From: Mesorhizobium sp. NZP2077
GTDB taxonomy: Bacteria > Pseudomonadota > Alphaproteobacteria > Rhizobiales > Rhizobiaceae
DNA: 64,000 nt
Direction of reading: 5' to 3'
Assembly: GCF_013170805.1 (NCBI RefSeq)
Contig: NZ_CP051293.1
Location: 6,206,001-6,270,000 of the forward strand
In this document: positions 1-64,000 of the stretch, in pieces
Position numbering within the stretch: the stretch's first letter is position 1
How the letters are laid out: each line of letters begins with the position of its first letter
The notes under the pieces: model-generated
What the model saw: only the letters and a program-made list of their open reading frames with translations
Databases searched by the model: none
Told to the model about the DNA's origin: nothing
Translations under genes and position numbers: made by a program

Positions 1-445
1 GGTAGAAGGTTCCATCAGACCGCAGATATTTGAAGGCCCCGCCCAAGATGGCAGCGACCTGGTTCGGGGGCATGCCGCGCAAGCCCAACCCGCTGACGAC
101 TGAACCAACAGTGGCATTTTCGAACAGGCGCTGAGCACCAATCCGCGTAGCATCCATTCTTAGGACACGCGCTCGCGGGAAACGCTTTTTCAAGAGCTTG
201 ACGAAACCCGCACTGATTTCCACAAGCGTGAGATTTTTCTCAGGCACGCCGCGATTGAGAATGGAATAGGTAAGGGATCCAGTGCCCGGTCCCAGTTCAA
301 TGACAGGGCCCGCTTGGGCATTGATCTCTTGCGTCATCAATAATGCGACCCTAACCCCTGATGGGGTTACGGCCGCTATGCGACGCGGGTTGCGGATCCA
401 CGCGAGAAAGAATGGCAGGATGTCTCCTATCGGCATGCCGGCCAT
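1..445 (-). CDS. PmtA-like phospholipid N-methyltransferase (3' end outside window)
   Basis: This frame runs off the left edge, so the C-terminus is missing; 148 residues are visible. A SAM-binding motif I (VIELGPGTGSLTYSIL) follows a short leader, and later come LVEISAGFVKLLKKRFPRAR and SVVSGLGLRGMPP, which match the pattern of rhizobial PmtA enzymes that methylate phosphatidylethanolamine towards phosphatidylcholine. The related rRNA adenine methyltransferase family shares motif I but not the SGLxLxxMPP segment. I start it at the ATG whose complement is 443-445; the frame is closed by a TAA three codons upstream of TACTTCAACCTTCGG. An ATG three codons further in is also possible. No strong ribosome site is visible. 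Membrane-associated cytoplasmic activity is inferred from the family. Confidence 0.72.
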   Translation of the reverse strand, partial: MAGMPIGDILPFFLAWIRNPRRIAAVTPSGVRVALLMTQEINAQAGPVIELGPGTGSLTYSILNRGVPEKNLTLVEISAGFVKLLKKRFPRARVLRMDATRIGAQRLFENATVGSVVSGLGLRGMPPNQVAAILGGAFKYLRSDGTFY

Positions 446-875
446 CCGAAGGTTGAAGTATTAGCCGAAGTCATGATTCGTCGATCGGCCGCAAAGCCGG
501 TGGTTGAGGTCATTGTTCTGTCCCTATTCGGATGACGATCCGCGTCTCGCACGCGCGGATTGAGGGGACCTGTCGTGAACGAGAAAAGGGAGTGGTGTCG
601 ACTAGACGAGCCCAAGCCGCTTGAAAGCGCGAACTGCCAAGGCCCGCAGTGACTTCTCAGGTTTGACGAAGGCTTTCTTGCAACGATCCGACAAGCTTCG
701 AGCCCGAGGTGTATGCACTGCTTCAGGATTCCGATATTGTGGTCATTGGATAAGACCGTGACACGGACTTTGGGCTTGATGCTCTGGGGATGTCGAGATC
801 CTGATCTGTCGCGCTTACACGGGCATAGCAGGCGTTAGACGCCGCTTCCTGGAGTAGAGCCTTTGGCCGAAGGGC
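446..875. other. Intergenic stretch with a possible gene fragment
   Basis: No convincing complete gene. On the minus strand a stop-to-stop frame ending at 602 gives about 50 residues ending in KPEKSLRALAVRAFKRLGLV. It begins right after a TGA and has no ATG; only a GTG could start it. It may be the tail of a decayed gene or chance. Nothing else is supported here. Confidence 0.3.
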
Positions 876-2179
876 CTATTGAGCTTTGCCAACAAAGGCG
901 GCGCATCGTTCCTCGACAAGGGCGGTCACCTTGGCTTGTGTTGCCCTTGCCGCCTCGGACTCGGCCGCGAACGCTGGCAGATGCAGCGTCTTGGCGCGCT
1001 CGGCGAGCCGTCCAGCAAGTTCGCCGATCGCGGCCTCGGCGTCGCCGACCGCCAGACTGATCGTGCGGGCCAGCATGAGGAAGTCCTGGCGGGTAAGCCG
1101 ATCATCCTTGCCATTCAGCTTCAAGGCCATCCGGTCGCCGCCAAGGCCCGGGAAGACGCGCGTGGTGACAGCGTCGTAGAGCGGCGCGAAGCGCACCGTC
1201 GTGAAAGCCTTGGCGCCCGCCTTAGCGGTTTTGAGCATGCATATCGCCATTGGCGATCAACCAGGCGAAGACCGCGCGGCGGAACAGGATGTCGATGTCC
1301 ACGGCAGGATCCGTCGATAGGGGCGTAGGCCGCGCGCCGCACGCTCGAGCAAAAGTCTTCCATCTCCAGACGGCGGTCGTCCTGAGAGCCGCGCCGGATA
1401 TCGAACCGTTCGACCACCAGTGGAGGGGATATCCCGTCGGGCATCTCGATCAGGGCCGCGTCGGGCACCTCGAACCCGGCCGCCCAGCCGAGTTCGGGGC
1501 AGAGCCACTCGACGATCGGCAGCATCTCGAAGCCCGCCGTACCGGCGGGCTTGAGAATATGGGTGAAGGGCTGGTCTATGGCCGCGACAAGAGTGCCATC
1601 CGGCATCAGGCTCATCGGAGCCTTGATCTGGACGCCCGACAGCCGCGGCGGTTCGGCGCGCGCGAAGATGCGGGCGAGATTCTGCTCGAAGGTCTCCTCG
1701 ATCTCGCCCCGCGCTGGTCCGGCGTATACGCCGGTAAAGCGACCCGCATCGAGGAAGGTCGCCAGGGTCGTGGTGAGCACATCGGCGGGCAACGCCGCCA
1801 ACTCGTCGCGGCCTTCGACAATGACGATATTGGACATGTAGCGTCGGCCACGCCGCAGCGCCTCGCGCTCGTCGCGTTCATGGAGGACCTGGGCAAGCCA
1901 GCCCTCCGGCAGAACTCGATGAACGCCGGCAGCTTGCCCGGCGTCGTCTCGCGCACCAGTGCCGGGCCCACACGTTTCTGAGCTTTCCAGCGCCATTCGA
2001 AACCATCATGGATCAGGCGGCCGAGAGGTTCGCCATGCCAGGCGAAGACTGAGCGCCGCCTTGTTGACGGGGATCTTGGCCGCGCCGGGCTGGGCCAACA
2101 GGAAGCGTTCGGCGCCCTCCCCCTCGCGGTACCATTCATTTTCGCGCCCCAGTGGTGCGAAATGGGGCCTGCCCTCTGA
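876..2179 (-). pseudogene. HipA-family kinase, broken by several frameshifts
   Basis: HipA proteins are serine/threonine-type kinases, usually paired with an XRE antitoxin. The similarity is split over three minus-strand frames. The N-terminal part (about 2179-1935) includes HGEPLGRLIHDGFEW and PALVRETTPGKLPAF. The middle (about 1935-1345) includes ALRRGRRYMSNIVIVEG, SGVQIKAPMSLMPDGTL and FDIRRGSQDDRRLEMEDFC, typical of the HipA core. The catalytic loop is seen as FAWLIANGDMHAQNR followed by a stop. The C-terminal part (1250-876) resumes with MLKTAKAGAKAFTTVRFAPLYD. At least three small indels are needed to join the pieces. No HTH antitoxin gene lies next to it. It is either a decayed toxin or a set of sequencing errors; the number of breaks favours decay. 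Confidence 0.75.
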
Positions 2180-2428
2180 TTATCCGATGCTTGCGCCCAA
2201 TTATGCAGCGGCGCGATCGGCGAAGGCAATCGGCCCGGGACGCAAGGCCGTAACGCCTGAGCCCGCAGCGCCGGCGAAGCGCCGCAAGATCGGCATCAAG
2301 ACGACCTGACTTCGAGACTATTGCTCGAACGGCCCGCGTTCTGTTGCAGGAGGCGCGGGCTGATTGGTGTTCGACAGAATGAACCCTGCCCCTTGTTGAA
2401 GGGCAGCGGCGCCCGAGGACACCACCCC

Positions 2429-3352
2429 TCAAGGATCACCCCTCGCAGACGGCATATTTGAAAACGCAGCGATGATCGCCTCGAGCGATACATTCAATGC
2501 GCTGGAAAAGGTCCTGCCCTTCTGCCAAATCGCCACGTAGTGATAGAGCGCGGATGGTTCCACTGGTTTTATTCCCAACTGAAACGCCGCGTATTCACGC
2601 GCAATGATTTCATTGGTTATCGAAATACCGAGCCCAGCGGAAACGTATCCGGCTTCGTGACCGTTGCAATCGAATTCCACCAGTATGTCCGGCTCAACGC
2701 CGGCGAAGCGCAACGCATTGAAGTTCATCTGGTGTGCGGCGAACTGCGGATCGATATCGACGATCGTTTCGCCTGCCAGGTCTTGAGCCTCGATACAGGT
2801 CTGTTTTGCAAAGCGGTGGTCGGGATGAAAGATGCACACATTGCGTGCCGACCCAAGCGGCGCCCACTCAAACAGACTTGGGTCGAGCGGAAGTCTCGAG
2901 ATTCCGAGATCTGCCCGCCCAGCCAGGATGTGTTCGCCGATCTGCTCGTGGCTTCCCGAAAGCGACCGGACATTCGAAGCGGTCTTTGCGTGGATGATCG
3001 CCACGACCTTGGGCAAGGTCACGAAACCGAAAACGGAGGGGGCCGCAATTGCAATCCTCTGCTTTTCCTCATTCTTCATCGCGAAGATCGACGTTTCCAG
3101 CCGATCCAGGGACGTCAGGGCAAGCTCCACGTTTCGTAGGAGTTCCCAGGCTTCCTGCAGAGGGACGATGCGGTTGGCTGATCTCTTGAAGAGTGTGATG
3201 CCGAGCGTGGTCTCGAGTTGCTTGACATGTTGACTGACGGCCGGCTGGCTTATCCCGAGCGCTGCCGCTGCTCGCCTTGTCGAACCGGCCCGCAAAACTT
3301 CCCGGAAGACCTTCAGCTGACGGAGCTTCAGGTCGCTCTGCAGCAACTCCAT
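2429..3352 (-). CDS. LysR-family transcriptional regulator, likely controlling the adjacent ABC operon
   Basis: This 307-residue protein has the LysR layout: a winged HTH in residues about 10-70 (LRQLKVFREVLRAGSTRRA, GISQPAVSQHVKQLE) followed by a periplasmic-binding-like effector domain. I start it at the ATG at 3352 because AAGGAG lies eight bases upstream; a longer frame to 3415 has no such site. It is transcribed away from the amino-acid-type ABC operon beginning near 3624. The AT-rich gap holds a textbook T-N11-A site (3433-3445), so it probably autoregulates and controls that operon. The inducer is unknown; the binding domain resembles regulators of amino-acid or opine use only in a general way. 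Confidence 0.88.
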   Translation of the reverse strand: MELLQSDLKLRQLKVFREVLRAGSTRRAAAALGISQPAVSQHVKQLETTLGITLFKRSANRIVPLQEAWELLRNVELALTSLDRLETSIFAMKNEEKQRIAIAAPSVFGFVTLPKVVAIIHAKTASNVRSLSGSHEQIGEHILAGRADLGISRLPLDPSLFEWAPLGSARNVCIFHPDHRFAKQTCIEAQDLAGETIVDIDPQFAAHQMNFNALRFAGVEPDILVEFDCNGHEAGYVSAGLGISITNEIIAREYAAFQLGIKPVEPSALYHYVAIWQKGRTFSSALNVSLEAIIAAFSNMPSARGDP

Positions 3353-3430
3353 TGCCTGCGCTCCTTTCCCTGATAACGCCGCCCGGCAAGCAGACGGCGC
3401 CGACCCGGGGAGCAACGAACCGCCTCAGTA

Positions 3431-3447
3431 TATAACGGCGCGTTATA
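3431..3447. promoter_or_regulatory. LysR-type T-N11-A operator
   Basis: TATAACGGCGCGTTATA has perfect ATAACG/CGTTAT arms around a 3-base centre, so the core TAACGGCGCGTTA fits T-N11-A exactly. It lies 79 bases upstream of the LysR start and in the AT-rich divergent gap that must also hold the ABC operon promoter. That the LysR product binds here is inference. Confidence 0.6.
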
Positions 3448-3623
3448 GATAAAATAATAAAAATTATAGATTGAGTGCGTAATTTTAAGCGTTAGGATTG
3501 GGCGACATCTCCAATTAACTCGAAATTATAAATAAAACAATTCGCAACCTTGGGTTATATGGCTTGGCCTTAGTGACAAAAATCGCCGTATATTGCGGTT
3601 TTGCGAGTCGAGGAATGCGCCCC

Positions 3624-4283
3624 ATGGGTGGTTTTGCTACTCAGTTTGTTGTCGCCCTCACCGTGACCATAGGCCTGGCTCTTGTCAGCGGCTGCCTGGG
3701 TACGGCATTTGGATTGTTCCTGGCGATTTCGAAGGGCACGGCACAACCGCGCATCAACAGTGTCGTGACGGCCTACACCACGGTTGTGCGTGGTGTGCCA
3801 GAACTTCTCATCATCCTGCTCATCTACTTCGGCGGAACGACCCTCGCCAGCAAGATCGCCGGCCGCTACGTTGAGGTGAACGCGTTCACCGCTGGGGTTA
3901 TCGCGCTGTCGGTCGTCTTCAGCGGCTATGCGACCGAAGTGTTCCGCGGCGCGATTGCGGGAGTGCCTGCGGGTCAAACCGAAGCGGCAAAGTCGCTTGG
4001 GCTGAACGCCTGGCAGCGCTGGGTGTTCGTCATCGGACCGCAGATGCTGCGGCTGGCGCTGCCTGCCTATGGCAATCTCTGGATTTCGCTCTTCAAGGAC
4101 ACCGCGCTGGTTTCGATCGTCGGCCTGACCGACATCATGCGCGTTGCGTATGTTGGGGCCGGATCCTTGCGGGCACCGTTGACCTTCTACCTTGCGGCCT
4201 CCGCTCTCTATCTCTCGCTGACCACCGTCACGCTGCTGTCGGTCCGGTTGGCGGAGCGTCGCTATCCGGCACTCGGCCGGTAG
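3624..4283 (+). CDS. Polar amino-acid-type ABC transporter permease (HisQ/OccQ-like)
   Basis: This inner-membrane permease of the His/Glu/Gln/Arg/opine class carries the usual EAA loop (GQTEAAKSLGLNAWQRWVF) and conserved segments VVRGVPELLIILLIYFGG and LRLALPAYGNLWISLFKD. Membrane helices start almost at once (TQFVVALTVTIGLALVSG). The frame is open from a TTG at 3564, but the ATG at 3624 has GAGG about nine bases ahead and gives the normal family N-terminus, giving 219 residues; the ATG at 3615 is too close to that site. The next permease starts 13 bases after its stop. It should form a heterodimer with that permease. No ATPase gene occurs in this operon, so the ATP-binding subunit must come from elsewhere. 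Confidence 0.85.
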   Translation: MGGFATQFVVALTVTIGLALVSGCLGTAFGLFLAISKGTAQPRINSVVTAYTTVVRGVPELLIILLIYFGGTTLASKIAGRYVEVNAFTAGVIALSVVFSGYATEVFRGAIAGVPAGQTEAAKSLGLNAWQRWVFVIGPQMLRLALPAYGNLWISLFKDTALVSIVGLTDIMRVAYVGAGSLRAPLTFYLAASALYLSLTTVTLLSVRLAERRYPALGR

Positions 4284-4296
4284 GAGGGCGCGACCC

Positions 4297-5046
4297 ATGA
4301 ACCTCGGCTTGATGTTCGACGCAATGGTTGTCCTGCCTTCGGGGCTTGGTCTCACATTGACCCTGACGGTCTTGTCGCTGACGGCCGGATTTCTTGTGTC
4401 CGTGCCGCTGGCCTTCATCCGCGCGTTCGGACGTCCCGGCCTCTCGCTCGCGGTGCTGGCATACACCTATGTTGTTCGCGGAACGCCGATGCTCGTCCAG
4501 CTCTTCCTGCTCTACTACGGCCTCGGCCAGATCGAGGCCGTGCGAGCCAGCATCTTCTGGGTCGTCCTGCGGGATCCTTTCTGGTGCGCCCTTCTGACAT
4601 TTTCGCTGAACAGCGCGGCACACACCACCGAGATCCTGTGCCGCGGTCTCCAGTCCGTGCCCAGGGGTGTCACCGAGGCGGCCGCGTCTCTCGGCTTGAA
4701 ACGCTTCCAGATCGCTCGCCTGGTCACCTTCCCGATCGCTTTCAGGATATCGCTTCCGGCCTACGGCAACGAGATCGTGGGGATGATCAAGGGCTCCTCC
4801 CTGGCGAGCACCGTGACGCTGCTCGAGATCACCGGCATGGCGAGACAGTTGGTGTCGACGACGTTCGCACCTTACGAGATCTTCATCGTCGCCGGAGCGA
4901 TCTACCTGTCGCTCACCTCGATCGCGGTGAAAGCGATCCAGTTGCTGGAACGGCGACTGTCGACCGACGGCAGTCGTGTGCATCGAGGCAAAGCCCGATT
5001 GCGCCCGCCCTTGCCTGGCCCCGAGATCACGACGCCCCTGCCCTGA
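4297..5046 (+). CDS. Polar amino-acid-type ABC transporter permease (HisM/OccM-like)
   Basis: This 249-residue permease has the EAA loop (GVTEAAASLGLKRFQIARL), the family segment YVVRGTPMLVQLFLLYYGL and about five membrane helices. A clear ribosome site (TAGGAGGGCG) precedes the ATG. The last 30 residues are Pro/Arg-rich and run past the final helix. It pairs with the permease just upstream and feeds from the binding protein at 5098. Substrate cannot be read from the sequence; the LysR neighbour and the OccQ/OccM-like pattern suggest an amino acid or opine-like compound. Confidence 0.87.
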   Translation: MNLGLMFDAMVVLPSGLGLTLTLTVLSLTAGFLVSVPLAFIRAFGRPGLSLAVLAYTYVVRGTPMLVQLFLLYYGLGQIEAVRASIFWVVLRDPFWCALLTFSLNSAAHTTEILCRGLQSVPRGVTEAAASLGLKRFQIARLVTFPIAFRISLPAYGNEIVGMIKGSSLASTVTLLEITGMARQLVSTTFAPYEIFIVAGAIYLSLTSIAVKAIQLLERRLSTDGSRVHRGKARLRPPLPGPEITTPLP

Positions 5047-5097
5047 CCCGCGGGTTTTCGGCAGCCCTTTCCATCCAAACCAACGAAGAGGTGCATC

Positions 5098-5945
5098 ATG
5101 CGCATACCCCTGGCTATTGCTGTTTCTATCGCATTCCTGATGTCGCCATTCCCGGCCAACGCCAACAGCGGGCGCGTCATTTCGATCGCCTCCGAAGGCG
5201 CCTCGCCACCCTGGGACAGCACCGACGCGAACGGTCAACTCTACGGCTACGATATCGATGTCGGACAGGAGCTGTGCCGTCGCATCGAGATCAAATGCAC
5301 CTTCGTCCCGCAGGATTGGGACGGGATCATCCCGGCACTGCTTGTCGGCAAGTTCGACGTGATCATGTCTGGTATGGCGATCACGGAAAAACGCAAGCAG
5401 AAGATCGCGTTCTCCGTTCCCTACGCCGCCGGCTTCAACCAGTTCGTGGTGCGCAAGGACCTGGGTCTCGACGCCGGCGACACCAAGGAAAAGGTCAACC
5501 TCTCGACCATCGGCGACAAGGAGAAGGCGACCCTTGAACGCCTCAGGTCGACACTCGCCGGCAAGGCGATCGGGGCCCTGCGCTCGTCGAATTCGGAAGC
5601 CGTCGTGAAGGAAATCCTGGGCGATGTCGTGACCATCCGCAGCTATGACAGCCTCGACAACATGAAGCTCGACCTTGCCGCGGGTCGCATTGACGGCGGT
5701 CTCGCCGACTATTTCACCTGGCGGGATTTCCTGGAGACGCCTTCCGGCGCGGATGTGGTGTTTTCGGGCCTGAACTGAAGGGCGGTCTGTGGGGGCCGGG
5801 CGTCGGCGCCGGCATGCGCAAGGACGATACCGAGTTGCTCGCCAAGTTCAACGCGGCCATCGACGCGGCCATCAAGGATGGAACGGTCAAGGCGCTGAGC
5901 CTGAAATGGTTCAAGAGCGATATCTCGCCGGCCGTCGCGCAATAG
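5098..5945 (+). pseudogene. Amino-acid ABC substrate-binding protein with one frameshift
   Basis: A signal peptide (MRIPLAIAVSIAFLMSPFPANA) leads into a family 3 solute-binding fold: ASPPWDSTDANGQLYGYDID, DWDGIIPALLVGKFDVIMSG and MAITEKRKQKIAFSVPY are typical. The first frame stops at 5778 after DVVFSGLN. The expected ending continues in the next frame without a gap: ELKGGLWGPGVGAGMRK, AAIDAAIKDGTVKALSLKWF, and a stop at 5943-5945. A single missing base near 5772 explains both frames. If real, the product loses the last 55 or so residues, which form part of lobe I, and uptake would fail. A sequencing error is equally possible, since no other damage is visible in the gene. Confidence 0.82.
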
Positions 5946-6021
5946 GCCCGGCACCCGAGTTCGACATTGACGTGGCGCTGGCCGAAAAGCCGGTGCCCTC
6001 CCCTCCTTCAAGGCGAGTTCC

Positions 6022-7275
6022 ATGAAAGACCAGTTCTGCGCGGTCGTTACCGGCCAATCCCTGATCACGCATGACGTCCGTGACGTCAAAGACGAACGCT
6101 TCATCGCGGTTACGGACTTCCTGCGCCAAGGCGACGTCGTCTTCACCAACTTCGAGTCGACAATCCTGGGCAAGCACGGCGGCTGGCCGACCAAGGGCAA
6201 GTATTTCGGATATTCCAGGGCTGAAGTGCTCGACGCTTTGCAAGCCATCGGTTTCAACGCGCTTGCACTGGCAAACAACCACGCCTTCGATCTCGGCGCC
6301 GGCGGTGTCCTCTCGACGCTGGAGGAAGTGGAAGCGCGCGGCTTCCTGCATGCCGGCATCGGGGCCGACGAGACGGAAGCGAGGAAACCGGGCCGGCGCC
6401 GTCTGGGCGCGCGCGCGGTCGCGCTTCTTGCGATGGATGCAGGCCCCGGCCCGACCAACATGTATGCCGAAGACCGCACGGCCTTCCGGCCGGCTCGGCC
6501 CGGCGTCAATCGTCTGAACACCGTTCGCAAGATGGGAGTGCCGGACGGACATTTCCGCAGACTGGCAAAGCTTGGCGCCCATTTGCAAAGCTCTCCCTTT
6601 GAACTGACCAATTATGCGCAACCGGAGGATCCGGTAGAGGTGTCGGCCGGCAAGGAGATCAACTTCTACGGCACCGTGTTCACGCAAGCCGCCGATTTCG
6701 GCCGACAGATCGAGGTCGACCAGCAAAGTGCAGCCATCCATTTATCCGCCATCCGGCACGCGGCAGCACAAGGCGATTTCGTCATCGCCTATCTGCACCA
6801 CCATCATTGGGAACCAGGGTGGCAGGACGTGCCGCGCTGGGTGCAGACCTTCGCGCGGATGTGCATCGACGCCGGCGCCAACCTGTTCGTCAGCCACGGC
6901 GCTCCGGTGCTGCAGGCCGTGGAAATCCACAATGGCGCACCGATCTTCTACGGCCTTGGAAACTTCCTTTTCCACGTCCACCCAGACGAAACCGAATGGG
7001 ATCCACCGGAAGTCTGGCAGAGCATTGTCGCCGCGTGCCATTATGATGCGGGCGGAAACCTCGCAGGCATTGATCTCTTGCCCGTAGCGATCGGCGCGGA
7101 CCCTCAGTCCCTCGGATCAGCAACGGGCAGACTGGTGCCCGTTGCCGTGACGGGAAGCGCGGCGCAAGACATCCTCGAGGGATTCGCCACCCGCTCGCGA
7201 GCGTTCGGCGTCGACATCGAACTTTCCTCGACCTGCGGCCGCATCACTGCGCCTCTTCCCCGAAAATTCGGCTGA
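6022..7275 (+). CDS. CapA-family (poly-gamma-glutamate synthesis-like) metallophosphatase-fold protein
   Basis: This 417-residue protein matches the CapA/PGA_cap family: VFTNFESTIL, a pocket sequence ALALANNHAFDLGAGGV, DFVIAYLHHHHWEPG, and NLFVSHGAPVLQAVEIHNG with IFYGLGNFLF near the end. CapA proteins have a calcineurin-like fold and act in capsule or poly-glutamate handling, though many stand-alone members in proteobacteria have no known substrate. No signal peptide is visible, so a cytoplasmic role is likely. It lies 76 bases after the binding-protein gene in the same direction and may be the catabolic member of that operon. Its last 159 bases overlap a convergent gene on the other strand. 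Confidence 0.8.
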   Translation: MKDQFCAVVTGQSLITHDVRDVKDERFIAVTDFLRQGDVVFTNFESTILGKHGGWPTKGKYFGYSRAEVLDALQAIGFNALALANNHAFDLGAGGVLSTLEEVEARGFLHAGIGADETEARKPGRRRLGARAVALLAMDAGPGPTNMYAEDRTAFRPARPGVNRLNTVRKMGVPDGHFRRLAKLGAHLQSSPFELTNYAQPEDPVEVSAGKEINFYGTVFTQAADFGRQIEVDQQSAAIHLSAIRHAAAQGDFVIAYLHHHHWEPGWQDVPRWVQTFARMCIDAGANLFVSHGAPVLQAVEIHNGAPIFYGLGNFLFHVHPDETEWDPPEVWQSIVAACHYDAGGNLAGIDLLPVAIGADPQSLGSATGRLVPVAVTGSAAQDILEGFATRSRAFGVDIELSSTCGRITAPLPRKFG

Positions 7276-8118
7276 TGAGGCCAGCACCGGCCAATTCGCC
7301 AGGGCCTTGAGCGTCTCGGGAACCGGATACCGGCTGCCATCGTACCGCAACCGGTAGGTTTTGCTTTCGGACTTTCCCGGATGCGATTGGCATTCGCCGT
7401 TGGCGTCGAGCCCGGGGTTGTCCGTATCGATCTGCTCGACGGCGGTAATATCACTGTAGCCATGGTGACTTGTCGACCCCATCGACAAGCTGACCTCGCT
7501 GGAATGAAAGGACCCCGCGCAATTGGCGTCGCCCTCTCCGCCAGATCCCGAAACGACGAGGCCGTCGAGCACGACGCGCAATGTGCCTGCCGCAAGCGCA
7601 TAAAGCCTGAGGTCGGTTTCGCTGAAGGGATTAGGCTGCGACTGGTTTGCCATGGCGATGCGCAAGCCGAAGGCGGTGACATCTGGCGATAGCCTATAGC
7701 GGGCGGTATCGAATTCGATCTTGCGGATGGCGATGGCATCGTCGTTCAACAGCCCGGGCTGCAGCAGCCGCTGTCGCACGCGCAAATCCTTCCGGCTGAC
7801 GACCAGGATTTCGATATCGCCAAAATGTCCGTCATCGGTGGACTGTGCACTGTCGATCAGAGGCACGGCGACCAGAAGCAGATCATCATGGGCGGGCCAT
7901 GCCTTGCAGGTCAGGCCAAAAGGCCATTCATCGGCAATCGCGCCAACCGAGATCCTGGTGTGTGGTTCGAGCGTGAACGAGGCGCCGTCGGCGCTTCTTG
8001 TGGCGGCAGGATAGGCCTGCCGCAAAAGAGTGTCGACATCGCCGCACTCGTCAGCCCGCGCCGCCGACATGCTGGCAGCGAGGCCAGCGGCAAGCAGGAA
8101 AGCGCTGGACAGTCGCAT
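7117..8118 (-). CDS. Secreted protein of unknown function
   Basis: I do not recognise this 333-residue protein. It opens with a clean signal peptide (MRLSSAFLLAAGLAASMSAARA) and a Cys soon after (DECGDVD). Further Cys residues (about 70, 217 and 259) suggest disulphides in the periplasm. The body up to about residue 287 (ALANWPVLASSAEFSGKR) looks coherent. The last 45 residues are Arg/Ala/Ser-rich and are read opposite the end of the CapA gene, so an original stop may have been lost or the family has a variable tail. It is convergent with the ABC/CapA operon. Expected role: envelope protein, possibly surface or stress related; no function is claimed. Confidence 0.68.
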   Translation of the reverse strand: MRLSSAFLLAAGLAASMSAARADECGDVDTLLRQAYPAATRSADGASFTLEPHTRISVGAIADEWPFGLTCKAWPAHDDLLLVAVPLIDSAQSTDDGHFGDIEILVVSRKDLRVRQRLLQPGLLNDDAIAIRKIEFDTARYRLSPDVTAFGLRIAMANQSQPNPFSETDLRLYALAAGTLRVVLDGLVVSGSGGEGDANCAGSFHSSEVSLSMGSTSHHGYSDITAVEQIDTDNPGLDANGECQSHPGKSESKTYRLRYDGSRYPVPETLKALANWPVLASSAEFSGKRRSDAAAGRGKFDVDAERSRAGGESLEDVLRRASRHGNGHQSARC

Positions 8119-8301
8119 GGCGTATTTCGTCTCTGGGCGGGTTTGATCTGGCCTTCAAGGCTCATACCTGCGTTTGGGCCACTCCGCGAGTGATGCGTCT
8201 CGTGATCATCAAACCAACAGACAAAACGCATCCACCGACTTCGGGGCGGAATGCATTGCGCGACTGCCAGGAACGGCGCAGAGACACCCACAACAAAGTC
8301 G

Positions 8302-8808
8302 TCAAGCGATCTTGCGTTCGGCCGGCCCCGCTTCGCCAACCGTCTTGCTGTTTGCATCTGATGATGCCAGTTCTTCCCCCAATGCGGCGATCAGCGCCGA
8401 GACGCGGCCGCGCACGCGCGGCGGCAGGATCATCAACCCTTCGATAAGACGCCGGCCTTCCGCGCTGGCGATGAAATCCAGGCGCTCATCGACCGGCAGC
8501 GGCCGCGCCTCGACGCTTGTCTGGTCGTTTCCCGGCAGACCTGCGAAGAAGCGGCCGACGGGAACGCCGAGCGAATTTGCGATCTCGTAAAGCATCGACG
8601 CGCTCACACGATTGCGCGCGTTCTCGTATTTCTGGAGCTGCTGGAAACTGATGCCTATCGATCGGGCAAGTTGGGCTTGCGATACGTCGGATTGGACGCG
8701 AACGGTCGCAATCTGCCTGCCGACATGGTGATCGGCGGGATGAGGTTCACTCTCGATCTTTGGCTTCGGCCCCGTCCGAAGGAGGACGGCGCGTTGCGGT
8801 TTTAACAA
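8302..8808 (-). CDS. XRE-family transcriptional regulator
   Basis: This 168-residue DNA-binding protein carries one XRE helix-turn-helix in residues about 30-85: VGRQIATVRV, SQAQLARSIGISFQQLQKYE, NRVSASMLYEIANSLGVPV. This matches a large family in Rhizobiales with the FQQ(I/L)QKYE...NR motif. The C-terminal half is helical (LPPRVRGRVSALIAALGEEL). No ATG is available upstream of the HTH, so I use TTG at 8808 after a weak AGG. It sits divergently from the smaller XRE gene at 8975. The target is unknown. Confidence 0.78.
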   Translation of the reverse strand: MLKPQRAVLLRTGPKPKIESEPHPADHHVGRQIATVRVQSDVSQAQLARSIGISFQQLQKYENARNRVSASMLYEIANSLGVPVGRFFAGLPGNDQTSVEARPLPVDERLDFIASAEGRRLIEGLMILPPRVRGRVSALIAALGEELASSDANSKTVGEAGPAERKIA

Positions 8809-8910
8809 GGCCTTTTGATCCTCCTCTAATCAGCCGGACAGAGAGTCTGTCGCCTACGCTCCGGGCTCTTCGCACCGACGTTCTCTCCAGATCGAATCGC
8901 CATTTAATAT

Positions 8911-8941
8911 ACCTTATAAGGTGCAAAATAACCCTATAGGT
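8911..8941. promoter_or_regulatory. Paired palindromic operator upstream of small XRE gene
   Basis: ACCTTATAAGGT (8911-8922) is a perfect 12-base palindrome. ACCCTATAGGT (8931-8941) is nearly the same with one extra C. The sites start 20 bases apart, two helical turns, and each is followed by GCAAA within four bases. They lie 34 bases upstream of the ATG at 8975, over the likely promoter, which suits an autoregulating dimeric XRE repressor. Confidence 0.55.
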
Positions 8942-8974
8942 GGCAAACAATATCGGCCTGCCGATTGTGGACTC

Positions 8975-9211
8975 ATGGTCAGTCCACGACAGATTCGAGC
9001 CGCACGGGCTTTGCTTGGTTGGTCGCAGCAGGAGCTTGCGGACAAGGCAATTGTGTCGCTGAATGCGCTGGCCCGATTGGAAAACGGAAAGGTGGATTCC
9101 CGGGTCAGCACTTTGCAGGCCATCGAGGCGGCTCTGACAAAAGCAGGTGTCGAATTCTTGTCTGCTGGTCAAAAGGGTGAAGGTGTACGGCTGTTAGATC
9201 CTCATGCTTGA
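8975..9211 (+). CDS. Small XRE-type helix-turn-helix protein
   Basis: This 78-residue protein is little more than an HTH: RQIRAARALLGWSQQELADK, LNALARLENGKVDSR and STLQAIEAALTKAGVEF. The family is common in rhizobia and many members end in a short (G)VRLL(D) tail, as here. ATG at 8975 is used; the frame is also open from a GTG at 8921, but that would place the palindromic operator inside the gene. Its similarity in layout to the protein at 9489 suggests an old tandem duplication. Likely an autoregulated repressor. Confidence 0.78.
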   Translation: MVSPRQIRAARALLGWSQQELADKAIVSLNALARLENGKVDSRVSTLQAIEAALTKAGVEFLSAGQKGEGVRLLDPHA

Positions 9212-9488
9212 ATGTCCAATTAGCGAAAACACACGATCCCACGAGATGAAGGGGTTAGACAATCCAAACTGCTTTCCCCAAATTAGCCGATTGGCCTAGT
9301 CGTGGTATTGTCGGAATCACCCATGATCCGAATTCCCCAAACTTGGTTGTGGTCAGACGGGGTGACTGCCGACGCACGCCCCTTGCCGAGACCCCTTACG
9401 CCCTGCTCCTTTGAGCTTCGACCGCAGAAAGTTTGTGATCAATTTCATATCAGATGCGTCGTAAGAGATCAACTTGAAATTGGATGAT

Positions 9489-9734
9489 ATGAAAGAAATT
9501 ACCGGCGTCCAGATCAGAGCAGCGCGAGCGTCGATCCGTTGGAGCGCTGAAGATTTGGCCGAAGCAGCTAGCGTGGGCGTGGCGACAGTCAGGCGCGCAG
9601 AAGCTGCGGATGGCGTCCCTCCGATCACCACAGCAAATCGGAACGCGATCCGCGGTGCCCTTGAAAAGGCGGGCATCGAATTCATTCCGGAAAACGGTGG
9701 TGGCGCTGGCGTGCGCTTGGCCAAACGGCAATAG
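9489..9734 (+). CDS. Small XRE-type helix-turn-helix protein (second copy)
   Basis: An 81-residue relative of the preceding gene: GVQIRAARASIRWSAEDLAE, SVGVATVRRAEAADG, GALEKAGIEFIPENGGGAGV and a VRLAK ending. The recognition helix differs (SVGVATVRRAE rather than VSLNALARLE), so the two are likely to bind different sites. The ATG at 9489 is used; a TTG at 9474 is also in frame. The 277-base gap to the previous gene shows nothing else that I can support. Confidence 0.72.
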   Translation: MKEITGVQIRAARASIRWSAEDLAEAASVGVATVRRAEAADGVPPITTANRNAIRGALEKAGIEFIPENGGGAGVRLAKRQ

Positions 9735-10250
9735 CAGACCCCGAACGCACATCTAGGAGCGATCGTCTGAAATCTGACACCGATTTCCGGCCGCTTTGCG
9801 CCAGGTGCTGTCGTGCGTATTGCGGCAGTGAACGACCGAGAATAGGCCGTTAGGGCGACCGTCAGCTTTCAGTAACGAGGTTCCGAACAGCAGCCATCCG
9901 ATACCCTGTTGCTGCCCGCAACAAGCGTAGGATGGCTTTCTCGGCAATCGCCAGACTGCCCGCCAATGCATAGGGGTCAAACGAAACATTCAGCTTGGCC
10001 AGCTGCTGGGTCTGTTCAGCGGTGGCCTGAAGACGGCCGGACGAGCGAAAATGGAGTGAAGACAGCTTCTAAAAGGCTATGAGATGATCACAATCCGAGC
10101 AAAACGGCCAACTTCACGACCTTGAGTAATGCCCGTTTATTCATGACCCCGCGCTTGTTTCTGAGGTGTCCAGTTTTTCGGCAATTTCCGAGGTGAATAG
10201 TAAGGGACCACCTGTCGCCAGGTGGCCCAAGTCCAGTTTCTTGCCTAGAC
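9735..10250. other. Gap with a possible decayed gene on the minus strand
   Basis: No start-to-stop gene is supported. A minus-strand frame from just after a TAG at 10069 to a TGA at 9862 reads as plausible protein (TAEQTQQLAKLNVSFDPYAL, AIAEKAILRLLRAATGYRM) but has no ATG, GTG or TTG at its beginning. I read it as the tail of a lost gene whose family I do not recognise. Confidence 0.3.
10204..10228. terminator. Stem-loop downstream of the isochorismatase-fold gene
   Basis: GGGACCACCTG and CAGGTGGCCC pair around a TCGC loop with one bulge. It lies 23 bases past the stop of the minus-strand gene. No run of T follows, so it may stabilise the mRNA end or work with Rho rather than act as a simple intrinsic terminator. 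Confidence 0.4.
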
Positions 10251-11012
10251 CTATTTCGCGGCCTTCTGTGCCGCGTAATAGCTTTCAAACAACGCGCCAT
10301 ATGCCGGTTCGACGTGGTCGACAAAGACCTTGGCGAAATCCATCGCGTCTGGGCGATCCCAAGTGTGCATCACCTCTGTAATCGCCGCGAATGTGTCAAT
10401 CGGCATCGCGCCCGCCTGCGTGACCCGGGCAATGGATATGTCGGTCGCCATCTTCGACCAATTGCCCGATGCATCCACAATGCAGAACACTTTGTATCCA
10501 GCCTCGAGGGCTTTCAGTGCAGGAAACACCATGCAAATGCTGGTGAGTGTGCCTGCGATCAGCAGTGTCTTCCGCTTGGTTTTCTCGATCGCTTCGACAA
10601 AGGGGCGGTGATCCCATGCGTTGATCGGGCCGCTGCGTGGAACGTACACCGCATCGGGGTTGCTCAGCAGGATATCGGGAATGGTCGGACCATTTGCACC
10701 GTCGGGAACTGATGCCGTGACAACTGTCGGGATCTTCCCGATCTTCGCTACCTTCGCAAGAGCAGTTACGTTGTTACGGAGTTCCCTATACTCCATATCA
10801 CGGACCAACTGGAACAAGCCGCTCTGATGATCTATCAGCAGCAATACAGCATCGTTCGGGTCAATCATCCACTTGTTTAATGTCATGTCATTTCCTTTGG
10901 TTTTGGAACTGGATGTGCTGCCTGCGGCGGCGGCTACCGCTGTCGTCGGCGTCGTCAGCAATGTCGCTGCGCCGGCTGCAGCGCCGGCAATAAGTATCTC
11001 TCTGCGCTTCAT
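10251..11012 (-). CDS. Isochorismatase-fold hydrolase with Tat-like leader
   Basis: This 253-residue cysteine hydrolase belongs to the YcaC-like branch of the isochorismatase superfamily. The catalytic Asp is in [12 protein letters not shown] (D61) and the nucleophile Cys in [11 protein letters not shown] (C160). Families of this type cleave amides or related C-N bonds; the substrate is unknown. The first 42 residues look like a twin-arginine leader ([19 protein letters not shown]), suggesting export. A second ATG at residue 43 (10886) has AAAGGA five bases upstream, so a cytoplasmic form could also be made. It follows the pirin gene in the same direction, 258 bases away, across a broken small ORF. 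Confidence 0.85.
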
Positions 11013-11130
11013 TTACTTCTCCAATCGATTGATATTTTTAAATGAGTCCCATCAAGCTGAAGAGGCGCGCGCTCGACCACGACTGCCAACTCAAGCCGTT
11101 TCTCGCCAGTGACTGTGGACTGATCCAGTA

Positions 11131-11274
11131 TCAGACACCGCCATAACCACCTTGGCCGCCCGGAATGGATTCTGGATGTCCACCGCGCTGCGGCGCTCGA
11201 CCCGAGGCATGCCAGAGAAAATTGCGGCGAAACTTGTCGATACCGATTTCCATCGTGCCACCTTGCGAGGTCAT
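11131..11274 (-). pseudogene. Short remnant coupled to pirin; N-terminus resembles LLM-class oxidoreductases
   Basis: The ATG overlaps the pirin stop (TCATGA), the arrangement of a coupled operon gene, but only 47 codons follow. The opening MTSQGGTMEIGIDKF resembles the N-terminus of luciferase-like flavin oxidoreductases (MEIGIDxFAA). Dropping one T after AAGTT gives a longer frame that reads AAIFSGMPRVERRSAVD and QNPFRAAKVVMAVSDTGSV. I therefore think a gene has been deleted and frameshifted here. The family link rests on a short match. Confidence 0.4.
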
Positions 11275-12200
11275 GAGCCGGCAGACTCGACCTGCGTAGG
11301 CTCTGGCGGCAACGGAATGAACTCCGTTTCGCCAGCGACTTCGGGGAAGCGGCCCTGCCGCCAGTCGTCCTTCGCTTGCTCGATCCGATCCTTGGAACTC
11401 GAAACGAAGTTCCAGTAGACGTGACGTTGCTCGGGAAAAGGTTCGCCGCCGACCAGCATCAGATGCGCTCCGCCGCGTGTGCTCACGATGATCTCCGCGC
11501 CAGGCTTGAAGACGACAAACTGCGCTTCGCCGAATGTTCCTGTCTGGCCGGCGACTTCAATCTCGCCAGAGACGACAAACACGGCCCGCTCGATATGATC
11601 CGTGGGCACTTGCAACCGCGCGCCAGGCTGGAGCACGGCGTCGACATACATCAGGTCCGAATAGACCGGCACCGGCGAGCGTTCTCCGAACGCACTGCCC
11701 GCAACGACGGTGAGCGAGGCTCCGTCGGCCTGGAGCCTGGGCAGAGTGCCGTTGGCGTGATTGGAGAAACCCGGCTGCATTTCTTCGAGCGCCTTGGGCA
11801 AGGCGACCCAGATTTGCTGGCCGAACATCGTTCCACCTTGAGCCTGCAATTTCGCGGGTGAGCGCTCGGAGTGGACGATGCCGCTACCCGCTGTCATCCA
11901 GTTCACGTCACCGGGACGGACCGTCTCAACGCTCCCGATGCTGTCTCGATGAACCATTTCGCCTTCGAGCAGGTAGGTGAGGGTCGACAGGCCGATATGG
12001 GGATGGGGGCGGACATTCAGGCCAGCCCCTTCTCGAAACACCACCGGTCCGAAATGATCGAGGAAAATGAAAGGACCAACCGTGCGGCGCTGTGCCGATG
12101 GGAGCGCACGGCGAACCTTGAACCCATCACCCAGATCGCGAACAGGCGGAAGGATCAAATGTTCCACTGCCGAGTCTTGCAGGGCACTCGTAACAGTCAT
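11271..12200 (-). CDS. Pirin-family protein
   Basis: This 309-residue bicupin has pirin hallmarks: a metal-binding stretch NVRPHPHIGLSTLTYLLEGE with HxH, and GDVNWMTAGSGIVHSER with Glu and His, both in the N-terminal cupin; a second cupin ends with GGEPFPEQRHVYWNFVSS. Bacterial pirins bind Fe and some show quercetinase activity or modulate redox and metabolic enzymes. I use the ATG at 12200 because GGAGG lies seven bases upstream; frames from a TTG at 12224 lack such a site. A LysR gene is divergent and 375 bases away, so it may control pirin and its downstream genes. Confidence 0.9.
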   Translation of the reverse strand: MTVTSALQDSAVEHLILPPVRDLGDGFKVRRALPSAQRRTVGPFIFLDHFGPVVFREGAGLNVRPHPHIGLSTLTYLLEGEMVHRDSIGSVETVRPGDVNWMTAGSGIVHSERSPAKLQAQGGTMFGQQIWVALPKALEEMQPGFSNHANGTLPRLQADGASLTVVAGSAFGERSPVPVYSDLMYVDAVLQPGARLQVPTDHIERAVFVVSGEIEVAGQTGTFGEAQFVVFKPGAEIIVSTRGGAHLMLVGGEPFPEQRHVYWNFVSSSKDRIEQAKDDWRQGRFPEVAGETEFIPLPPEPTQVESAGS

Positions 12201-12575
12201 TGCCGCCTCCATTGTAGAGTTCAATTCGGCGCTGTCGCGGCGTGATCTCGTTCCAACAGCGCAATTTTCATCTCAAGAAGGCCACGAATCGGTTAGGCTC
12301 CGGGTTCGGTGGACTTTCTTGATCGCGTCTAAGGATCGTAAATCCCACGTGCGGATATGCCGGGAAAGCCGGTATGTTACGATACTATCCATCGGCCTAG
12401 CCGATGGCTTTCAATCATCGAAGCATCCCGTGGTCGCTATTTCAGTTTTGCCGGCTAGCTTTGCTGCCAACGATTGTACCGGCGCGCGTTGACGTGTCAG
12501 TGGCAGCTTGCATAAATCGGGGCAGCCTGCATATTTTCAGAGAATCCATCGGTTAATTCGATAGAAAGACACAAC
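12201..12575. promoter_or_regulatory. Divergent control region between pirin and LysR genes
   Basis: No gene seen. A long palindrome, CCATCGGC-CTA-GCCGATGG (12389-12407), lies about mid-way, and 17 bases before it ATGCCGG-GAAAG-CCGGTAT forms a second inverted repeat. Either may be an operator for the divergent LysR protein or a hairpin. Confidence 0.35.
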
Positions 12576-13535
12576 GTGCTTGATGGTGTTTCTCTTGACC
12601 AGTTGCGGACTTTTGTTGCCGCAGCTGACGAAGGAAGCTTCTCTGCTGCGGCTCGGCGCCTCAGGCGAACCCAGTCCGCCGTCAGCGAAACCATGGCCAA
12701 CTTGGAGACGCAGCTTGGTGTCGCGCTTTTCGACCGGAGCGCTCGATATCCGCGGCTGACGACCGAGGGTAGTGTCCTTCTTGCCGACGCTCGGGCTGTC
12801 GTTTCCGGCGTTGATGGCATGAAGGCACGCGCGAAAGGAATATCAGGAGGGCTAGAGGCGGAGCTGGCTGCGGTGATCGACGTCTTCTTTCCGATCTCCG
12901 CGGTTGCCGAGGTCGCCCACGAGTTTCGCGGACAATTCCCCGCCACACCTTTGCGGCTACTTGTCGAAGCCCTCGGCGGCGCGGTGCAACCCGTCTTGGA
13001 TGGTCGCGCGAGCTTCGGCATCGTTGGATCTTTGCCAGTACTGCCCTCTGGCCTTGTGGCCGAGCGCGTCACCAGCGTTGACTTTGTCATGGTCGCGGCT
13101 GCAAACCATCCGCTCGCGGCGTATGGTGGCCTCATTCCACGGGATGAGCTGGCGCGACACGTTCAACTGGTGCTCACTGATCGATCCGATCTCTCGGCCG
13201 GGCGGGAGATCGCAGTCATATCGCCTTCAACCTGGCGGTTGGCTGACCTGTTTGCCAAGCACGCCTTTCTCATCAGCGGGCTGGGTTGGGGTGGTATGCC
13301 GCTCCACGTCGTTGGGAAGGACATCGCCGAGGGGCGGCTTGTTGAACTTTCGATCCAGGATATACCACGGGGCGGACTCAAGCTGCCGATATCGGCCATC
13401 TTCCCAATCGTCGCACCTCCAGGACCCGCCGGCCGTTGGATGATCGAGCGCCTTAAACAGTGTTCAAACGAAATGCCGGGCAAATGGCCTATGGACAAGG
13501 TCTTCACGACGTCCGTGCCCGGCCCCGAGCGGTGA
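12576..13535 (+). CDS. LysR-family transcriptional regulator
   Basis: 319 residues. The N-terminal HTH reads LDQLRTFVAAADEGSFSAAA, RTQSAVSETMANLETQLGV, then LFDRSARYPRLTTEG. The rest is the co-inducer domain. The start is a GTG at 12576 (MLDGVSLDQ). It is divergent from pirin and the likely regulator of that cluster. An Ala/Gly-rich effector domain gives no clue to the ligand. Confidence 0.87.
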   Translation: MLDGVSLDQLRTFVAAADEGSFSAAARRLRRTQSAVSETMANLETQLGVALFDRSARYPRLTTEGSVLLADARAVVSGVDGMKARAKGISGGLEAELAAVIDVFFPISAVAEVAHEFRGQFPATPLRLLVEALGGAVQPVLDGRASFGIVGSLPVLPSGLVAERVTSVDFVMVAAANHPLAAYGGLIPRDELARHVQLVLTDRSDLSAGREIAVISPSTWRLADLFAKHAFLISGLGWGGMPLHVVGKDIAEGRLVELSIQDIPRGGLKLPISAIFPIVAPPGPAGRWMIERLKQCSNEMPGKWPMDKVFTTSVPGPER

Positions 13536-14082
13536 ATCTGATACAGATCAATGTGATCGGTCTGCAGGCGACGCAGGACCTATTGTTTTTGAGCGATGGC
13601 CGAGTCCTCGCGCACCATTGTGTCGCCGACACCGAACAATACTGAAGCCGAACAACCGCTTTCGGAGAACGCATCGCCATCCTAAAGGGCCGAAATAGGC
13701 GCATTGCTGACCGGCAGATTTTGGGCCGCTTCCGGTCAGGCAGCTTTCAAGAACCGTCCTGCCGGAGCAGACATTTAGGAAGGCAGTTGTTTTGCCGGCT
13801 CCTCAGTCTCGTCGCTGCAGCGGAATCGCAGCCGCATTTAGCCCGCCGGAACGGGGTGACCGTCAATCAAATGCCCGCTCTCCTCATTCGCGAATATACA
13901 GACGCTCCGGGCAAACAATCGACCTGAGGCGCGAAGAAACACGCCCAGCGCAATCTGTATCTGCCGCCAGGGCATCGTTAGTCTCCGGTTAGAAATTCGG
14001 CTACCGGCAGCAGGCCATACTGGTGGAACGTTGCCATTGGTCTCACCGTTTGTAAACCTCCAAAGCCAGCGCGCGCTTTCAC
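13536..14082. other. Gap without a supported gene
   Basis: Short open frames are present but none has a ribosome site or a recognisable motif. The stretch separates a plus-strand LysR gene from the end of a minus-strand cyclase gene, so transcription converges here. Confidence 0.4.
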
Positions 14083-15855
14083 TTATTCCCGCAGGCCCGC
14101 CTTGCGCAAATTCTCGCGAAAATGTTCCAAGTCACTTGAATTCTTGTATGGCGCCATATCCGAGGTCGTTCTCATCGTGATTGTGGCTCGTGGCTCCAGC
14201 CGCAAAACGTGCTCAATCGCCTTCTGCGCTTCGTCTTCGCTTCCTAAAGCCGCGTAGCTGGCTGCCAGGTACAAGTGACGGTATACGGTATCGAGGGTTC
14301 GTAGACCTTCCAACGCCGCAATCGCTTCATTATATCTGCGAGTGTCGTAGTAAATCTGGCCAATCTGTAGAATGTACCACTCGGGGTAGTGAGGGTTGAG
14401 ACGCATAGCTTTTTGCGCCGTCTCAAGGCCTTTCTGTGCCCTCCCGCAATAACTTAGGCAGGAACCGAAATCCATCAGCACGTCGGCATCATTTGGATTG
14501 AGCTCAAGGGCGCGTTGATACTCAACGATAGCGCGTTCGTATTGTCCGCAAAATAGGCAATGCCCTGCGAGCGCATAGTGCCCCCATGCCTCCGCGTCGT
14601 CGCGTTCGATCGCCAAATTGGCGTATTTCAGGCCATTTGCCAATGAGACGTCGGCGTTATCGCTCCAACCGTCGTTGGCGTCGATCATGTACGTCCACGC
14701 AAGCTTCGCAAACGCTTTCCCAAACTTCGGATCGAGTTCGCCCGCCTTCTCGAACAGTTCGCGTGCACGTGAGTTGTCCTCTTTCGTGAAACGGTTGAGA
14801 AACTCCATGCCGCGCACGAAATAGTCTAGGGCTTCAAAGTTCCGTGTGCCCGCTGCCTCTTGCCGCTCGTGCCAGACCTTTAACAGTCGCCCGCCATAGG
14901 CGGTGGCGAGACTGCCAATAATCCTTTCGGTCACATCGTCTTGTACGGCAAAGATGTCATCAATGCTCCGGTCATAGCGCTCTACCCAGAGATGCCGGCC
15001 AGTCTTGCCGTCAATGAGCTGAGCCGTTATTCGCACGCGCTCTTTCGATCGTTGGACGCTGCCCTCTAGGATATAGCGAACCCCCAGCTCCCGGCTCGCA
15101 TCTTGTATTTTCGTAGCCTTGCCCTTGTAAGCAAACGTCGAATTGCTCGCGATGACGAAAAGATCGCGGAACCGCGACAGGCCGGTGATGACGTTTTCTG
15201 TAATACCATCCGCGAGATAATCCTGCTGGCGGTCGTCGCTCATGTTGACGAACGGCAGCAAAGCGATGGAGGGCTTGTCAGAAAGCGAGGTCGGCGAAGT
15301 GGGGGTCGCGCCGAGACCGTCGAGACGCACCGCATAAGCTCGCACGGGGCGCACAATATTTTTAAGTATCTGCTCACCGTTGTCGTCGAATTGCAGGTCA
15401 AGCCGGTTTCCGAGGTGATCTCGCACCGTGCCCGAAACCATGACACCTCCAACGGGAGCGATGCCTTCGAGCCTCGCCGCCACGTTCACGCCGTCACCGA
15501 ACAGATCGTCATCCTCGACGATTACGTCGCCGAGATTGATCCCAATGCGGAATTGTATCGCCCCATGTTCGGAGACAGACGCATTTCGGTCCGACATAGC
15601 TCGCTGGATGTCGACCGCACAAGCCACGGCGTTCACCACGCTTGAGAACTCCGCCAGGACACCATCGCCCGTGGTTTTGAAAATACGGCCTTTGTGCTCG
15701 GCGATCTTTGGGTCGACCAACTCGGCACGGATTTCCTTTAGTGCGTCAAGCGTGCCGACCTCATCCCTGCCAATGAGCCGAGTGTAACCCGCCACGTCAG
15801 CGGCAAGGATCGCCGCGAGGCGGCGTTGGACACGTCCGTCGGGCATGTAGTGCAT
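14083..15855 (-). CDS. Class III nucleotidyl cyclase with TolB-like and TPR domains (copy 1)
   Basis: This 590-residue protein has three parts. Residues about 10-170 form a class III cyclase domain: the first metal Asp in LAAILAADVAGYTRL, the substrate Lys and second metal Asp in FKTTGDGVLAEF, and the transition-state Asn/Arg in DGVNVAARLEG, so it should be active. A TolB/FlgO-like region follows (PSIALLPFVNMSDD, LGVRYILEGSVQRS, GRHLWVERYDRSIDDIFAVQ). TPR helices fill residues about 330-585 (EYQRALELNPNDADVLMDFG). No membrane helix is seen. Members of this rhizobial family are usually called adenylate cyclases. ATG at 15855 is preferred, with AAGG upstream; a TTG at 15870 is possible. Confidence 0.88.
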   Translation of the reverse strand: MHYMPDGRVQRRLAAILAADVAGYTRLIGRDEVGTLDALKEIRAELVDPKIAEHKGRIFKTTGDGVLAEFSSVVNAVACAVDIQRAMSDRNASVSEHGAIQFRIGINLGDVIVEDDDLFGDGVNVAARLEGIAPVGGVMVSGTVRDHLGNRLDLQFDDNGEQILKNIVRPVRAYAVRLDGLGATPTSPTSLSDKPSIALLPFVNMSDDRQQDYLADGITENVITGLSRFRDLFVIASNSTFAYKGKATKIQDASRELGVRYILEGSVQRSKERVRITAQLIDGKTGRHLWVERYDRSIDDIFAVQDDVTERIIGSLATAYGGRLLKVWHERQEAAGTRNFEALDYFVRGMEFLNRFTKEDNSRARELFEKAGELDPKFGKAFAKLAWTYMIDANDGWSDNADVSLANGLKYANLAIERDDAEAWGHYALAGHCLFCGQYERAIVEYQRALELNPNDADVLMDFGSCLSYCGRAQKGLETAQKAMRLNPHYPEWYILQIGQIYYDTRRYNEAIAALEGLRTLDTVYRHLYLAASYAALGSEDEAQKAIEHVLRLEPRATITMRTTSDMAPYKNSSDLEHFRENLRKAGLRE

Positions 15856-16238
15856 TGCCTTCAAGAGCAACAGGACAAGGATTGTAGGGGTGACCGCTGG
15901 CCGAGTCCACGAGCCGGAACGTCGGTTTAGATCGTCATAAGTCGGAATACAAACTGAGACACTTCTCTATTCGGCGTGTTGAGGTCAAGCGCTATCGAGC
16001 TTTCCGTGTCTCCGGCGTTTTGACGTCTTTCGCAGGGCCTTGCTTCTCTCCGGGATCGGCGTTTCGCCCTCCCAGTATGGGGTAGGAGAATGAGGCGGCA
16101 CAATCTACCAAGCGTCTTGATCGCATGTTGCAATCGGTACGAGTGTCTCAGCGAACTCGCCTCATTCATCGTCCTGCGAAGGACGTCCGTCCGCCAGCGA
16201 GCGGAACTCTCTATCTCCCTCCTTCCCAGCCTTCTGGA
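15856..16238. other. Gap between cyclase gene and IS110 remnant
   Basis: No gene or clear signal. Part of it probably belongs to the non-coding end of the IS110 element, but I cannot locate the element's boundary. Confidence 0.35.
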
Positions 16239-16764
16239 TCAGATGGCTGACGCCATGGTTTCCCGCGTCCAGCGGAACTCGGTGCCGTCCAGCCACATGC
16301 GATGCATGACGATTCCCAGGCGACGTGCGAGCGCGACAATTGCTTTGCGCATCCCGCGCCGCTTGGCGACGTTCATCGCCCAGGCCTTGAGCCACGACAT
16401 TCTGGCTGGTCAGCGTCTTGACGTGCACCGGGCGGAACAGGTTGACCCGCATCATCTGCGCGATGCCGCGCGCGTCATTGCGATCGGTCTTGTTCGGCTG
16501 CGCCTTCAGGAACGCTTTCACATGACGCGTCTCGATGCAGATGACCGGCAACCCGGCGCACGCCAGCCCTTCAAAAAGCCATTGCGACAAGGGCCCGGCC
16601 TCGAGACCGACCCGTTCAATGTTCAAGGCAGGATCCTTCAGGACGGCGAGGAGATCGTCGCAGTGGCTGACGACCTTCACCTCGCGGCAGATCCTGCCGG
16701 TTTCATCGATAATGCAAACCGCGGTCTCTTTCACCGCGACATCGAGGCCGATAAAGTGCTTCAT
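16239..16764 (-). pseudogene. IS110-family transposase remnant
   Basis: The N-terminal DEDD domain is clear: MKHFIGLDVAVKETAVCIID, VGLEAGPLSQWLFEGL, VICIETRHVKAFLKAQ, NKTDRNDARGIAQMMR. After HVKTLTSQN the text jumps to the family's far C-terminus, read in another frame as NVAKRRGMRKAIVALARRLG and MHRMWLDGTEFRWTRETMA, ending at 16239. About 200 middle residues are gone and the frame is shifted, so it cannot be functional. It lies between two cyclase genes and may have helped rearrange them. Confidence 0.82.
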
Positions 16765-17116
16765 GATGCGCTTCCTTTCCTGATGCTTGTGGCTGTTTGG
16801 ACAGACCACGTTCTATCATCAGCTCGAAGCGCAGCACCTTCTTGCATCACCGTTGAAGAAGGGGCGCAAGCCGAATACCCCATCTACCGGTAGGACGGTA
16901 GCTTAGTGTCCGACGACAGCAGGCTCGCATAGGCGCCGGTCAAAGTTCACACTGAACGGGCCGATCTGCCTTTTGCTCCACAACCATTGCACGCGTGCGG
17001 ATCTCGGGACCGACGACCAACATGCCGATCTCAATCTTCACGAGATCGAATGTCTGATTCTTTCGACACAGATTAATTGCCATGTCCTCGGAAAACAGCC
17101 CCCGTCGCCATGCCGC
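16765..17116. other. Gap without a supported gene
   Basis: Upstream flank of the IS110 remnant and downstream flank of the next cyclase gene. I see no coding frame, promoter or terminator that I can defend. Confidence 0.35.
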
Positions 17117-18871
17117 CTAATCTGGCAACCCCGCCATACGCCAGCCATCGACAAAGGGCTGCGCAGCACTCATGCTCCTAAAGGGCAAGTTCGCTGCGAA
17201 TTCGCCGATCGTCCAATCTGGATTGCCGGCAAGAAAAAGACGGGCTTCCTCCCGAGCATCGGGCACGCGGCCTGCAAATGCGAGCGCTGGTATCAGGTTT
17301 ACCCTTGACCCGGTCCCATATGTTTCATCCCGGCTCAAGGTCGCCATAGCCTCGTCATACTGACCCACAGCAAATTGCGCCATCCCCAAGACCCAGAAGT
17401 AGGCGTGGTGCGGGCGGGGATTTAGACGAAGAGCCTCGGCGCAAGCCGTCAACGCGTCTTGCGGGTTGCCCAAGTAGATGTAAAGCTCAGCCAGCCATAT
17501 CCCCGCGTTTGCGTTGTTGGGATTGAGTCGAATGGCAAGCTCTAATAGTGATTTTGCTTCATCCCAATTGCGCTCATATAGCTGAACGTATCCAAGCGCA
17601 CTGCAAGCGTCTGAATCGTTGGGATCGATTTCTACCGCGCGTTGTGCGTGCATCAAAGCATTTGCTTGGTAGGAGACCCGTGATTCTCCCCAATTAATCC
17701 AGCCAAAAAGCAGCGAAACCGCAAGATTGCTGTGCGCCTCGCAATAGTTTGGATCAAGTGCAACCGCACGTTCCAACGCTAAAAGCGCTTCTCTGTTTTC
17801 AGACTTCGACATAGCCCATTTTTCTCGTGACCTAACGCAAAGATCGTAGGCTTCGAGATTTGACGGCCTGGAACGGGTAGAGATCTTGTTCATACCAATC
17901 TTGCCGGAAATAGCTTGCACGACGCGACGCGTAACTTCATCTTGAATCACGAAAATATCGGCGAAATCGCGGTCAAAGCGTTCAGCCCAGACATGATTTC
18001 CGCCGCCCGCAGCATCAATCAACTGGACATTTATTCGGAGACGCTCTGCCGAGCGACGCGCGCTACCTTCAAGGATGTATCTCACCCCTAAATCATGGGC
18101 GATTTGGCGCACGTCGATGGACTTGCCCTTGTAGGCAAAGGTGGAATTGCGGGCGATAACGAAGAATCCAGGCACATTCGACAGATCGGTAATGATGTCT
18201 TCCGTGAGCCCGTCGGTGAAGAACGCCTGTTCTGCATCACCGCTCATGTTGACCAGCGGCAGGACCGCTATCGACAGCTTTGGCGGCGTCGACTCGGTCC
18301 GACGGCTCGTTGCAGATGCTGACGTTGCGGTCGTCGTCGACTTCGCGGTGCCAACCCGAAGCGAATAAACCCTGATGGGCTCGGCGATGTTCTTGAGCTG
18401 TGTGCTGCCGAGGTCGGTGACCAAGAGGTCGAGCCTCGCTCTGACCTGGCGATAAGCATCCTCGGACAGGCAGATGGCGCCAGGCGCCGCGACGCCCTCC
18501 AGACGCGAGGCGATATTGACGCCGTCACCCATCAAATCGCCGTCGTTTTCTTCGACCACGTCACCCAGATGGATGCCGATACGGAATTCGATGCGGCGGT
18601 CCTGCGGCACGCCGGCGTTGCGCTCAATCATGCCGTTTTGCACCTCGATGGCGCAGCGCACCGCATCCACGACACTGCGGAACTCAACTAGCGCCCCGTC
18701 GCCCGTGCGCTTGACCATCCGCCCGTGATGCACTGCGATGGTCGGATCGATCAGATCGCTGCGCAGTGCACGCAAGCGCGCCAAAGTACGATCTTCGTCC
18801 TCGCTGGCGAGCCGGCTGTATCCGACCACATCCGCAGCCAGGATCGCGGCTAGCTTGCGCTTCTCGCTCAT
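17117..18871 (-). CDS. Class III nucleotidyl cyclase with TolB-like and TPR domains (copy 2)
   Basis: 584 residues. Cyclase domain (residues 1-175): KLAAILAADVVGYSRLASED with the first Asp, VKRTGDGALVEFRSVVD with Lys and second Asp, and GDGVNIASRLEGV with Asn/Arg. A low-complexity linker of Thr, Ser and Ala (about 180-200) precedes the TolB-like part (SIAVLPLVNMSGDAEQAFF, LGVRYILEGSARR), then TPRs (about 340-560, such as ALRLNPRPHHAYFWVLGMA). It is divergent from copy 3, 221 bases away, and its cyclase domain is much closer to copy 4 than to copies 1 or 3. All key residues are present. Confidence 0.9.
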   Translation of the reverse strand: MSEKRKLAAILAADVVGYSRLASEDEDRTLARLRALRSDLIDPTIAVHHGRMVKRTGDGALVEFRSVVDAVRCAIEVQNGMIERNAGVPQDRRIEFRIGIHLGDVVEENDGDLMGDGVNIASRLEGVAAPGAICLSEDAYRQVRARLDLLVTDLGSTQLKNIAEPIRVYSLRVGTAKSTTTATSASATSRRTESTPPKLSIAVLPLVNMSGDAEQAFFTDGLTEDIITDLSNVPGFFVIARNSTFAYKGKSIDVRQIAHDLGVRYILEGSARRSAERLRINVQLIDAAGGGNHVWAERFDRDFADIFVIQDEVTRRVVQAISGKIGMNKISTRSRPSNLEAYDLCVRSREKWAMSKSENREALLALERAVALDPNYCEAHSNLAVSLLFGWINWGESRVSYQANALMHAQRAVEIDPNDSDACSALGYVQLYERNWDEAKSLLELAIRLNPNNANAGIWLAELYIYLGNPQDALTACAEALRLNPRPHHAYFWVLGMAQFAVGQYDEAMATLSRDETYGTGSRVNLIPALAFAGRVPDAREEARLFLAGNPDWTIGEFAANLPFRSMSAAQPFVDGWRMAGLPD

Positions 18872-19092
18872 CGCGCGACCTCCCTAGCAGGTAGAATAGC
18901 AGGAAGACTGAGCGCAGGAGGGAACTTTCGCAGTGAGGCTGGCGGACCGACGTCTGATGTTCGGAAGTCGAACCCGCGACGGTCCACCCGACCACCCATT
19001 TGCCCAGATCGCAGACACTGCTATCCTCTGACTGGCTTTGCCAATTGTAAAATCTTGCGAAGGACCAGAACGCCAGGACCAGCAGGTAGAAA

Positions 19093-20838
19093 ATGAATCA
19101 AGCAACTGCGCAGCGCCGCCTTGCAGCGATTCTAGTTGCTGACGTCGTCGGCTACTCGCGCCTCATGGAGGCAGACGAAACGGGCACTCTCGCGGCACTC
19201 AGAGTGCGGCGAAAGGGGATCGTCGAGCCGATTGTCCGTGAGAATGGTGGCCGAATTGTCAAGTTCATGGGCGATGGTGTGCTTGTGGAGTTCGCAAGCG
19301 CAGTGAATGCCTTGAGATGCGCCCTCGACATGCAGAAGCGGATGGCCGAGTCCAATGAAAATCTGGCTGATCGCAAAAGGATCGTGTTGCGAATTGGGGT
19401 AAATCTTGGCGAGGTAGTTGGTGAGGGGTCAGACATTTTTGGCGATGGGGTGAACATCGCCGCTCGCCTGGAAGGTTTGTCGGAGCCGGGTGGCATCTGC
19501 ATTTCCGGAAAGGTTTATGACGAAATTCGGGGCAAACTCGACGTCTCAGCCATAGACATGGGCGAGGTTGCGCTCAAGAACATTACTCGGCCGGTAAGAG
19601 CCTTCCGCATCACGTCTGGGATTACCGCAAGACGGCTAGTCGAGTCGCGGGAACCTGTCGATAGCCGGCCGTCGATTGGAGTTCTGCCGTTCACCAACAT
19701 GAGTGGCGATCAGGAGCAGGAGTACTTCGCCGACGGCATCACAGAGGACATTATCACCGAACTGGCGCGAAATCGTGGGCTGTTCGTGATCGCACGGAAT
19801 TCGTCCTTTACGTTCAAGGGGAGCTCCGTAGACATCGCCGACGTCGGCCGAAAGCTCGGCGTGCGCTATGTTGTCGAGGGCAGCGTCCGCAAAGACGGCA
19901 AGCGTGTGCGCATCACAGCCCAGTTGATAGAGGCAGTAACTGGGAGCCACGTCTGGGCGGAGCGTTATGATCGTGACTTGGAAGATATCTTTGCCGTTCA
20001 AGACGAGGTGACCAGAAGCATCGTCGCGGCCGTTCCGGGGTATGTTGAATCCGACGTCGTGAAAGCATCACGGAGCAAGCCTACCGAAAGCTTGGGCGCG
20101 TATGATCGCTATCTGCGCGGCTTAGTAATCACAAACCGCTGGCGCAATGACGACATCCCCCAGGCCATAGCGGAATTCGAAAGCGCAGTGAAACTGGACC
20201 CAACGTTCGCCCGCGCTCATGCTCTGTTGGGCCAGGCGCACCTGCGTGTCTACTGGCAAACACTGGCCCCGCTCGCGTTGCAATCAGCAAACCAAGAAAC
20301 TGAACTCGCCGTGCGACTCGACGGCGAGGATAGTAGGTGCTTGGGTATTCGGGGGGCGTGTCTTATGCTCAACAGGAACTTCGGCGAGGCGTCTGAAACT
20401 TTCCAACGTGCCCTCCAACTGACACCTGATGACGCCGATCTCAATGACATAGTGGCGTACTACCTGCTTTGCTCGGGACAGGCGAGCGAGGCTATCGAGA
20501 GATCGCTCAAAACTATCCGCGTCAGTCCGCTGTTCCTTCCGGGATCTCTCCGTGAGACTATGGGCATGGCATTCATGATGACGCGACAGTACGAGGAGGC
20601 GATAAAGTCTTTCGCCACTATCAGCAGCCCCTATTACTATATCCACGTTTATATGGCCGGATGCCTGGCGAAGCTCGGGCGTCTCGATGAAGCGCGGGCG
20701 CAAGGCCGTCTGGCAAACGAACTCAAACCAGATTGGCCTAGTGTCGATTGGGGCTATCAGTACACAGGAGAAGAATATAGGGAGCACGAGCGCGAACTGG
20801 CCCACCTGGCGATGGACGCCCTGGTGGACCGACCTTAA
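19093..20838 (+). CDS. Class III nucleotidyl cyclase with TolB-like and TPR domains (copy 3)
   Basis: 581 residues. Cyclase motifs: LAAILVADVVGYSRLMEADE, VKFMGDGVLVEFASAVNALR (Lys, Asp), FGDGVNIAARLEGLSEPGG. The TolB-like part has SIGVLPFTNMSGDQEQEYFA, LGVRYVVEGSVRKDGKRVRI and HVWAERYDRDLEDIFAVQDE. TPR helices cover about residues 340-570. No signal peptide or membrane span. It is transcribed away from copy 2, and the two may share a promoter region (18872-19092). Confidence 0.9.
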   Translation: MNQATAQRRLAAILVADVVGYSRLMEADETGTLAALRVRRKGIVEPIVRENGGRIVKFMGDGVLVEFASAVNALRCALDMQKRMAESNENLADRKRIVLRIGVNLGEVVGEGSDIFGDGVNIAARLEGLSEPGGICISGKVYDEIRGKLDVSAIDMGEVALKNITRPVRAFRITSGITARRLVESREPVDSRPSIGVLPFTNMSGDQEQEYFADGITEDIITELARNRGLFVIARNSSFTFKGSSVDIADVGRKLGVRYVVEGSVRKDGKRVRITAQLIEAVTGSHVWAERYDRDLEDIFAVQDEVTRSIVAAVPGYVESDVVKASRSKPTESLGAYDRYLRGLVITNRWRNDDIPQAIAEFESAVKLDPTFARAHALLGQAHLRVYWQTLAPLALQSANQETELAVRLDGEDSRCLGIRGACLMLNRNFGEASETFQRALQLTPDDADLNDIVAYYLLCSGQASEAIERSLKTIRVSPLFLPGSLRETMGMAFMMTRQYEEAIKSFATISSPYYYIHVYMAGCLAKLGRLDEARAQGRLANELKPDWPSVDWGYQYTGEEYREHERELAHLAMDALVDRP

Positions 20839-21101
20839 GCGCCGGTCTGACTTCCCCGTCGGGTCAATCGCGATCGGAGTCTAGCCAGCAGCAAGTCCGG
20901 CCGTGCCCGATATGCCGGCCCAAAGCGGAAGTAAATACAGAACACTCGCGGCCTCCACGACGCACGCGATTCAAGCGCCCGAACCGGAGCTACGAAACTT
21001 TGATCCAATGTCGCCGTTGGCTAAAGTGGCGTCCTTCGCAATTGTGCCGAGCTGCGATTAAAGTTCGAGCAGATTGCTGCGCGGCCGCCGATAGCCCGAG
21101 G

Positions 21102-21821
21102 CTAGGCGGTGGTGTCCTCCGCGATCCGGCTCAGCAACTTGGCGACATCGACTGCTGCGGTCACCATGGCGTCGTGTCCTGTCTGCAGTTCGTGGTAGTC
21201 CTCGATATCAGCGGCTTGTGCGCTCTTTGGCTGACCAAGCGGCTTGTCACCAATGCAATTGATGTAGGTCCGGGGCATTTGCGGAAAGTTCGCGCTCAGT
21301 TTGACCGGGTCCCTGAAGGTGCGGATCGGGTGTGCATTAAGCTTTGGCATCACCCAACTCACGTCCGTCTCTTCCTTCAGCCCAAGGAATTGGACGGTCG
21401 CTGCACTGGCGGGGATGCGCCAGCCTTCGCCCCCGACGCGCGCCTGCTCCTCGAAGTTGTCTCTGGCCTTTGCCGATGCACAGTCATACAGGCACTGGCC
21501 GTCGCGGGGAACGATGGCATCGAGATAGACAACCCGCGCAATTCGGCCGGCCGCTCTGTCGGCGGCAGCCGAGACCACGATGCCCGCGTAACTGTGCCCG
21601 ACCAGCACAACATCTTTCAAGTCCTCGGTCTCCAGCACACCGAGCACATCGCAAATGTGCGTTTCCAGATCGATGTCAGGAGAGGCGAGATGAACTCGCT
21701 CGCCGAGGCCGGTAAGAGTAGGGGTATAAAAATCGGTGCCCGGCGCCTTAAGTAACCGAGCAACCTTGCGCCAACACCATCCCCCGTGCCATGCGCCGTG
21801 AACCAAAACGTAGGTTGTCAT
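21102..21821 (-). CDS. Alpha/beta hydrolase (esterase EstA/hydroxynitrile lyase-like)
   Basis: This 239-residue enzyme opens with TTYVLVHGAWHGGWCWRKV, whose HGAWHG forms the oxyanion region. The nucleophile elbow is VVLVGHSYAGIVVS (GHSYAG, Ser). The acid and His come later (GDKPL and LQTGHDAMVTAA). The family cleaves esters of small aromatic or aliphatic acids. ATG at 21821 matches the family N-terminus; the open frame to 21914 adds 31 residues without a fold. It stands alone; the neighbouring YCII gene is 197 bases upstream. Confidence 0.85.
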   Translation of the reverse strand: MTTYVLVHGAWHGGWCWRKVARLLKAPGTDFYTPTLTGLGERVHLASPDIDLETHICDVLGVLETEDLKDVVLVGHSYAGIVVSAAADRAAGRIARVVYLDAIVPRDGQCLYDCASAKARDNFEEQARVGGEGWRIPASAATVQFLGLKEETDVSWVMPKLNAHPIRTFRDPVKLSANFPQMPRTYINCIGDKPLGQPKSAQAADIEDYHELQTGHDAMVTAAVDVAKLLSRIAEDTTA

Positions 21822-22018
21822 CGGTTGCCCCGCTTCCCTTCGATACACGGAACGCACCGAATCTGGCGCAAGTGCAGAGTTTCCGGCGCGCGATAGCTGC
21901 GAGATATCCCGCACACAAATTCTACACCCATAGCTCGGGACTAGAAAGCTGCGCGCTTTTCGGCGCGCGTCCGTGCGCTCATGGTTTTCGGGGCCATGGC
22001 GGCAGCCGGAATTTCAAG

Positions 22019-22361
22019 TCATTTTGGGTCGGTGACGAAGGGCATGATATCCACGCCGTCTCCCGAGAAGACGGCGAAATGCGGGTGGTTCTCAAACAGG
22101 CGGGCGGCAGCCTCGATGGTGTCGGCCTCGATGACAACGTAGCCGCAGAAAGGGTTCACGGCGTCAGCGATGCCGTTCTTTGTAACGCGCGTCGTTCTGC
22201 CGACCATACCGCCGCGATCAGGGAAGAATGCGGCGTTTCTCTCCTCCCAGTCTGCCCACTGCTGCAAGCCGACGCTATCAATCGCATCTTGCTCTGGCTT
22301 GGGCAGGCTGCGAAAGCGGGTCTTCGGGTTTCATCGTGTAGACGGCAAGAAAGCGGGGCAT
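22019..22361 (-). pseudogene. YCII-related protein with a one-base frameshift
   Basis: The true N-terminus starts at the ATG complementing 22359-22361 (MPRFLAVYTMKPED). The frame then shifts: GAAGACC followed by CGCTTTCGCAGC resumes as RFRSLPKPEQDAIDSVGLQQ and continues through GYVVIEADTIEAAARLFENH to SGDGVDIMPFVTDPK. One extra C explains it. The family is a small dimeric alpha-beta fold often met near sigma factors or as stand-alone proteins of unknown role. From its own downstream starts the frame could give an 82-residue product, but that lacks the first strand. Confidence 0.65.
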
Positions 22362-22679
22362 AAGGCGAACTTCGGGCTGGCGGAAACGTTGTCCGGCTAC
22401 ACTCCTATGCGGCCGAAGTCACTGCGCGTGACCTACCTCCAGGTGCCTGTTTGCGTCAGTTCGGACGTCTGCTCCGTGCCGGAGCGGCCTCCAAGGGCGG
22501 TAATGAATAATGGCCGCTCACAGGATCTGGAACATCGTCAGCGCATTGGCCGCGTTGAGGCGCATTTTGGTCGGCAGGCGGGAATGGAAGCGCCTCGCGC
22601 CCCTTGATTGTTGAGCGCTTCCCACGATGCGTCCGAAGCAGGCGCGGGAAGTCTCCGTCATGCTTGGTCCGTCGCAGAC
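22362..22679. other. Gap without a supported gene
   Basis: A short minus-strand frame ending in RLNAANALTMFQIL is visible but has no start context. No clear regulatory site. Confidence 0.3.
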
Positions 22680-23552
22680 TTACGCTCTGGCGGCGGTCTG
22701 CGCTGCCGCGAAGACATCGCGTGCGGATGTCGTACCCGCGACGTGTTCCGTACCCTCGGTTCCGAGTTCCATCCATCCCGCGTTCACGGCCTCATACATC
22801 TCTTCGGCAGGTCCGGTGTGACCCTTAGGGACGCCGAACTGCTCGAAAGCTTGCGCCCACCCTGCACGTGGGACTGCAAAGGCTTTCACGTCGCGATTCA
22901 GGATTTCACCCAATTGCCCGGCGACTTCATCCGCGCTGACCATCGAACCAAGCTCGATGACGCGATGCCCTGACCAGGCCGGTCCGCTCAAAAGGCTTGC
23001 GACCTGCGCGCCGATGTCGTTGGTCGCGACCATGGCCGATTTCCGGCTTGTCGGATTGTAGAAGACTGGCAGGGTTCCACCTTGGGCGACCTGCAAGCCG
23101 TAGAGGAAGTTTTCGAAAAATCCGCCGGCGCGCACATAGGCGATCGGCAATTTCAGATCGCGAAATCCTTGCTCCAGAAGCGACAGGGCCGTGATCATCC
23201 CCAGGCCGCTGGTTCTGTCTGCGCCGATCGACGAGAGCGCGACGACCCGCGGCGCCGGCGCTTTGGTGAGCGCCTCGACATAGTTTGCGATGATGCCCTT
23301 GGCCTCCTTGAAATCGGGCGAAGGGGCCCAGACAGCCGGCAACATGACGAACGCGCCTTTGACGCCTTCGAGCGCTCGCTCGATAGCTGCGGAATCATTC
23401 CAATCGCCGTCGACCAGTTCCACGCCCTGGTTCACCCAGTTAGCCGCCTTCGCGCGGTCGCGGACGAGCGCGCGGACCTTCTTGCCTTGCGCCAGCAAAT
23501 GCGAAGCCGTGGCGCCGCCCGCTTTTCCCGTGATTCCCATTACTAAAAACAT
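22680..23552 (-). CDS. NmrA-like NAD(P)-binding protein
   Basis: 290 residues. The Rossmann motif is at the very start (MGITGKAGGATASHLLAQGK, GxTGxxG). LVDGDWNDSAAIERALEGVK and VVALSSIGADR are typical of NmrA/atypical SDR proteins that bind NAD(P) and act as redox sensors or quinone oxidoreductases. No Tyr-x3-Lys catalytic pair is seen. ATG at 23552 has AGGAGA nine bases upstream. It forms a two-gene operon with the DoxX-like gene, and both are divergent from a LysR gene. Confidence 0.87.
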   Translation of the reverse strand: MFLVMGITGKAGGATASHLLAQGKKVRALVRDRAKAANWVNQGVELVDGDWNDSAAIERALEGVKGAFVMLPAVWAPSPDFKEAKGIIANYVEALTKAPAPRVVALSSIGADRTSGLGMITALSLLEQGFRDLKLPIAYVRAGGFFENFLYGLQVAQGGTLPVFYNPTSRKSAMVATNDIGAQVASLLSGPAWSGHRVIELGSMVSADEVAGQLGEILNRDVKAFAVPRAGWAQAFEQFGVPKGHTGPAEEMYEAVNAGWMELGTEGTEHVAGTTSARDVFAAAQTAARA

Positions 23553-23593
23553 GCGTTTTCTCCTGATGTTGAGGAACAGAGCACTGCCCCGGT

Positions 23594-24016
23594 TCAATGG
23601 ATGAGCGGTAGAATGGCCCGGATTCGGGGATCGCGCAGACAGAGGCCGCCCCATGTCATCACGCCCAAAAGCAGGGAAATGATTTCCGGCGGCGACCCCA
23701 ACTCACCAATGCGGACATGGGCGCAGATGGCACCGCCCAAAAAGCCCGTCGCTAGGATCGCGCCGAGGACGGCGGTGGCCGGGATGGCGTAAAGTATGGC
23801 GCAGGCGAGTATGATCGGACCCACGACACGGGTCAGGTCCATCGCGAACCCGGTTTCCTGCAACATGCTCGCGATCTGTGCCGGCGCGAAAAGCTGAATA
23901 GTGCCATCTGCCACCAGAGCGACAACGACAAACGCGCTCATTATCCGGCCGGCCCACAGGGCGCGATGCAAGGTCATAGTTTCAGGCGCGTGATGGAGGT
24001 TCATGGTTTCGGACAC
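23594..24016 (-). CDS. DoxX-like membrane protein
   Basis: 140 residues with four predicted membrane helices: IMSAFVVVALVADGTIQLF, VVGPIILACAILYAI, AVLGAILATGFLGGAICAHV and IISLLLGVMTWGGLCL. The pattern fits the DoxX-like family of small four-helix proteins, often linked to redox or quinone chemistry. The start at 24016 is an ATG (MSETMNLHH). It precedes the NmrA-like gene by 41 bases, so co-transcription is likely. Confidence 0.78.
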   Translation of the reverse strand: MSETMNLHHAPETMTLHRALWAGRIMSAFVVVALVADGTIQLFAPAQIASMLQETGFAMDLTRVVGPIILACAILYAIPATAVLGAILATGFLGGAICAHVRIGELGSPPEIISLLLGVMTWGGLCLRDPRIRAILPLIH

Positions 24017-24135
24017 TTGTCATTCTCCGATGGGTGGATCCCATATTCGGAGCTTACTGTGCCTCTTAGGTGTGATAAATGCCGAGGGAATGAACCAACT
24101 GTTCTCTTTTTGGGAAACAATACCGAGGCACGAAA

Positions 24136-25041
24136 ATGCAGAATCTCGAACCCATCCTCATTTTCATAACGGTAGCGGAAATGGGGAGCTTCACCCGCGC
24201 GGCCGATAGCCTGGGCATCCAAAAAGGGAGGGCCTCGACGGCGGTCCGGAAGCTGGAAGAAGATGTCGGTGTCAGGCTCCTGCACCGGACGACGCGCAGC
24301 GTGCAGTTGACGGAGGACGGGCGCGCATTTCATGCCCGTGCCCGCGATCTGCTTGCTGAAGTCGATGACCTGCACTCGATGTTCGCAGGCGATCGGGTGG
24401 CACTTCGCGGACGTTTACGGGTCGATCTTCCGACCGAGGTGGCGCGCACAACGATCGTGCCGGCCTTGCCGGATTTCATGGCTGCTCATCCCGAGTTGGA
24501 GCTGGAGGTGTCGAGTACGGATCGGCAGGTCGATCTGGTTCAAGAGGGATTCGACTGTGTATTGCGGCTTGGACCGATACGGGATGAGACGCTGATTGCC
24601 CGCCCGCTGGGACTGTTGCGCATGGTCAACGCTGCCAGTCCCGGCTATCTGGCGCGCTATGGCATCCCTCGATCGCTGGAAGATCTCCAGCGTCAGGAAC
24701 ATCGGACGATTCATTTTTCGACGATGCTGGGCGCAAGACCCCATGGATGGGAATATCCGGACGGCGACAGCTACGCGACGCTTCAGTTGCCAGGTGCGCT
24801 ACACGTCAACAGCGCGCAGACCTACGAAGCCGCCGCCCTCGCCGGCCTTGGGCTGATCCAGGCGCCACTCTTGGGCATTGGCCGATACTTGGAGAGTGGA
24901 GCGCTTGTGGAGATCATACCCGATTTTCGGCGCCGGGCGCTCGCCGTGTCACTCGTCGTAGCACATCGGAGCAATCTGTCGCGCCGTGTCCGCGCATTCA
25001 TGAAATGGATCGAAGATGTGCTGACGCCGTATCTGGAATAG
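24136..25041 (+). CDS. LysR-family transcriptional regulator
   Basis: 301 residues of the CrgA/DmlR-like branch: MQNLEPILIFITVAEMGSFT, LGIQKGRASTAVRKLEEDVG, LLHRTTRSVQLTEDG, and the effector-domain marks FDCVLRLGPIRDETLIARPL and EAAALAGLGLIQAPL. It is divergent from the DoxX-NmrA pair with 119 bases between them. Regulators of this branch next to NmrA/DoxX pairs usually respond to quinones or electrophiles; that is only inference here. Confidence 0.9.
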   Translation: MQNLEPILIFITVAEMGSFTRAADSLGIQKGRASTAVRKLEEDVGVRLLHRTTRSVQLTEDGRAFHARARDLLAEVDDLHSMFAGDRVALRGRLRVDLPTEVARTTIVPALPDFMAAHPELELEVSSTDRQVDLVQEGFDCVLRLGPIRDETLIARPLGLLRMVNAASPGYLARYGIPRSLEDLQRQEHRTIHFSTMLGARPHGWEYPDGDSYATLQLPGALHVNSAQTYEAAALAGLGLIQAPLLGIGRYLESGALVEIIPDFRRRALAVSLVVAHRSNLSRRVRAFMKWIEDVLTPYLE

Positions 25042-25464
25042 CGAGACGAACAATCTTCGTCCGGCCTCGAAATTAACATCCTGAGCTATGTCGGTCTAAC
25101 AGAATGCGACACCGAAACCGGCGCGACCTTGAAGTCCGACGAGATATCCTCAACCTTTCCGCCTTACAGGCGATCGGAACGAATGGCCGCTTTCGGGACG
25201 GCCCACTTTGCCCTGGAACGGCCGAGATAGGGCGGTGGGTTCAACCGGTCATATACGTACGATTGCCGTCACCTTCGGGCCGAAAGTAAAGCAAGCCGAA
25301 GGTAGCTGCTGATCCATTACGGGGCTAACAGACTACCGGGTATGGTTCATGATCGACCGCCAACCTATAACGGACTGCCACCCGTAAAATATTCGGCCCA
25401 AAGAGTTCGCTGTCCTTGCCCCCGCCACACTGCGGGGGAACGATGCTCTCGGCAGGGTTTGACG
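25042..25464. other. Gap upstream of first caspase gene, with a repeat
   Basis: No gene. The stretch 25214-25252 recurs at 28064-28102 on the other side of the caspase gene (35 of 39 bases the same), and its last part equals the end sequence of the IS30 copy. The promoter of the caspase gene should lie between 25253 and 25464, but I see no strong box. Confidence 0.45.
25214..25252 (+). repeat. 39-base repeat, copy A (contains GGTGGGTTCAACCGGTC)
   Basis: Matches 28064-28102 at 35 of 39 positions. The 22 bases GGCGGTGGGTTCAACCGGTCAT (here from 25231) are the same in both. In copy B the IS30 element begins within them; here they run on into unrelated sequence. Confidence 0.7.
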
Positions 25465-27936
25465 ATGTTCCGATTCCTTCTGATTATGCTGTTGCTTGTG
25501 GCGTTGCCGGCGGCGGCGATGGCCGAGAAGCGCAGCGCGCTGGTCCTCGGCGACGCCAAGTACCAGTCGGTGCGCGAATTGAAGAACACGGTGGCTGACG
25601 CCACGGCGATGAAGGATGCGCTGCGGGCGCTCGGTTTCGACGTGACGCTGGAGATCGACAAGGACCTGCGCCGCACGCGCCGCGCACTCGAGGATTTCAG
25701 GCAAGATGCCGCTGGTTCCGATGTCGCCCTGGTCTATTTCGCCGGCCACGGCGCTGAGATCGACGGCGACAACCGGCTTCTTCCGACCGATACGGATGTG
25801 TCATCTCTCGACTCGTTGAAGGCGAGCACCTTGCCGTTGAACGAGGTGCGTGACACCGTGACCTCGATCGCCAAGGTCGGGCTGGTCATTCTCGACGCAT
25901 GCCGTGATGACCCGTTCGGCGCCGGGGATGGCTCGGGCCGTTCGGCCGTTGCCATCGCCAAGAGAGTGGCCGGCAGCGTGAAGCCAGGCCTCGGCCGGGT
26001 TGGGCGCGCGGAGAACGTGCTGTTCGCCTTTTCAGCCGCTCCGGGGGAGACGGCTGCGGATGGTGATGGCGAGCATTCGCCGTTCAACGCGGCGCTGACC
26101 AAGTATCTCGGCACCGAGGGACTTGAGATCCGCTCGGTGCTGACCCTGGTGCAACAGGAAGTCTATGACCAGACGCGTGGCAAGCAGTTGCCCTATATCG
26201 AGAACGGCCTGCCGCAGCTGTTCTTCGCCGAGAAGTCGGACACGCCGCTGCCGGAACGCGAGCGTTTGCTGCTCGCCATGGCCGACATTACCCCGGACCT
26301 GCGTACAGAGATCGAAACGATCGCGGCGGGGCACGACATGCCGTTGGCACCCCTCTATGGCGCGGCTATCGAAAGCGGACTCGCCCAAGCGGCCAGGGCC
26401 GACCAGGTTGCTCAGCTGGGCCAAGCCGCCGATGCGTTCGTGAAGACGCGAAACGATTTAAAGACGCTGGCGTCCGACGATCCCGATGTGGTGCGCCAGC
26501 GCGCAGAGGCGGAAAACAAACTCACCCTTGGTGAGTTCGATGCTGCGCGCGCCGCCTTCGGCAAGGCCATCGGCATCGACGCCGCCTCGCGCGACAAGCT
26601 CAAGGCGAATTTCATCGAGCGCACGCTTAGCCAGGTAGCTTCGCTGTCCTTGCGTGCCGGCGGCTCGCTGGTATCGTTGAAGTACCAACTGGCGATCGAG
26701 GACTACCGCGCCGCCTCAGTTCTGTTCGACGACCTGACAGACACCGCACTATCGGACGGCGGCCTGAGAAACAAGATGATGGTTCAGTTCTATCTTGGCC
26801 AGACCCTGGCGACGGTGGGCAATGCAAAGGACGCGCTGACCGCCTATCAGCACGCAGTGCAGACAGGCGAAAGTCGTGTCCGTCGAGACCCGCGCAACCT
26901 GAGTGGACAGCGTGAATGGTCGGCCGCGCTCGTACGCCTGGCCAACAGCTTGCGCGACAGCGGCCAGGCCGACAAAGCGTACGATGCCTACAACTCCAGC
27001 CTCGTGGTTATGCAGCGTCTCGTCGGGGCGGACCCGCACAACGCACAGTGGGAAAACGACCTTGGCGCAAGCCTCCATGGTATCGCGCTTCTGGAGACGG
27101 ACCGAGGAAACCTCGCGGAGGCTGAAAGGCTGCACCAGCAGGCCGCGCAAGTGTCTCGCGCGCTCATCGCGTTGGAGCCGAACAGTCCTATCCATCGAAG
27201 GGAACTGGCTGTGGCTCAAATGAGCCTGGGCGATCTCGTTGGTAGCGTCGGCAATTCGCAAGCCGCGCTGCCAGCATACCAGGACGGTTTGAAGACGCTG
27301 GAGGAAGCGGTGGCGCTGGCGCCGCCCAACACCTTCAATCAGGACCTGGTGGTGATGCATCTGCGCGTCGGTCTGACATTGCTGCACCTGCGCCGGAACC
27401 AGGAAGCCGCTGCCGAATTTCAGCAAGGCGAGGAGATCGCTCGGCAGGACATCGAAAACGATCCGAACAACGACGATTTCGCCAGGGCCTACGCGGCGGC
27501 GACGAGCCAACTCGCCGCTGCGCAGTTGGCGACCGGCGACGTGCTCGGAGCTGTCGCGACGTACCGGCGGGCAGTCGCTTTTATCGGTCCAAATGCAAGG
27601 GATAAGAAAGGCGAATGGCTAAAGCTCGCGGCAATCGGCAATGGCGGCCTGGGCGATGCCTGCGCGGCCGTTCGAGACGTGAAATGCGCGTACGATGCCT
27701 ATCATGATGCTCTTGAAGAGCAGACAGCGCTGGTGCATTCGGATCCAAGAAATGTCTTTGCGCAGATGGCGCTGGCGCTCTATCACAAGAAGCTAGGCGA
27801 TGCAGGCGACAATCGCCGCGTGCACTACCAGGCCGCGCTGGACATTCTGCTACAGCTCAAAGCGGTAGGCGCCTTGCCTCCAGCCTATCAGTCTTGGATC
27901 GATCTGACGCGGCAGGCCGTTCAGAGCGCGCGCTGA
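25465..27936 (+). CDS. Exported caspase-fold (peptidase C14) protein with TPR repeats (copy 1)
   Basis: 823 residues. A signal peptide (MFRFLLIMLLLVALPAAAMA) is followed by a caspase p20-like domain to about residue 250. The catalytic His is in VALVYFAGHGAEIDG (H95) and the Cys in GLVILDACRDDPF (C146), so it should be an active protease. Long helical TPR-like repeats fill residues about 380-820 (AYQHAVQTGESRVRRDPRNL). I start at the ATG at 25465, where the signal peptide begins; the open frame to 25342 adds 41 unlikely residues. It converges on the FecR/CHASE2 pair and resembles the caspase at 32187 in layout but not closely in sequence. Periplasmic location is inferred from the signal. Confidence 0.88.
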   Translation: MFRFLLIMLLLVALPAAAMAEKRSALVLGDAKYQSVRELKNTVADATAMKDALRALGFDVTLEIDKDLRRTRRALEDFRQDAAGSDVALVYFAGHGAEIDGDNRLLPTDTDVSSLDSLKASTLPLNEVRDTVTSIAKVGLVILDACRDDPFGAGDGSGRSAVAIAKRVAGSVKPGLGRVGRAENVLFAFSAAPGETAADGDGEHSPFNAALTKYLGTEGLEIRSVLTLVQQEVYDQTRGKQLPYIENGLPQLFFAEKSDTPLPERERLLLAMADITPDLRTEIETIAAGHDMPLAPLYGAAIESGLAQAARADQVAQLGQAADAFVKTRNDLKTLASDDPDVVRQRAEAENKLTLGEFDAARAAFGKAIGIDAASRDKLKANFIERTLSQVASLSLRAGGSLVSLKYQLAIEDYRAASVLFDDLTDTALSDGGLRNKMMVQFYLGQTLATVGNAKDALTAYQHAVQTGESRVRRDPRNLSGQREWSAALVRLANSLRDSGQADKAYDAYNSSLVVMQRLVGADPHNAQWENDLGASLHGIALLETDRGNLAEAERLHQQAAQVSRALIALEPNSPIHRRELAVAQMSLGDLVGSVGNSQAALPAYQDGLKTLEEAVALAPPNTFNQDLVVMHLRVGLTLLHLRRNQEAAAEFQQGEEIARQDIENDPNNDDFARAYAAATSQLAAAQLATGDVLGAVATYRRAVAFIGPNARDKKGEWLKLAAIGNGGLGDACAAVRDVKCAYDAYHDALEEQTALVHSDPRNVFAQMALALYHKKLGDAGDNRRVHYQAALDILLQLKAVGALPPAYQSWIDLTRQAVQSAR

Positions 27937-28063
27937 TGACTCCGACCGCTCTTGGGTAACTCACGACGTTGAATACCTAGCAGGTAGGACTCAACTTGCG
28001 GCGAGCCGCAATCTCTGGCGTGGTCGCCGGCACTGTCTGCTTACTGGCTTTGGTAAGGCTAAC

Positions 28064-28102
28064 TTGAACGGCCGACATCAGGCGGTGGGTTCAACCGGTC
28101 AT
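28064..28102 (+). repeat. 39-base repeat, copy B, at the left end of IS30
   Basis: See copy A at 25214. Here GAACGGCCGACATCA leads into GGCGGTGGGTTCAACCGGTC, which also appears in reverse at the right end of the IS30 copy (to 29304). Confidence 0.65.
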
Positions 28103-29304
28103 CGCAACACCTTCTGTAGCCTATCGGCCGGCGTTTCGAAGTCCAGGGTTTTTCGGGGTCGCTGATTGAGCCGCAGGGCGACGGCGTTGAGTTGGGCCTG
28201 CGAGACATGGGAGAGGTTGGTTTCTCTCGGGAAGTACTGCCTGAGCAGGCCGTTGGTATTTTCGTTGCTGCCGCGCTGCCAGGGACTTCGCGGATCGCAG
28301 AAGTAGACCTGTAGATCGGTTGCAACGGTGAAGCTCTTGTGCCGAGCCATCTCCTTGCCCTGGTCCCACGTTAGCGAGCGCCGCAACTCTTCGGGCAATG
28401 TGCCGATCGTCTGGGCGAGGGCCGCCACGACGGTGGCCGAGTCCCTCCTCGCCACCTTTACAAGCATCGTGAACCGGCTGTGTCGCTCGACGAGGGTGGC
28501 GATGTGCGTGTCGTTCGCCCCGGTGAGCAGATCACCCTCCCAATGGCCTGGGATGGCGCGATCCTCAGCCTCGGCGGGGCGCTCGCGGATGGAGATCATA
28601 TCGAGTATTTGTCCTTGCCCCGTCCGGCTCTGTGCGCCTTTGGCGAGCCGCATCTGTCGTTTGGTACGCAGGTGCGCTGTTAGTTCCTTCTTGAGCACCC
28701 CTCGCGACTGGATGAATAGACTGCGATAGATCGCTTCATGAGATATCCGCATGCTTGGATCGCCTGGGTACTCTCGCCTCAGCCAGCCCGCTATCTGCTC
28801 CGGGGACCATTGCAGCGCTAGCTTTTGCGCCACCCGCCACCGTAGCCGCCCAGAGCATGCCAGGCGACACCGCTTCGGGCGCAGCGCTCGCTCCCAAGCA
28901 TACTTGTCGGCCCGGGTTGCACGTACGCTTGTGCACCGCCATTGCGCGAGATCTCGCGACATATTGTCGATGGGGATCGCCCGAGACTTCGTGCAATAGC
29001 GCGGATCGCAAGACCCGCCGCGATCCCGCGAGAGATCTCTTCGCGCTCCGCCAGCCCGAGCGCCAAGGCCGCTCTACGCCTAGCTGACGGAGCAATGCCG
29101 CCGTGTAAGGATACGATCCGTTGAACGCCGGTCTTGTTCCGGCGGTCCAGTGCCCGCGAGATCGACGAAATGCTCTGACCTTGCTTCCATCGCTCCCAAA
29201 GCTCGACCTTCTGCGCTGACGTAAACCAGATCCGTGACGTCACCATGCAACACCTCTTCATCCTCTCAGATTAAAGCGTGTTGCGACGACCGGTTGAACC
29301 CACC
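28084..29304 (-). mobile_element. IS30-family insertion sequence
   Basis: About 1.2 kb. The left end reads GGTGGGTTCAACCGGTCATC followed by GCAACAC; the right end, reversed, reads GGTGGGTTCAACCGGTCGTC and GCAACAC, differing by one base in 27. The outer 17 bases may belong to the element or to a palindromic target into which it jumped, since IS30 elements favour palindromes and the same 22 bases occur without IS30 at 25231. No direct target duplication is obvious. It sits between the first caspase gene and the FecR-like gene, in non-coding sequence. Confidence 0.8.
28099..29246 (-). pseudogene. IS30-family transposase with a one-base deletion
   Basis: The N-terminal HTH half (MVTSRIWFTSAQKVELWERW, AIARSLGRSPSTICREISRN) is in one frame; it loses frame after GGAQAYV. 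The rest, in the next frame, starts RATRADKYAWERALRPKRC and holds the DDE domain: GHWEGDLLTGANDTHIATLV (first Asp), RSLTWDQGKEMARHKSF (second Asp), RGSNENTNGLLRQYFPRETN (Glu). One C missing in TAC(C)GTGCA restores a single reading frame. The ATG at 29246 has GAGG upstream. If the deletion is real the element cannot move by itself. Confidence 0.85.
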
Positions 29305-29386
29305 GGCGCAAACCGAACGAACACACTTACCCGTCCGCGAAACGTCGGATTCTGGCATGTCCTCAGTTGTCTGACGCCATGGCAGC

Positions 29387-30343
29387 CTATTTCCTGGTGA
29401 TGTTTTCCTGGCCAACAATGGCTTGAGCAAAGAAATCCTGGTTCTCACTGGCCAGAACCAGCAACCGCGAGATGGCTTCCACTCGCCATGTCGAGGGCGC
29501 GCGCCGAAGAAGGAATAAAGCCTCTTCGACCCGATACTCCTGGCTCGACGGCTCGTCGATGGTGGCGCCTTCAAGCACCGGGACATCCTCGGCGGCCACA
29601 AGGCGGATAGGCAGCTCGAGGGATATGCCGTTGGCGCCTTTGATCTCGAGTGTGTAGACGCCTGGTGCCACGCTGGACATCGTCAGGTTCGCGTGACGAT
29701 CATTTGTGACGTCCAGCACTTTCGCGGCGCCGCCATGTTCCTTGACCATGGTAATCGAATAGGGCGCCGTGCTGCCGACCCAGCGGATGGAAAGCGTATG
29801 GCTGGGGTCGATCGACTGCTCGCCAACGGCATAGACGCCCGGCATAATCAGATATTGAGAGGGTATCGTCTCGCGAGTGTCGCCGACAATGGCAGCTGCC
29901 ATATCGCGCGTCTCTTGCCAATCCTTGCCGATGATACCAAGCGTAAAGTCCAGGAGGCGCTGAAACCTGCCGATCACGGGGACCTCGGGTATTTCCACGA
30001 CATCGGGAAACTTGACTGAACGCACGGTGTTGTCCGGCATGTTGATCTCTGCGCTCACGCCGGCGCCAGGGCGCACGATATCGCCCGGCTGCAGGAAACA
30101 GCCGGCCTTTGCCGGCTGTGCATCGAGGCCGCGTTCGACGCTGAGCCATGTCTCAGCGCCGGCCTGCCGTTCGACCTTGATCACGCTTGCACGGGTGTCG
30201 GGGCCACATTCACAAAGTGGTGGTTTCTCGTCCTGCCCCAAGGCAGCTTGCACACAGGACAGGGCCACGGCGACAGCCGTTGCGGTGCCCAAGGCGAACC
30301 GCTCGAACTTCCGGCGTACTTCGCACCGCTTGTCACACGCCAT
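29387..30343 (-). CDS. FecR-like periplasmic protein
   Basis: 318 residues. An N-terminal signal (FALGTATAVAVALSCVQAALG) comes after a charged start. Residues about 55-105 resemble a FecR sensor domain: a Cys-rich CECGPDTRASVIKVERQAG, then GCFLQPGDIVRPGAGVSAEI and MPDNTVRSVKF. The central part is a beta-rich domain (ITMVKEHGGAAKVLDV) and the C-terminus is helical. ATG at 30343 has GAGGGGG upstream. It is 29 bases after the CHASE2 gene in the same direction, so the two form an operon. FecR proteins normally pass a signal across the envelope; here no sigma factor gene is adjacent. Confidence 0.68.
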   Translation of the reverse strand: MACDKRCEVRRKFERFALGTATAVAVALSCVQAALGQDEKPPLCECGPDTRASVIKVERQAGAETWLSVERGLDAQPAKAGCFLQPGDIVRPGAGVSAEINMPDNTVRSVKFPDVVEIPEVPVIGRFQRLLDFTLGIIGKDWQETRDMAAAIVGDTRETIPSQYLIMPGVYAVGEQSIDPSHTLSIRWVGSTAPYSITMVKEHGGAAKVLDVTNDRHANLTMSSVAPGVYTLEIKGANGISLELPIRLVAAEDVPVLEGATIDEPSSQEYRVEEALFLLRRAPSTWRVEAISRLLVLASENQDFFAQAIVGQENITRK

Positions 30344-30372
30344 TCTGCCCCCTCGCGGCCCGTCTGCAGAAT

Positions 30373-31896
30373 TCACTCGCTAGCCGGTGGAATATGCGGG
30401 CGGCTTCCAATCGCCTCCACCCAGGTCAGAGCCGCGGAAAGCGCCTCTCGGATGACCTGCAGGATAGAGGACATTCCCTCGAAGGCAACGGCAATGATCG
30501 GCGACATGACCGCTATGGCCGTTCCGGCCGCCAGGCTGGAGAATGCATGAACGGCGCCAAGAAAAAATACCGCAAGGATGGTGACGACAATCGCGAGCGC
30601 GGCCAGGACGAGTTTGGCGATGTGGTTGACAGGCGATCGCAGCCGCTCGTGTGCTTGATGGCCGGCGACATGGAAGACGGCGCCGATCGAACTGGCAAGG
30701 CCGATCAGCAGCAGTTCCCAGGCCCAGCCTTGATACTCGTCGACCAAGGTTCCAGAGGCGATCGCCCGGATGGCGTTGGCGTGCACCATCGCGCCTGGCA
30801 TGCGCAGCCCCAGAGGTGTCGCATGCAGATCCCCGGAGGCGGCGTAGCCGCCGCCGATGACGACGACCGCCCCGTCCAGCAGCGACAGGTTCTCACTCAG
30901 ACGCTGTTGCAGTTCATCAGCTTCGATAGTCTGGAAGACGAATGGCGCATAGCTGTAGGCGGCGGTAACTGCGCTGCCCGGATCCGACGGCAGCGAAAAC
31001 AGAATCCGCAGGACCGACAAGTCGTCATTGTCCGACGGCTCGTAAACGTGGTTAGCCACATTGAGGGGTTTGGCTTCGCACTTTGCGCTCGATCCGGGAC
31101 GCGACGCCGGAAACAGACATGCAAGACCGCTTCGGTCGACTTTTGCGTCCATCAGCGCGGCGCCAAGCAGTCCAAAGCCGGAAATGCGCCGCGCCGCCGC
31201 GGGCGTATCCCCGCGCATCAGGTGCCAGGCATAGACCGAGCGCACGACATTGTCCGGATCGGGTTGGAGCAGCGGCGACGCAAACCAGAGATCCGGATGT
31301 GACGATGGCGAAGCATCGGGACTGCATTTGGAGTCGTCGAAAATGGATGGATAGGCCTGGGCAACCGGCCGTGCCGGATTCGAGGCTTCGCTCACCACCG
31401 GCCGCACGGCCAATACGGGGATCGACTTCGCGATCGAATATGTCTCGGCGCACAGCAGCTTGTCGGTGTCGCTCGCTTTGTCACCCACCTGTGGCGCGAG
31501 CTCGACGTCGAGCACCACAAGCTTCATCGGAGTTCGGCCAGCATTGGCGCTAGCAAGCGCCTTCAGCATCTCGACGAGTTCGTCGCGAGGCGTCGCGAAG
31601 CCGGTTGCGCAGGCCTCACCGCGGGCCTTGGCCCAGATACGACAGGTCGCCTCACCGACATTGATAAAGACGTAGCGTACGCTCTTCTCCGACTGGACGT
31701 CGGCCAGCCGCTCCCGTGCAAGTTCGCGCATGATAACGTCGGATACGCTGCGGTCGAGCGACCGCACGGCCTCGACATGCCGCAGCGCGGTCATCGCCAG
31801 ACTGACCACAAGCGCCAACGCGCACAGCAATAGCCACTCTATTGCAAATGCCCGCAACAAGTTCTGCCATGGATGCGAGCTTGGTTCGTTGTTCAC
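30373..31896 (-). CDS. CHASE2-domain membrane sensor without output domain
   Basis: 507 residues. One N-terminal membrane helix (EWLLLCALALVVSLAMTAL), a large extracytoplasmic CHASE2 domain (about 40-395: RSLDRSVSDVIMREL, TPMKLVVLDVELAPQ, GAVVVIGGGYAASGDLHATP, MPGAMVHANAIRAI), then three C-terminal helices (WELLLIGLASSIGAVFHVAG, IAKLVLAALAIVVTILAVFF, SLAAGTAIAVMSPIIAVAF). CHASE2 usually precedes a cyclase, GGDEF or kinase. Here only about 35 residues follow the last helix, so the signal must be passed to another protein. It heads the operon with the FecR-like gene and is divergent from the second caspase gene. Confidence 0.85.
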   Translation of the reverse strand: MNNEPSSHPWQNLLRAFAIEWLLLCALALVVSLAMTALRHVEAVRSLDRSVSDVIMRELARERLADVQSEKSVRYVFINVGEATCRIWAKARGEACATGFATPRDELVEMLKALASANAGRTPMKLVVLDVELAPQVGDKASDTDKLLCAETYSIAKSIPVLAVRPVVSEASNPARPVAQAYPSIFDDSKCSPDASPSSHPDLWFASPLLQPDPDNVVRSVYAWHLMRGDTPAAARRISGFGLLGAALMDAKVDRSGLACLFPASRPGSSAKCEAKPLNVANHVYEPSDNDDLSVLRILFSLPSDPGSAVTAAYSYAPFVFQTIEADELQQRLSENLSLLDGAVVVIGGGYAASGDLHATPLGLRMPGAMVHANAIRAIASGTLVDEYQGWAWELLLIGLASSIGAVFHVAGHQAHERLRSPVNHIAKLVLAALAIVVTILAVFFLGAVHAFSSLAAGTAIAVMSPIIAVAFEGMSSILQVIREALSAALTWVEAIGSRPHIPPASE

Positions 31897-32186
31897 GTCG
31901 ATCTGGTTTCTTGGATTTGGAGGTCGGCGGCATGCTCAAATCTAACGATAAATCATGAGTTCACGCCAACCGCGAGTCAATTGGCTGATAAGGTCTCCAG
32001 AGAACTGACGGGTGGATGGTTTGGTTGCAAGGTGGAGGCTTGACGACGGCGGTCGAAGACTTCGGTAGAAGGATTATCGGTTCGGCAGGTCCGCCGTCTA
32101 TGTCTAAGTCCCACTGAGTTTGCGCCATTGAGCCGCCAGCGTCGACGCATTAGCATGGGGCGGATTTGGATCTCTCGGGCGGAAGG

Positions 32187-34766
32187 ATGAGGATGGGCAG
32201 CAGGCATTGCGGGAGCATATTCGCGGTGCTGCTGGCGCTGTTCTTCGCCATGATTTCACACGCGCCTCCAGCCGACGCCGGTGACGCCAGGCCGATGCGC
32301 GGCGTGGCCTTGGTCATCGGCGAGTCCCGCTACGATAATTTACCCGCTCTGCCCAACCCGGCCAACGACGCCCATGCTGTCGACCGGCTCCTGGGCGAAC
32401 TCGGCTTCGACGTCACCTCGGTCACCGACGGCGACAAGGCCAAACTCGACCGGAGCCTGCAACGCTTCGTCGAGGACGCTGCGGGCGCCGATGTGGCGCT
32501 GCTCTACTATTCAGGACATGGCATCGAAGCCGGTGGCGAGAACTATCTGGTGCCAGTCAGTGCCGATCCATCGTCTCTCACTGACGCCGGCAAAACCCTC
32601 GTACCCTTGTCTGGCCTGCTGGCCGAGTTGAAGGCCAAGGTTCCCGTCGCCATCGTGCTGCTCGATGCCTGTCGCACCAATCCGTTCCCGCCAGGCGCAA
32701 CCATCACCACGGCCTCCGGCCCGGCGCCCGTCGCCGCCGCCGGGCTCAACCTGACGCGCGGAGCTGCGCCTCTTGCCGATACCACTGATGCACCGCAGAG
32801 CCTGGGCGAGGTGATCGGCTTTGCCGCCGAACCCGGCCACGCCGCGCTCGACGGCGATGCTGGCGGCAACAGCCCCTATGCAGCGGCCCTGCTGAAACAT
32901 CTTGCCGCTGGCGGCTTTGCTTTCGGCGATGTGATGACGATGGTGGCCGAAGAGGTTTATGTACAGACCAGCGGCCGCCAGCGGCCATGGATCAATGCCA
33001 GCCTGCGCCGGCTGCTCTATTTCGGCCTGTCGCCGGAACAGGCGACGGGTGACGATGCCGCCATCCGCGGCGAGCACCGCAAGCTGCTGCTCACCATCGC
33101 CACGACGCCTCCCGACACCAGGCGTATCGTCGAAGCCGCCGCCAATTCAGAAGCCGTCCCACTCGGCACGCTCTATGGTCTGCTTGCGGCACTTGGCACC
33201 GATGTGCCCAGCGATCCGCGCGAGCTGGACCGACTGCTGCGCGATCAGACCGAGCATCTCAAGACCATCATTGCGGAACGGCGGGCGCTGAAGAGCACCG
33301 ACGTGGACATCGTGCGCCTGTCGGATCTCGCCGAAAAGGCGCTTGCCGACGGTGCGGTGACAGCGGCGATCCAGTTTCAGCAACAGGCCAAGGCGCGCGT
33401 CGCGCAACTGTCCAAAACCGTCGATCGGGCCGAGGCCGACGTGAAAACCAGGCGGATCGAATTCGCCGAAGTCTACAGCCGCAGCGGCGATACCTATTTC
33501 CTCGGCTTCCAGCAGATGAAGGCCGCCGACGACTACCGCAAGGCGTTCGAACAGGTGAAGAAATGGGACACCGGCCTCGCCTGGCATTACAAGCTGGCTG
33601 AAGCCAATGCCATCCGCGATTACGGTACGTTTCGCGGCGACAACAAGGCATTGCAGGTCTCGATGAGAACATTTGCCGAAGCGGCCAAGCTGCTTCCGCA
33701 GGACCAACTGACACCGCAATTGGTCATGACCCAGAACGATTTAGGCCTGGCGATGTTTATGTATGGGGAGCGTCAGAGCGATTCCGCGTCGCTGGAGAAG
33801 GCCGTAGGCATCTTCTCCAACATCGTCTCCAGCGGCATCAAACAGGTTGATCCTTCGCTCTGGGCAGAGGCCCAATCCAATCTCGGCACCACGTTGATAT
33901 CGCTTGGAACGCGCAAGAGCGGACCAGAGCAATATCAGCAGGCGGCCGTGGCTTTCCGCTCCGCCCAGCAGGTCATTTCGCGGACGCAACAACCTCTCAA
34001 ATGGGCGCTGGCACGCCGGGGCGAGGCAGACGCGGTGGCCTGGATCGGCCTGCGTGGGAATGAGCCCGACCGGTCGCGCGAGGCCGTCAATGCCTATGAG
34101 GACGTCCTGACGACGCTGACTCGCGAACTCGACCCACTCTCCTGGGCTGCGGTCCAGGATAGCCTCGGCAGTGCGCTATGGGCGATTGGCGATCGGCTGG
34201 ATGGCAGCGAGTTGCTGCAACAGGCCGTACAGGCCTATACCGCTGCACTCAGCGAAAACACTCGTGAGCGCGTGCCTCTCTGGTGGGCCGCGGGCCAGAA
34301 CAATTTGGGCAATGCGCTCTGCTCGCTCGGCCAGAGAGAGCAAGGCACGCAAAGCCTGGAGCTGGCGGCTGACGCCTATCGCAGCGCGCTGGAAGAATGG
34401 ACCCGCGAGCGCGAGCCCTTCAACTGGGCAACCGCGCACAACAATTTGGGGCGCACCCTTGTGATAACCGGCCAGCGCTCCGGAAACGACGCGACCATTG
34501 AGGCCGGAATTGCATCCTATCAGGAGGCTTTGAAGGAATGGACGCGTCAGAGCGCGCCGCTGCAATGGGCCTCCCTACAGGGCGGCCTCGGCGTAGCGCT
34601 GTTCGGTCTCGGCCGCGATAGGGCGGATGAAAAGCTTCTCCGGGACGCGCGGCAGGCGACGCAGTTGGCTAGGACATTCTACCGTGAGGCCGGCTACCCC
34701 CAATTCGATGGGTCTTTCAGGGATCGCCTAGCTGAGATTGACCAAGCGCTGGCCGCGCTGAAGTAG
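32187..34766 (+). CDS. Exported caspase-fold (peptidase C14) protein with TPR-like repeats (copy 2)
   Basis: 859 residues. Signal peptide (IFAVLLALFFAMISHAPPADA) then a caspase domain with His in VALLYYSGHGIEAGGENYLV (H111) and Cys in VAIVLLDACRTNPFPPG (C162); WI(N)ASLRRLLYFG closes the domain. The C-terminal half holds at least four near-identical units of about 50 residues beginning around residue 520, each with the pattern W-A-x-x-Q-x-x-L-G-x-x-L (for example PLWWAAGQNNLGNALCSLGQ and PFNWATAHNNLGRTLVITGQ). ATG at 32187 is chosen; one at 32193 is equally placed after GGAAGG. It is divergent from the CHASE2/FecR operon across 290 bases. Confidence 0.88.
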   Translation: MRMGSRHCGSIFAVLLALFFAMISHAPPADAGDARPMRGVALVIGESRYDNLPALPNPANDAHAVDRLLGELGFDVTSVTDGDKAKLDRSLQRFVEDAAGADVALLYYSGHGIEAGGENYLVPVSADPSSLTDAGKTLVPLSGLLAELKAKVPVAIVLLDACRTNPFPPGATITTASGPAPVAAAGLNLTRGAAPLADTTDAPQSLGEVIGFAAEPGHAALDGDAGGNSPYAAALLKHLAAGGFAFGDVMTMVAEEVYVQTSGRQRPWINASLRRLLYFGLSPEQATGDDAAIRGEHRKLLLTIATTPPDTRRIVEAAANSEAVPLGTLYGLLAALGTDVPSDPRELDRLLRDQTEHLKTIIAERRALKSTDVDIVRLSDLAEKALADGAVTAAIQFQQQAKARVAQLSKTVDRAEADVKTRRIEFAEVYSRSGDTYFLGFQQMKAADDYRKAFEQVKKWDTGLAWHYKLAEANAIRDYGTFRGDNKALQVSMRTFAEAAKLLPQDQLTPQLVMTQNDLGLAMFMYGERQSDSASLEKAVGIFSNIVSSGIKQVDPSLWAEAQSNLGTTLISLGTRKSGPEQYQQAAVAFRSAQQVISRTQQPLKWALARRGEADAVAWIGLRGNEPDRSREAVNAYEDVLTTLTRELDPLSWAAVQDSLGSALWAIGDRLDGSELLQQAVQAYTAALSENTRERVPLWWAAGQNNLGNALCSLGQREQGTQSLELAADAYRSALEEWTREREPFNWATAHNNLGRTLVITGQRSGNDATIEAGIASYQEALKEWTRQSAPLQWASLQGGLGVALFGLGRDRADEKLLRDARQATQLARTFYREAGYPQFDGSFRDRLAEIDQALAALK

Positions 34767-34860
34767 CAATTGCATTTCAACCTACCGCGAGGGGATCGAG
34801 GCTACTCTGGACGGCCACGCTAATCGCGCTGTTGCGCCTTGGACTCCCGGCAGAAGTCGG

Positions 34861-34880
34861 CTGAGCGGGTCTCCGCTCAG
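34861..34880. terminator. Perfect stem-loop downstream of second caspase gene
   Basis: CTGAGCGG-GTCT-CCGCTCAG forms an 8-pair stem with a 4-base loop, 94 bases past the stop. No T run follows on either strand, so its role as a terminator is uncertain. Confidence 0.35.
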
Positions 34881-34967
34881 GGAGAAAGCCGGCATTGAGG
34901 AGCCGAGTGCTTCGACTATTCGCTCAGATGCGACCTCTATCATTTTCGCCGGCAACGTCTGCTTTCA

Positions 34968-35475
34968 GGCGGCGGCAAGGCTGACCGCTACCGCCGAGAT
35001 GCTGAAGGGTTTCGGGCGCCGGGAGGCGTCTCTCATGCAGGAACCCGCGGGCCGCAGTTGATGGCTATGGGGATTTGTGCCTCGGGGTGTGCCAGCGCCT
35101 GTCGCGAACCTCCGCATAGGATGCGGTGGGCATTTCGTGGAAGCGGCTTCCGGGGCCAGGTCGCAGAGCCTGTAGCGTTGATTCCAGCGGGATTGGTGTG
35201 CGTGACGACCGGCGCTGCGGCAACTTGCACATAACATCCCGTTGACCGGCGCCGGCGTGGCGCGGTCATACGAGCAACTTGGCCATGCCGTGTCATGGGG
35301 CGTTCTCCCGGTTCGGCGCTCTTGAGGCAGGCGGTGCACGAGGCTGGCACCACCGTTCGAACCTCTCGATGATGACCATGCGTCCGTCGCAGCAAGGGCA
35401 AGCGGGCGGACGTCAGTCGGCTCTTCCAGAGGGTCGTCTTCAGGCAGCGGAGCGTGGGCATCGTCGGTATCTGAC
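34968..35475 (-). mobile_element. IS91-family remnant (transposase C-terminus plus element end)
   Basis: On the minus strand CPCCDGRMVIIERFERWCQP followed by PRAPPASRAPNRENAP and a stop at 35293 matches the zinc-ribbon-like end of IS91-family transposases (CPCCGGRM...IE.FE). Just upstream DAHAPLPEDDPLEEPTDVRP reads in a neighbouring frame, so a one-base indel separates them. The GC-rich sequence down to about 34968 is probably the non-coding end of the element. The rest of the transposase is missing. Confidence 0.6.
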
Positions 35476-35582
35476 GCCGATGGACATACGTCTTGGCCGT
35501 ATCAGGGGCACTCTGGCGGACAGCTGCCGCTCGTCACCGATCAACACTGACAATGGCTCAAGTCTCAAGCATTCCGTGCTCA
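35476..35582. other. Short junk stretch between IS remnants
   Basis: Nothing recognisable; together with the flanking remnants it makes up an otherwise gene-free gap of about 2.3 kb (34767-37073). Confidence 0.35.
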
Positions 35583-35716
35583 GCCTACAATTTCGTCACA
35601 GGCTGGAGACCTCAAGAACCTCACACCCTTTGAATACATTTGCAAAATTTAGACAAACGAGCCTCAAACGATTCAAGCTCGGCCCACCCCATAAAACCAA
35701 GGGACCCAACATCTAG
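35583..35716 (+). pseudogene. Degraded C-terminus of an IS481/IS3-like transposase
   Basis: Pieces in different frames line up with the usual ending of such transposases: AYNF, then DLKNLTPFEYICKI with a stop where Trp is expected, then SLKRFKLGPPHKTKGPNI and a stop at 35714-35716 (compare the common ...RFxLxPxHQxxGxN ending). Frameshifts and a nonsense codon show long decay. The family call is tentative. Confidence 0.4.
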
Positions 35717-35807
35717 CCGATCACGTTTGCCGTAATCCGGGCTTCGAATGGAAAGCGGCCGAGGCGACCCGCACTGGCACTCGGCCTTGTGCCAGGACGG
35801 TCTTATA

Positions 35808-36148
35808 CCGAGGCCATGCAACTCCATATCAACGAGATCAGCCGCCATGTCGAAAAGGGCGCCCATGCCGTACTCGTCATGGATCGCGCCGGATGGCACA
35901 CCACCGCAAACCTCAGCATACCGGACAACATCACCCCGATCTTCCTGCCGTCGCGCGCGCCGGAGCTGAACCCGGTCGAGAACGTCTGGCAGTATATGCG
36001 CCAGAACTGGCTCTCCAACCGTGTCTTCGACAGCTATGACGATATCATCGATGCGGCCTGCGACGCCTGGCAGAAACTCCTCGCAGATTCCGAGACCATC
36101 ACATCAATCGGGATGCGCCAATGGGCCCATGTCGGTCAAACCCCATGA
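35808..36148 (+). pseudogene. IS630 transposase, C-terminal half (inverted)
   Basis: Reads TEAMQLHINEISRHVEKGAH, AVLVMDRAGWHTTANLSIPD (second catalytic Asp), PSRAPELNPVENVWQYMRQN (catalytic Glu) and a final IGMRQWAHVGQTP. It has no start of its own and continues, in the original element, from the ALPFAD end of the minus-strand half. Confidence 0.78.
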
Positions 36149-36164
36149 CTCTTGGTATTATATC

Positions 36165-36889
36165 GGCAAACGGCAGTGCGAGAGCCGCCCCGGTACCACG
36201 TGCTGGGCAGATGGCGCCGAACAGGTAGGCGCTCTTGTAGCGCTGGTCGGCCGGCTGTCGCGGCCGCGTGCCGCGTCTGGCCCACTGCCGTACAATCCCG
36301 TTCTTCTGGCCGATCCTTGCTTCGTCCTGGAACCAGATCTCCACCTTCGTGCGCGGCGGCAAGTCGCAAAGATGCGCCTTCAGCGTGCGAGGCCAGTTTT
36401 TTTGAATTCCTCGATGATATGGGCATCCTGCGCCGGATGACGCGGTCGCACACTCATGTGGGAGAAGCCGAGCTTGTGCAGCAGCTTCCCGACATAGCGC
36501 GCGTCATAATCAATGCCGAAGCGGTCCTTGATGGCTTTCTTCAGGTCGATCCGCCGCCAGCGAACGACGCCATCGACGGCACGATCCGGGCCCTTCTCCA
36601 CAAGCGCGGCCAGTTCGGCCTGCTGCTCATGCGACAGCCGGGACGCTGGTCCCGGCGCCCATTGGTCCACAAGACCATCGGGGCCGGCCGTGTTGAACCG
36701 ATGCACCCAGTCGCGTAGCGTCTGGCGATCCATCCCGCCGATCCGGGCCGCATCGGCCCGGCTCATGCCGTCCAGAACCGCTGCGATCGACAACAGCCGG
36801 CTGCTCTGGCGCACATCCTTTGAGTTCCGGGCAAGACGGCGAAGCTCCCCCGCCGAAAAGTTCGTCCGCAACTTCACCGCTGATCCCAT
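36165..36889 (-). pseudogene. IS630 transposase, N-terminal half
   Basis: MGSAVKLRTNFSAGELRRLA, IGGMDRQTLRDWVHRFNTAG (HTH) and LHKLGFSHMSVRPRHPAQDA make up the DNA-binding part. The frame ends at 36380 just after a run of seven A (complement of 36397-36403); the expected continuation (NWPRTLKAHL, VEIWFQDEARIGQKNGIVRQ with the first Asp, KSAYLFGAICPARGTG) is in the -1 frame. This is either decay or the programmed -1 slip used by some IS630 members. It stops matching at ALPFAD, where the inverted half has been joined. Confidence 0.78.
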
Positions 36890-37073
36890 CGCCGAATCTC
36901 CTTCGGCAATAGGGAATCACGGCGCGCAAATCGGCCAAAATCACAAAAGAGTCAGCAGCCAAGACCGTTGGTATGACTCCCTTTACGCGAACGCCCCATG
37001 TGTTTTTAAACTCGGGAAGGAGGCGCGAGACAATGTCTTTCAGCAAGACAGACAGCTCGATGCTAATTTGCAT

Positions 37074-38864
37074 TTAAGCCGGGAGGCCAACCTTGCTGAG
37101 GCCATCGAACAGATGGTCTATGTCGGCCTGATCGCGGAAGGGGAGCCGTCCAACATGCTCGGCAAAGGAGTATTTCGGATTGATCTCCATCAGTTCGCGC
37201 CAGACCCGGCCGGCTTCCTCGGCCTCGCCCAAATGGCCGAGCGCGACAGCAAGAAAGGCGCGGGAGAGGTCAGTCTTCGGGGCGAGCTGTATACGCTCCC
37301 TGAACAGCGCCGAGGCAGCTTCGAATTTGCCGGCGACAAGATAGGCAGAGCCGAGAAAGTGGATGTATAGCTGCTTCAACGCGGGATCGAGCCGGATGGC
37401 TTGTTCGATATGGGGAATAGCCGCGAGGGGCTGGCCGCCATAGATGTTGATGATGCCGCGCGAGTTGTGCGCCTGAGCGTAGTTCGGATTGAGATTCAGC
37501 GCCGCGTCCGCCTCAGCCGCGGATCTGGCGAGATCCTTTTTCCACAAGTAGAAGACCGAGGCGACGTAGTGCACGAAGGCAACCTGCGGACTCTTCTGCA
37601 ACGCCAAGCCGACATGGCGCTCGGCCTTTTCAAGCGACTCGCTCCAGCCGTCCGTCCAATGGAACTGCCAGTTGAGCACCTCGGCCATTGCGAGGCCGGC
37701 ATAGGGTTCGCCATAGCTTGAATCCTGGGCGATCGCTTGCGCGAACAGGTCGGTCGAGCGCTCGAACACGTCACGGTTCCTGATGGTCCCCCACAGCGCC
37801 TCGCGCCCGAGCAGGAAAAAGTCGTGTGCCTTGCTACTGGTCGTTTTGACAGCACCAAGCATCGCGGCTTCGCTAGGGCTCAGTTTGATCATCAACGCGT
37901 CAACGATCCGCCGGGTGACCTCGTCCTGGACCGCGAAGACGTCGCTCAGTTCGCGATCGAAGCGGTCGGCCCAAAGGTGTCCGCCGGTTTCCGCATCGAT
38001 CAGCTGAGCGGTAATTCTTACACGGTTGCCGGCGCGGCGGATGCTCCCTTCGAGCACCGAGCGGACACCGAGCTCACGGGCCACTTGCCGCACGTCGACA
38101 GCCTTGCCCTTATAGGTGAAGCTCGAATTTCGCGCGATCACCAGCAGGCCGCTGACCTTAGAAAGGTCGGTGATCACATCCTCGGTTATCCCGTCGGCGA
38201 AATATTCCTGCTCAGGATCGCCGCTCATGTTCTGGAACGCCAACACGGCGATCGAAGGCTTGTCGGACAGCGCGAGCTGTGGCGAAGGCTTCTCCGGCAC
38301 GGCGGGCTCCGCGGGTGCCGCGGGCTTTGCCTGAGCGGGGACTCCGACTTGCAGCGAATAAACTCGGACCGGATCGGCGATGTTCTTGAGTTGCACCGCG
38401 CCGCGATCGTTGATTGCAAGATCGAGCCTTGCCTTAACCTGCCAGTACGCTTGCTCGGAGAGACAGATGCTGCCGGGCTCGCAAATGCCTTCTAGCCGCG
38501 CGGCGATATTGACGCCGTCGCCCATCAGATCGCCGTCGCGCTCCTCCACGACATCGCCCAGATGGATGCCGATGCGAAAGTCGATGCGGCGGTCGGGCGG
38601 CAGCCCGGCATTGCGCTCGACCATGCCATTCTGCACCTCGATGGCGCAACGCACGGCGTCCACGACGCTGCGGAACTCGACGAGGGCTCCATCCCCGGTG
38701 CGCTTGACCACGCGACCATGATGCACGGCGATCGTTGGATCGATCAGATCGCTGCGCAGCGCCCGCAGCCGCGCCAGGATGCGATCCTCGTCCGCGCCGG
38801 CGAGCCGGCTGTAGCCGACCACATCCGAGACCAGGATCGCTGCTATTTTCCGGGTCTCACTCAC
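37074..38864 (-). CDS. Class III nucleotidyl cyclase with TolB-like and TPR domains (copy 4)
   Basis: 596 residues. Cyclase motifs: KIAAILVSDVVGYSRLAGAD, VKRTGDGALVEFRSVVDAVR and DGVNIAARLEGICEPGS, with all metal and transition-state residues. A Pro/Ala linker (about 180-200) leads to SIAVLAFQNMSGDPEQEYFA and LGVRSVLEGSIRRAG, then TPRs (about 340-580, such as ADAALNLNPNYAQAHNSRGI). Its cyclase domain is almost the same as copy 2 over the first 170 residues, so they are recent paralogues. It lies just downstream of the IS630 wreck. Confidence 0.9.
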   Translation of the reverse strand: MSETRKIAAILVSDVVGYSRLAGADEDRILARLRALRSDLIDPTIAVHHGRVVKRTGDGALVEFRSVVDAVRCAIEVQNGMVERNAGLPPDRRIDFRIGIHLGDVVEERDGDLMGDGVNIAARLEGICEPGSICLSEQAYWQVKARLDLAINDRGAVQLKNIADPVRVYSLQVGVPAQAKPAAPAEPAVPEKPSPQLALSDKPSIAVLAFQNMSGDPEQEYFADGITEDVITDLSKVSGLLVIARNSSFTYKGKAVDVRQVARELGVRSVLEGSIRRAGNRVRITAQLIDAETGGHLWADRFDRELSDVFAVQDEVTRRIVDALMIKLSPSEAAMLGAVKTTSSKAHDFFLLGREALWGTIRNRDVFERSTDLFAQAIAQDSSYGEPYAGLAMAEVLNWQFHWTDGWSESLEKAERHVGLALQKSPQVAFVHYVASVFYLWKKDLARSAAEADAALNLNPNYAQAHNSRGIINIYGGQPLAAIPHIEQAIRLDPALKQLYIHFLGSAYLVAGKFEAASALFRERIQLAPKTDLSRAFLAVALGHLGEAEEAGRVWRELMEINPKYSFAEHVGRLPFRDQADIDHLFDGLSKVGLPA

Positions 38865-39165
38865 GTCATGCTCCCTCTATCCAGCCTACTGCAGCCAGAT
38901 CAGTGCCGTCCTTCTCAACATAGAGCCGTTAAGCACAGGGAAGATAGCCCCGAGCCATTGGTCGGATGGTCCGCATAGGATCGACCCAAGTCGTTCGAGA
39001 CAGATCGGCGAAGCGCCAGCCCTGGCGCAATCAAGACGTCCAGCCTGTCGCTAGCCGCGTTTGCTTTCAGGCAGCGGCTAAGCAAATCTCTAGGGCCGAC
39101 ACGCGGCGCAAAGCAGCCACCCGCATTCCGGCGCACACATGCCAGCTGCTAGACCGCATAAGCAT
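38865..39165. other. Gap without a supported gene
   Basis: Contains the promoter side of cyclase copy 4 and the downstream side of the next minus-strand gene. No hairpin, repeat or ORF I can support. Confidence 0.35.
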
Positions 39166-40602
39166 TCAGGAGAGAGCCCATTCCTCATCGGCCGGCGTGA
39201 CCAGCCCGTTCCGCAACCGGCTGTGAAGCTCATGCCATGACGGGTCCGTCACGAAGCCTTTCATCGCTCCACATGCCTCGGCGAAGGAAATGTCGCCCAA
39301 ACGGTCGATAAGATCGCTCATCGCGCCGTTCGTGCCATTTAGGAATAGCTCGAGCGGATCATCATCATACTCAATTACCCGATGTCCCCAAGCACCCGAT
39401 ACGTCGTCGGTTGCGAGAGCCTGCCGAAGATCTTCATCCACGCCTGCGGCCTCGAGCGCCTGGCAGACGACATAGCGCATCAGGGGGTAGTAGATCGGCT
39501 GATAGCTGCCTCCAAGCGCGCGCACGCCGGGCAGGATCGACAAAGCCAGAAACGTCAGCAGGAGATTTGGGATAAGGCTGCGGTTTGCCAGCCGCTCGAG
39601 GATGTCGGAGGCTGTGAAGCACGCCACCTTCATTCCGGTCGCAGGACTGATGAGTTCTCCGGCGACCAGACGGAGCGGTAGCCGTTTGCCATTTTCATAG
39701 AGCCAGAAGAAATCGGTACCGCGCGGGAGCCAGCCACTCCAGGGGCCGGACGCGAGCGCGTCGAGGCCGGCAAGGATATTCGAAGCGAACGTTGGGTCGT
39801 CCAGCAATCTCATGCGTAACCAGGAATCGGCGTCCGACAGGTGGTCCGCCACGAGGTCGGCAATATCCTCATCGTCGATCTGAAGGAAGGCAAAACGGCC
39901 GCCGAACATTTTTGGCCAAAGGATGAGATTGGCTGCCTTGATGGCATGCGCGGGCCGCTCGAATTGCGTCTTCGGCAGAAGGCTACGAAGCAACGTGAGC
40001 GTTTCTCCCTCAGTGTTTGGCTCCGTCGGTAACAACTCGAACCTATAGGACTCCGGCCCGGCTAGCAGGCTGTATCCGATCATCCGGCTTCGGCTGAGGC
40101 CAAAGACATTGATCGGCTTGCCGTCGACAGTGAGCCAGCCTGGCCCTTTGCGTGCCTTTTCAACAAGGTTCACCGTCGAAACGGCATAGGAAACATAGGT
40201 CGAACAGCCATGCGCCGAGAGACCAAGAAGGCTGAAGATATGCGTGTAAAAGGCTTCCGGCTCCATGAGGAGAAGCAAATGAGGGCCTGTCTGCAACACG
40301 CGGCGCCTTTCAAAATCCCTGCAGATTTCCGAAGCGGCATCCGTCGATAGGCCGTTTCGTGTCGCTGCCTTCCTGATGATGTCGAGCAGTTTGGTGAAGG
40401 CTCGAAACCGGATTTCTGGCACGGACCTGGAAGCTGGCGCCTCGAACAGGCGAAACGCGTAGTCGCGTATCGGTCGGGAATGATATGGACTCATCCAGGG
40501 GTAGAGTGCCGTCAGCGACCCCAGGACTGCCTGTTTCGCATCTGCACCTGCTGTTAGCTCTTCCACCTCACGGTGCACCTTTTTCTTGCGTCTCACCGAC
40601 AC
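39166..40602 (-). CDS. Unrecognised 478-residue protein in a possible biosynthetic cluster
   Basis: I do not recognise this family. It has no signal peptide; one hydrophobic stretch (IPNLLLTFLALSILPGVRAL) lies near residue 345. Notable segments are RRVLQTGPHLLLLMEPEAFY, LSAHGCSTYVSYAVSTVNLV, FGLSRSRMIGYSLLAGPESY and GGSYQPIYYPLMRYVVCQAL. The length and mixed alpha/beta composition suggest an enzyme. A GTG at 40602 is used and overlaps the MFS gene by 35 bases; GTG codons at 40578 and just after are alternatives. Tight overlap means it is translated with the MFS transporter, so it probably makes, alters or recognises what that transporter moves. Confidence 0.7.
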   Translation of the reverse strand: MSVRRKKKVHREVEELTAGADAKQAVLGSLTALYPWMSPYHSRPIRDYAFRLFEAPASRSVPEIRFRAFTKLLDIIRKAATRNGLSTDAASEICRDFERRRVLQTGPHLLLLMEPEAFYTHIFSLLGLSAHGCSTYVSYAVSTVNLVEKARKGPGWLTVDGKPINVFGLSRSRMIGYSLLAGPESYRFELLPTEPNTEGETLTLLRSLLPKTQFERPAHAIKAANLILWPKMFGGRFAFLQIDDEDIADLVADHLSDADSWLRMRLLDDPTFASNILAGLDALASGPWSGWLPRGTDFFWLYENGKRLPLRLVAGELISPATGMKVACFTASDILERLANRSLIPNLLLTFLALSILPGVRALGGSYQPIYYPLMRYVVCQALEAAGVDEDLRQALATDDVSGAWGHRVIEYDDDPLELFLNGTNGAMSDLIDRLGDISFAEACGAMKGFVTDPSWHELHSRLRNGLVTPADEEWALS

Positions 40603-41773
40603 CGACGCTCAAACATGAAATACTGATGAGGAGCACCACTCCGAAGCTGAAGAAAATCGTCGAAGGAAATGCTCGATCTCCTACAGCAGCAGCAATGCCG
40701 AAGACGAGCAATCCGAACACCCCGGCCACACTGGGCATAATACCTTTTGCCCGGCCCAACAGATAAACGGACACACGCGACTGCAATGTGACTTCGACGC
40801 TGACGCGTCCAAGATTGTATAAAAATCCGAGCGCGGCAAAAAGAATTATTGTCCAGGGCGAGCGTAGAGAAGTCAGCGCCATGAGTACAAATGCCGTCAG
40901 GCCCAAAAGCATGAGATGCCGCACATCGGTACTTATCGCTCTTTCAATTCGGATTAGAGAGACGGCGCCGATCAGTGAGCCCGCCGACCATGCGGCCTCG
41001 AGGTAGCCGAAATCCACGGCAGTACCCTTCTGCTCCAGGAAGACGAAACCCGATCCCATGACACTGACAAGCACCGCGCTTGCGTAGAGAAGCGCGTAGA
41101 CGACCATGAGACGACGCAGGCTTGGATCGATTTGGGCTGCAGAGATTTTAGCGATGCGGACATCGAGCGAAACCGGTTCCAGCCGCATAAAGGCAAGGCA
41201 GCCCGCTGAAAGCAGGAAGAAGGCAGCAAGAACGGTGAATGGCAGGGCTGGTGATCGCTCATGCAGCAAAGGCCCTGCAAGCAGAGCTGCGCCGAGATTG
41301 CCGAACTGCATGACGAAGAAGACGGCGGAATTCGAGGCTACAAGATCGCGGCCGTCAGCTATCACCGGGATCATTGATTGAGAGCTCGTAAGCGCGACAC
41401 GGTCGCAAAACGAAAAGAGGGCAGCAGACAGGCAGATAATTGGAAAAGCGTCCATGTAGAGGAGCGCGCAAGCGGTAGCCAGCATAACGACGAAGCGGCT
41501 GAGGTCTGCCGCTACGTTCAAGCGTCGCCTGTCAAATCGATCCGCCGCTACGCCAGCCACAGGGCTCGCGATGAATTCGACAATGCTTGCGATCGCAAGG
41601 AACGTCGCCACGCCGGCAGTTCCGCACCCTCGCTCGACGAGAATCCAGGCGGATGCGATGTAGTAGCCATTTCGGGCAACAGCCGCCGCTAGCGTGCTGG
41701 CCAGGAATCCGAGGCAGGAATTGGACCGGTCGGCCCGTCCGTTGCCTTGATTAATTCGAACCAGGTTTGACAT
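40568..41773 (-). CDS. MFS transporter
   Basis: 401 residues and about 12 membrane helices (for example FLASTLAAAVARNGYYIASA, AAAFFLLSAGCLAFM-type stretches and TIFFSFGVVLLISISCL). The loop after helix 2 has the A-like motif GVAADRFDRRRL. It resembles the exporter-like MFS_3 group (enterobactin exporter EntS type). It sits between the AraC gene (106 bases upstream) and the unknown protein downstream, which its end overlaps. Export of a small product is the simplest guess. Confidence 0.85.
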   Translation of the reverse strand: MSNLVRINQGNGRADRSNSCLGFLASTLAAAVARNGYYIASAWILVERGCGTAGVATFLAIASIVEFIASPVAGVAADRFDRRRLNVAADLSRFVVMLATACALLYMDAFPIICLSAALFSFCDRVALTSSQSMIPVIADGRDLVASNSAVFFVMQFGNLGAALLAGPLLHERSPALPFTVLAAFFLLSAGCLAFMRLEPVSLDVRIAKISAAQIDPSLRRLMVVYALLYASAVLVSVMGSGFVFLEQKGTAVDFGYLEAAWSAGSLIGAVSLIRIERAISTDVRHLMLLGLTAFVLMALTSLRSPWTIILFAALGFLYNLGRVSVEVTLQSRVSVYLLGRAKGIMPSVAGVFGLLVFGIAAAVGDRAFPSTIFFSFGVVLLISISCLSVGVGETQEKGAP

Positions 41774-41879
41774 GAGCGACGTATCCGGGCTGACCGCCGA
41801 TGGATACCTTCTTCCGCCAAGCCTGCTTTACTGTGATGTTGGGATTATCAGATACTTGCTGAGAACCGACACGCGGAGC

Positions 41880-42767
41880 CTAGATTCGACACTTACGACG
41901 AAATTCCGTGGGGCACGTGCCGAAGGCCCGCTTAAAGGCGGTCGTGAAATGGCTCGAACTGCCGAAACCACATTCCATCGCGATTTCCGTCGCCGACAAA
42001 TTGGTCGATCGCAGCATGTCCGCGGATTGCTCCAGCCGGCGCTGCGCAATGAATGCATGAGGCGTCATGCCTGTCGACTGCTTGAAGGCCCGCCAGAAAT
42101 GGAACCGGCTAACCCCAACCTCTTTTGCCAAATCGGCGAGCGTCGGTCTGCCGTCCGACAGCGCCTCGATCATTCCCACCGCGCGCTTGAGATCGAACGA
42201 TGACAAACCTCCTTTCACCGGTTCCTGATGGACGCCGTTCAACCTGAACATTTGCACGAGCAATTGAGTGGCCTGACTCTCCACCATCGTTGCGCTGATT
42301 GGGTCAGGCTGCTTGAGCTCCAATGCAATCCTCTGCAACGCCATCTCAACAGTGCCGTCTCGGAATCCAATCGAAGGCGGCAGGTCTGCCTGGCGACCGC
42401 CTGCCATTCCTCCATACACCTCGTCAGCGAACCTCTGTTCAATTGAGACGAGCAGGTAGGAGGCGGTAGCGTCACCTTCATCCCACCCGGTCCAACTGTT
42501 CCCACCTGGAATGAAGATGATCGAGCCAGCGCGCCGCTGCGAGAATGAGATTCTGCGCCCATTGACGAAGTCCTCTCCGTTGCGCGCCACACCCTTCAGG
42601 TTCAACAAGAACACAGGGCCTGGAAAGGCTATTCTTGTTTCCTGGCGCTCCAGGCCAGTCCTTTTGACAAGATCCGCCCGAACTTGCCCCCAACCCTCAT
42701 ACTGGTGAGCAAGCGTCTGGTGCTGTGATGGGCGAGTCTTGCTTGGGTCGACGTGGAAAGTATGCAC
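41880..42767 (-). CDS. AraC-family transcriptional regulator
   Basis: 295 residues. The C-terminal 100 carry two HTH motifs: LADLAKEVGVSRFHFWRAFK with QSTGMTPHAFIAQRRLEQSA, and ATEIAMECGFGSSSHFTTAF with KRAFGTCPTEFR. The N-terminal 170 residues are a cupin-like sensor (GPVFLLNLKGVARNG, AGSIIFIPGGNSW). It heads the minus-strand MFS/unknown-protein run and is divergent from the methyltransferase gene across 280 bases, so it likely controls both directions. Confidence 0.88.
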   Translation of the reverse strand: MHTFHVDPSKTRPSQHQTLAHQYEGWGQVRADLVKRTGLERQETRIAFPGPVFLLNLKGVARNGEDFVNGRRISFSQRRAGSIIFIPGGNSWTGWDEGDATASYLLVSIEQRFADEVYGGMAGGRQADLPPSIGFRDGTVEMALQRIALELKQPDPISATMVESQATQLLVQMFRLNGVHQEPVKGGLSSFDLKRAVGMIEALSDGRPTLADLAKEVGVSRFHFWRAFKQSTGMTPHAFIAQRRLEQSADMLRSTNLSATEIAMECGFGSSSHFTTAFKRAFGTCPTEFRRKCRI

Positions 42768-43047
42768 GAAGCGAAAAGGCCTCCTGATTGTAACCTAGCC
42801 AGCTGTCGTGCTCATTTGCCCACTCTGGGTTGCGGTAAAATTGCCAAATAACTCAGGATTGGTAGAAAATGTGACTTTAGCGAAAAAACGGCAATCGCGC
42901 GAAAGCCGTCTATACAAGGCAGGCCTACCAGTTGGCTCAGCCAATACTTCAGCCCGGTGAAATATTAGACCACACTTATCTTTGTGGAATTTCCCCCATC
43001 GACGTAGCGGCATCTCACCAATGGAACGGTGTTGGAGGCATACTGCG

Positions 43048-44049
43048 ATGCGTGGACTCGACGACTTCCTGGCTGAGTGCGACCACGGCCCACGGATCAA
43101 CGGCCTCACCGGCTTTTTCGCGGCGACCGCCGCTGGCAAGAGCGGAATGCCGATCCGCAAGCCCACAGCCGACATCCGCCTTCTGCCGAGCGATGAACTC
43201 CTACGCGATCTGGTTGCTCTGCACGCGACCCGCCAAGGCTTTTTTGACCAGCACTATCACGGCAGCATTCCCTACAGATTGGAAGAGGAGTGCCGGATGT
43301 CCTACGCAGTTCTGAAATACGCACGCCACAGTGGCGCTCCGCTTGCGCTATACAGCCTTGGAACGGCGGAAGGCACGATGGCGAGAACGTTGTCCGAGCT
43401 GTCCGAGGGACAGATACGCACGCTGTCGTGCAGTCCTAACGCGGAGAATTACACAAGCTTCATGGCCTATGGCCTACCGCCGCACGCAGACTTCTTCATT
43501 GGCCCCTTCCATAAGTTGACCAGGGAGGTCCTGAGCTCGGATCCGCGACTGGCAAATTTCGCGCACGGGTTCGATATAATCCTCGAAGATACAACCTTTC
43601 AGATGTACTCGCCCAACAGAGCAAGCCAGATCGAGTTCGTGACCCAGCACCTCAAGCAGGACGGTATCTTCGTCTTCGTCGAGAAGTTCCGGGCAGCCGA
43701 GGAGAGCGACTACCGGCGTCGCGAATACCAGAAGGATTTCGGCTTCAAGGCGCGCTATTTTCCGCCAGACGAAATCGAGAAAAAACAGAACCTCGTTTTG
43801 AATACGATGTTCGGCAATGAGGTGACTTTGGCGCAGATGTGCGACGCCATACGCGCGCATTTCAGCTACTGCTCCCTGACGTGGAACAGCGGAAATTTCT
43901 GCAGCCTCGCGGCGAGCAATAGCGAAGAAAACCTGAACCGATACCTTTCCCAGATGGCCACTCCGGCCATTCCGCACGAATACGTCTACGAAACCAGCCC
44001 GTATCCGACCCTGCCGGTTGGCATCGCCGCCGCCCAGGAACGATCATGA
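43048..44049 (+). CDS. SAM-dependent methyltransferase-like protein
   Basis: 333 residues. A glycine-containing motif I is in LALYSLGTAEGTMARTLSEL (about 99-118), motif IV in FDIILEDTTFQMY (175-187), and the C-terminal part has HLKQDGIFVFVEKF and FSYCSLTWNSGNF. The pattern DG(I)F(V)...EKF...Y...WNSxNF is shared by a family of class I methyltransferases in proteobacteria of unknown substrate. ATG at 43048 has GGAGG about ten bases upstream. Its stop overlaps the start of a 50-codon ORF. The divergent AraC/MFS genes make it a likely tailoring enzyme of the same cluster. Confidence 0.7.
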   Translation: MRGLDDFLAECDHGPRINGLTGFFAATAAGKSGMPIRKPTADIRLLPSDELLRDLVALHATRQGFFDQHYHGSIPYRLEEECRMSYAVLKYARHSGAPLALYSLGTAEGTMARTLSELSEGQIRTLSCSPNAENYTSFMAYGLPPHADFFIGPFHKLTREVLSSDPRLANFAHGFDIILEDTTFQMYSPNRASQIEFVTQHLKQDGIFVFVEKFRAAEESDYRRREYQKDFGFKARYFPPDEIEKKQNLVLNTMFGNEVTLAQMCDAIRAHFSYCSLTWNSGNFCSLAASNSEENLNRYLSQMATPAIPHEYVYETSPYPTLPVGIAAAQERS

Positions 44050-44198
44050 AATGCGATCCCAGCGACCCGGAAACTCTCCTTGGCCGATGTGCCGTGGCCC
44101 AAGCCTTTTCGACGCTGACGAACATTGCCGACAAGAGCGGCGTTCGCGGCGGCCCGGCTGCTTCGCGCCATCCGCAACGACATCCTCAAGGCTCTTGA
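44046..44198 (+). CDS. Possible small coupled protein (50 residues)
   Basis: Starts with an ATGA overlap at the methyltransferase stop and reads MKCDPSDPETLLGRCAVAQA, FSTLTNIADKSGVRGG and a basic end. No family recognised. The overlap supports translation, but no ribosome site of its own is visible and the last third looks non-coding. The next gene's TTG start is four bases after its stop. Confidence 0.4.
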   Translation: MKCDPSDPETLLGRCAVAQAFSTLTNIADKSGVRGGPAASRHPQRHPQGS

Positions 44199-44201
44199 GC
44201 C

Positions 44202-45140
44202 TTGAGACAGATCAACAACACGTTGCGCCGTTTGGATCATGTGTTCGCAGCTGTCGACCATGGCAGCCTCAGGCAGGCGGCAAGAGTTCTCAGAGTGAGG
44301 GAATCCTGTGTCAGCCGCAACATCGTTGCGATGGAGCAGTTGCTGGACATGCAGTTGTTTGATCGCGACGTCCATGGCGTTCGGCTGACCGAAGCAGGCA
44401 GGGCCTGGATTGACCTCGTCCGGGCTCACTATGAAGCTTTGCATGATGCTCTGGCCGCAGGTGGTCGGGGCCAGCATGACTCCAAAACAGTCAGGATTGG
44501 ATTATGCGGCCAGGCGGGGCGCGCTTTCGTCGCTCGCCTCATCAATCGTTTCGGCAGTCTACATCCGGACGTGAGCGTGGTCATTGAGGATGTCCCACAC
44601 GAACGGTGCCTGGCGGCAATACGCCGCCGGCGCCTCGACATTATCTTCACCCACGAACCTGAGAACTCCGCCTTGTGCCAGAGCGAAATATTCGCGCACG
44701 AACGCTTGTTCGTTCTCCTTGCTGAACGGCATCCATTGGCCGAAAGGCCTGCGGTCACATGGACAGACCTTGCCGGGAGTTGTCTTCTGGTCTCAATCGG
44801 ATCGCCGCAGGACCTGGACTTGCTGAAGCATATCGCTGCGAATGGTGGACCGGCTGTCCAAATTTGTCGCGCGAGCGAAGCGACGGTCATCCTCAAGGTG
44901 CAACTCGGTCAAGGCGTGACCCTGGCGGGCGAAGGCTTTGCCAGGACAATCGCCATCGATGCCATGGTGTGGAAACCTGTCGAGGGGCAGAACAGCATCA
45001 GTACGATCAAGGCACTGTGGCTGGAATCGAACCCAAAGCGCGCGCTGTTGCGGCTGGTTGGGACTGCTAGAAACATGGTATCCGCAGGTTCAAGCGAGCC
45101 TATCTCCGTCACTACGGGAAACGAGCAACCTCGAGGCTAG
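44202..45140 (+). CDS. LysR-family transcriptional regulator
   Basis: 312 residues. HTH: LRRLDHVFAAVDHGSLRQAA, RVRESCVSRNIVAMEQLLDM; then LFDRDVHGVRLTEAG and a co-inducer domain (LDIIFTHEPENSAL, LFVLLAERHPLAERPA). The start is a TTG at 44202 in GAGCCTTG. It continues the direction of the methyltransferase gene and may be the pathway-specific regulator of that cluster. Confidence 0.83.
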   Translation: MRQINNTLRRLDHVFAAVDHGSLRQAARVLRVRESCVSRNIVAMEQLLDMQLFDRDVHGVRLTEAGRAWIDLVRAHYEALHDALAAGGRGQHDSKTVRIGLCGQAGRAFVARLINRFGSLHPDVSVVIEDVPHERCLAAIRRRRLDIIFTHEPENSALCQSEIFAHERLFVLLAERHPLAERPAVTWTDLAGSCLLVSIGSPQDLDLLKHIAANGGPAVQICRASEATVILKVQLGQGVTLAGEGFARTIAIDAMVWKPVEGQNSISTIKALWLESNPKRALLRLVGTARNMVSAGSSEPISVTTGNEQPRG

Positions 45141-45574
45141 ATCTCAGCTCCCTAACCCTCATCAATCCCTGCGACGACCACTTCGGGCCGCAAGCGGATT
45201 ATCCGCTTTGGGCATCGGACCTCGAAGAGCAGGCGCTGGAGTGACATTCGCCCTGAAGCGGTTCCCGCAGCCGGCCGCATCCTGGGCTCGACAAGATCGA
45301 TCCTTCTGGCCGCGCTAAAAGAGGCCATGAAGCGCCAGCATGACTGCGCGCGACGATCTTCACGACGAGATCGTGCAGCCGGCAATACTTTCCACAGCGT
45401 GGCGCGCGCCGTCAGCATGGCGCCCATGAGTTCGGCCGTCGATATTCCCTGCCGATTGCACAGCTTGCACATCAGTGACTTCGAGCCCCGGGGCGCTTCC
45501 GCGTTTGGCCTCCTGGCGAAAGTTTGACTGCCCGGTTTGCCTCCACGAAAGGCAGTGCCATGCACGGAGCCCGG
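45141..45574. other. Gap without a supported gene
   Basis: Open frames exist on both strands but none has a start context or recognisable motif. Transcription from the LysR gene and the M20 operon converges here. I see no terminator-like hairpin with a T run. Confidence 0.35.
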
Positions 45575-46960
45575 TTACTTTCTGCCCATCGATAAGCCCA
45601 GGCGCTGGAACAGCCGGGCCCAGGCGATCTGGCCGATTTTGAAATTCTCCAGCCGGAAGAATTCGTTCGGCGCATGGTAGTCCTCGTCGGAGGTCGAGAA
45701 CGAGAAGAAGATCGTGCCGACGCCGAGATGCTCCTTGAAGACGCTGCCGATCGGGATCGTCGCGCCCATCGCAACCCGCAGCGATTTCGCGCCCATCATC
45801 TCGCCGAGCAGCGTTTCAGCTATGGCAAGCGCGGGCAGGCAGGGATCGATCGAGAACGCCTTGGTGCCGGGGCCGTGACGCTTGACGTCAAGCGAATAGC
45901 CGGTCGGCAAGCGTGTCTCGAGGTGGCTACGGATCGCTTCGGCAACCTTGCCTGGCTCCTGCCCGGCGACGAGGCGGCACGTGATCTTGGCGCCCGCCGA
46001 CGAAGGAATGACCGTCTTGGTGCCCGGTCCCGAATAGCCGCCGAATATGCCGTTGAATTCAAGTGTCGGCCCCAGCCATTGACGAACCAGAAGGTCGTGG
46101 CCGGAGGGCTGTGGATCAGGCGCCCGAGCGCCAATCCCGGCGAGGTAGGCGGCGGTATCGAAGCTGGCGGCATCGATCGCTTCAAGAATGGCCGGATCGG
46201 GCGGCGTGACGTCGTCCATGAAGCCCGGCACGGTAACGGCGCCGTCGCTGTCGTGCAGGCTGGCCAGCATTGCTGCGAGCGCGCGGATGGGATTTGGCGC
46301 ACTGCCGCCATGGCGGCCGGAATGAAGATCCTTCGCCGCGCCCGTCACCACCACGTCGAGCGCGACCATACCGCGGCTGGCCACCGTCATAGACGGCCGG
46401 TCCGCGCGCCACATGGCGCCATCTGCGGAGACAACAAGATCGCAGGCCAGGCGCTGGCGCATTTTTTCGACGAGCGGCGAAAAATGCGGGCTGCCGGATT
46501 CCTCCTCGCCTTCGACCAGCATCTTGATGTTGAGCGGCAGGCGACCGGCGGTCTTCAGGAATGCCTCGACGACCAGGATCGGGATCAACATCGGACCCTT
46601 GTCGTCCGAAACGCCGCGCCCATAGAGCCTGTTGTCGCGGATCGTCGGCTCGAACGGCGGCGTCGTCCATTTCTCGACCGGATCCGGCGGCTGCACATCA
46701 TAGTGGCCATAGACGAGGATGGTCGGCGCTGCGGCGTCACTGATAATCTCAGCGAACACGGCGGGATGGCCATCCGTCTCGACGATCTCCACGGTCGGGA
46801 AGCCGGCCTGCTTCATCCGTTGCGCGACGAAGCTTGCCGCCTGGCGAATTCCGTCGCGATAGGCCGGATCGGTGCTGACGCTCGGAATGCGGCAGAATGC
46901 CTTCAAGTCTTCCAGGGCTTCGTCGGCGTGGGCGACGAGATAGGCCTCGACGGCGCTCAC
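45575..46960 (-). CDS. M20-family dipeptidase
   Basis: 461 residues. Metal ligands: VYGHYDVQPPDPVEKW (His, Asp), YGRGVSDDKGPML (bridging Asp), MLVEGEEESGSPHF (catalytic and metal Glu) and the dimer-domain His in DLHSGRHGGSAPNP. The ending YHAPNEFFRLENF holds the last His. This is the carnosinase/dipeptidase branch. The start is a GTG at 46960 overlapping the SDR stop (GTGA), which removes a long Arg-rich false extension upstream. It ends the minus-strand operon and should hydrolyse the dipeptides brought in by the transporter at 50614-56182. Confidence 0.9.
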   Translation of the reverse strand: MSAVEAYLVAHADEALEDLKAFCRIPSVSTDPAYRDGIRQAASFVAQRMKQAGFPTVEIVETDGHPAVFAEIISDAAAPTILVYGHYDVQPPDPVEKWTTPPFEPTIRDNRLYGRGVSDDKGPMLIPILVVEAFLKTAGRLPLNIKMLVEGEEESGSPHFSPLVEKMRQRLACDLVVSADGAMWRADRPSMTVASRGMVALDVVVTGAAKDLHSGRHGGSAPNPIRALAAMLASLHDSDGAVTVPGFMDDVTPPDPAILEAIDAASFDTAAYLAGIGARAPDPQPSGHDLLVRQWLGPTLEFNGIFGGYSGPGTKTVIPSSAGAKITCRLVAGQEPGKVAEAIRSHLETRLPTGYSLDVKRHGPGTKAFSIDPCLPALAIAETLLGEMMGAKSLRVAMGATIPIGSVFKEHLGVGTIFFSFSTSDEDYHAPNEFFRLENFKIGQIAWARLFQRLGLSMGRK

Positions 46961-47715
46961 TTGCCGCCATCCACGCTGATCACCTGGCCGCTGACCCAGC
47001 CGGCGAAATCGGAAGCGAAGAACATCACCATCGCGGCGATGTCGTCGGGTGAGCCAAGCCGCTTCATCGCGATGTTCTGGAGGAGCTTTTGCTGACCCTC
47101 CTCGCCCATTGCTTGCCATTGCCGCTCGGTGGTCGGGTTGGAACGCACGAAACCCGGCGCGACGTTGTTGACTGTGATGTTCCACGGTCCGAGTTCATGC
47201 GCGAGTTGGCGTGTCAGGCCGATCTGACCAGCCTTGGCGCTGGCATAGGCCTGGATGCCGGTGAGGCTGATGCCGAGCCCGGCGCCGCTGGAGATGTTGA
47301 TGACGCGCCCATAGCTGCGCCTTTTCATGCCGGGCGCCACGGCCTGCGTCATGAAGAAGGCTCCGGAGAGATTGACGTCGAAAATGGTTTGCCAATCGGC
47401 CTGCGAGATGTCCTCCAGCGGTCTGCCGACCTGCCCGCGCACGCCGCCGGCGTTGTTGACGAGGATGTCGACCGCGCCAGCACCGGCTTCGATCGTGCCT
47501 ACGGCCGCCTGTACAGCGTCGCGATCGCCGACATCGACGACATGCGAGCGGCAGTTTTCGCCACAGAGTTGATGCGTTTCGGCAAGGCCGGCGTCGTTGA
47601 CGTCCAGGATATGAACCGCCGCGCCGCGTTCGGCGAACGCTTTGGCGATCGCACGGCCAAAGCCATGCGCCGCGCCGGTGACGATGACGGTTCGCTTGTC
47701 GAAGCTTATGTTCAT
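46957..47715 (-). CDS. Short-chain dehydrogenase/reductase
   Basis: 252 residues. Cofactor motif TGAAHGFGRAIAKAF, NNAGG, active-site Ser (ISSGAGLG) and YASAKAGQ with Tyr and Lys; a D at the end of strand 2 (HILDVND) points to NAD over NADP. The ATG overlaps the upstream stop and its own stop overlaps the M20 start, so translation is coupled on both sides. Substrate: probably a hydroxy or keto acid from the amino-acid breakdown in this operon. Confidence 0.9.
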   Translation of the reverse strand: MNISFDKRTVIVTGAAHGFGRAIAKAFAERGAAVHILDVNDAGLAETHQLCGENCRSHVVDVGDRDAVQAAVGTIEAGAGAVDILVNNAGGVRGQVGRPLEDISQADWQTIFDVNLSGAFFMTQAVAPGMKRRSYGRVINISSGAGLGISLTGIQAYASAKAGQIGLTRQLAHELGPWNITVNNVAPGFVRSNPTTERQWQAMGEEGQQKLLQNIAMKRLGSPDDIAAMVMFFASDFAGWVSGQVISVDGGK

Positions 47716-48758
47716 TGGGCGCTTGCCGGAGTGCTCGGCATGACTTTGGCCAATTCATCGAGATTGCTCAGAACGAGCCGCCGCTTACCGTCCTCGATCT
47801 CGTGGATCATCTCGACGGTGCGCGCCGTCAACGGCGTCGCGATACCGAGTTTTCGCCCGATCTCGACGATCGGGAAAATCTGCGCATCGACCTCCGTCTT
47901 GCGCTTGCGGATGGCGAGGTCGCGCCATATGCCGGTGTGCGACTTCGCCGACCGACGGTTGTGCACGACCATCTCGTCAAAGGAGCGGTCGGTGGCGGCG
48001 GTGGATGAGCCGGGCGCGAAAGCGCCGGGGTCGAAGCCGTCGAATGCCTCTGCCCTGACGCCATTCGCCTTGGCAACGGCGCCGACTTCCAGCCCCACCG
48101 CTGAGAGGACAGCGCGATAACGCCTGTCGGCAAACACGTCGGCGATGGAATCATCGGTCAGCGCCGTGGCGAAGAGCAGCGCTCCGTAGATCATCTTGCC
48201 CCAGAGATAGCCCCAGATGTTGTCGGTGAGCACCGCTTTCGGCTCGAAATCCTGCATCAGGCGGTGAAGCGCTGCGATGCGCGGGGTGCGCTTGCCGTCG
48301 AGTTCGCCGATCACCACCGCGCCATGGCCGCTGAAATGGACGACACCCGGCTCCAGGTAGTCCGCACCGAAATTGACGAAACAGCCGATCGTGCGCTGGT
48401 CGCCGACGATTTCGGCGATGGTGAGTTCGTTCAACCCGTTCTGCGCCGAGATCACGCAGCCGCCATCTGCCAGATGAGGCAACAGCGCGGTTGCGGCAAT
48501 GCGCGTATGATGCGCCTTGACGCACAGGAAAATCCGCTCGAAACGGCCGGTGACGGCGGAAGGAAGGAAGGCCGGTGCCTTCACCACATCCTGAAGGATC
48601 GGCCCGGCGATGCGCAAGCCATCGGCGTTTATCGCCTTGACGTGGCCGACATCACTGTCGACGAAAGTGACGGCATGGCCGGCGCGGATGAAGGCAGCGC
48701 CAAGCGTGCCACCGATCGCCCCGGCACCCCAGATCAGGATCGGTCCGGTCTCCGTCAT
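47712..48758 (-). CDS. Ketopantoate reductase-family dehydrogenase
   Basis: 348 residues. N-terminal Rossmann motif ILIWGAGAIGGTLGAAF, then FLCVKAHHT and VISAQNGLNELTIAEIVGD, with the catalytic Lys in LWGKMIYGALL. The family reduces 2-keto acids such as ketopantoate; a copy in a catabolic operon more likely handles another alpha-keto/hydroxy acid. ATG at 48758 overlaps the stop of the creatininase-like gene (ATGA), and its own stop overlaps the SDR start. Confidence 0.88.
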   Translation of the reverse strand: MTETGPILIWGAGAIGGTLGAAFIRAGHAVTFVDSDVGHVKAINADGLRIAGPILQDVVKAPAFLPSAVTGRFERIFLCVKAHHTRIAATALLPHLADGGCVISAQNGLNELTIAEIVGDQRTIGCFVNFGADYLEPGVVHFSGHGAVVIGELDGKRTPRIAALHRLMQDFEPKAVLTDNIWGYLWGKMIYGALLFATALTDDSIADVFADRRYRAVLSAVGLEVGAVAKANGVRAEAFDGFDPGAFAPGSSTAATDRSFDEMVVHNRRSAKSHTGIWRDLAIRKRKTEVDAQIFPIVEIGRKLGIATPLTARTVEMIHEIEDGKRRLVLSNLDELAKVMPSTPASAQ

Positions 48759-49456
48759 GACCATGGCCCTTCGAGCAGATCGCGCGTCTCCTTGACCGCG
48801 ATGTCCCAGATCGCCTGCATGTCCTCGTCGGGCCGCTCGTAATAACCGCCGAAATTGCCGTCGCCGAGATAGTCGCGAACCGCCTTGGGCGACATCAACC
48901 GCATGCGGGCAAGGTCGATCATCGGCTTCTGCTGCGTTGGCGGTTTCACGCCGGCAAGCCGGGTCCAGGGGAAATTCTCCATCCAGGAGGCGTGCGAAGC
49001 GACCGGATCGATCTCCAGCACCTTGCCCATCGTTGCGGGGGCGGCCCACCAATTGTGGAACTTTATCGTCGTGTCCGGATTGTCGGCCATCCATTCGATC
49101 GCCAGGGCGCCTGCCGGCTGGTTGCCGCCATGGCCGTTGACGATCAGAATGCGCCGGAACCCCTGCGCACGCATGCCATCCAGAATGTCCCTGACCAGGC
49201 GTATATAGGTTTCGGTGCGCAGGCTGATCGAACCGGGATAGGCCATGAAATAGGGCGTCAGCCCATAGGCGACGACCGGAAATACCGGAATGCCGAGCGG
49301 CTCGGCCGCTTCCGTCGCGACGCGCTCTGACAGGATCGAATCGACCGACAACGACAGCTGCGCGTGTTGTTCAGTGCTGCCCAGCGGAAGAACCGCGCGG
49401 TCGTCCTTGCCGAGATACTGCTCGACCTGCCGCCAGTTGCATTCGGAAATCTTCAC
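48755..49456 (-). CDS. Creatininase-family amidohydrolase
   Basis: 233 residues. Family marks: VLPLGSTEQHAQLSLSVDS (metal Glu, His, Asp), RILIVNGHGGNQPAG and a late Glu/His region (DPVASHASWMENF). The family cleaves cyclic amides such as creatinine or formamide-containing compounds and is common in catabolic operons. It overlaps the GntR gene by ATGA upstream and the ketopantoate reductase-like gene downstream. Real substrate unknown. Confidence 0.9.
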   Translation of the reverse strand: MKISECNWRQVEQYLGKDDRAVLPLGSTEQHAQLSLSVDSILSERVATEAAEPLGIPVFPVVAYGLTPYFMAYPGSISLRTETYIRLVRDILDGMRAQGFRRILIVNGHGGNQPAGALAIEWMADNPDTTIKFHNWWAAPATMGKVLEIDPVASHASWMENFPWTRLAGVKPPTQQKPMIDLARMRLMSPKAVRDYLGDGNFGGYYERPDEDMQAIWDIAVKETRDLLEGPWS

Positions 49457-50427
49457 GATGCCTTCCTCTCCTCGTCCGTTGCATTGATCAGGGGCACCAG
49501 CACACGCTCGATCTCGGCGGTGTCTGGGGCGTGCCGGTATTCGAACGCGATGACGCCCGCCTGCAATTTCGCCAGGACGTCCTCGGCGCCGCTGGCGAAC
49601 ACCACGACATCTGAGCCGCCGAGCAGTGCCTCCAGGTCCGGCGTTTCGAGCGTGGCACCGGTCAGATGCTCGACATGGGGGGCGAAGCGCTGAACGCCAG
49701 CCTTCATGATCGGCAGGAAATCCGGAAACCTGGATATGACTGCCACGCGCGCCAGCGAATCCAGCGCGGCCAGCGCCTTCCGCGTTTCTTCCGAAGGGAT
49801 GAAGCTAATTGACACCACCTTGGTGTTGGTGACCAGCGACATCACCTCGCGCTGGCGATTGACGAAGGTGACGGCGAGATCGGCCGAGTTGGCACGCGCG
49901 CGCGCGGCGGGATCCCGTTCGATGGCCGAGATTGTCAGCGGCTCGACGGTCACGCCATTTCCCAGACGCGCCGCGATGAAGCGCGAATAGCTGGCCGTGG
50001 CGTCGGCGAACAGCCCGATCATGACGACCCTGGTCCGGGCACCTATGCTGTCGCGATAGAAGGCGCGCGCGCTGACCAGCGAGACGAGTTCGGCCGGCCG
50101 AATTCCAGCGGCTGTTCCGGCATCAATCAGCGCATCGATCCGCCTGTGCAACTCCGTCGCCTCCGGACGGGCGGCGAGCCGCGCGCGCCCACTGCCGGTG
50201 ACGAACGAGCCGGACCCGGGACGCGTCTCGATCATGCCTGAAGCCTTGAGGTCGCCATAGACCTGGCTGACCGTCATCGGGGCCACGCCGACGCGCTCGG
50301 CCAGTTCCCTGACCGAGGGAAGCAACTCTCCCGGCACCAATTCGCCACAGGCGATGCCGTATTCGATCAGCCCCTGCAGCTGCGTTCGCAGGGGAACTGG
50401 CAGATCGCGATCAACCGAGAACTCCAT
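49453..50427 (-). CDS. GntR-family regulator with periplasmic-binding-like effector domain
   Basis: 324 residues. GntR winged HTH in residues about 5-75 (LRTQLQGLIEYGIACGELVP, LPSVRELAERVGVAPMTVSQ, MIETRPGSGSFV), then a substrate-binding-like domain (VVMIGLFADATASYSRFIA). It is the first gene of the minus-strand catabolic operon and divergent from the peptide ABC transporter; the 186-base gap should hold operators for both. Probably a repressor released by the imported substrate. Confidence 0.88.
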   Translation of the reverse strand: MEFSVDRDLPVPLRTQLQGLIEYGIACGELVPGELLPSVRELAERVGVAPMTVSQVYGDLKASGMIETRPGSGSFVTGSGRARLAARPEATELHRRIDALIDAGTAAGIRPAELVSLVSARAFYRDSIGARTRVVMIGLFADATASYSRFIAARLGNGVTVEPLTISAIERDPAARARANSADLAVTFVNRQREVMSLVTNTKVVSISFIPSEETRKALAALDSLARVAVISRFPDFLPIMKAGVQRFAPHVEHLTGATLETPDLEALLGGSDVVVFASGAEDVLAKLQAGVIAFEYRHAPDTAEIERVLVPLINATDEERKAS

Positions 50428-50613
50428 TCAGGTCCCAATCAAGTGTATCATCCACCTATAACGCTTAGTCCGGTCGTTCTTGGGTGACAAGCGCGTTGTT
50501 GCGCCAGAGTGCCGCTTTCCTTGGGACAATCCCGTTGACACGATAGGCCTTGCGTGAAAACGTTATGGCCAACAAGAACACTTTAACATTCCTCTGGAGA
50601 TACGGGAGCCGTC

Positions 50614-52191
50614 ATGAACACGCTCGTCAAGGCCGCGCTGAGCGCGGCACTTCTCGTTGGAACCAGCTACGGCGCGCTTGCGGTCGAACGCGGCGGCACG
50701 CTGAAATACGGCCGCTATGCGGACAGCCTCTTTCTCGATCCGGTGCTCAACGATGCCAATGTCGACATCTGGGTCCTGTCCAATCTCTACGACACGCTGA
50801 TCCTGCCCACCGACGACGGCAAGGGCCTGAAGCCGGGCCTGGCGACGGACTGGAAGGTCTCCGACGATGGGCTCACCGTCACGCTGACACTGCGTGACGG
50901 CATCAAATTCTCCGATGGATCGCCGATCACCCCAGCCGACGTGCAATGGTCGCTGAAACGCGCCGCCGATCCGAAGAAAGGCATCTGGAATTTCCTGGTC
51001 GGCTCGATCCAGGATGTTACCACCGAAGGCGATCACACCGTCATCATCAAGCTCAAGAACACCGATCCGGCGATCCTCGCCGCGCTCACCGTCTTCAACA
51101 CCGCGATCCTGCCGATGAAGGCGTTCGAAGCCTCGGAAGGGACGACCGACGAGGAAAAGGCGAAGAGCTTCTCAGCGCATCCGATCAGTTCCGGACCGTT
51201 CGTCCTTAAATCCTGGGACCACGGCCAGTCGATGAAGCTGACGCGTAATGAGAACTATTGGGCGAAGGGCGAGGACGGCAAGCCGCTGCCCTATCTCGAC
51301 GGCATCGATTTCGAGGTGATCCCCGATGATGCCACCCGCATCCTGAAATTGCAGTCGGGCGAAATCGACGGCGCCGAATTCATCCCCTATGCGCGCGTCG
51401 ACGAATTGAAGCAGGCCGACGGCATCGATATGAAACTCTACCCGTCGACCCGCGTCGAATACATCACCATGAACGTGCGCCCGAAGATCGGCGACAAGGA
51501 CAATCCGCTGTCGAACGAAAAAGTGCGCCAGGCGATGAACTACGCGATCAACAAGGAGGCGATCATCCAGGTGGTGACCCATGGCGTGGGGTCGCAGATG
51601 ACCTCGTTCATGTCCTCGGCGACGCCGCTGCACAAGGGTGACAAGCCGCTCTATCCATACGATCTCGACAAGGCCAAGCAGTTGATGAAGGATGCCGGCT
51701 TCGAGAATGGGTTCGAAACCAGCCTGCTCGTGCTTGCAGGCAACCAGGACGAGATCGGCATCGCCACTGCGGTGCAGCAGATGTGGGGGCAGATCGGCAT
51801 CAAGCTCGACCTGCAACAGGTCGACAATCCAAGCCGCACGCAGCAATACCGCGACGGCACGTTCACGATGCGCGAAGCGGCATGGACCGATGATATCGCC
51901 GACCCGAACGAGATCGCTTCGTACTTCGTCTATTCGCCGACCATCGGCGCGCTGCACAGCGGCTGGAAGAACGACGAGGCCGACAAGCTTTTCGAAGCCT
52001 CGCAGAAAGAGATCGACGCCGCCAAACGCGCCGATCAGTATGCCAAGATGCAGGACATCTACAACAGCAGTGGACCGATCGTCCCACTTTACGAAACGCC
52101 TTATCCGGTCGCGTTGAGCAAGAAGGTGCAAGGCTTCGTGCAGATCCCGCTCGGCAACAATATCTTTGGCGCCGCGTGGCTGCAGAAGTAG
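50614..52191 (+). CDS. Peptide/oligopeptide ABC transporter substrate-binding protein
   Basis: 525 residues of the DppA/OppA family (SBP family 5). Signal peptide MNTLVKAALSAALLVGTSYG; then KYGRYADSLFLDPVL, LYDTLILPTDDGKGLKPGLA, LRDGIKFSDGSPITPADVQW (family signature) and VRQAMNYAINKEAIIQ. The usual ribosome site is GGAG at 50597-50600. It is followed by a stem-loop and a palindromic repeat before the permease gene, which fits a need for more binding protein than membrane parts. Confidence 0.92.
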   Translation: MNTLVKAALSAALLVGTSYGALAVERGGTLKYGRYADSLFLDPVLNDANVDIWVLSNLYDTLILPTDDGKGLKPGLATDWKVSDDGLTVTLTLRDGIKFSDGSPITPADVQWSLKRAADPKKGIWNFLVGSIQDVTTEGDHTVIIKLKNTDPAILAALTVFNTAILPMKAFEASEGTTDEEKAKSFSAHPISSGPFVLKSWDHGQSMKLTRNENYWAKGEDGKPLPYLDGIDFEVIPDDATRILKLQSGEIDGAEFIPYARVDELKQADGIDMKLYPSTRVEYITMNVRPKIGDKDNPLSNEKVRQAMNYAINKEAIIQVVTHGVGSQMTSFMSSATPLHKGDKPLYPYDLDKAKQLMKDAGFENGFETSLLVLAGNQDEIGIATAVQQMWGQIGIKLDLQQVDNPSRTQQYRDGTFTMREAAWTDDIADPNEIASYFVYSPTIGALHSGWKNDEADKLFEASQKEIDAAKRADQYAKMQDIYNSSGPIVPLYETPYPVALSKKVQGFVQIPLGNNIFGAAWLQK

Positions 52192-52204
52192 GCTGATCGC
52201 CAGA

Positions 52205-52232
52205 GGCGGCGAACGTCACGGCGTTCGCCGCC
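52205..52232. terminator. Strong stem-loop after binding-protein gene
   Basis: GGCGGCGAACG-TCACGG-CGTTCGCCGCC: 11 perfect pairs with a 6-base loop, 14 bases after the stop. No T run follows, so it more likely protects the binding-protein mRNA than ends transcription. Confidence 0.55.
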
Positions 52233-52243
52233 ATCGTGCTCCT

Positions 52244-52358
52244 AGAGCCGGATGATTTCAGGTCGAATCGACCTGAAATCTGAATCCGCCTCTAAGTCAA
52301 AGAGATAGAGCATGACGTCGTCCGAAAGCCGCTTCACACTTTTCGGCGTCATGCTCTA
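52244..52358. repeat. RIME-like intergenic palindromic repeat
   Basis: Two palindromes side by side: GATTTCAGGTCG...CGACCTGAAATC (52254-52280) and TAGAGCATGACG...CGTCATGCTCTA (52306-52358, with inner CCGAAA/TTTTCGG pairing). This two-hairpin design and the TAGAGCATGACG...TCTAG ends match a repeat widespread in rhizobial intergenic DNA. It is inserted between genes of one operon. Confidence 0.65.
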
Positions 52359-52381
52359 GTCAACAAGGTCTGGATCACCTC

Positions 52382-53320
52382 TTGCCACTGTTGGCCTTCA
52401 TTTTCCGACGAGTTCTGCAGACCATTCCGACCATTGCCTTCATCCTGGTGGTCACCTTCATTCTCGTTCGGCTTTTGCCGGGCGATCCGGCCAGCGCGAT
52501 GCTCGGCGACCGCGCCATTGACGCCGACGTCCAGCGCATCAATGCCAAGCTTGGGCTCGACCAGCCGATCCCCGTGCAGTTCCTCTATTTCTCCAAGGCG
52601 GTCTTTACCGGCGATCTAGGCAATTCGATCGGCCTGAAGCTGCCGGTGATCGAGCTGATCTCACGCCGCCTGCCCGTCACATTGATGCTTACCGGAATGG
52701 CCGCCCTGATCGCACTGCTGGTGGCGGTGCCGCTGTCCTTCGTCGCGGCACTCAACCGTGGCGGCGCGCCGGACGCCATCATCCGCGGCACCTTCCAAAT
52801 CGGCCTGTCCATGCCCGTCTTCTATGTCGGGCTGGTGCTACTGACCGTGTTTGCGGCAAAGTTGCGCTGGTTCCCGGTCGGCGGCTATGGCGAGAACTTC
52901 CTCGACGATCTCTATCATCTGTTCCTACCGGCCACGACGCTGGCTCTCAGCCTTTCGGCCGTCCTCATGCGCAATCTGCGCGCCGCCATCATCGGGGTGG
53001 TTGGCGCCGACTATGTCGACTTTGCCCGCGCCAAGGGTCTGCGCGCGAGGGTGATCATGACGCGCCATGTCCTGCGCAATGCGCTGATTTCGACGGTCAC
53101 GCTGTTCGGCCTGTCGATCGGCACGCTTCTCGGCGGCGCGGTTATCACCGAAACGGTGTTCGCGATCCCCGGCGCGGGGCGGCTGATGATCGAGGCCATC
53201 TATGGCCGCGACTATCCCGTCATCCAGGGGCTGACGATCGCGCTAGCGCTGCTCGTATCGTTCACCTTTCTCCTGACCGACATTGTCCAGGCCTGGCTCG
53301 ATCCCCGGGTGGCGCGATGA
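52382..53320 (+). CDS. Peptide ABC transporter permease (DppB-like)
   Basis: 312 residues with about six helices: FRRVLQTIPTIAFILVVTFI, LLPGDPASAMLGDRA (family signature), the EAA loop DYVDFARAKGLRARVIM, and a final GRDYPVIQGLTIALALLV. The start is TTG at 52382. Its stop overlaps the next permease start (ATGA). Forms a heterodimer with the DppC-like partner. Confidence 0.92.
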   Translation: MPLLAFIFRRVLQTIPTIAFILVVTFILVRLLPGDPASAMLGDRAIDADVQRINAKLGLDQPIPVQFLYFSKAVFTGDLGNSIGLKLPVIELISRRLPVTLMLTGMAALIALLVAVPLSFVAALNRGGAPDAIIRGTFQIGLSMPVFYVGLVLLTVFAAKLRWFPVGGYGENFLDDLYHLFLPATTLALSLSAVLMRNLRAAIIGVVGADYVDFARAKGLRARVIMTRHVLRNALISTVTLFGLSIGTLLGGAVITETVFAIPGAGRLMIEAIYGRDYPVIQGLTIALALLVSFTFLLTDIVQAWLDPRVAR

Positions 53321-54165
53321 GCGCGAGCGTGGTCCAGATCGCCTTGCCGGCGAAACGGCGCCGGGCAATGCCGGGCACCCTTGTGGGCGCGGTCATCGTG
53401 CTTGGCGCGAGCCTGGCCATGGCGTTCTTTCCAGGACTCTTCGCGCCCTACGATCCGACTGCCTTCGACTACAACGCCATCATGCACGGACCGAGTTGGG
53501 CGCACCCGTTCGGCACCGACAATTTCGGCCGCGACATGCTTTCGCGCGTCATCCACGCCTATCGCATCGACATGCAGATCGCGGTGTTCGCGACGACGGG
53601 ACCGTTCATCTTCGGCACAGTCGTCGGCGCCCTGGTCGGCTATGTGGGCGGCTGGGTGGAGGCGGTGTTCGGGCGTGTGGTCGATGCGGTCATCACCTTT
53701 CCGTTCCTGGTGCTGGTCATCGCCATCGTCTCGGTGCTCGGTCCCGGTCTAGGCAACATGTACATCGCCGTCGGTGTCGTCGGCTGGGTGTTCTATGCTC
53801 GGCTGGTCGCGGCTGAGATCAAGATCCAGCGCCGGCTCGACTATGCCGACGCGGCGCGAGGCATGGGCTACGGCCACATGCGCATCATCTTCCGGCATCT
53901 GTTGCCCAACGCGATAACGCCGGCCGTTGTCTACTGGATGACCGACATGGCGCTCGCCATCCTGCTCGGCTCTAGCCTCGGCTATCTCGGTCTCGGCGCG
54001 CAGCCACCGGCGGCCGAATGGGGCGTGCTGATCGCCGACGGCAAGAATTTCATGACCACCGCATGGTGGGTGTCGGTCTTCCCCGGTATCGCCATCGTCA
54101 TCACTGGTCTCGGCTTCAGCCTTGCCGGCGACGCGCTGGCCGATCTTCTGAGGGTCAACCGATGA
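53317..54165 (+). CDS. Peptide ABC transporter permease (DppC-like)
   Basis: 282 residues. Family marks: FAPYDPTAFDYN, HPFGTDNFGRDMLSRVIHAY, the EAA loop DYADAARGMGYGHMRIIFRH and GSSLGYLGLGAQPPAAEWG. Start and stop are both in ATGA overlaps with its neighbours. Membrane part of the peptide importer. Confidence 0.92.
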   Translation: MSASVVQIALPAKRRRAMPGTLVGAVIVLGASLAMAFFPGLFAPYDPTAFDYNAIMHGPSWAHPFGTDNFGRDMLSRVIHAYRIDMQIAVFATTGPFIFGTVVGALVGYVGGWVEAVFGRVVDAVITFPFLVLVIAIVSVLGPGLGNMYIAVGVVGWVFYARLVAAEIKIQRRLDYADAARGMGYGHMRIIFRHLLPNAITPAVVYWMTDMALAILLGSSLGYLGLGAQPPAAEWGVLIADGKNFMTTAWWVSVFPGIAIVITGLGFSLAGDALADLLRVNR

Positions 54166-55163
54166 TGGCGCCAATGCCCGGCGTCGGCCTCAAGGTGCGC
54201 AGCCTCACCGCCACCTTCCTGACGCCACGAGGCCCGGTCACGGTTGTCGACGGCATCAATCTCGATGTCGCCCCAGGCGAAATCGTCGGCCTGGTCGGCG
54301 AGTCCGGATCGGGCAAGAGCATCACGCTGCGCTCGATCGCGCGGCTGGTGCACGAACCAGGCAAGGTGAGCGGACAGGTAGAGTGGCAGGGCCGCAATCT
54401 GCTGGCGATGAGCGAATCGGAGATTCGCAAGGTGCGCGGCGCAGAGATCGCGATGATCTTTCAAGAACCGATGACGGCGCTCAACCCGGTGCTGCCGGTC
54501 CGCCTGCAGATCGAGGAGAACCTTAGCGCCCACACCACACTCGACCGCCGCGGCCGCCATCAACGCGCGCTGGAACTGATGAACATTGTCGGCATTCCAG
54601 CCGCGGAGCGGCGGCTCGACGAATACCCGCACCAGTTCTCGGGTGGGATGCGCCAACGGGTGATGATCGCGATCGCGCTGGCCTGTTCGCCGAAACTGCT
54701 GCTCGCCGACGAACCGACAACGGCGCTCGACGTGACCATTCAGGACCAGATACTGAAACTTATCCTCGACCTGCGCGATCGTTTCGGCATGAGCGTGGTG
54801 TTCGTGACCCACGATCTCGGCGTTGTGGCAGCGACCTGCGACCGCATGGCGGTGATGTATGCCGGGCGCATCGTCGAAACCGGCACGGTGACGCAGGTGT
54901 TCGCCGAGCCGCATCATCCCTATACGCGCGGGCTGCTCGGTTCCGTGCCGCGCATCGGCGCCGAGCGCAGCATGCTTTTGTCAATCGAGGGAACGCCGCC
55001 GAGCCTGACCAATTTGCCGGACGGCTGCGCCTTTCATCCGCGCTGTTCCTTCGCCACGGACCGCTGCCGCGCCGAGCGCCCGCCGCTCGAAAGCTTCGCC
55101 GCGGGCAGAGAGGTCGCCTGCTTCCACCATCGCACGGTGGCCACGATTTCCGAGGCAGCCTGA
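54162..55163 (+). CDS. Peptide ABC transporter ATP-binding protein (DppD-like)
   Basis: 333 residues. Walker [18 protein letters not shown]-loop [13 protein letters not shown], signature [12 protein letters not shown], Walker [16 protein letters not shown]-loop VTHDLGV, and the C-terminal oligopeptide extension with Cys residues ([18 protein letters not shown]) that may bind an Fe-S cluster as in other DppD proteins. ATG at 54162 overlaps the permease stop. Confidence 0.92.
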
Positions 55164-56182
55164 TGCGGGAAATGCCGCTGATCTCCGTCGAAGGCGTCTC
55201 CAAGCAGTTCCGCTTTGCCCGAACCGCGTCCGACATACTCACGGGCAGACTTCCAGCCGCTGTCCATGCATTGAACAATGTCGACCTGGAAGTGCATCGC
55301 GGCGAGACGCTCGGCATCGTTGGCGAATCGGCCTGCGGAAAATCCACGCTGGCGCGTTGTCTCGTGCGGCTCTTGGAGCCGGACGAAGGGCTGGTGCGTT
55401 TCGACGGCAAGGATATCGGTCTGCTGCGCCCGGCGGAACGGCGCGACTTCAACCGCCGTGTTCAGATGATCTTCCAGGATCCCTACTCCTCGCTCAATCC
55501 GCGCATGTCGGTGCGACAGGTTCTGTCCGAAGCGCTGAGCGTTCATGCGATGCGGCCGAAGGCCGATATACCTGCGCGTATCACCGAGTTATTGGGCCTT
55601 GTGCGCCTCCCGGCGGACGCTGCCGACCGCTATCCGCACGAATTCTCCGGCGGGCAGCGCCAGCGCATCGGCATCGCGCGCGCTCTGGCTGTCGAGCCGG
55701 AGGTGGTGGTCGCCGACGAACTGGTCTCAGCGCTCGACGTCTCGGTCCAGGCACAAGTCATCAACCTTCTCCTGGACCTTCAGGAAAGGCTGAAGCTTAC
55801 CGTTGTTTTCGTCGCGCATGATCTCAGGCTCGTACGTCACATCTCACACCGAGTCGCGGTAATGTACCTGGGCAAAGTGGTCGAGACCGGCCCCACGGAA
55901 GCGCTGTTCGCAGGACCCCGGCATCCCTATTCGAAGGCGCTGCTCGATGCTGCGCCCGAACTCGACCCATCGCGACGGACGCGCGTTGCGGCAGCACGTG
56001 GCGAACTGCCAAATCCGCTTGACCTGCCGGCAGGATGCCTTTTCAACACGCGATGTCCGTTCGCGTTCGAGCGTTGCTTTGCCGAGCGGCCCCACCTGTC
56101 CGCCCGAGGACCGGCTCACTTTGCTGCCTGTCACCTGACTGAATTCGGCAAACAGGCGCCCGAGACATTCGCGGCACAATGA
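55163..56182 (+). CDS. Peptide ABC transporter ATP-binding protein (DppF-like)
   Basis: 339 residues. Walker A GIVGESACGKSTLARC, Q-loop MIFQDPYSSLNPRMS, signature FSGGQRQRIGIA, H-loop FVAHDLRLVRHIS and the oligopeptide extension (LPAGCLFNTRCPFAFERC). Walker B reads VVVADELVSALDVS, with Leu where Pro is usual; the catalytic Glu is kept, so function is likely. The ATG shares its A with the TGA of the preceding gene. Confidence 0.92.
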   Translation: MREMPLISVEGVSKQFRFARTASDILTGRLPAAVHALNNVDLEVHRGETLGIVGESACGKSTLARCLVRLLEPDEGLVRFDGKDIGLLRPAERRDFNRRVQMIFQDPYSSLNPRMSVRQVLSEALSVHAMRPKADIPARITELLGLVRLPADAADRYPHEFSGGQRQRIGIARALAVEPEVVVADELVSALDVSVQAQVINLLLDLQERLKLTVVFVAHDLRLVRHISHRVAVMYLGKVVETGPTEALFAGPRHPYSKALLDAAPELDPSRRTRVAAARGELPNPLDLPAGCLFNTRCPFAFERCFAERPHLSARGPAHFAACHLTEFGKQAPETFAAQ

Positions 56183-56214
56183 CCTGCTGAAATTTCCAAC
56201 CAGATGAGACGCCG

Positions 56215-57732
56215 ATGAGCTACACCGCATTCGAAGCCCAGGTCGCCAAGGTCAACGATATTTTGTGTGCCGTGAACGTGCTCGTCTGGGATTCGCGTAC
56301 CATGATGCCCTCGCTTGCGGCCGAGGCGCGCGGCAAGCAATTGGGCACGCTGGCGGCAGTCGCACGCGAAATCGCAACCAGCGACAGCATGCTGAAGGCC
56401 CTCGACGCTGCGCGCATGGAACTCACGGGAATGCCCGGCGAGCAACTTCGAAGGCGGGCGCTCAATGACGCGGCGGCCGCGATCGCCATACTCGGCCGCA
56501 TCCCGGCGCGGCTGGTGCAGGAAGCAGCAGAGCGGCGAACCGAAGGCCAGGCGGCGTGGATCAGGGCGCGTGCCGAGAACGATTTCCCTGCCTTCGCGCC
56601 GGTGCTAGAGCGAACCGTCGCGCTGCAGCGCGAGATCTGCGAGCATATCGGCTATGCCGACCATCCCTACGATGCGGCGTGCGGCACCTTCGAGCCCGAC
56701 ATAAGCTGGGCGCGGCTCAAGGGTTTGTATGCCGAACTGAAATCCGCGATCGGGCCATTGCTCCAGGCCGCGCTGCAAGCACGGCCGGCACGCGTCGATA
56801 TTCTGGAACGCACGTATCCGATCGAAAAGCAGAAAGCATTCTCGAAGACAGTGGCCACCACCATGGGGTACGACTTCGAGCGCGGCCGGCTCGACGACAC
56901 AGTTCATCCGTTCGAGATTTCCTTCACGCGTGCCGACGCGCGCATCACCGGCCGCTTCCGGGAGAATTGGCTGCCTGGCGGCCTTTTCGCCGTCTGGCAC
57001 GAGGCCGGCCACGGCATCTATGAGCAGGGCATTTCTCCTGAGTTCACGCGCTCGGTCTTCACCACTGATCTCGTCAATCTCTACGCGGTCGGCGGCACCA
57101 GCTTTGGCATGCATGAATCGCAATCACGCCTATGGGAGAACCGCGTCGGCCGCTCTCGGCGCTTCTGGGAGCAGAATTTCGGGGCTTTGCAAGCCGAGTT
57201 CCCCGACCAACTCGCCGACGTCTCGGTCACCGACTTCTGGCGCGCGGTCAATGCGCCACGTCCTAACCTGATCCGGGTGGAGGCCGACGAACTCACCTAT
57301 GACCTGCACATCATCTTGCGTTCGGAGATCGAGGCCGGATTGATGGACGGCAGCCTGCGTGTCCCTGACCTTCCGGCGATCTGGGCGGACAAGGTCCGCA
57401 GCTATCTTGGCCTCGATGTACCGACCGACACGCTGGGCGTGTTGCAGGATGTGCATTGGTCAGCAGGCATGATCGGATCGTTCCCGACCTATACGATGGG
57501 CAACATCATGTCCTCGCAACTGTTTAAGGCGGCGACCAAGATGCCAGAGGTTGAGCGCGGCCTCGATACCGGCGACTGTGCGCCGCTGAGAATGTGGCTG
57601 GGGGACCAGGTGCATCGTCACGGCCGCTCGCTGACGCCAGCCGAAATCCTGAAGGCCGCAACCGGCAAGGTGCTAGGGACCGACGACTACATCGACGATC
57701 TCCGTCGCAAGGTGGCCGAGTTGCACGCATAG
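56215..57732 (+). CDS. Carboxypeptidase Taq (M32) metallopeptidase
   Basis: 505 residues, the usual length. Zinc site HExxH in FAVWHEAGHGIYEQGIS (about residue 262) with the third Glu in FGMHESQSRLWENRVGRS. Also typical are WDSRTMMPSLAAEARG and HPFEISFTRADARITGRF. M32 enzymes remove C-terminal residues from peptides in the cytoplasm. It starts 32 bases after the transporter ATPase gene, so imported peptides can be cut directly. With the divergent M20 dipeptidase it makes a full peptide-use locus. Confidence 0.92.
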   Translation: MSYTAFEAQVAKVNDILCAVNVLVWDSRTMMPSLAAEARGKQLGTLAAVAREIATSDSMLKALDAARMELTGMPGEQLRRRALNDAAAAIAILGRIPARLVQEAAERRTEGQAAWIRARAENDFPAFAPVLERTVALQREICEHIGYADHPYDAACGTFEPDISWARLKGLYAELKSAIGPLLQAALQARPARVDILERTYPIEKQKAFSKTVATTMGYDFERGRLDDTVHPFEISFTRADARITGRFRENWLPGGLFAVWHEAGHGIYEQGISPEFTRSVFTTDLVNLYAVGGTSFGMHESQSRLWENRVGRSRRFWEQNFGALQAEFPDQLADVSVTDFWRAVNAPRPNLIRVEADELTYDLHIILRSEIEAGLMDGSLRVPDLPAIWADKVRSYLGLDVPTDTLGVLQDVHWSAGMIGSFPTYTMGNIMSSQLFKAATKMPEVERGLDTGDCAPLRMWLGDQVHRHGRSLTPAEILKAATGKVLGTDDYIDDLRRKVAELHA

Positions 57733-58045
57733 CGCTGCATGCAAGGGATGAGTTGGTCGCATTTGTCAGACGTTACGAGGAGTTTGACTGTTCGTGCTGG
57801 CGGCTCGCAATGTCCGCTCAGTGGCGCTAAATGGGCGGTGTCAGATGGGTCGTTTGAGGCGCGTAGCCGACAGGCACCTTTTGGGGCCGACAGCGGAACG
57901 TCCGCTAAAGTTTCTATGTGCAAGCCGTTCTTAGGAGCGAGCACTCTTCGATCGCTGATCGGGCGCACCGGTTATAGCCGCCACATTTAGCTAGTCGCGC
58001 CAAATCCACTAGCAAGATCAGGGGAAATGGCGGTCCCGTCCTCCG
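57733..58045. other. Gap without a supported gene
   Basis: Contains short GC-rich repeats of the kind common in rhizobial spacers (such as GGAACGTCCGCT), with no coding frame I trust. It lies between the M32 gene and a small minus-strand ORF. Confidence 0.35.
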
Positions 58046-58219
58046 TCAATCAGACCTATTTCGCGACCCCGAGTTGAGCGATTTGGCGACAGTTGCCACT
58101 TTTCCCAGGAGCTTTGAGGCTCCTTCTACCGTTACATCTGGCGCCTCTGGTGGCATCACATTGGGCTCCAAGTTCATGAGAACCTTCGCGGCGGCGATGA
58201 TCTGATTCTTTGCCTGCAT
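58046..58219 (-). CDS. Small protein of 57 residues, unrecognised
   Basis: A compact frame reads MQAKNQIIAAAKVLMNLEPN, VMPPEAPDVTVEGASKLL, GKVATVAKSLNSGSRNRSD and stops. The amphipathic pattern and absence of stops in a GC-rich frame look coding. Only GGGAAA is available as a weak ribosome site. Function unknown; no signal peptide or membrane helix. Confidence 0.5.
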   Translation of the reverse strand: MQAKNQIIAAAKVLMNLEPNVMPPEAPDVTVEGASKLLGKVATVAKSLNSGSRNRSD

Positions 58220-58358
58220 GGTTCAGTTTCCCAAAACTTCGTTGGGGTACTCAGATGTCTATTCATAGGGATTTCGATCGCTACCGCTTCGATCGTCGCC
58301 AGCCGGCCGCAACGGCTTCCGCTTCCGAGCAGAACCACCTTTCGCCTGGTTTACCAAG

Positions 58359-59384
58359 TCAGCCAGATTCCGCCACGTCGATGACGGCCTTGATCAGACC
58401 GGATTTCTGCTGCGCCCAGATCGCAATGTTGTGAGGGCTGTCGCTCAGGGTGGTGCGGTGAGTGACGAGTTGGTCAATTGGTATCTTTCGAGCACGAATC
58501 GAGGCGATGACGTGCTGGAAGTCGGTGTGCGTCGCGTTGCGACTACCGATCAGAATCATTTCCCGCTTGTGGAATTCGGGGTCGGAGAAGCTGACCTCGT
58601 CCTTGATGACACTGACCAATATCATGGCTCCGCCATGGGCCACGTAGCTGAACGCGGCTTGGATCGAGGCCTTGCTGCCCGTCGCATCGAAGACGAGGTC
58701 AAAACCGTCACCATCGGTTCGCTCCCGCACCAGCTCGACAGGTGAGGCCGAAGCATTGTCGATGACAGGAAACCCGAGTTGACCTTCGGCGAAGTCGAGC
58801 CGTTCCCTGCTCATGTCCATGATCGTCACCGCTTGGCCAGCAAGACGGGCAAACAATGCCGTACCCAAGCCGATAGGCCCGGCGCCGATGACCAGCGTAC
58901 GGTCGCCAGCAGCAAGCCTGGAGCGCCTCACTGCGTGGGCACCGATCGCCAGAAATTCGACAGCTGCCGCGTCAATGAGTGACAGTCCTGTGGCCGGGTA
59001 AAGGTTGCCAGCAGGCACCAACAATTGTTCACACATGCCGCCGTCGCGATGAACGCCCAACACTTCTATCGACACGCAGCAATTCGGCTTGTCGTGACGG
59101 CACGCAATGCATCTGCCGCAGGCGAGATAGGGATTTACGACGACCCGTTCTCCGAGCTCGATAGCGACGCCTTCGCCGACAGCGGCCACGGTGCCGGAGA
59201 GTTCATGCCCCATTATGCGCGGATAGGCGAGGTAGGGATGCTTGCCCTCAAATATATGGTAGTCCGTGCCACAGATGCCGACATGGCTGATGTTGATCAA
59301 CGCCCATCCGGCTTCCGGCCGGCCTGGAGCCGGGCGATGTTCGAAGCTCAATTCGCCGGGCTTTCGGCACACGAGCGCTTTCAT
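58359..59384 (-). CDS. Zinc-dependent alcohol/polyol dehydrogenase
   Basis: 341 residues of the medium-chain family. Catalytic zinc: Cys38 in VGICGTDYH and GHE (60-61). Structural zinc: CGRCIACRHDKPNCC (Cys 89, 92, 95 and 102 or 103). NAD motif LVIGAGPIGLGTALFARLAG. This pattern fits sugar-acid or polyol dehydrogenases (L-idonate, sorbitol, galactonate type). ATG at 59384 has AGGAAG at good spacing. It follows the sugar-binding-protein gene after a terminator-like hairpin and should oxidise the imported sugar or polyol. Confidence 0.88.
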   Translation of the reverse strand: MKALVCRKPGELSFEHRPAPGRPEAGWALINISHVGICGTDYHIFEGKHPYLAYPRIMGHELSGTVAAVGEGVAIELGERVVVNPYLACGRCIACRHDKPNCCVSIEVLGVHRDGGMCEQLLVPAGNLYPATGLSLIDAAAVEFLAIGAHAVRRSRLAAGDRTLVIGAGPIGLGTALFARLAGQAVTIMDMSRERLDFAEGQLGFPVIDNASASPVELVRERTDGDGFDLVFDATGSKASIQAAFSYVAHGGAMILVSVIKDEVSFSDPEFHKREMILIGSRNATHTDFQHVIASIRARKIPIDQLVTHRTTLSDSPHNIAIWAQQKSGLIKAVIDVAESG

Positions 59385-59409
59385 GTGGACCATCTTCCTG
59401 AAATGCTTC

Positions 59410-59442
59410 AAAAAGAACCCGGCGGCTGAGATGACCGCCGGG
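59410..59442 (-). terminator. Intrinsic terminator/attenuator between binding-protein and dehydrogenase genes
   Basis: On the minus strand CCCGGCGG-TCATCTCAG-CCGCCGGG forms eight pairs and is followed by TTCTTTTTG. It lies 16 bases past the binding-protein stop and before the dehydrogenase start, so it probably lowers dehydrogenase expression rather than ending the operon fully. Confidence 0.72.
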
Positions 59443-59457
59443 CCAAGGTGTGGGAGT

Positions 59458-60378
59458 CTATTCGAAGTCCTTGACGTTCTTCAGCGTCACGAGACCGGCG
59501 CCGGTATCGACATTGGCCTCCACCTTTTCCCCGCGGATCGCCTTGACGACAGTGTCGATGCCAAGCTCGCCCATTTTTGCCGGAAATTGTGCAACGCTGG
59601 CATCTTCTGCGCCTGACTTGATCGCTTCGATCTCACCACAGCAGGCGTCGAAGCCGACCAGGATGATCTTGTCGTTGGCTATGCCGGCATTGCTGATCGA
59701 CTTGACCGCTCCAGGAATTGGCGGGCCGCAGGCCGAGTAAATCGCCTTGAGATCGGGATTGGCGGTCAGAATATCTTCGGTGACCGAGGTTCCAAGCTCA
59801 AGCGTGCAGTTGGTGGCGCCCTTGCCAACGACCTCGACCTTGACGTCGCCGAGGCCCTCCATCATGCCGGTGACCCGATCGTCCAGCGCCGGCACTCCGG
59901 GCACACCTTGCAGGATGCCGATCTTGTCGCCGCTCTTGAGCACGGTCTTCAGATACTCTCCGGCGATCTTGCCGCCGTTGAGGTTATTGGTCGAAACAAG
60001 CGCCGTCTGGCCCTTCCAGTTCGGGATGCTGTTGTCGACGAGAACGACCTTGATGCCGGCAGCGACCGCCTTGTCCAGCGCCGGGGCAACGGTCGGATCG
60101 ACCGGGGTGATTGCCAGCCCCTTGACCCCTTGCGTGATCATGGATTCGATCAGCGCGATCTGCCCCTCGATGTCGGTCGCCGCCTGCCCTTGGCCGGTGA
60201 CCAGCTCGATTTCGGGGTGGGCGGCCGCGTATTTCTTGGCGGCATCCTCCATGGTCGAGTAGAACGGCACCGGGAATTTCGTAATCAGGCCGATCTTGAT
60301 CTTGTCGGCGGCAGAAGCGGGCATCGCGAACGCAATGGCGATCGCCAGCCCAGCGAACAGTTTTCGGTTCATTGGCAT
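59458..60378 (-). CDS. Sugar ABC transporter substrate-binding protein (ribose/fructose type)
   Basis: 306 residues. Signal peptide MPMNRKLFAGLAIAIAFAMP up to ASA; then KIGLITKFPVPFYSTMEDAA, GVKGLAITPVDPTVAPALDK and KVVLVDNSIPNWKGQTAL, the type I periplasmic fold of RbsB/FrcB proteins. Third gene of the minus-strand operon, 88 bases after the ATPase gene. Ligand: a monosaccharide or polyol, not further defined. Confidence 0.9.
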   Translation of the reverse strand: MPMNRKLFAGLAIAIAFAMPASAADKIKIGLITKFPVPFYSTMEDAAKKYAAAHPEIELVTGQGQAATDIEGQIALIESMITQGVKGLAITPVDPTVAPALDKAVAAGIKVVLVDNSIPNWKGQTALVSTNNLNGGKIAGEYLKTVLKSGDKIGILQGVPGVPALDDRVTGMMEGLGDVKVEVVGKGATNCTLELGTSVTEDILTANPDLKAIYSACGPPIPGAVKSISNAGIANDKIILVGFDACCGEIEAIKSGAEDASVAQFPAKMGELGIDTVVKAIRGEKVEANVDTGAGLVTLKNVKDFE

Positions 60379-60466
60379 TCCATTCCTCCCTTGGAATTGA
60401 GGCGTCTTCCGGCGGAAGTCGCTTCAGGTATTTGCGGACCGGAACGGCCCCCAAATTTCGAGCGAG

Positions 60467-61252
60467 TCAGGCTCCAACGATCATGGAAACCAGCTCCTGC
60501 TTGTTGTCCTTGGTTGGTACGAGTTCACCGACCTTGCGTCCCTGGCGAAGCACCACGGCGCGATCGGCAAGCTCGACGACATGTTCCATATTGTGGGTGA
60601 TGAGGATGACGGCGTTGCCCTGGTCACGTAGGGCAGCAACGAGGTTGAGCACTTGCCGCGATTCACGCAGGCCAAGTGCGGCGGTCGGCTCGTCGAGGAT
60701 CACGACCTTGCGGGCAAAAACGGTCGACCGCGCCACGGCAATGGCTTGTCTCTGTCCACCCGACATCATGGCAACGACGGCGTCCAACCGCGGCAACGTT
60801 ACCTTGAGGTTTGCCAGCAAAAGGCGTGTGTCGGCATCCATCTTGCGCTGTTGAAGAAATCGCAGGCCGCGCGGGAGCCATTGCGGCCAGGCCAGTTCGC
60901 GACCGGCAAAGAAGTTCTGTCCAGGCGTCAGATTGTCGAACAGCGCAAGGTCCTGGTAGACGGTCTCGATGCCGGCGAAGCGCGCATCCGCGGGGGAGCG
61001 TATCTGCGTTGGCGCACCGTCCAGAAGGATCGCGCCGGCATCGAGTTGGTGCACCCCGCTGATGCATTTCGTCAGTGTCGACTTGCCGGCGCCATTGTCA
61101 CCGAGAAGTCCGAGGATCTCGCCGCGTCGGACCTCGACGCTGACATCGTCCAGCGCCACAACCGAGCCGAAACGCTTGGTAGCACCGCGCACCGCCAGCA
61201 CAGGATGATCCGTGGCGGCTGGATGATCGACGCTGGCCACATCGGGGCTCAT
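60467..61252 (-). CDS. Sugar ABC transporter ATP-binding protein (FrcA-like, single domain)
   Basis: 261 residues, half the length of RbsA, as in the rhizobial fructose (Frc) system. Walker A GLLGDNGAGKSTLTKC, signature MMSGGQRQAIAVAR, Walker B KVVILDEPTAALGLRE, H-loop ILITHNMEHV. The ATG at 61252 overlaps the permease stop, which rules out a much longer Arg-rich open frame upstream. It would work as a homodimer. Confidence 0.92.
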   Translation of the reverse strand: MSPDVASVDHPAATDHPVLAVRGATKRFGSVVALDDVSVEVRRGEILGLLGDNGAGKSTLTKCISGVHQLDAGAILLDGAPTQIRSPADARFAGIETVYQDLALFDNLTPGQNFFAGRELAWPQWLPRGLRFLQQRKMDADTRLLLANLKVTLPRLDAVVAMMSGGQRQAIAVARSTVFARKVVILDEPTAALGLRESRQVLNLVAALRDQGNAVILITHNMEHVVELADRAVVLRQGRKVGELVPTKDNKQELVSMIVGA

Positions 61253-62301
61253 GACTGCCTCCCGGCCTGCATGACGCGCACACGCCCTTCGAGATAGTTG
61301 CGCAGCACGTCGGATTCGACAGCTATGACGATGACAACGCCGATGACGATGAGCTGGAAGAAGACGTTGACGTTGAGCAGGTTGAGCGCGTTGCGGATGA
61401 CGCCGATCATGATGGCACCGATCAAGGCATGGCCAAGATGGCCGCGGCCGCCGAGAAAACTGGCACCGCCAATGATCACCGCTGCGATCGTATCCAGTTC
61501 CAGCAGATTGCCGAACAAGGGCGAACCGGCGTCGGTGCGGCCGGCAAGGATGACGGATCCGATGCCCGCGCACAGCCCCGATATCACATAGACCGAAACC
61601 AGGACCCAGGAGACGGGAATGCCCATGCGCACGGCAGCGTCGGGCCGGCCGCCGACGGCATAGATCCAGCGCCCCCAGACCATCGTCTTCGCCATGACAA
61701 AAAGAACCGCGGCAACGCCGGCCACCACAAAAACCGATCCCGGCAGACCCCAAACCGCCTCGCGGCCGAGTGCGTCGATCGAATCTGGCATGCCAGGGAT
61801 GGCGCGCCCATCGGCCAATTGCAGCGCCAGACCCTTAGCGATGCTCAACGTCGCCAGCGTGATGATGAAGGGATGCGGCAACCGGCCGAAGACATAGAAA
61901 AGCCCGTTGATAGCGCCGACCGCCGCACCGCAGCCAACCATCACCGCGATGACCACGACGGCGGGAGCGCCGGCGTGAAAGCTGAGCGCCCCGACGACGG
62001 AAGCCAGTGCGACGTTCGAGCCGACCGAGAGATCGATCCCGCGTGTGAGGATGACCAGATGCTGTCCCATCGCCACAACCGAGATGACGGCGGTCTGGGC
62101 GAGGATGTTGCTGAGGTTGCGCCCTGTCAGGAAATAGGGTGACAGAAAACTGAGAACGACGATCAGCAGCGCCAGGATGACGACCGGACCAGCGCTCAGC
62201 AAGGCCAGACCGAGCGCAAGGCCGGGAACGGCTTCCTGCTTCCTAGGCTCCGGCAATGCGGCCTCACCGGCAGTGGTGCCGGTGTTTCCCGATTCAGGCA
62301 A
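61249..62301 (-). CDS. Sugar ABC transporter permease (RbsC/FrcC-like)
   Basis: 350 residues with about nine helices; LTRGIDLSVGSNVALASVVG and GVIRNALNLLNVNVFFQLIV are typical of the BPD_transp_2 family. I start at a TTG (62301) because GGGGAGGGG lies five bases upstream and because the open frame to 62406 would run through the operator at 62372-62424. First gene of the operon. Confidence 0.88.
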   Translation of the reverse strand: MPESGNTGTTAGEAALPEPRKQEAVPGLALGLALLSAGPVVILALLIVVLSFLSPYFLTGRNLSNILAQTAVISVVAMGQHLVILTRGIDLSVGSNVALASVVGALSFHAGAPAVVVIAVMVGCGAAVGAINGLFYVFGRLPHPFIITLATLSIAKGLALQLADGRAIPGMPDSIDALGREAVWGLPGSVFVVAGVAAVLFVMAKTMVWGRWIYAVGGRPDAAVRMGIPVSWVLVSVYVISGLCAGIGSVILAGRTDAGSPLFGNLLELDTIAAVIIGGASFLGGRGHLGHALIGAIMIGVIRNALNLLNVNVFFQLIVIGVVIVIAVESDVLRNYLEGRVRVMQAGRQS

Positions 62302-62371
62302 AGTTCCCCTCCCCGCCGAAAACTCGTGCGAGCCCTCGTCCTCAAAACTTTTGCTGTATTTCAGTTTCCTC

Positions 62372-62424
62372 TTATCGATAAAAAACAACCGCCATCGCTT
62401 GGTCAAGTTGTTTTTTATGGATAA
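62372..62424. promoter_or_regulatory. Inverted-repeat operator between sugar operon and GntR gene
   Basis: TTATCGATAAAAAACAAC (62372-62389) and GTTGTTTTTTATGGATAA (62407-62424) are inverted copies with 17 of 18 matches and a 17-base spacer. Each arm also has its own small palindrome (TTATCGATAA). It is centred between the two divergent genes, so one protein could shut off both. Confidence 0.75.
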
Positions 62425-62469
62425 AGTTCATGCTAGAAAGGACAAGGTGTTTGCTCAGAGGAAGATCCG

Positions 62470-63366
62470 ATGCGAACCGACACTGTGTACAAGAAGGCCT
62501 TCAACCGCGCCGCCACCATGCTGCGGGATGGACAATTGACCGGGGAGCTCCCTTCCGAAAATGAGCTGAGACGGCGGATAGGCGTGAGCCGCACAACCGT
62601 TCGAAAGGTTCTGGGAGAACTTGCCGGCCGCGAACTCGTCGCCGAGCACGGCGGCGTCCGGACTGCAGGCCGCGCGGTTGAGGATAGCGACTACTATCCC
62701 GACGCCGAAACAACGTCGCGGGCCAACCATGTCGAACAGCAGTTCATGGAGTGGATGCTGCGGGGTGACACCAGGCCCGGCACCAGCATCAACGAGCTCG
62801 AACTCGCGCGGCAATTCGGTGTTGCGACCAACGGAATTCGCGAGTTTCTGATCCGGTTCAGCCGATTTGGGCTGCTCGAGAAAAGGCCGAATACAGGCTG
62901 GCTTTTCAAGGGCTTCACGGAGGATTTCGCTCTTGAGCTGTTCGAGATCCGGGTGATGTTCGAGCTGCGCTCGGCGCATCTGTTTTCACGGCAACCCGAC
63001 ACGTCTCCCCTGTGGGACAAGCTCGCCGCGCTCAAGGTTGCACATACCGAACTGCTGAAGCGGATTGAAAGCCGCTATCAGGACTTCTCCGGTCTCGACA
63101 ACCGGTTTCATCGGCTCATAAACGAGGCCTCGCCGAACCGCTTCATCGACGACTTCTACGACATCATCAGCTTCATTTTTCACTACCACTATCAGTGGAA
63201 CAAGCATGACGAACTGCAGCGCAACCAGGCGGCGATCATCGAGCATCTCGCTTACATCGATGCACTCGAAAGCCGCGATCCTGACCGAATTAAGCGGGCC
63301 TGCCGAGCGCATCTGGCTTCGGCAAGATCAACGCTGATGCGTTCGCTGATTGGAGTTGATGAATAA
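62470..63366 (+). CDS. GntR-family regulator with two winged-helix domains and an FCD domain
   Basis: 298 residues. First wHTH about 5-68: FNRAATMLRDGQLTGELPSE, RRIGVSRTTVRKVLGELAGR. Second about 87-150: VEQQFMEWMLRGDTRPGTSI, LARQFGVATNGIREFLIRFS, LLEKRPNTGWLFKGF. FCD-type helices follow (LFEIRVMFELRSAHLF, LDNRFHRLINEASPNRFIDD with metal-type His). Ordinary FadR-like members have one wHTH, so the double form is unusual. Divergent from the sugar operon and likely the protein that binds 62372-62424. ATG at 62470 has GAGGAAG upstream. Confidence 0.87.
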   Translation: MRTDTVYKKAFNRAATMLRDGQLTGELPSENELRRRIGVSRTTVRKVLGELAGRELVAEHGGVRTAGRAVEDSDYYPDAETTSRANHVEQQFMEWMLRGDTRPGTSINELELARQFGVATNGIREFLIRFSRFGLLEKRPNTGWLFKGFTEDFALELFEIRVMFELRSAHLFSRQPDTSPLWDKLAALKVAHTELLKRIESRYQDFSGLDNRFHRLINEASPNRFIDDFYDIISFIFHYHYQWNKHDELQRNQAAIIEHLAYIDALESRDPDRIKRACRAHLASARSTLMRSLIGVDE

Positions 63367-63378
63367 CCGATCGACCGG

Positions 63379-63397
63379 CGCCCCCTTTGGGAGGGCG
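63379..63397. terminator. Stem-loop between GntR gene and ABC ATPase remnant
   Basis: CGCCCCC-TTTGG-GAGGGCG pairs over seven positions, 12 bases past the GntR stop. No T run, so possibly shared by the two convergent genes as a weak stop. Confidence 0.35.
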
Positions 63398-63428
63398 TCG
63401 AGGTTGAAAGCGCCCTGGCGCCCATGCC

Positions 63429-63580
63429 CTAAAGATCGATGCGCTGCTCGCTGGCGGGATCGAACAGGTTGACGCTCGCCGGACCGACGGCAAGGAACAT
63501 CGGCTCGTTTCGCCGGCCTGCAAACCTGGGAGGCAGGCGGGCGATGATCGACTGTTCACCAACCTGCACCGTCACCATTG
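63429..63580 (-). pseudogene. C-terminal tail of a MalK/UgpC-type sugar ABC ATPase, cut by an IS
   Basis: Reads VTVQVGEQSIIARLPPRFAG, RRNEPMFLAVGPASVNLFD and PASEQRIDL before the stop at 63429, which is the normal end of the TOBE domain of such ATPases. The rest of the gene is absent; the sequence turns into IS701-type DNA around 63583. So an insertion has split or truncated the gene, and its main part may lie beyond the right end of the element. Confidence 0.68.
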
Positions 63581-63700
63581 AATGAGGCGCAAAGCTTCCC
63601 TAGCACTACTTTGGCATTTTTTTGGTTCTGGGAGCGTTTGAGGATTCCCAAGAGCGGTTTTGCGTGATTCATGAGAGGTCGGCTGTTGGAGGGGCCGGCC

Positions 63701-64000
63701 ATGAACAGGGATTGGCAAGTCGATCTGGAGCGGTGGCTTGAGCCGTTCGTCTCGGCGTTGAGGCACAAGACGCGTGCGCGGATGTGTCCGGCCTATATTG
63801 CTGGGCTGATTGGCCTTGGGGATCGCAAGAGCATCCAACCGATGGCGGCGCGCGACGCAGGCGTCAACTATGACCAACTGCACCACTTCATCGCGAGCGG
63901 CGTGTGGGATGCTGGGCCGCTGGAGAAGGTGCTACTTGCGGAGGCCGACAGACAAGTTGGCGGGAACGATGCATGGCTGATCGTGGACGACACAGCGCTC
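63701..64000 (+). CDS. IS701-family transposase (5' part; runs out of window)
   Basis: 100 residues visible: MNRDWQVDLERWLEPFVSAL, CPAYIAGLIGLGDRKSIQPM, DAGVNYDQLHHFIASGVWDA and DAWLIVDDTAL, where the first Asp of the DDE triad sits in the typical IVDDT motif. GGAGGGG eight bases upstream fixes the ATG at 63701. The element's left end should be near 63583, next to the disrupted ATPase gene. No damage is seen in the part that is visible. Confidence 0.85.
   Translation, partial: MNRDWQVDLERWLEPFVSALRHKTRARMCPAYIAGLIGLGDRKSIQPMAARDAGVNYDQLHHFIASGVWDAGPLEKVLLAEADRQVGGNDAWLIVDDTAL

Follow-up and report, generated by a model that had tools for sequence, protein, structure and literature searches.

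A CHASE2 protein without an enzyme domain and its putatively exported partner are encoded beside caspase-fold proteases in Mesorhizobium and other alphaproteobacteria

The locus and its conserved block

The stretch of DNA that we analysed, hereafter the window, covers 64,000 nucleotides (6.206–6.270 Mb) of the 7.69-Mb genome of Mesorhizobium sp. NZP2077. Within it, a gene for a CHASE2 membrane protein of 507 amino acids that lacks an effector domain (positions 30373–31896, minus strand) adjoins, in the same direction, a gene for an exported-looking protein that we call the partner (29387–30376, minus strand). The partner gene overlaps the CHASE2 gene by 4 bases if it begins at a GTG codon, and is separated from it by 29 bases if it begins at the ATG at 30343. 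Divergent from the CHASE2 gene, across an intergenic region at 31897–32165, is the gene for a C14 caspase-fold protease (caspase 2; 32166–34766, plus strand), which encodes 866 amino acids from its first start codon. These genes confirm an earlier note on this DNA, which had described the CHASE2 gene as forming a two-gene operon with that of a FecR-like periplasmic protein and the caspase 2 gene as divergent from the sensor. A further caspase gene (caspase 1; 25465–27936, plus strand, 823 amino acids) lies on the far side of the partner gene. Between caspase 1 and these three genes is an IS30-family transposase region that the note had overlooked (28099–29261, minus strand; NCBIfam IS30, E = 1.6e-77), a remnant with its open reading frame split over two frames.

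We compared the whole window by blastn with a 31.5-kb stretch of the AR07 plasmid (L055) and a 20.2-kb stretch of CJ3sym (L053), and found a conserved block, 29382–34771, that contains the CHASE2, partner and caspase 2 genes. Similarity to AR07 was confined to 29382–32028 and 32034–34771, and similarity to CJ3sym to 29384–31981 and 32124–34774; outside the block, the window had no DNA similarity to the two stretches compared. The junction at 32028/32034, within the divergent intergenic region, is the point at which the AR07 plasmid holds an additional caspase gene, inserted between the halves of the block. This caspase is 44% identical to caspase 2, which also matched it, as a paralogue, in the blastn comparison. 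In CJ3sym the genes have been rearranged yet kept together, with caspase 2 downstream of the CHASE2–partner pair and convergent with it. We also searched eight intergenic regions with Clr- and Crp-type motifs and found no such box with up to two mismatches, and on this basis rejected control of the divergent region by a cAMP regulator of this kind.

The earlier note had joined both caspases, the CHASE2 protein and the partner in one four-gene system, a version that we dropped. Caspase 1 lies outside the conserved block, behind the IS30 remnant, and is absent from the three other Mesorhizobium pairs (those of AR07, CJ3sym and genome G207). In the tree it belongs to a different clade from caspase 2, together with orphan caspases of the same genome (two at L012 and that at L013; support 100/99). 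Its identification as an intact caspase was exactly right: on an 864-amino-acid frame it matched Pfam C14 (E = 6e-40) as well as TPR families, and the catalytic residues are His95 and Cys146. The neighbourhood expected to be kept in relatives survives as a three-gene core, whereas the four-gene version is refuted. Judged from sequence, the unit is thus one of three genes, those for CHASE2, the exported partner and caspase 2, and excludes caspase 1.

The CHASE2 protein, its partner and caspase 2

CHASE2 is an extracytoplasmic sensory domain, and typical CHASE2 receptors carry a cytoplasmic output domain, such as a kinase, a cyclase or a GGDEF domain, after their membrane helices. The protein in the window matched PF05226 at 59.2 bits against a Pfam cut-off of 26.3, but no second Pfam or NCBIfam domain was found, and outputs of the kinase, cyclase and GGDEF types are absent. 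It consists of one N-terminal hydrophobic helix, approximately 350 residues containing the CHASE2 domain and three C-terminal hydrophobic helices (hydropathy peaks beginning at residues 17, 395, 429 and 454), and the tail past the last peak is only about 35 residues long. The public annotation of AR07 uses a start that gives 478 amino acids. We favour the 507-residue start because orthologues as distant as 50% identity retain the additional helix at the N terminus. Orthologues are 91, 69 and 50% identical, and dN/dS values of 0.19–0.27 indicate purifying selection.

The partner evolves similarly (orthologue identities of 91, 68 and 49%; dN/dS 0.18–0.32, again purifying selection), but the label 'FecR-like' given to it in the earlier note has no support from Pfam. 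The partner matched no Pfam family; the FecR family PF04773 had no match anywhere in the genome, and none in 14 aligned partner members, the window one included, at E values up to 10, a scan in which the HMMER filters discard most matches above about 0.1. The structural model has low confidence (mean pLDDT 60) and predicts a beta domain at residues ~50–115, an immunoglobulin (Ig)-like sandwich at ~176–248 and three C-terminal helices. Structural searches with this model covered mostly residues 140–255, and Foldseek returned a weak match to the MtxA chain 4z29 (rank 27, probability 0.97, E = 0.01, with a large rmsd). A protein search found seven partner relatives among the 7999 candidates scored; the partner subtype of the window is therefore rare.

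Caspase 2 matched Pfam C14 (PF00656, E = 2e-35) and has an intact catalytic dyad, His118 in a GHG motif and Cys169 in a DAC motif; these are the residues previously numbered H111 and C162, which is their numbering from a start seven codons downstream. Long repeat domains had been claimed for both caspases. The claim stands for caspase 1, through its TPR matches; in caspase 2, Pfam TPR matches are all below the cut-off, and a TPR superhelix is instead predicted by the structural model, which has a mean pLDDT of 70 and is confident chiefly over its C-terminal half. The N terminus of caspase 2 has a hydrophobic stretch like a signal peptide, with an AxA-like site by inspection. By sequence, its nearest solved chains in the PDB are those of MALT1 paracaspase (E = 2e-9). 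Caspase 2 shares with MALT1-type C14 paracaspases the C14 fold and the His/Cys dyad in GHG and DAC motifs, and differs from them by its predicted exported N terminus and its TPR-type array. Purifying selection also acts on caspase 2, with dN/dS values of 0.11–0.18 across six genomes. A PADLOC caspase profile matched part of both caspases (E = 2.5e-8 and 1.6e-12), whereas the partner and CHASE2 proteins matched nothing in the PADLOC scan. Because the CHASE2 protein lacks an output domain and both the partner and caspase 2 have N termini predicted, from hydropathy and inspection, to be of the export type, action in the periplasm is likely.

Association of the pair with caspase-fold proteases

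The genome holds 14 C14 genes, which makes the presence of two caspases near each other less remarkable; 11 of the 14 have no CHASE2 gene nearby. However, it holds only two CHASE2 genes, and both are head-to-head with a caspase. The second encodes a CHASE2-adenylate cyclase (whole locus G000:C1:6286911–6291452) and has an exported neighbour of 261 amino acids, which we ruled out as a partner homologue (no BLAST similarity; hhalign probability 0.6%). Orthologues of this cyclase-type CHASE2 were found in five of 61 genus genomes (G073, G242, G201, G215 and G222), and all five face a caspase, giving six of six for the CHASE2-cyclase subfamily. In total, the 61 genomes contained 37 CHASE2 matches: the window gene, the G207 gene, the six cyclase loci with caspases, 28 caspase-free loci and G219, a match below the cut-off that has no caspase either.

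Within Mesorhizobium, the partner and caspase 2 occur together. The partner was found in six of 146 genus genomes, intact in four (this genome, G207, G1350 and G1409) and as C-terminal fragments with stops in two (G208 and G1358). Orthologues of caspase 2 (85–93% identity; the next match is at 53%) were found in exactly the same six of the 146, counted by genome and disregarding kinship. In three of these six genomes, nevertheless, caspase 2 is not linked to the pair. The caspase 2 gene of G207 is close to genes for an integrase and a ParB-like protein, to guaA and to two further C14 genes, 5.4 Mb from the pair along the contig, or 1.8 Mb if the single contig is circular. In G208, which has kept the right flank of the window (39103–44016, 85%), only the end of the partner gene remains. 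In both G208 and G1358, caspase 2 is intact and on another contig than the partner fragment, with no CHASE2 gene in the neighbourhood of either; a genome-wide search of G208 found no window-type CHASE2. Caspase 2 is therefore not strictly dependent on the pair. Moreover, between the window and G207, dS is 0.23 for caspase 2 versus 1.56 for CHASE2, which indicates that caspase 2 has been transferred separately from the CHASE2 gene. Such separate transfer argues against a fixed cassette, but it equally suggests that genomes with the pair acquire or keep caspase 2.

We defined a pair as a gene for an enzyme-free CHASE2 protein together with a partner gene, and surveyed such pairs with partner or CHASE2 sequences as queries, which carry no caspase information. 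Proteases were scored within the 5–10 kb fetched around each pair. Of the 13 complete loci, 12 have a C14 or CHAT protease gene beside the pair (11 of 12 when the window, the starting point of the survey, is left out); these loci represent five lineages, not thirteen independent events. The pairs with C14 are those of the window, AR07, CJ3sym, the f12 genomes G314, G350 and G267, and G495. Those with CHAT are from G943, G777, G644, G858 and G755. G207, with no C14 or CHAT gene beside its pair, is the single exception. In the order-level sample (397 genomes), the partner profile found four distant relatives in one f12 genus and one in f23, each with an adjacent C14 gene and an enzyme-free CHASE2 gene, save G408, where the partner and a caspase are present but the contig ends before any CHASE2 gene; G408 was excluded from the complete pairs for this reason. 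Two further order-level matches, G488 and G534, contain stops. A phylum sample of 398 genomes gave two weak profile matches, G1092 and G1261, which we discarded, as neither has a CHASE2 or caspase gene adjacent. These genome searches score part of the candidates from a loose first pass, so misses are possible.

A class-level CHASE2 search (385 genomes) added five pairs, two in f61 and three in f172. Besides the locus of the window, it gave 15 loci with a frame under 620 amino acids, of which 12 were fetched (G857:C40, G857:C134 and G932 were left unfetched). Five of these 12 had the partner, all with CHAT; six had neither the partner nor C14 or CHAT, and one, G699, was dropped as too short at 3.5 kb. 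At all five loci with the partner (L142–L146), a TPR-CHAT gene, with CHAT assigned by Pfam, is convergent with the pair. A two-partner-secretion (TPS) exoprotein gene is next to the TPR-CHAT gene at three of the five by Pfam (G943, G777 and G644), and an ShlB gene is present at two (G777 and G644); G858 and G755 have large genes in the TPS position without a Pfam match.

By contrast, none of 60 control CHASE2 loci (28 from the genus, 18 from the family and 14 from the class; the cyclase subfamily was set aside) was beside a C14 or CHAT gene, and a six-frame recheck at E = 0.01 again gave 0 of 60. Controls were searched not with Pfam but with profiles and tblastn queries from our own caspases and CHAT proteins, and eight of the 60 stretches were under 14 kb. 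The 28 genus controls are the 37 matches minus the window gene, G207, the six cyclase loci and G219; the 18 family controls were hand-picked among the matches listed; and the 14 class controls comprise the six partner-free short-frame loci and eight CHASE2 loci with longer frames. Class and family controls came from genomes other than those with pairs. Comparing 12 of 13 with 0 of 60 gives a rough Fisher p of 7e-13 that ignores relatedness; with one locus per lineage and Mesorhizobium scored as a miss, four of five versus 0 of 60 gives 7e-6, relatedness again being ignored. The link between pair and caspase suspected in the earlier note therefore finds support beyond the window, both from these counts and from the co-occurrence in the same six of 146 genomes. 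As the proteases beside the pairs span several caspase clades in the tree, as well as CHAT, the link has probably been made more than once.

A possible extracytoplasmic role

Our leading proposal, which we hold with slightly less than even confidence, is that the three proteins form an extracytoplasmic proteolysis unit. Anchored in the membrane, the CHASE2 protein and its putatively periplasmic partner would together make up a receptor or scaffold, which would keep the exported TPR-caspase in an inactive state, or recruit it, pending a signal from the envelope or from outside. Once freed, the caspase would cut a periplasmic or surface protein; a protease would thereby replace the cytoplasmic enzyme that is usual in CHASE2 receptors. 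The earlier idea that a sensor controls the caspase in the periplasm would fit this anatomy. The position of the CHAT counterparts beside two-partner-secretion genes, which we take as the sole pointer to the class of substrate, suggests the processing of envelope or surface proteins and not self-destruction. It is possible, although we hold this broader idea with more doubt, that the pairs represent an enzyme-free class of CHASE2 proteins that act together with a periplasmic adaptor and a separately encoded, exported clan-CD protease, a portable extramembrane switch that has an interchangeable protease slot (C14 clades or CHAT) and whose substrates are envelope or two-partner-secretion proteins.

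An alternative explanation is that the genes are passive neighbours, a mobile caspase having landed beside a CHASE2 pair by chance in a genome rich in caspases and mobile DNA. The 14 C14 genes and the IS30 remnant adjoining the unit are consistent with this, as are the differing dS values of caspase 2 and CHASE2, the company of caspase 2 in G207 (integrase, guaA and two more C14 genes) and its intact presence in G208 and G1358 with a mere fragment of the pair. Yet chance would have to account for a caspase facing both CHASE2 genes of the genome, for a protease gene at 12 of 13 pair loci when none of the 60 controls, 28 of them from the same genus, has one, for the occurrence of caspase 2 and the partner in the same six of 146 genomes, and for the genes staying together in the rearranged CJ3sym, and we consider passive proximity unlikely.

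Could the unit instead serve cell death or anti-phage defence, with the CHASE2 pair sensing a breach of the envelope and the caspase killing the cell? Such a role would match the patchy distribution among genus genomes, the partial PADLOC matches in both caspases and the proposal, in the available part of a review, that membrane CHASE2 orthocaspases are death receptors (PMC7475262). That proposal, as given there, involves a cytosolic p20, whereas predicted export places the protease here outside the cytoplasm. Two AR07 genes also point towards defence, one of the HEPN type close to caspase 2 (weak PADLOC candidate PDC-S09, E = 6e-7) and, approximately 10 kb beyond the pair, a Fic gene (strong SoFic match, E = 3e-45), but nothing links them to the unit. 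PADLOC matched none of four window neighbours out of six, and the other two, cyclase-TPR genes, only weakly as Pycsar cyclases; the CHAT counterparts adjoin two-partner-secretion genes. We found no direct evidence for the self-destruct role raised in the earlier note and rate a death or anti-phage unit as improbable. Distinctly improbable, in our estimate, is inward transcriptional signalling, in which the CHASE2 pair would sense and signal to the inside, much as FecR does through an ECF sigma factor, with the caspase gene as just one of its targets. FecR proteins act on sigma factors, the divergent genes share an intergenic region, and AR07 has a response-regulator gene approximately 3 kb from the pair; however, the partner has no PF04773 match, the annotated 31.5-kb AR07 stretch contains no sigma-factor gene and the eight intergenic regions have no cAMP-regulator box. 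The missing cytoplasmic output domain of CHASE2 likewise disfavours this mechanism. Of the functional readings, regulated periplasmic processing thus seems more likely than self-killing.

Part of the arrangement is already known from the available text of two papers, in which CHASE2 and an exported FecR- or Ig-type protein accompany a histidine kinase (PMC5192318) or a cyclase (PMC4439547). The BiofilmReg operon of Burkholderia and relatives encodes a response regulator, a LysM/FecR protein, a CHASE2 histidine kinase and a DUF4136 protein (PMC5192318). It resembles our locus in that an exported FecR-type protein is encoded beside a CHASE2 membrane receptor, but the CHASE2 domain there is fused to a histidine kinase, which a response regulator accompanies, and the word caspase is absent from the available text; the three Mesorhizobium proteins include no histidine kinase or response regulator, and the protease is separate and predicted to be exported. 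In magnetotactic bacteria, the exported Ig-like-domain protein MtxA is encoded before a CHASE2-adenylate cyclase (PMC4439547); the output is a cyclase, and the available text again lacks the word caspase. In Trichodesmium erythraeum, CHASE2 and C14 are joined in one signalling unit as a fusion (PMC2853523; a CHASE2-bearing cyanobacterial architecture also appears in the part of PMC3501461 available), but this is a single cyanobacterial polypeptide, whereas the Mesorhizobium genes are split, the caspase is predicted to be exported and a further component with an export-type N terminus is present. In Sinorhizobium meliloti, CHASE2 cyclases feed a pathway whose Clr targets include SMc02177 (FecR domain) and SMb20495 (signal peptide and TPR). 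These are similar by description, as extracytoplasmic FecR-domain and TPR proteins of a CHASE2-linked rhizobial pathway; they differ in the cAMP link and in having no predicted enzymatic function, and the accessible portion of the paper does not use the word caspase (PMC5498481). Also similar are the alphaproteobacterial TPR-CHAT loci described above, where the same type of pair adjoins a TPR clan-CD protease; they differ in that CHAT replaces C14, and in the TPS exoprotein gene at three and the ShlB gene at two of the five. Our literature search found no paper joining 'CHAT domain' with CHASE2 or FecR, and no split arrangement of CHASE2 and an exported caspase-fold protease without a cytoplasmic enzyme.

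C14 and CHAT proteins abound in bacteria, mostly with unknown functions and in many cases export-like, whereas thinking about them has mostly been shaped by cell death in the cytosol. If true, the recurring link would offer a concrete, testable route by which caspase-fold proteases are activated outside the cytoplasm, and would show what an enzyme-free CHASE2 protein could do. Similar units with exchangeable caspase-fold proteases in distant bacteria hint at a little-known form of extracytoplasmic protease control.

Other CHASE2 and caspase genes of the genome and genus

The other CHASE2 gene of the genome, at L009:4912-9453 (G000:C1:6286911-6291452), encodes a CHASE2-adenylate cyclase. A 261-aa exported protein is encoded beside it, and a third exported caspase gene is divergent from it. 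Five more genes of this cyclase type were found across 61 genomes of the genus, and every one shows the same arrangement with a divergent caspase.

Both the GHG and the D[ASC]C motifs were present in 27 of the 28 caspases that we checked. A C14 family protein (L015:5431-7782) lacks both motifs and is possibly a pseudo-caspase. Elsewhere in the genome that holds the window, two closely similar caspase genes lie in tandem (L012:7037-12424), adjoining a gene that by eye resembles gyrB. In another Mesorhizobium genome, G207, three clustered C14 caspase genes have guaA, a ParB-like gene and a gene for a phage-type integrase close by; this region (L198:3405-17969) is possibly an island.

Pairs of CHASE2-only and FecR-like genes beside proteases

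In two other alphaproteobacterial families, TPR-CHAT genes adjoin the pairs at five loci (L142-L146), where we confirmed TPS exoprotein genes at three of the five and ShlB genes at two. The pair of G495 (L132:574-13650) is adjoined by two caspases, one of them fused to WD40 repeats. Also encoded beside this pair are three mutually similar, exported-looking proteins, possibly zymogen substrates; the one that was scanned gave a weak match to an astacin-type metalloprotease (E 1e-4).

On the Mesorhizobium AR07 plasmid, the public annotation starts the CHASE2 gene (L055:15088-16524) 29 codons downstream of the start that we prefer, and the annotated protein therefore omits the conserved N-terminal membrane helix. 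Around this unit lie a HEPN-type gene (L055:6408-7316), with a weak PADLOC PDC-S09 match, and a Fic gene (L055:27255-28370), which matches SoFic in PADLOC (E 3e-45).

Flanks of the block and lifestyle of the strain

Three similar genes are distributed on both sides of the block of CHASE2, FecR-like and caspase 2 genes. Two of them (window 19093-20838 and 37074-38864) encode class III cyclase-TPR proteins that, when scanned, weakly matched Pycsar cyclase profiles; the third (17117-18871) was judged by eye. To the right of the block lie small open reading frames (35816-36889), and the one scanned (36380-36889) yielded solely transposase-type helix-turn-helix domains; thus, insertion-sequence remains may be present on both flanks.

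About 0.8 Mb from the window, we found a strong nifH match (G000:C1:7064459-7065274), suggesting that the strain may be a symbiont.
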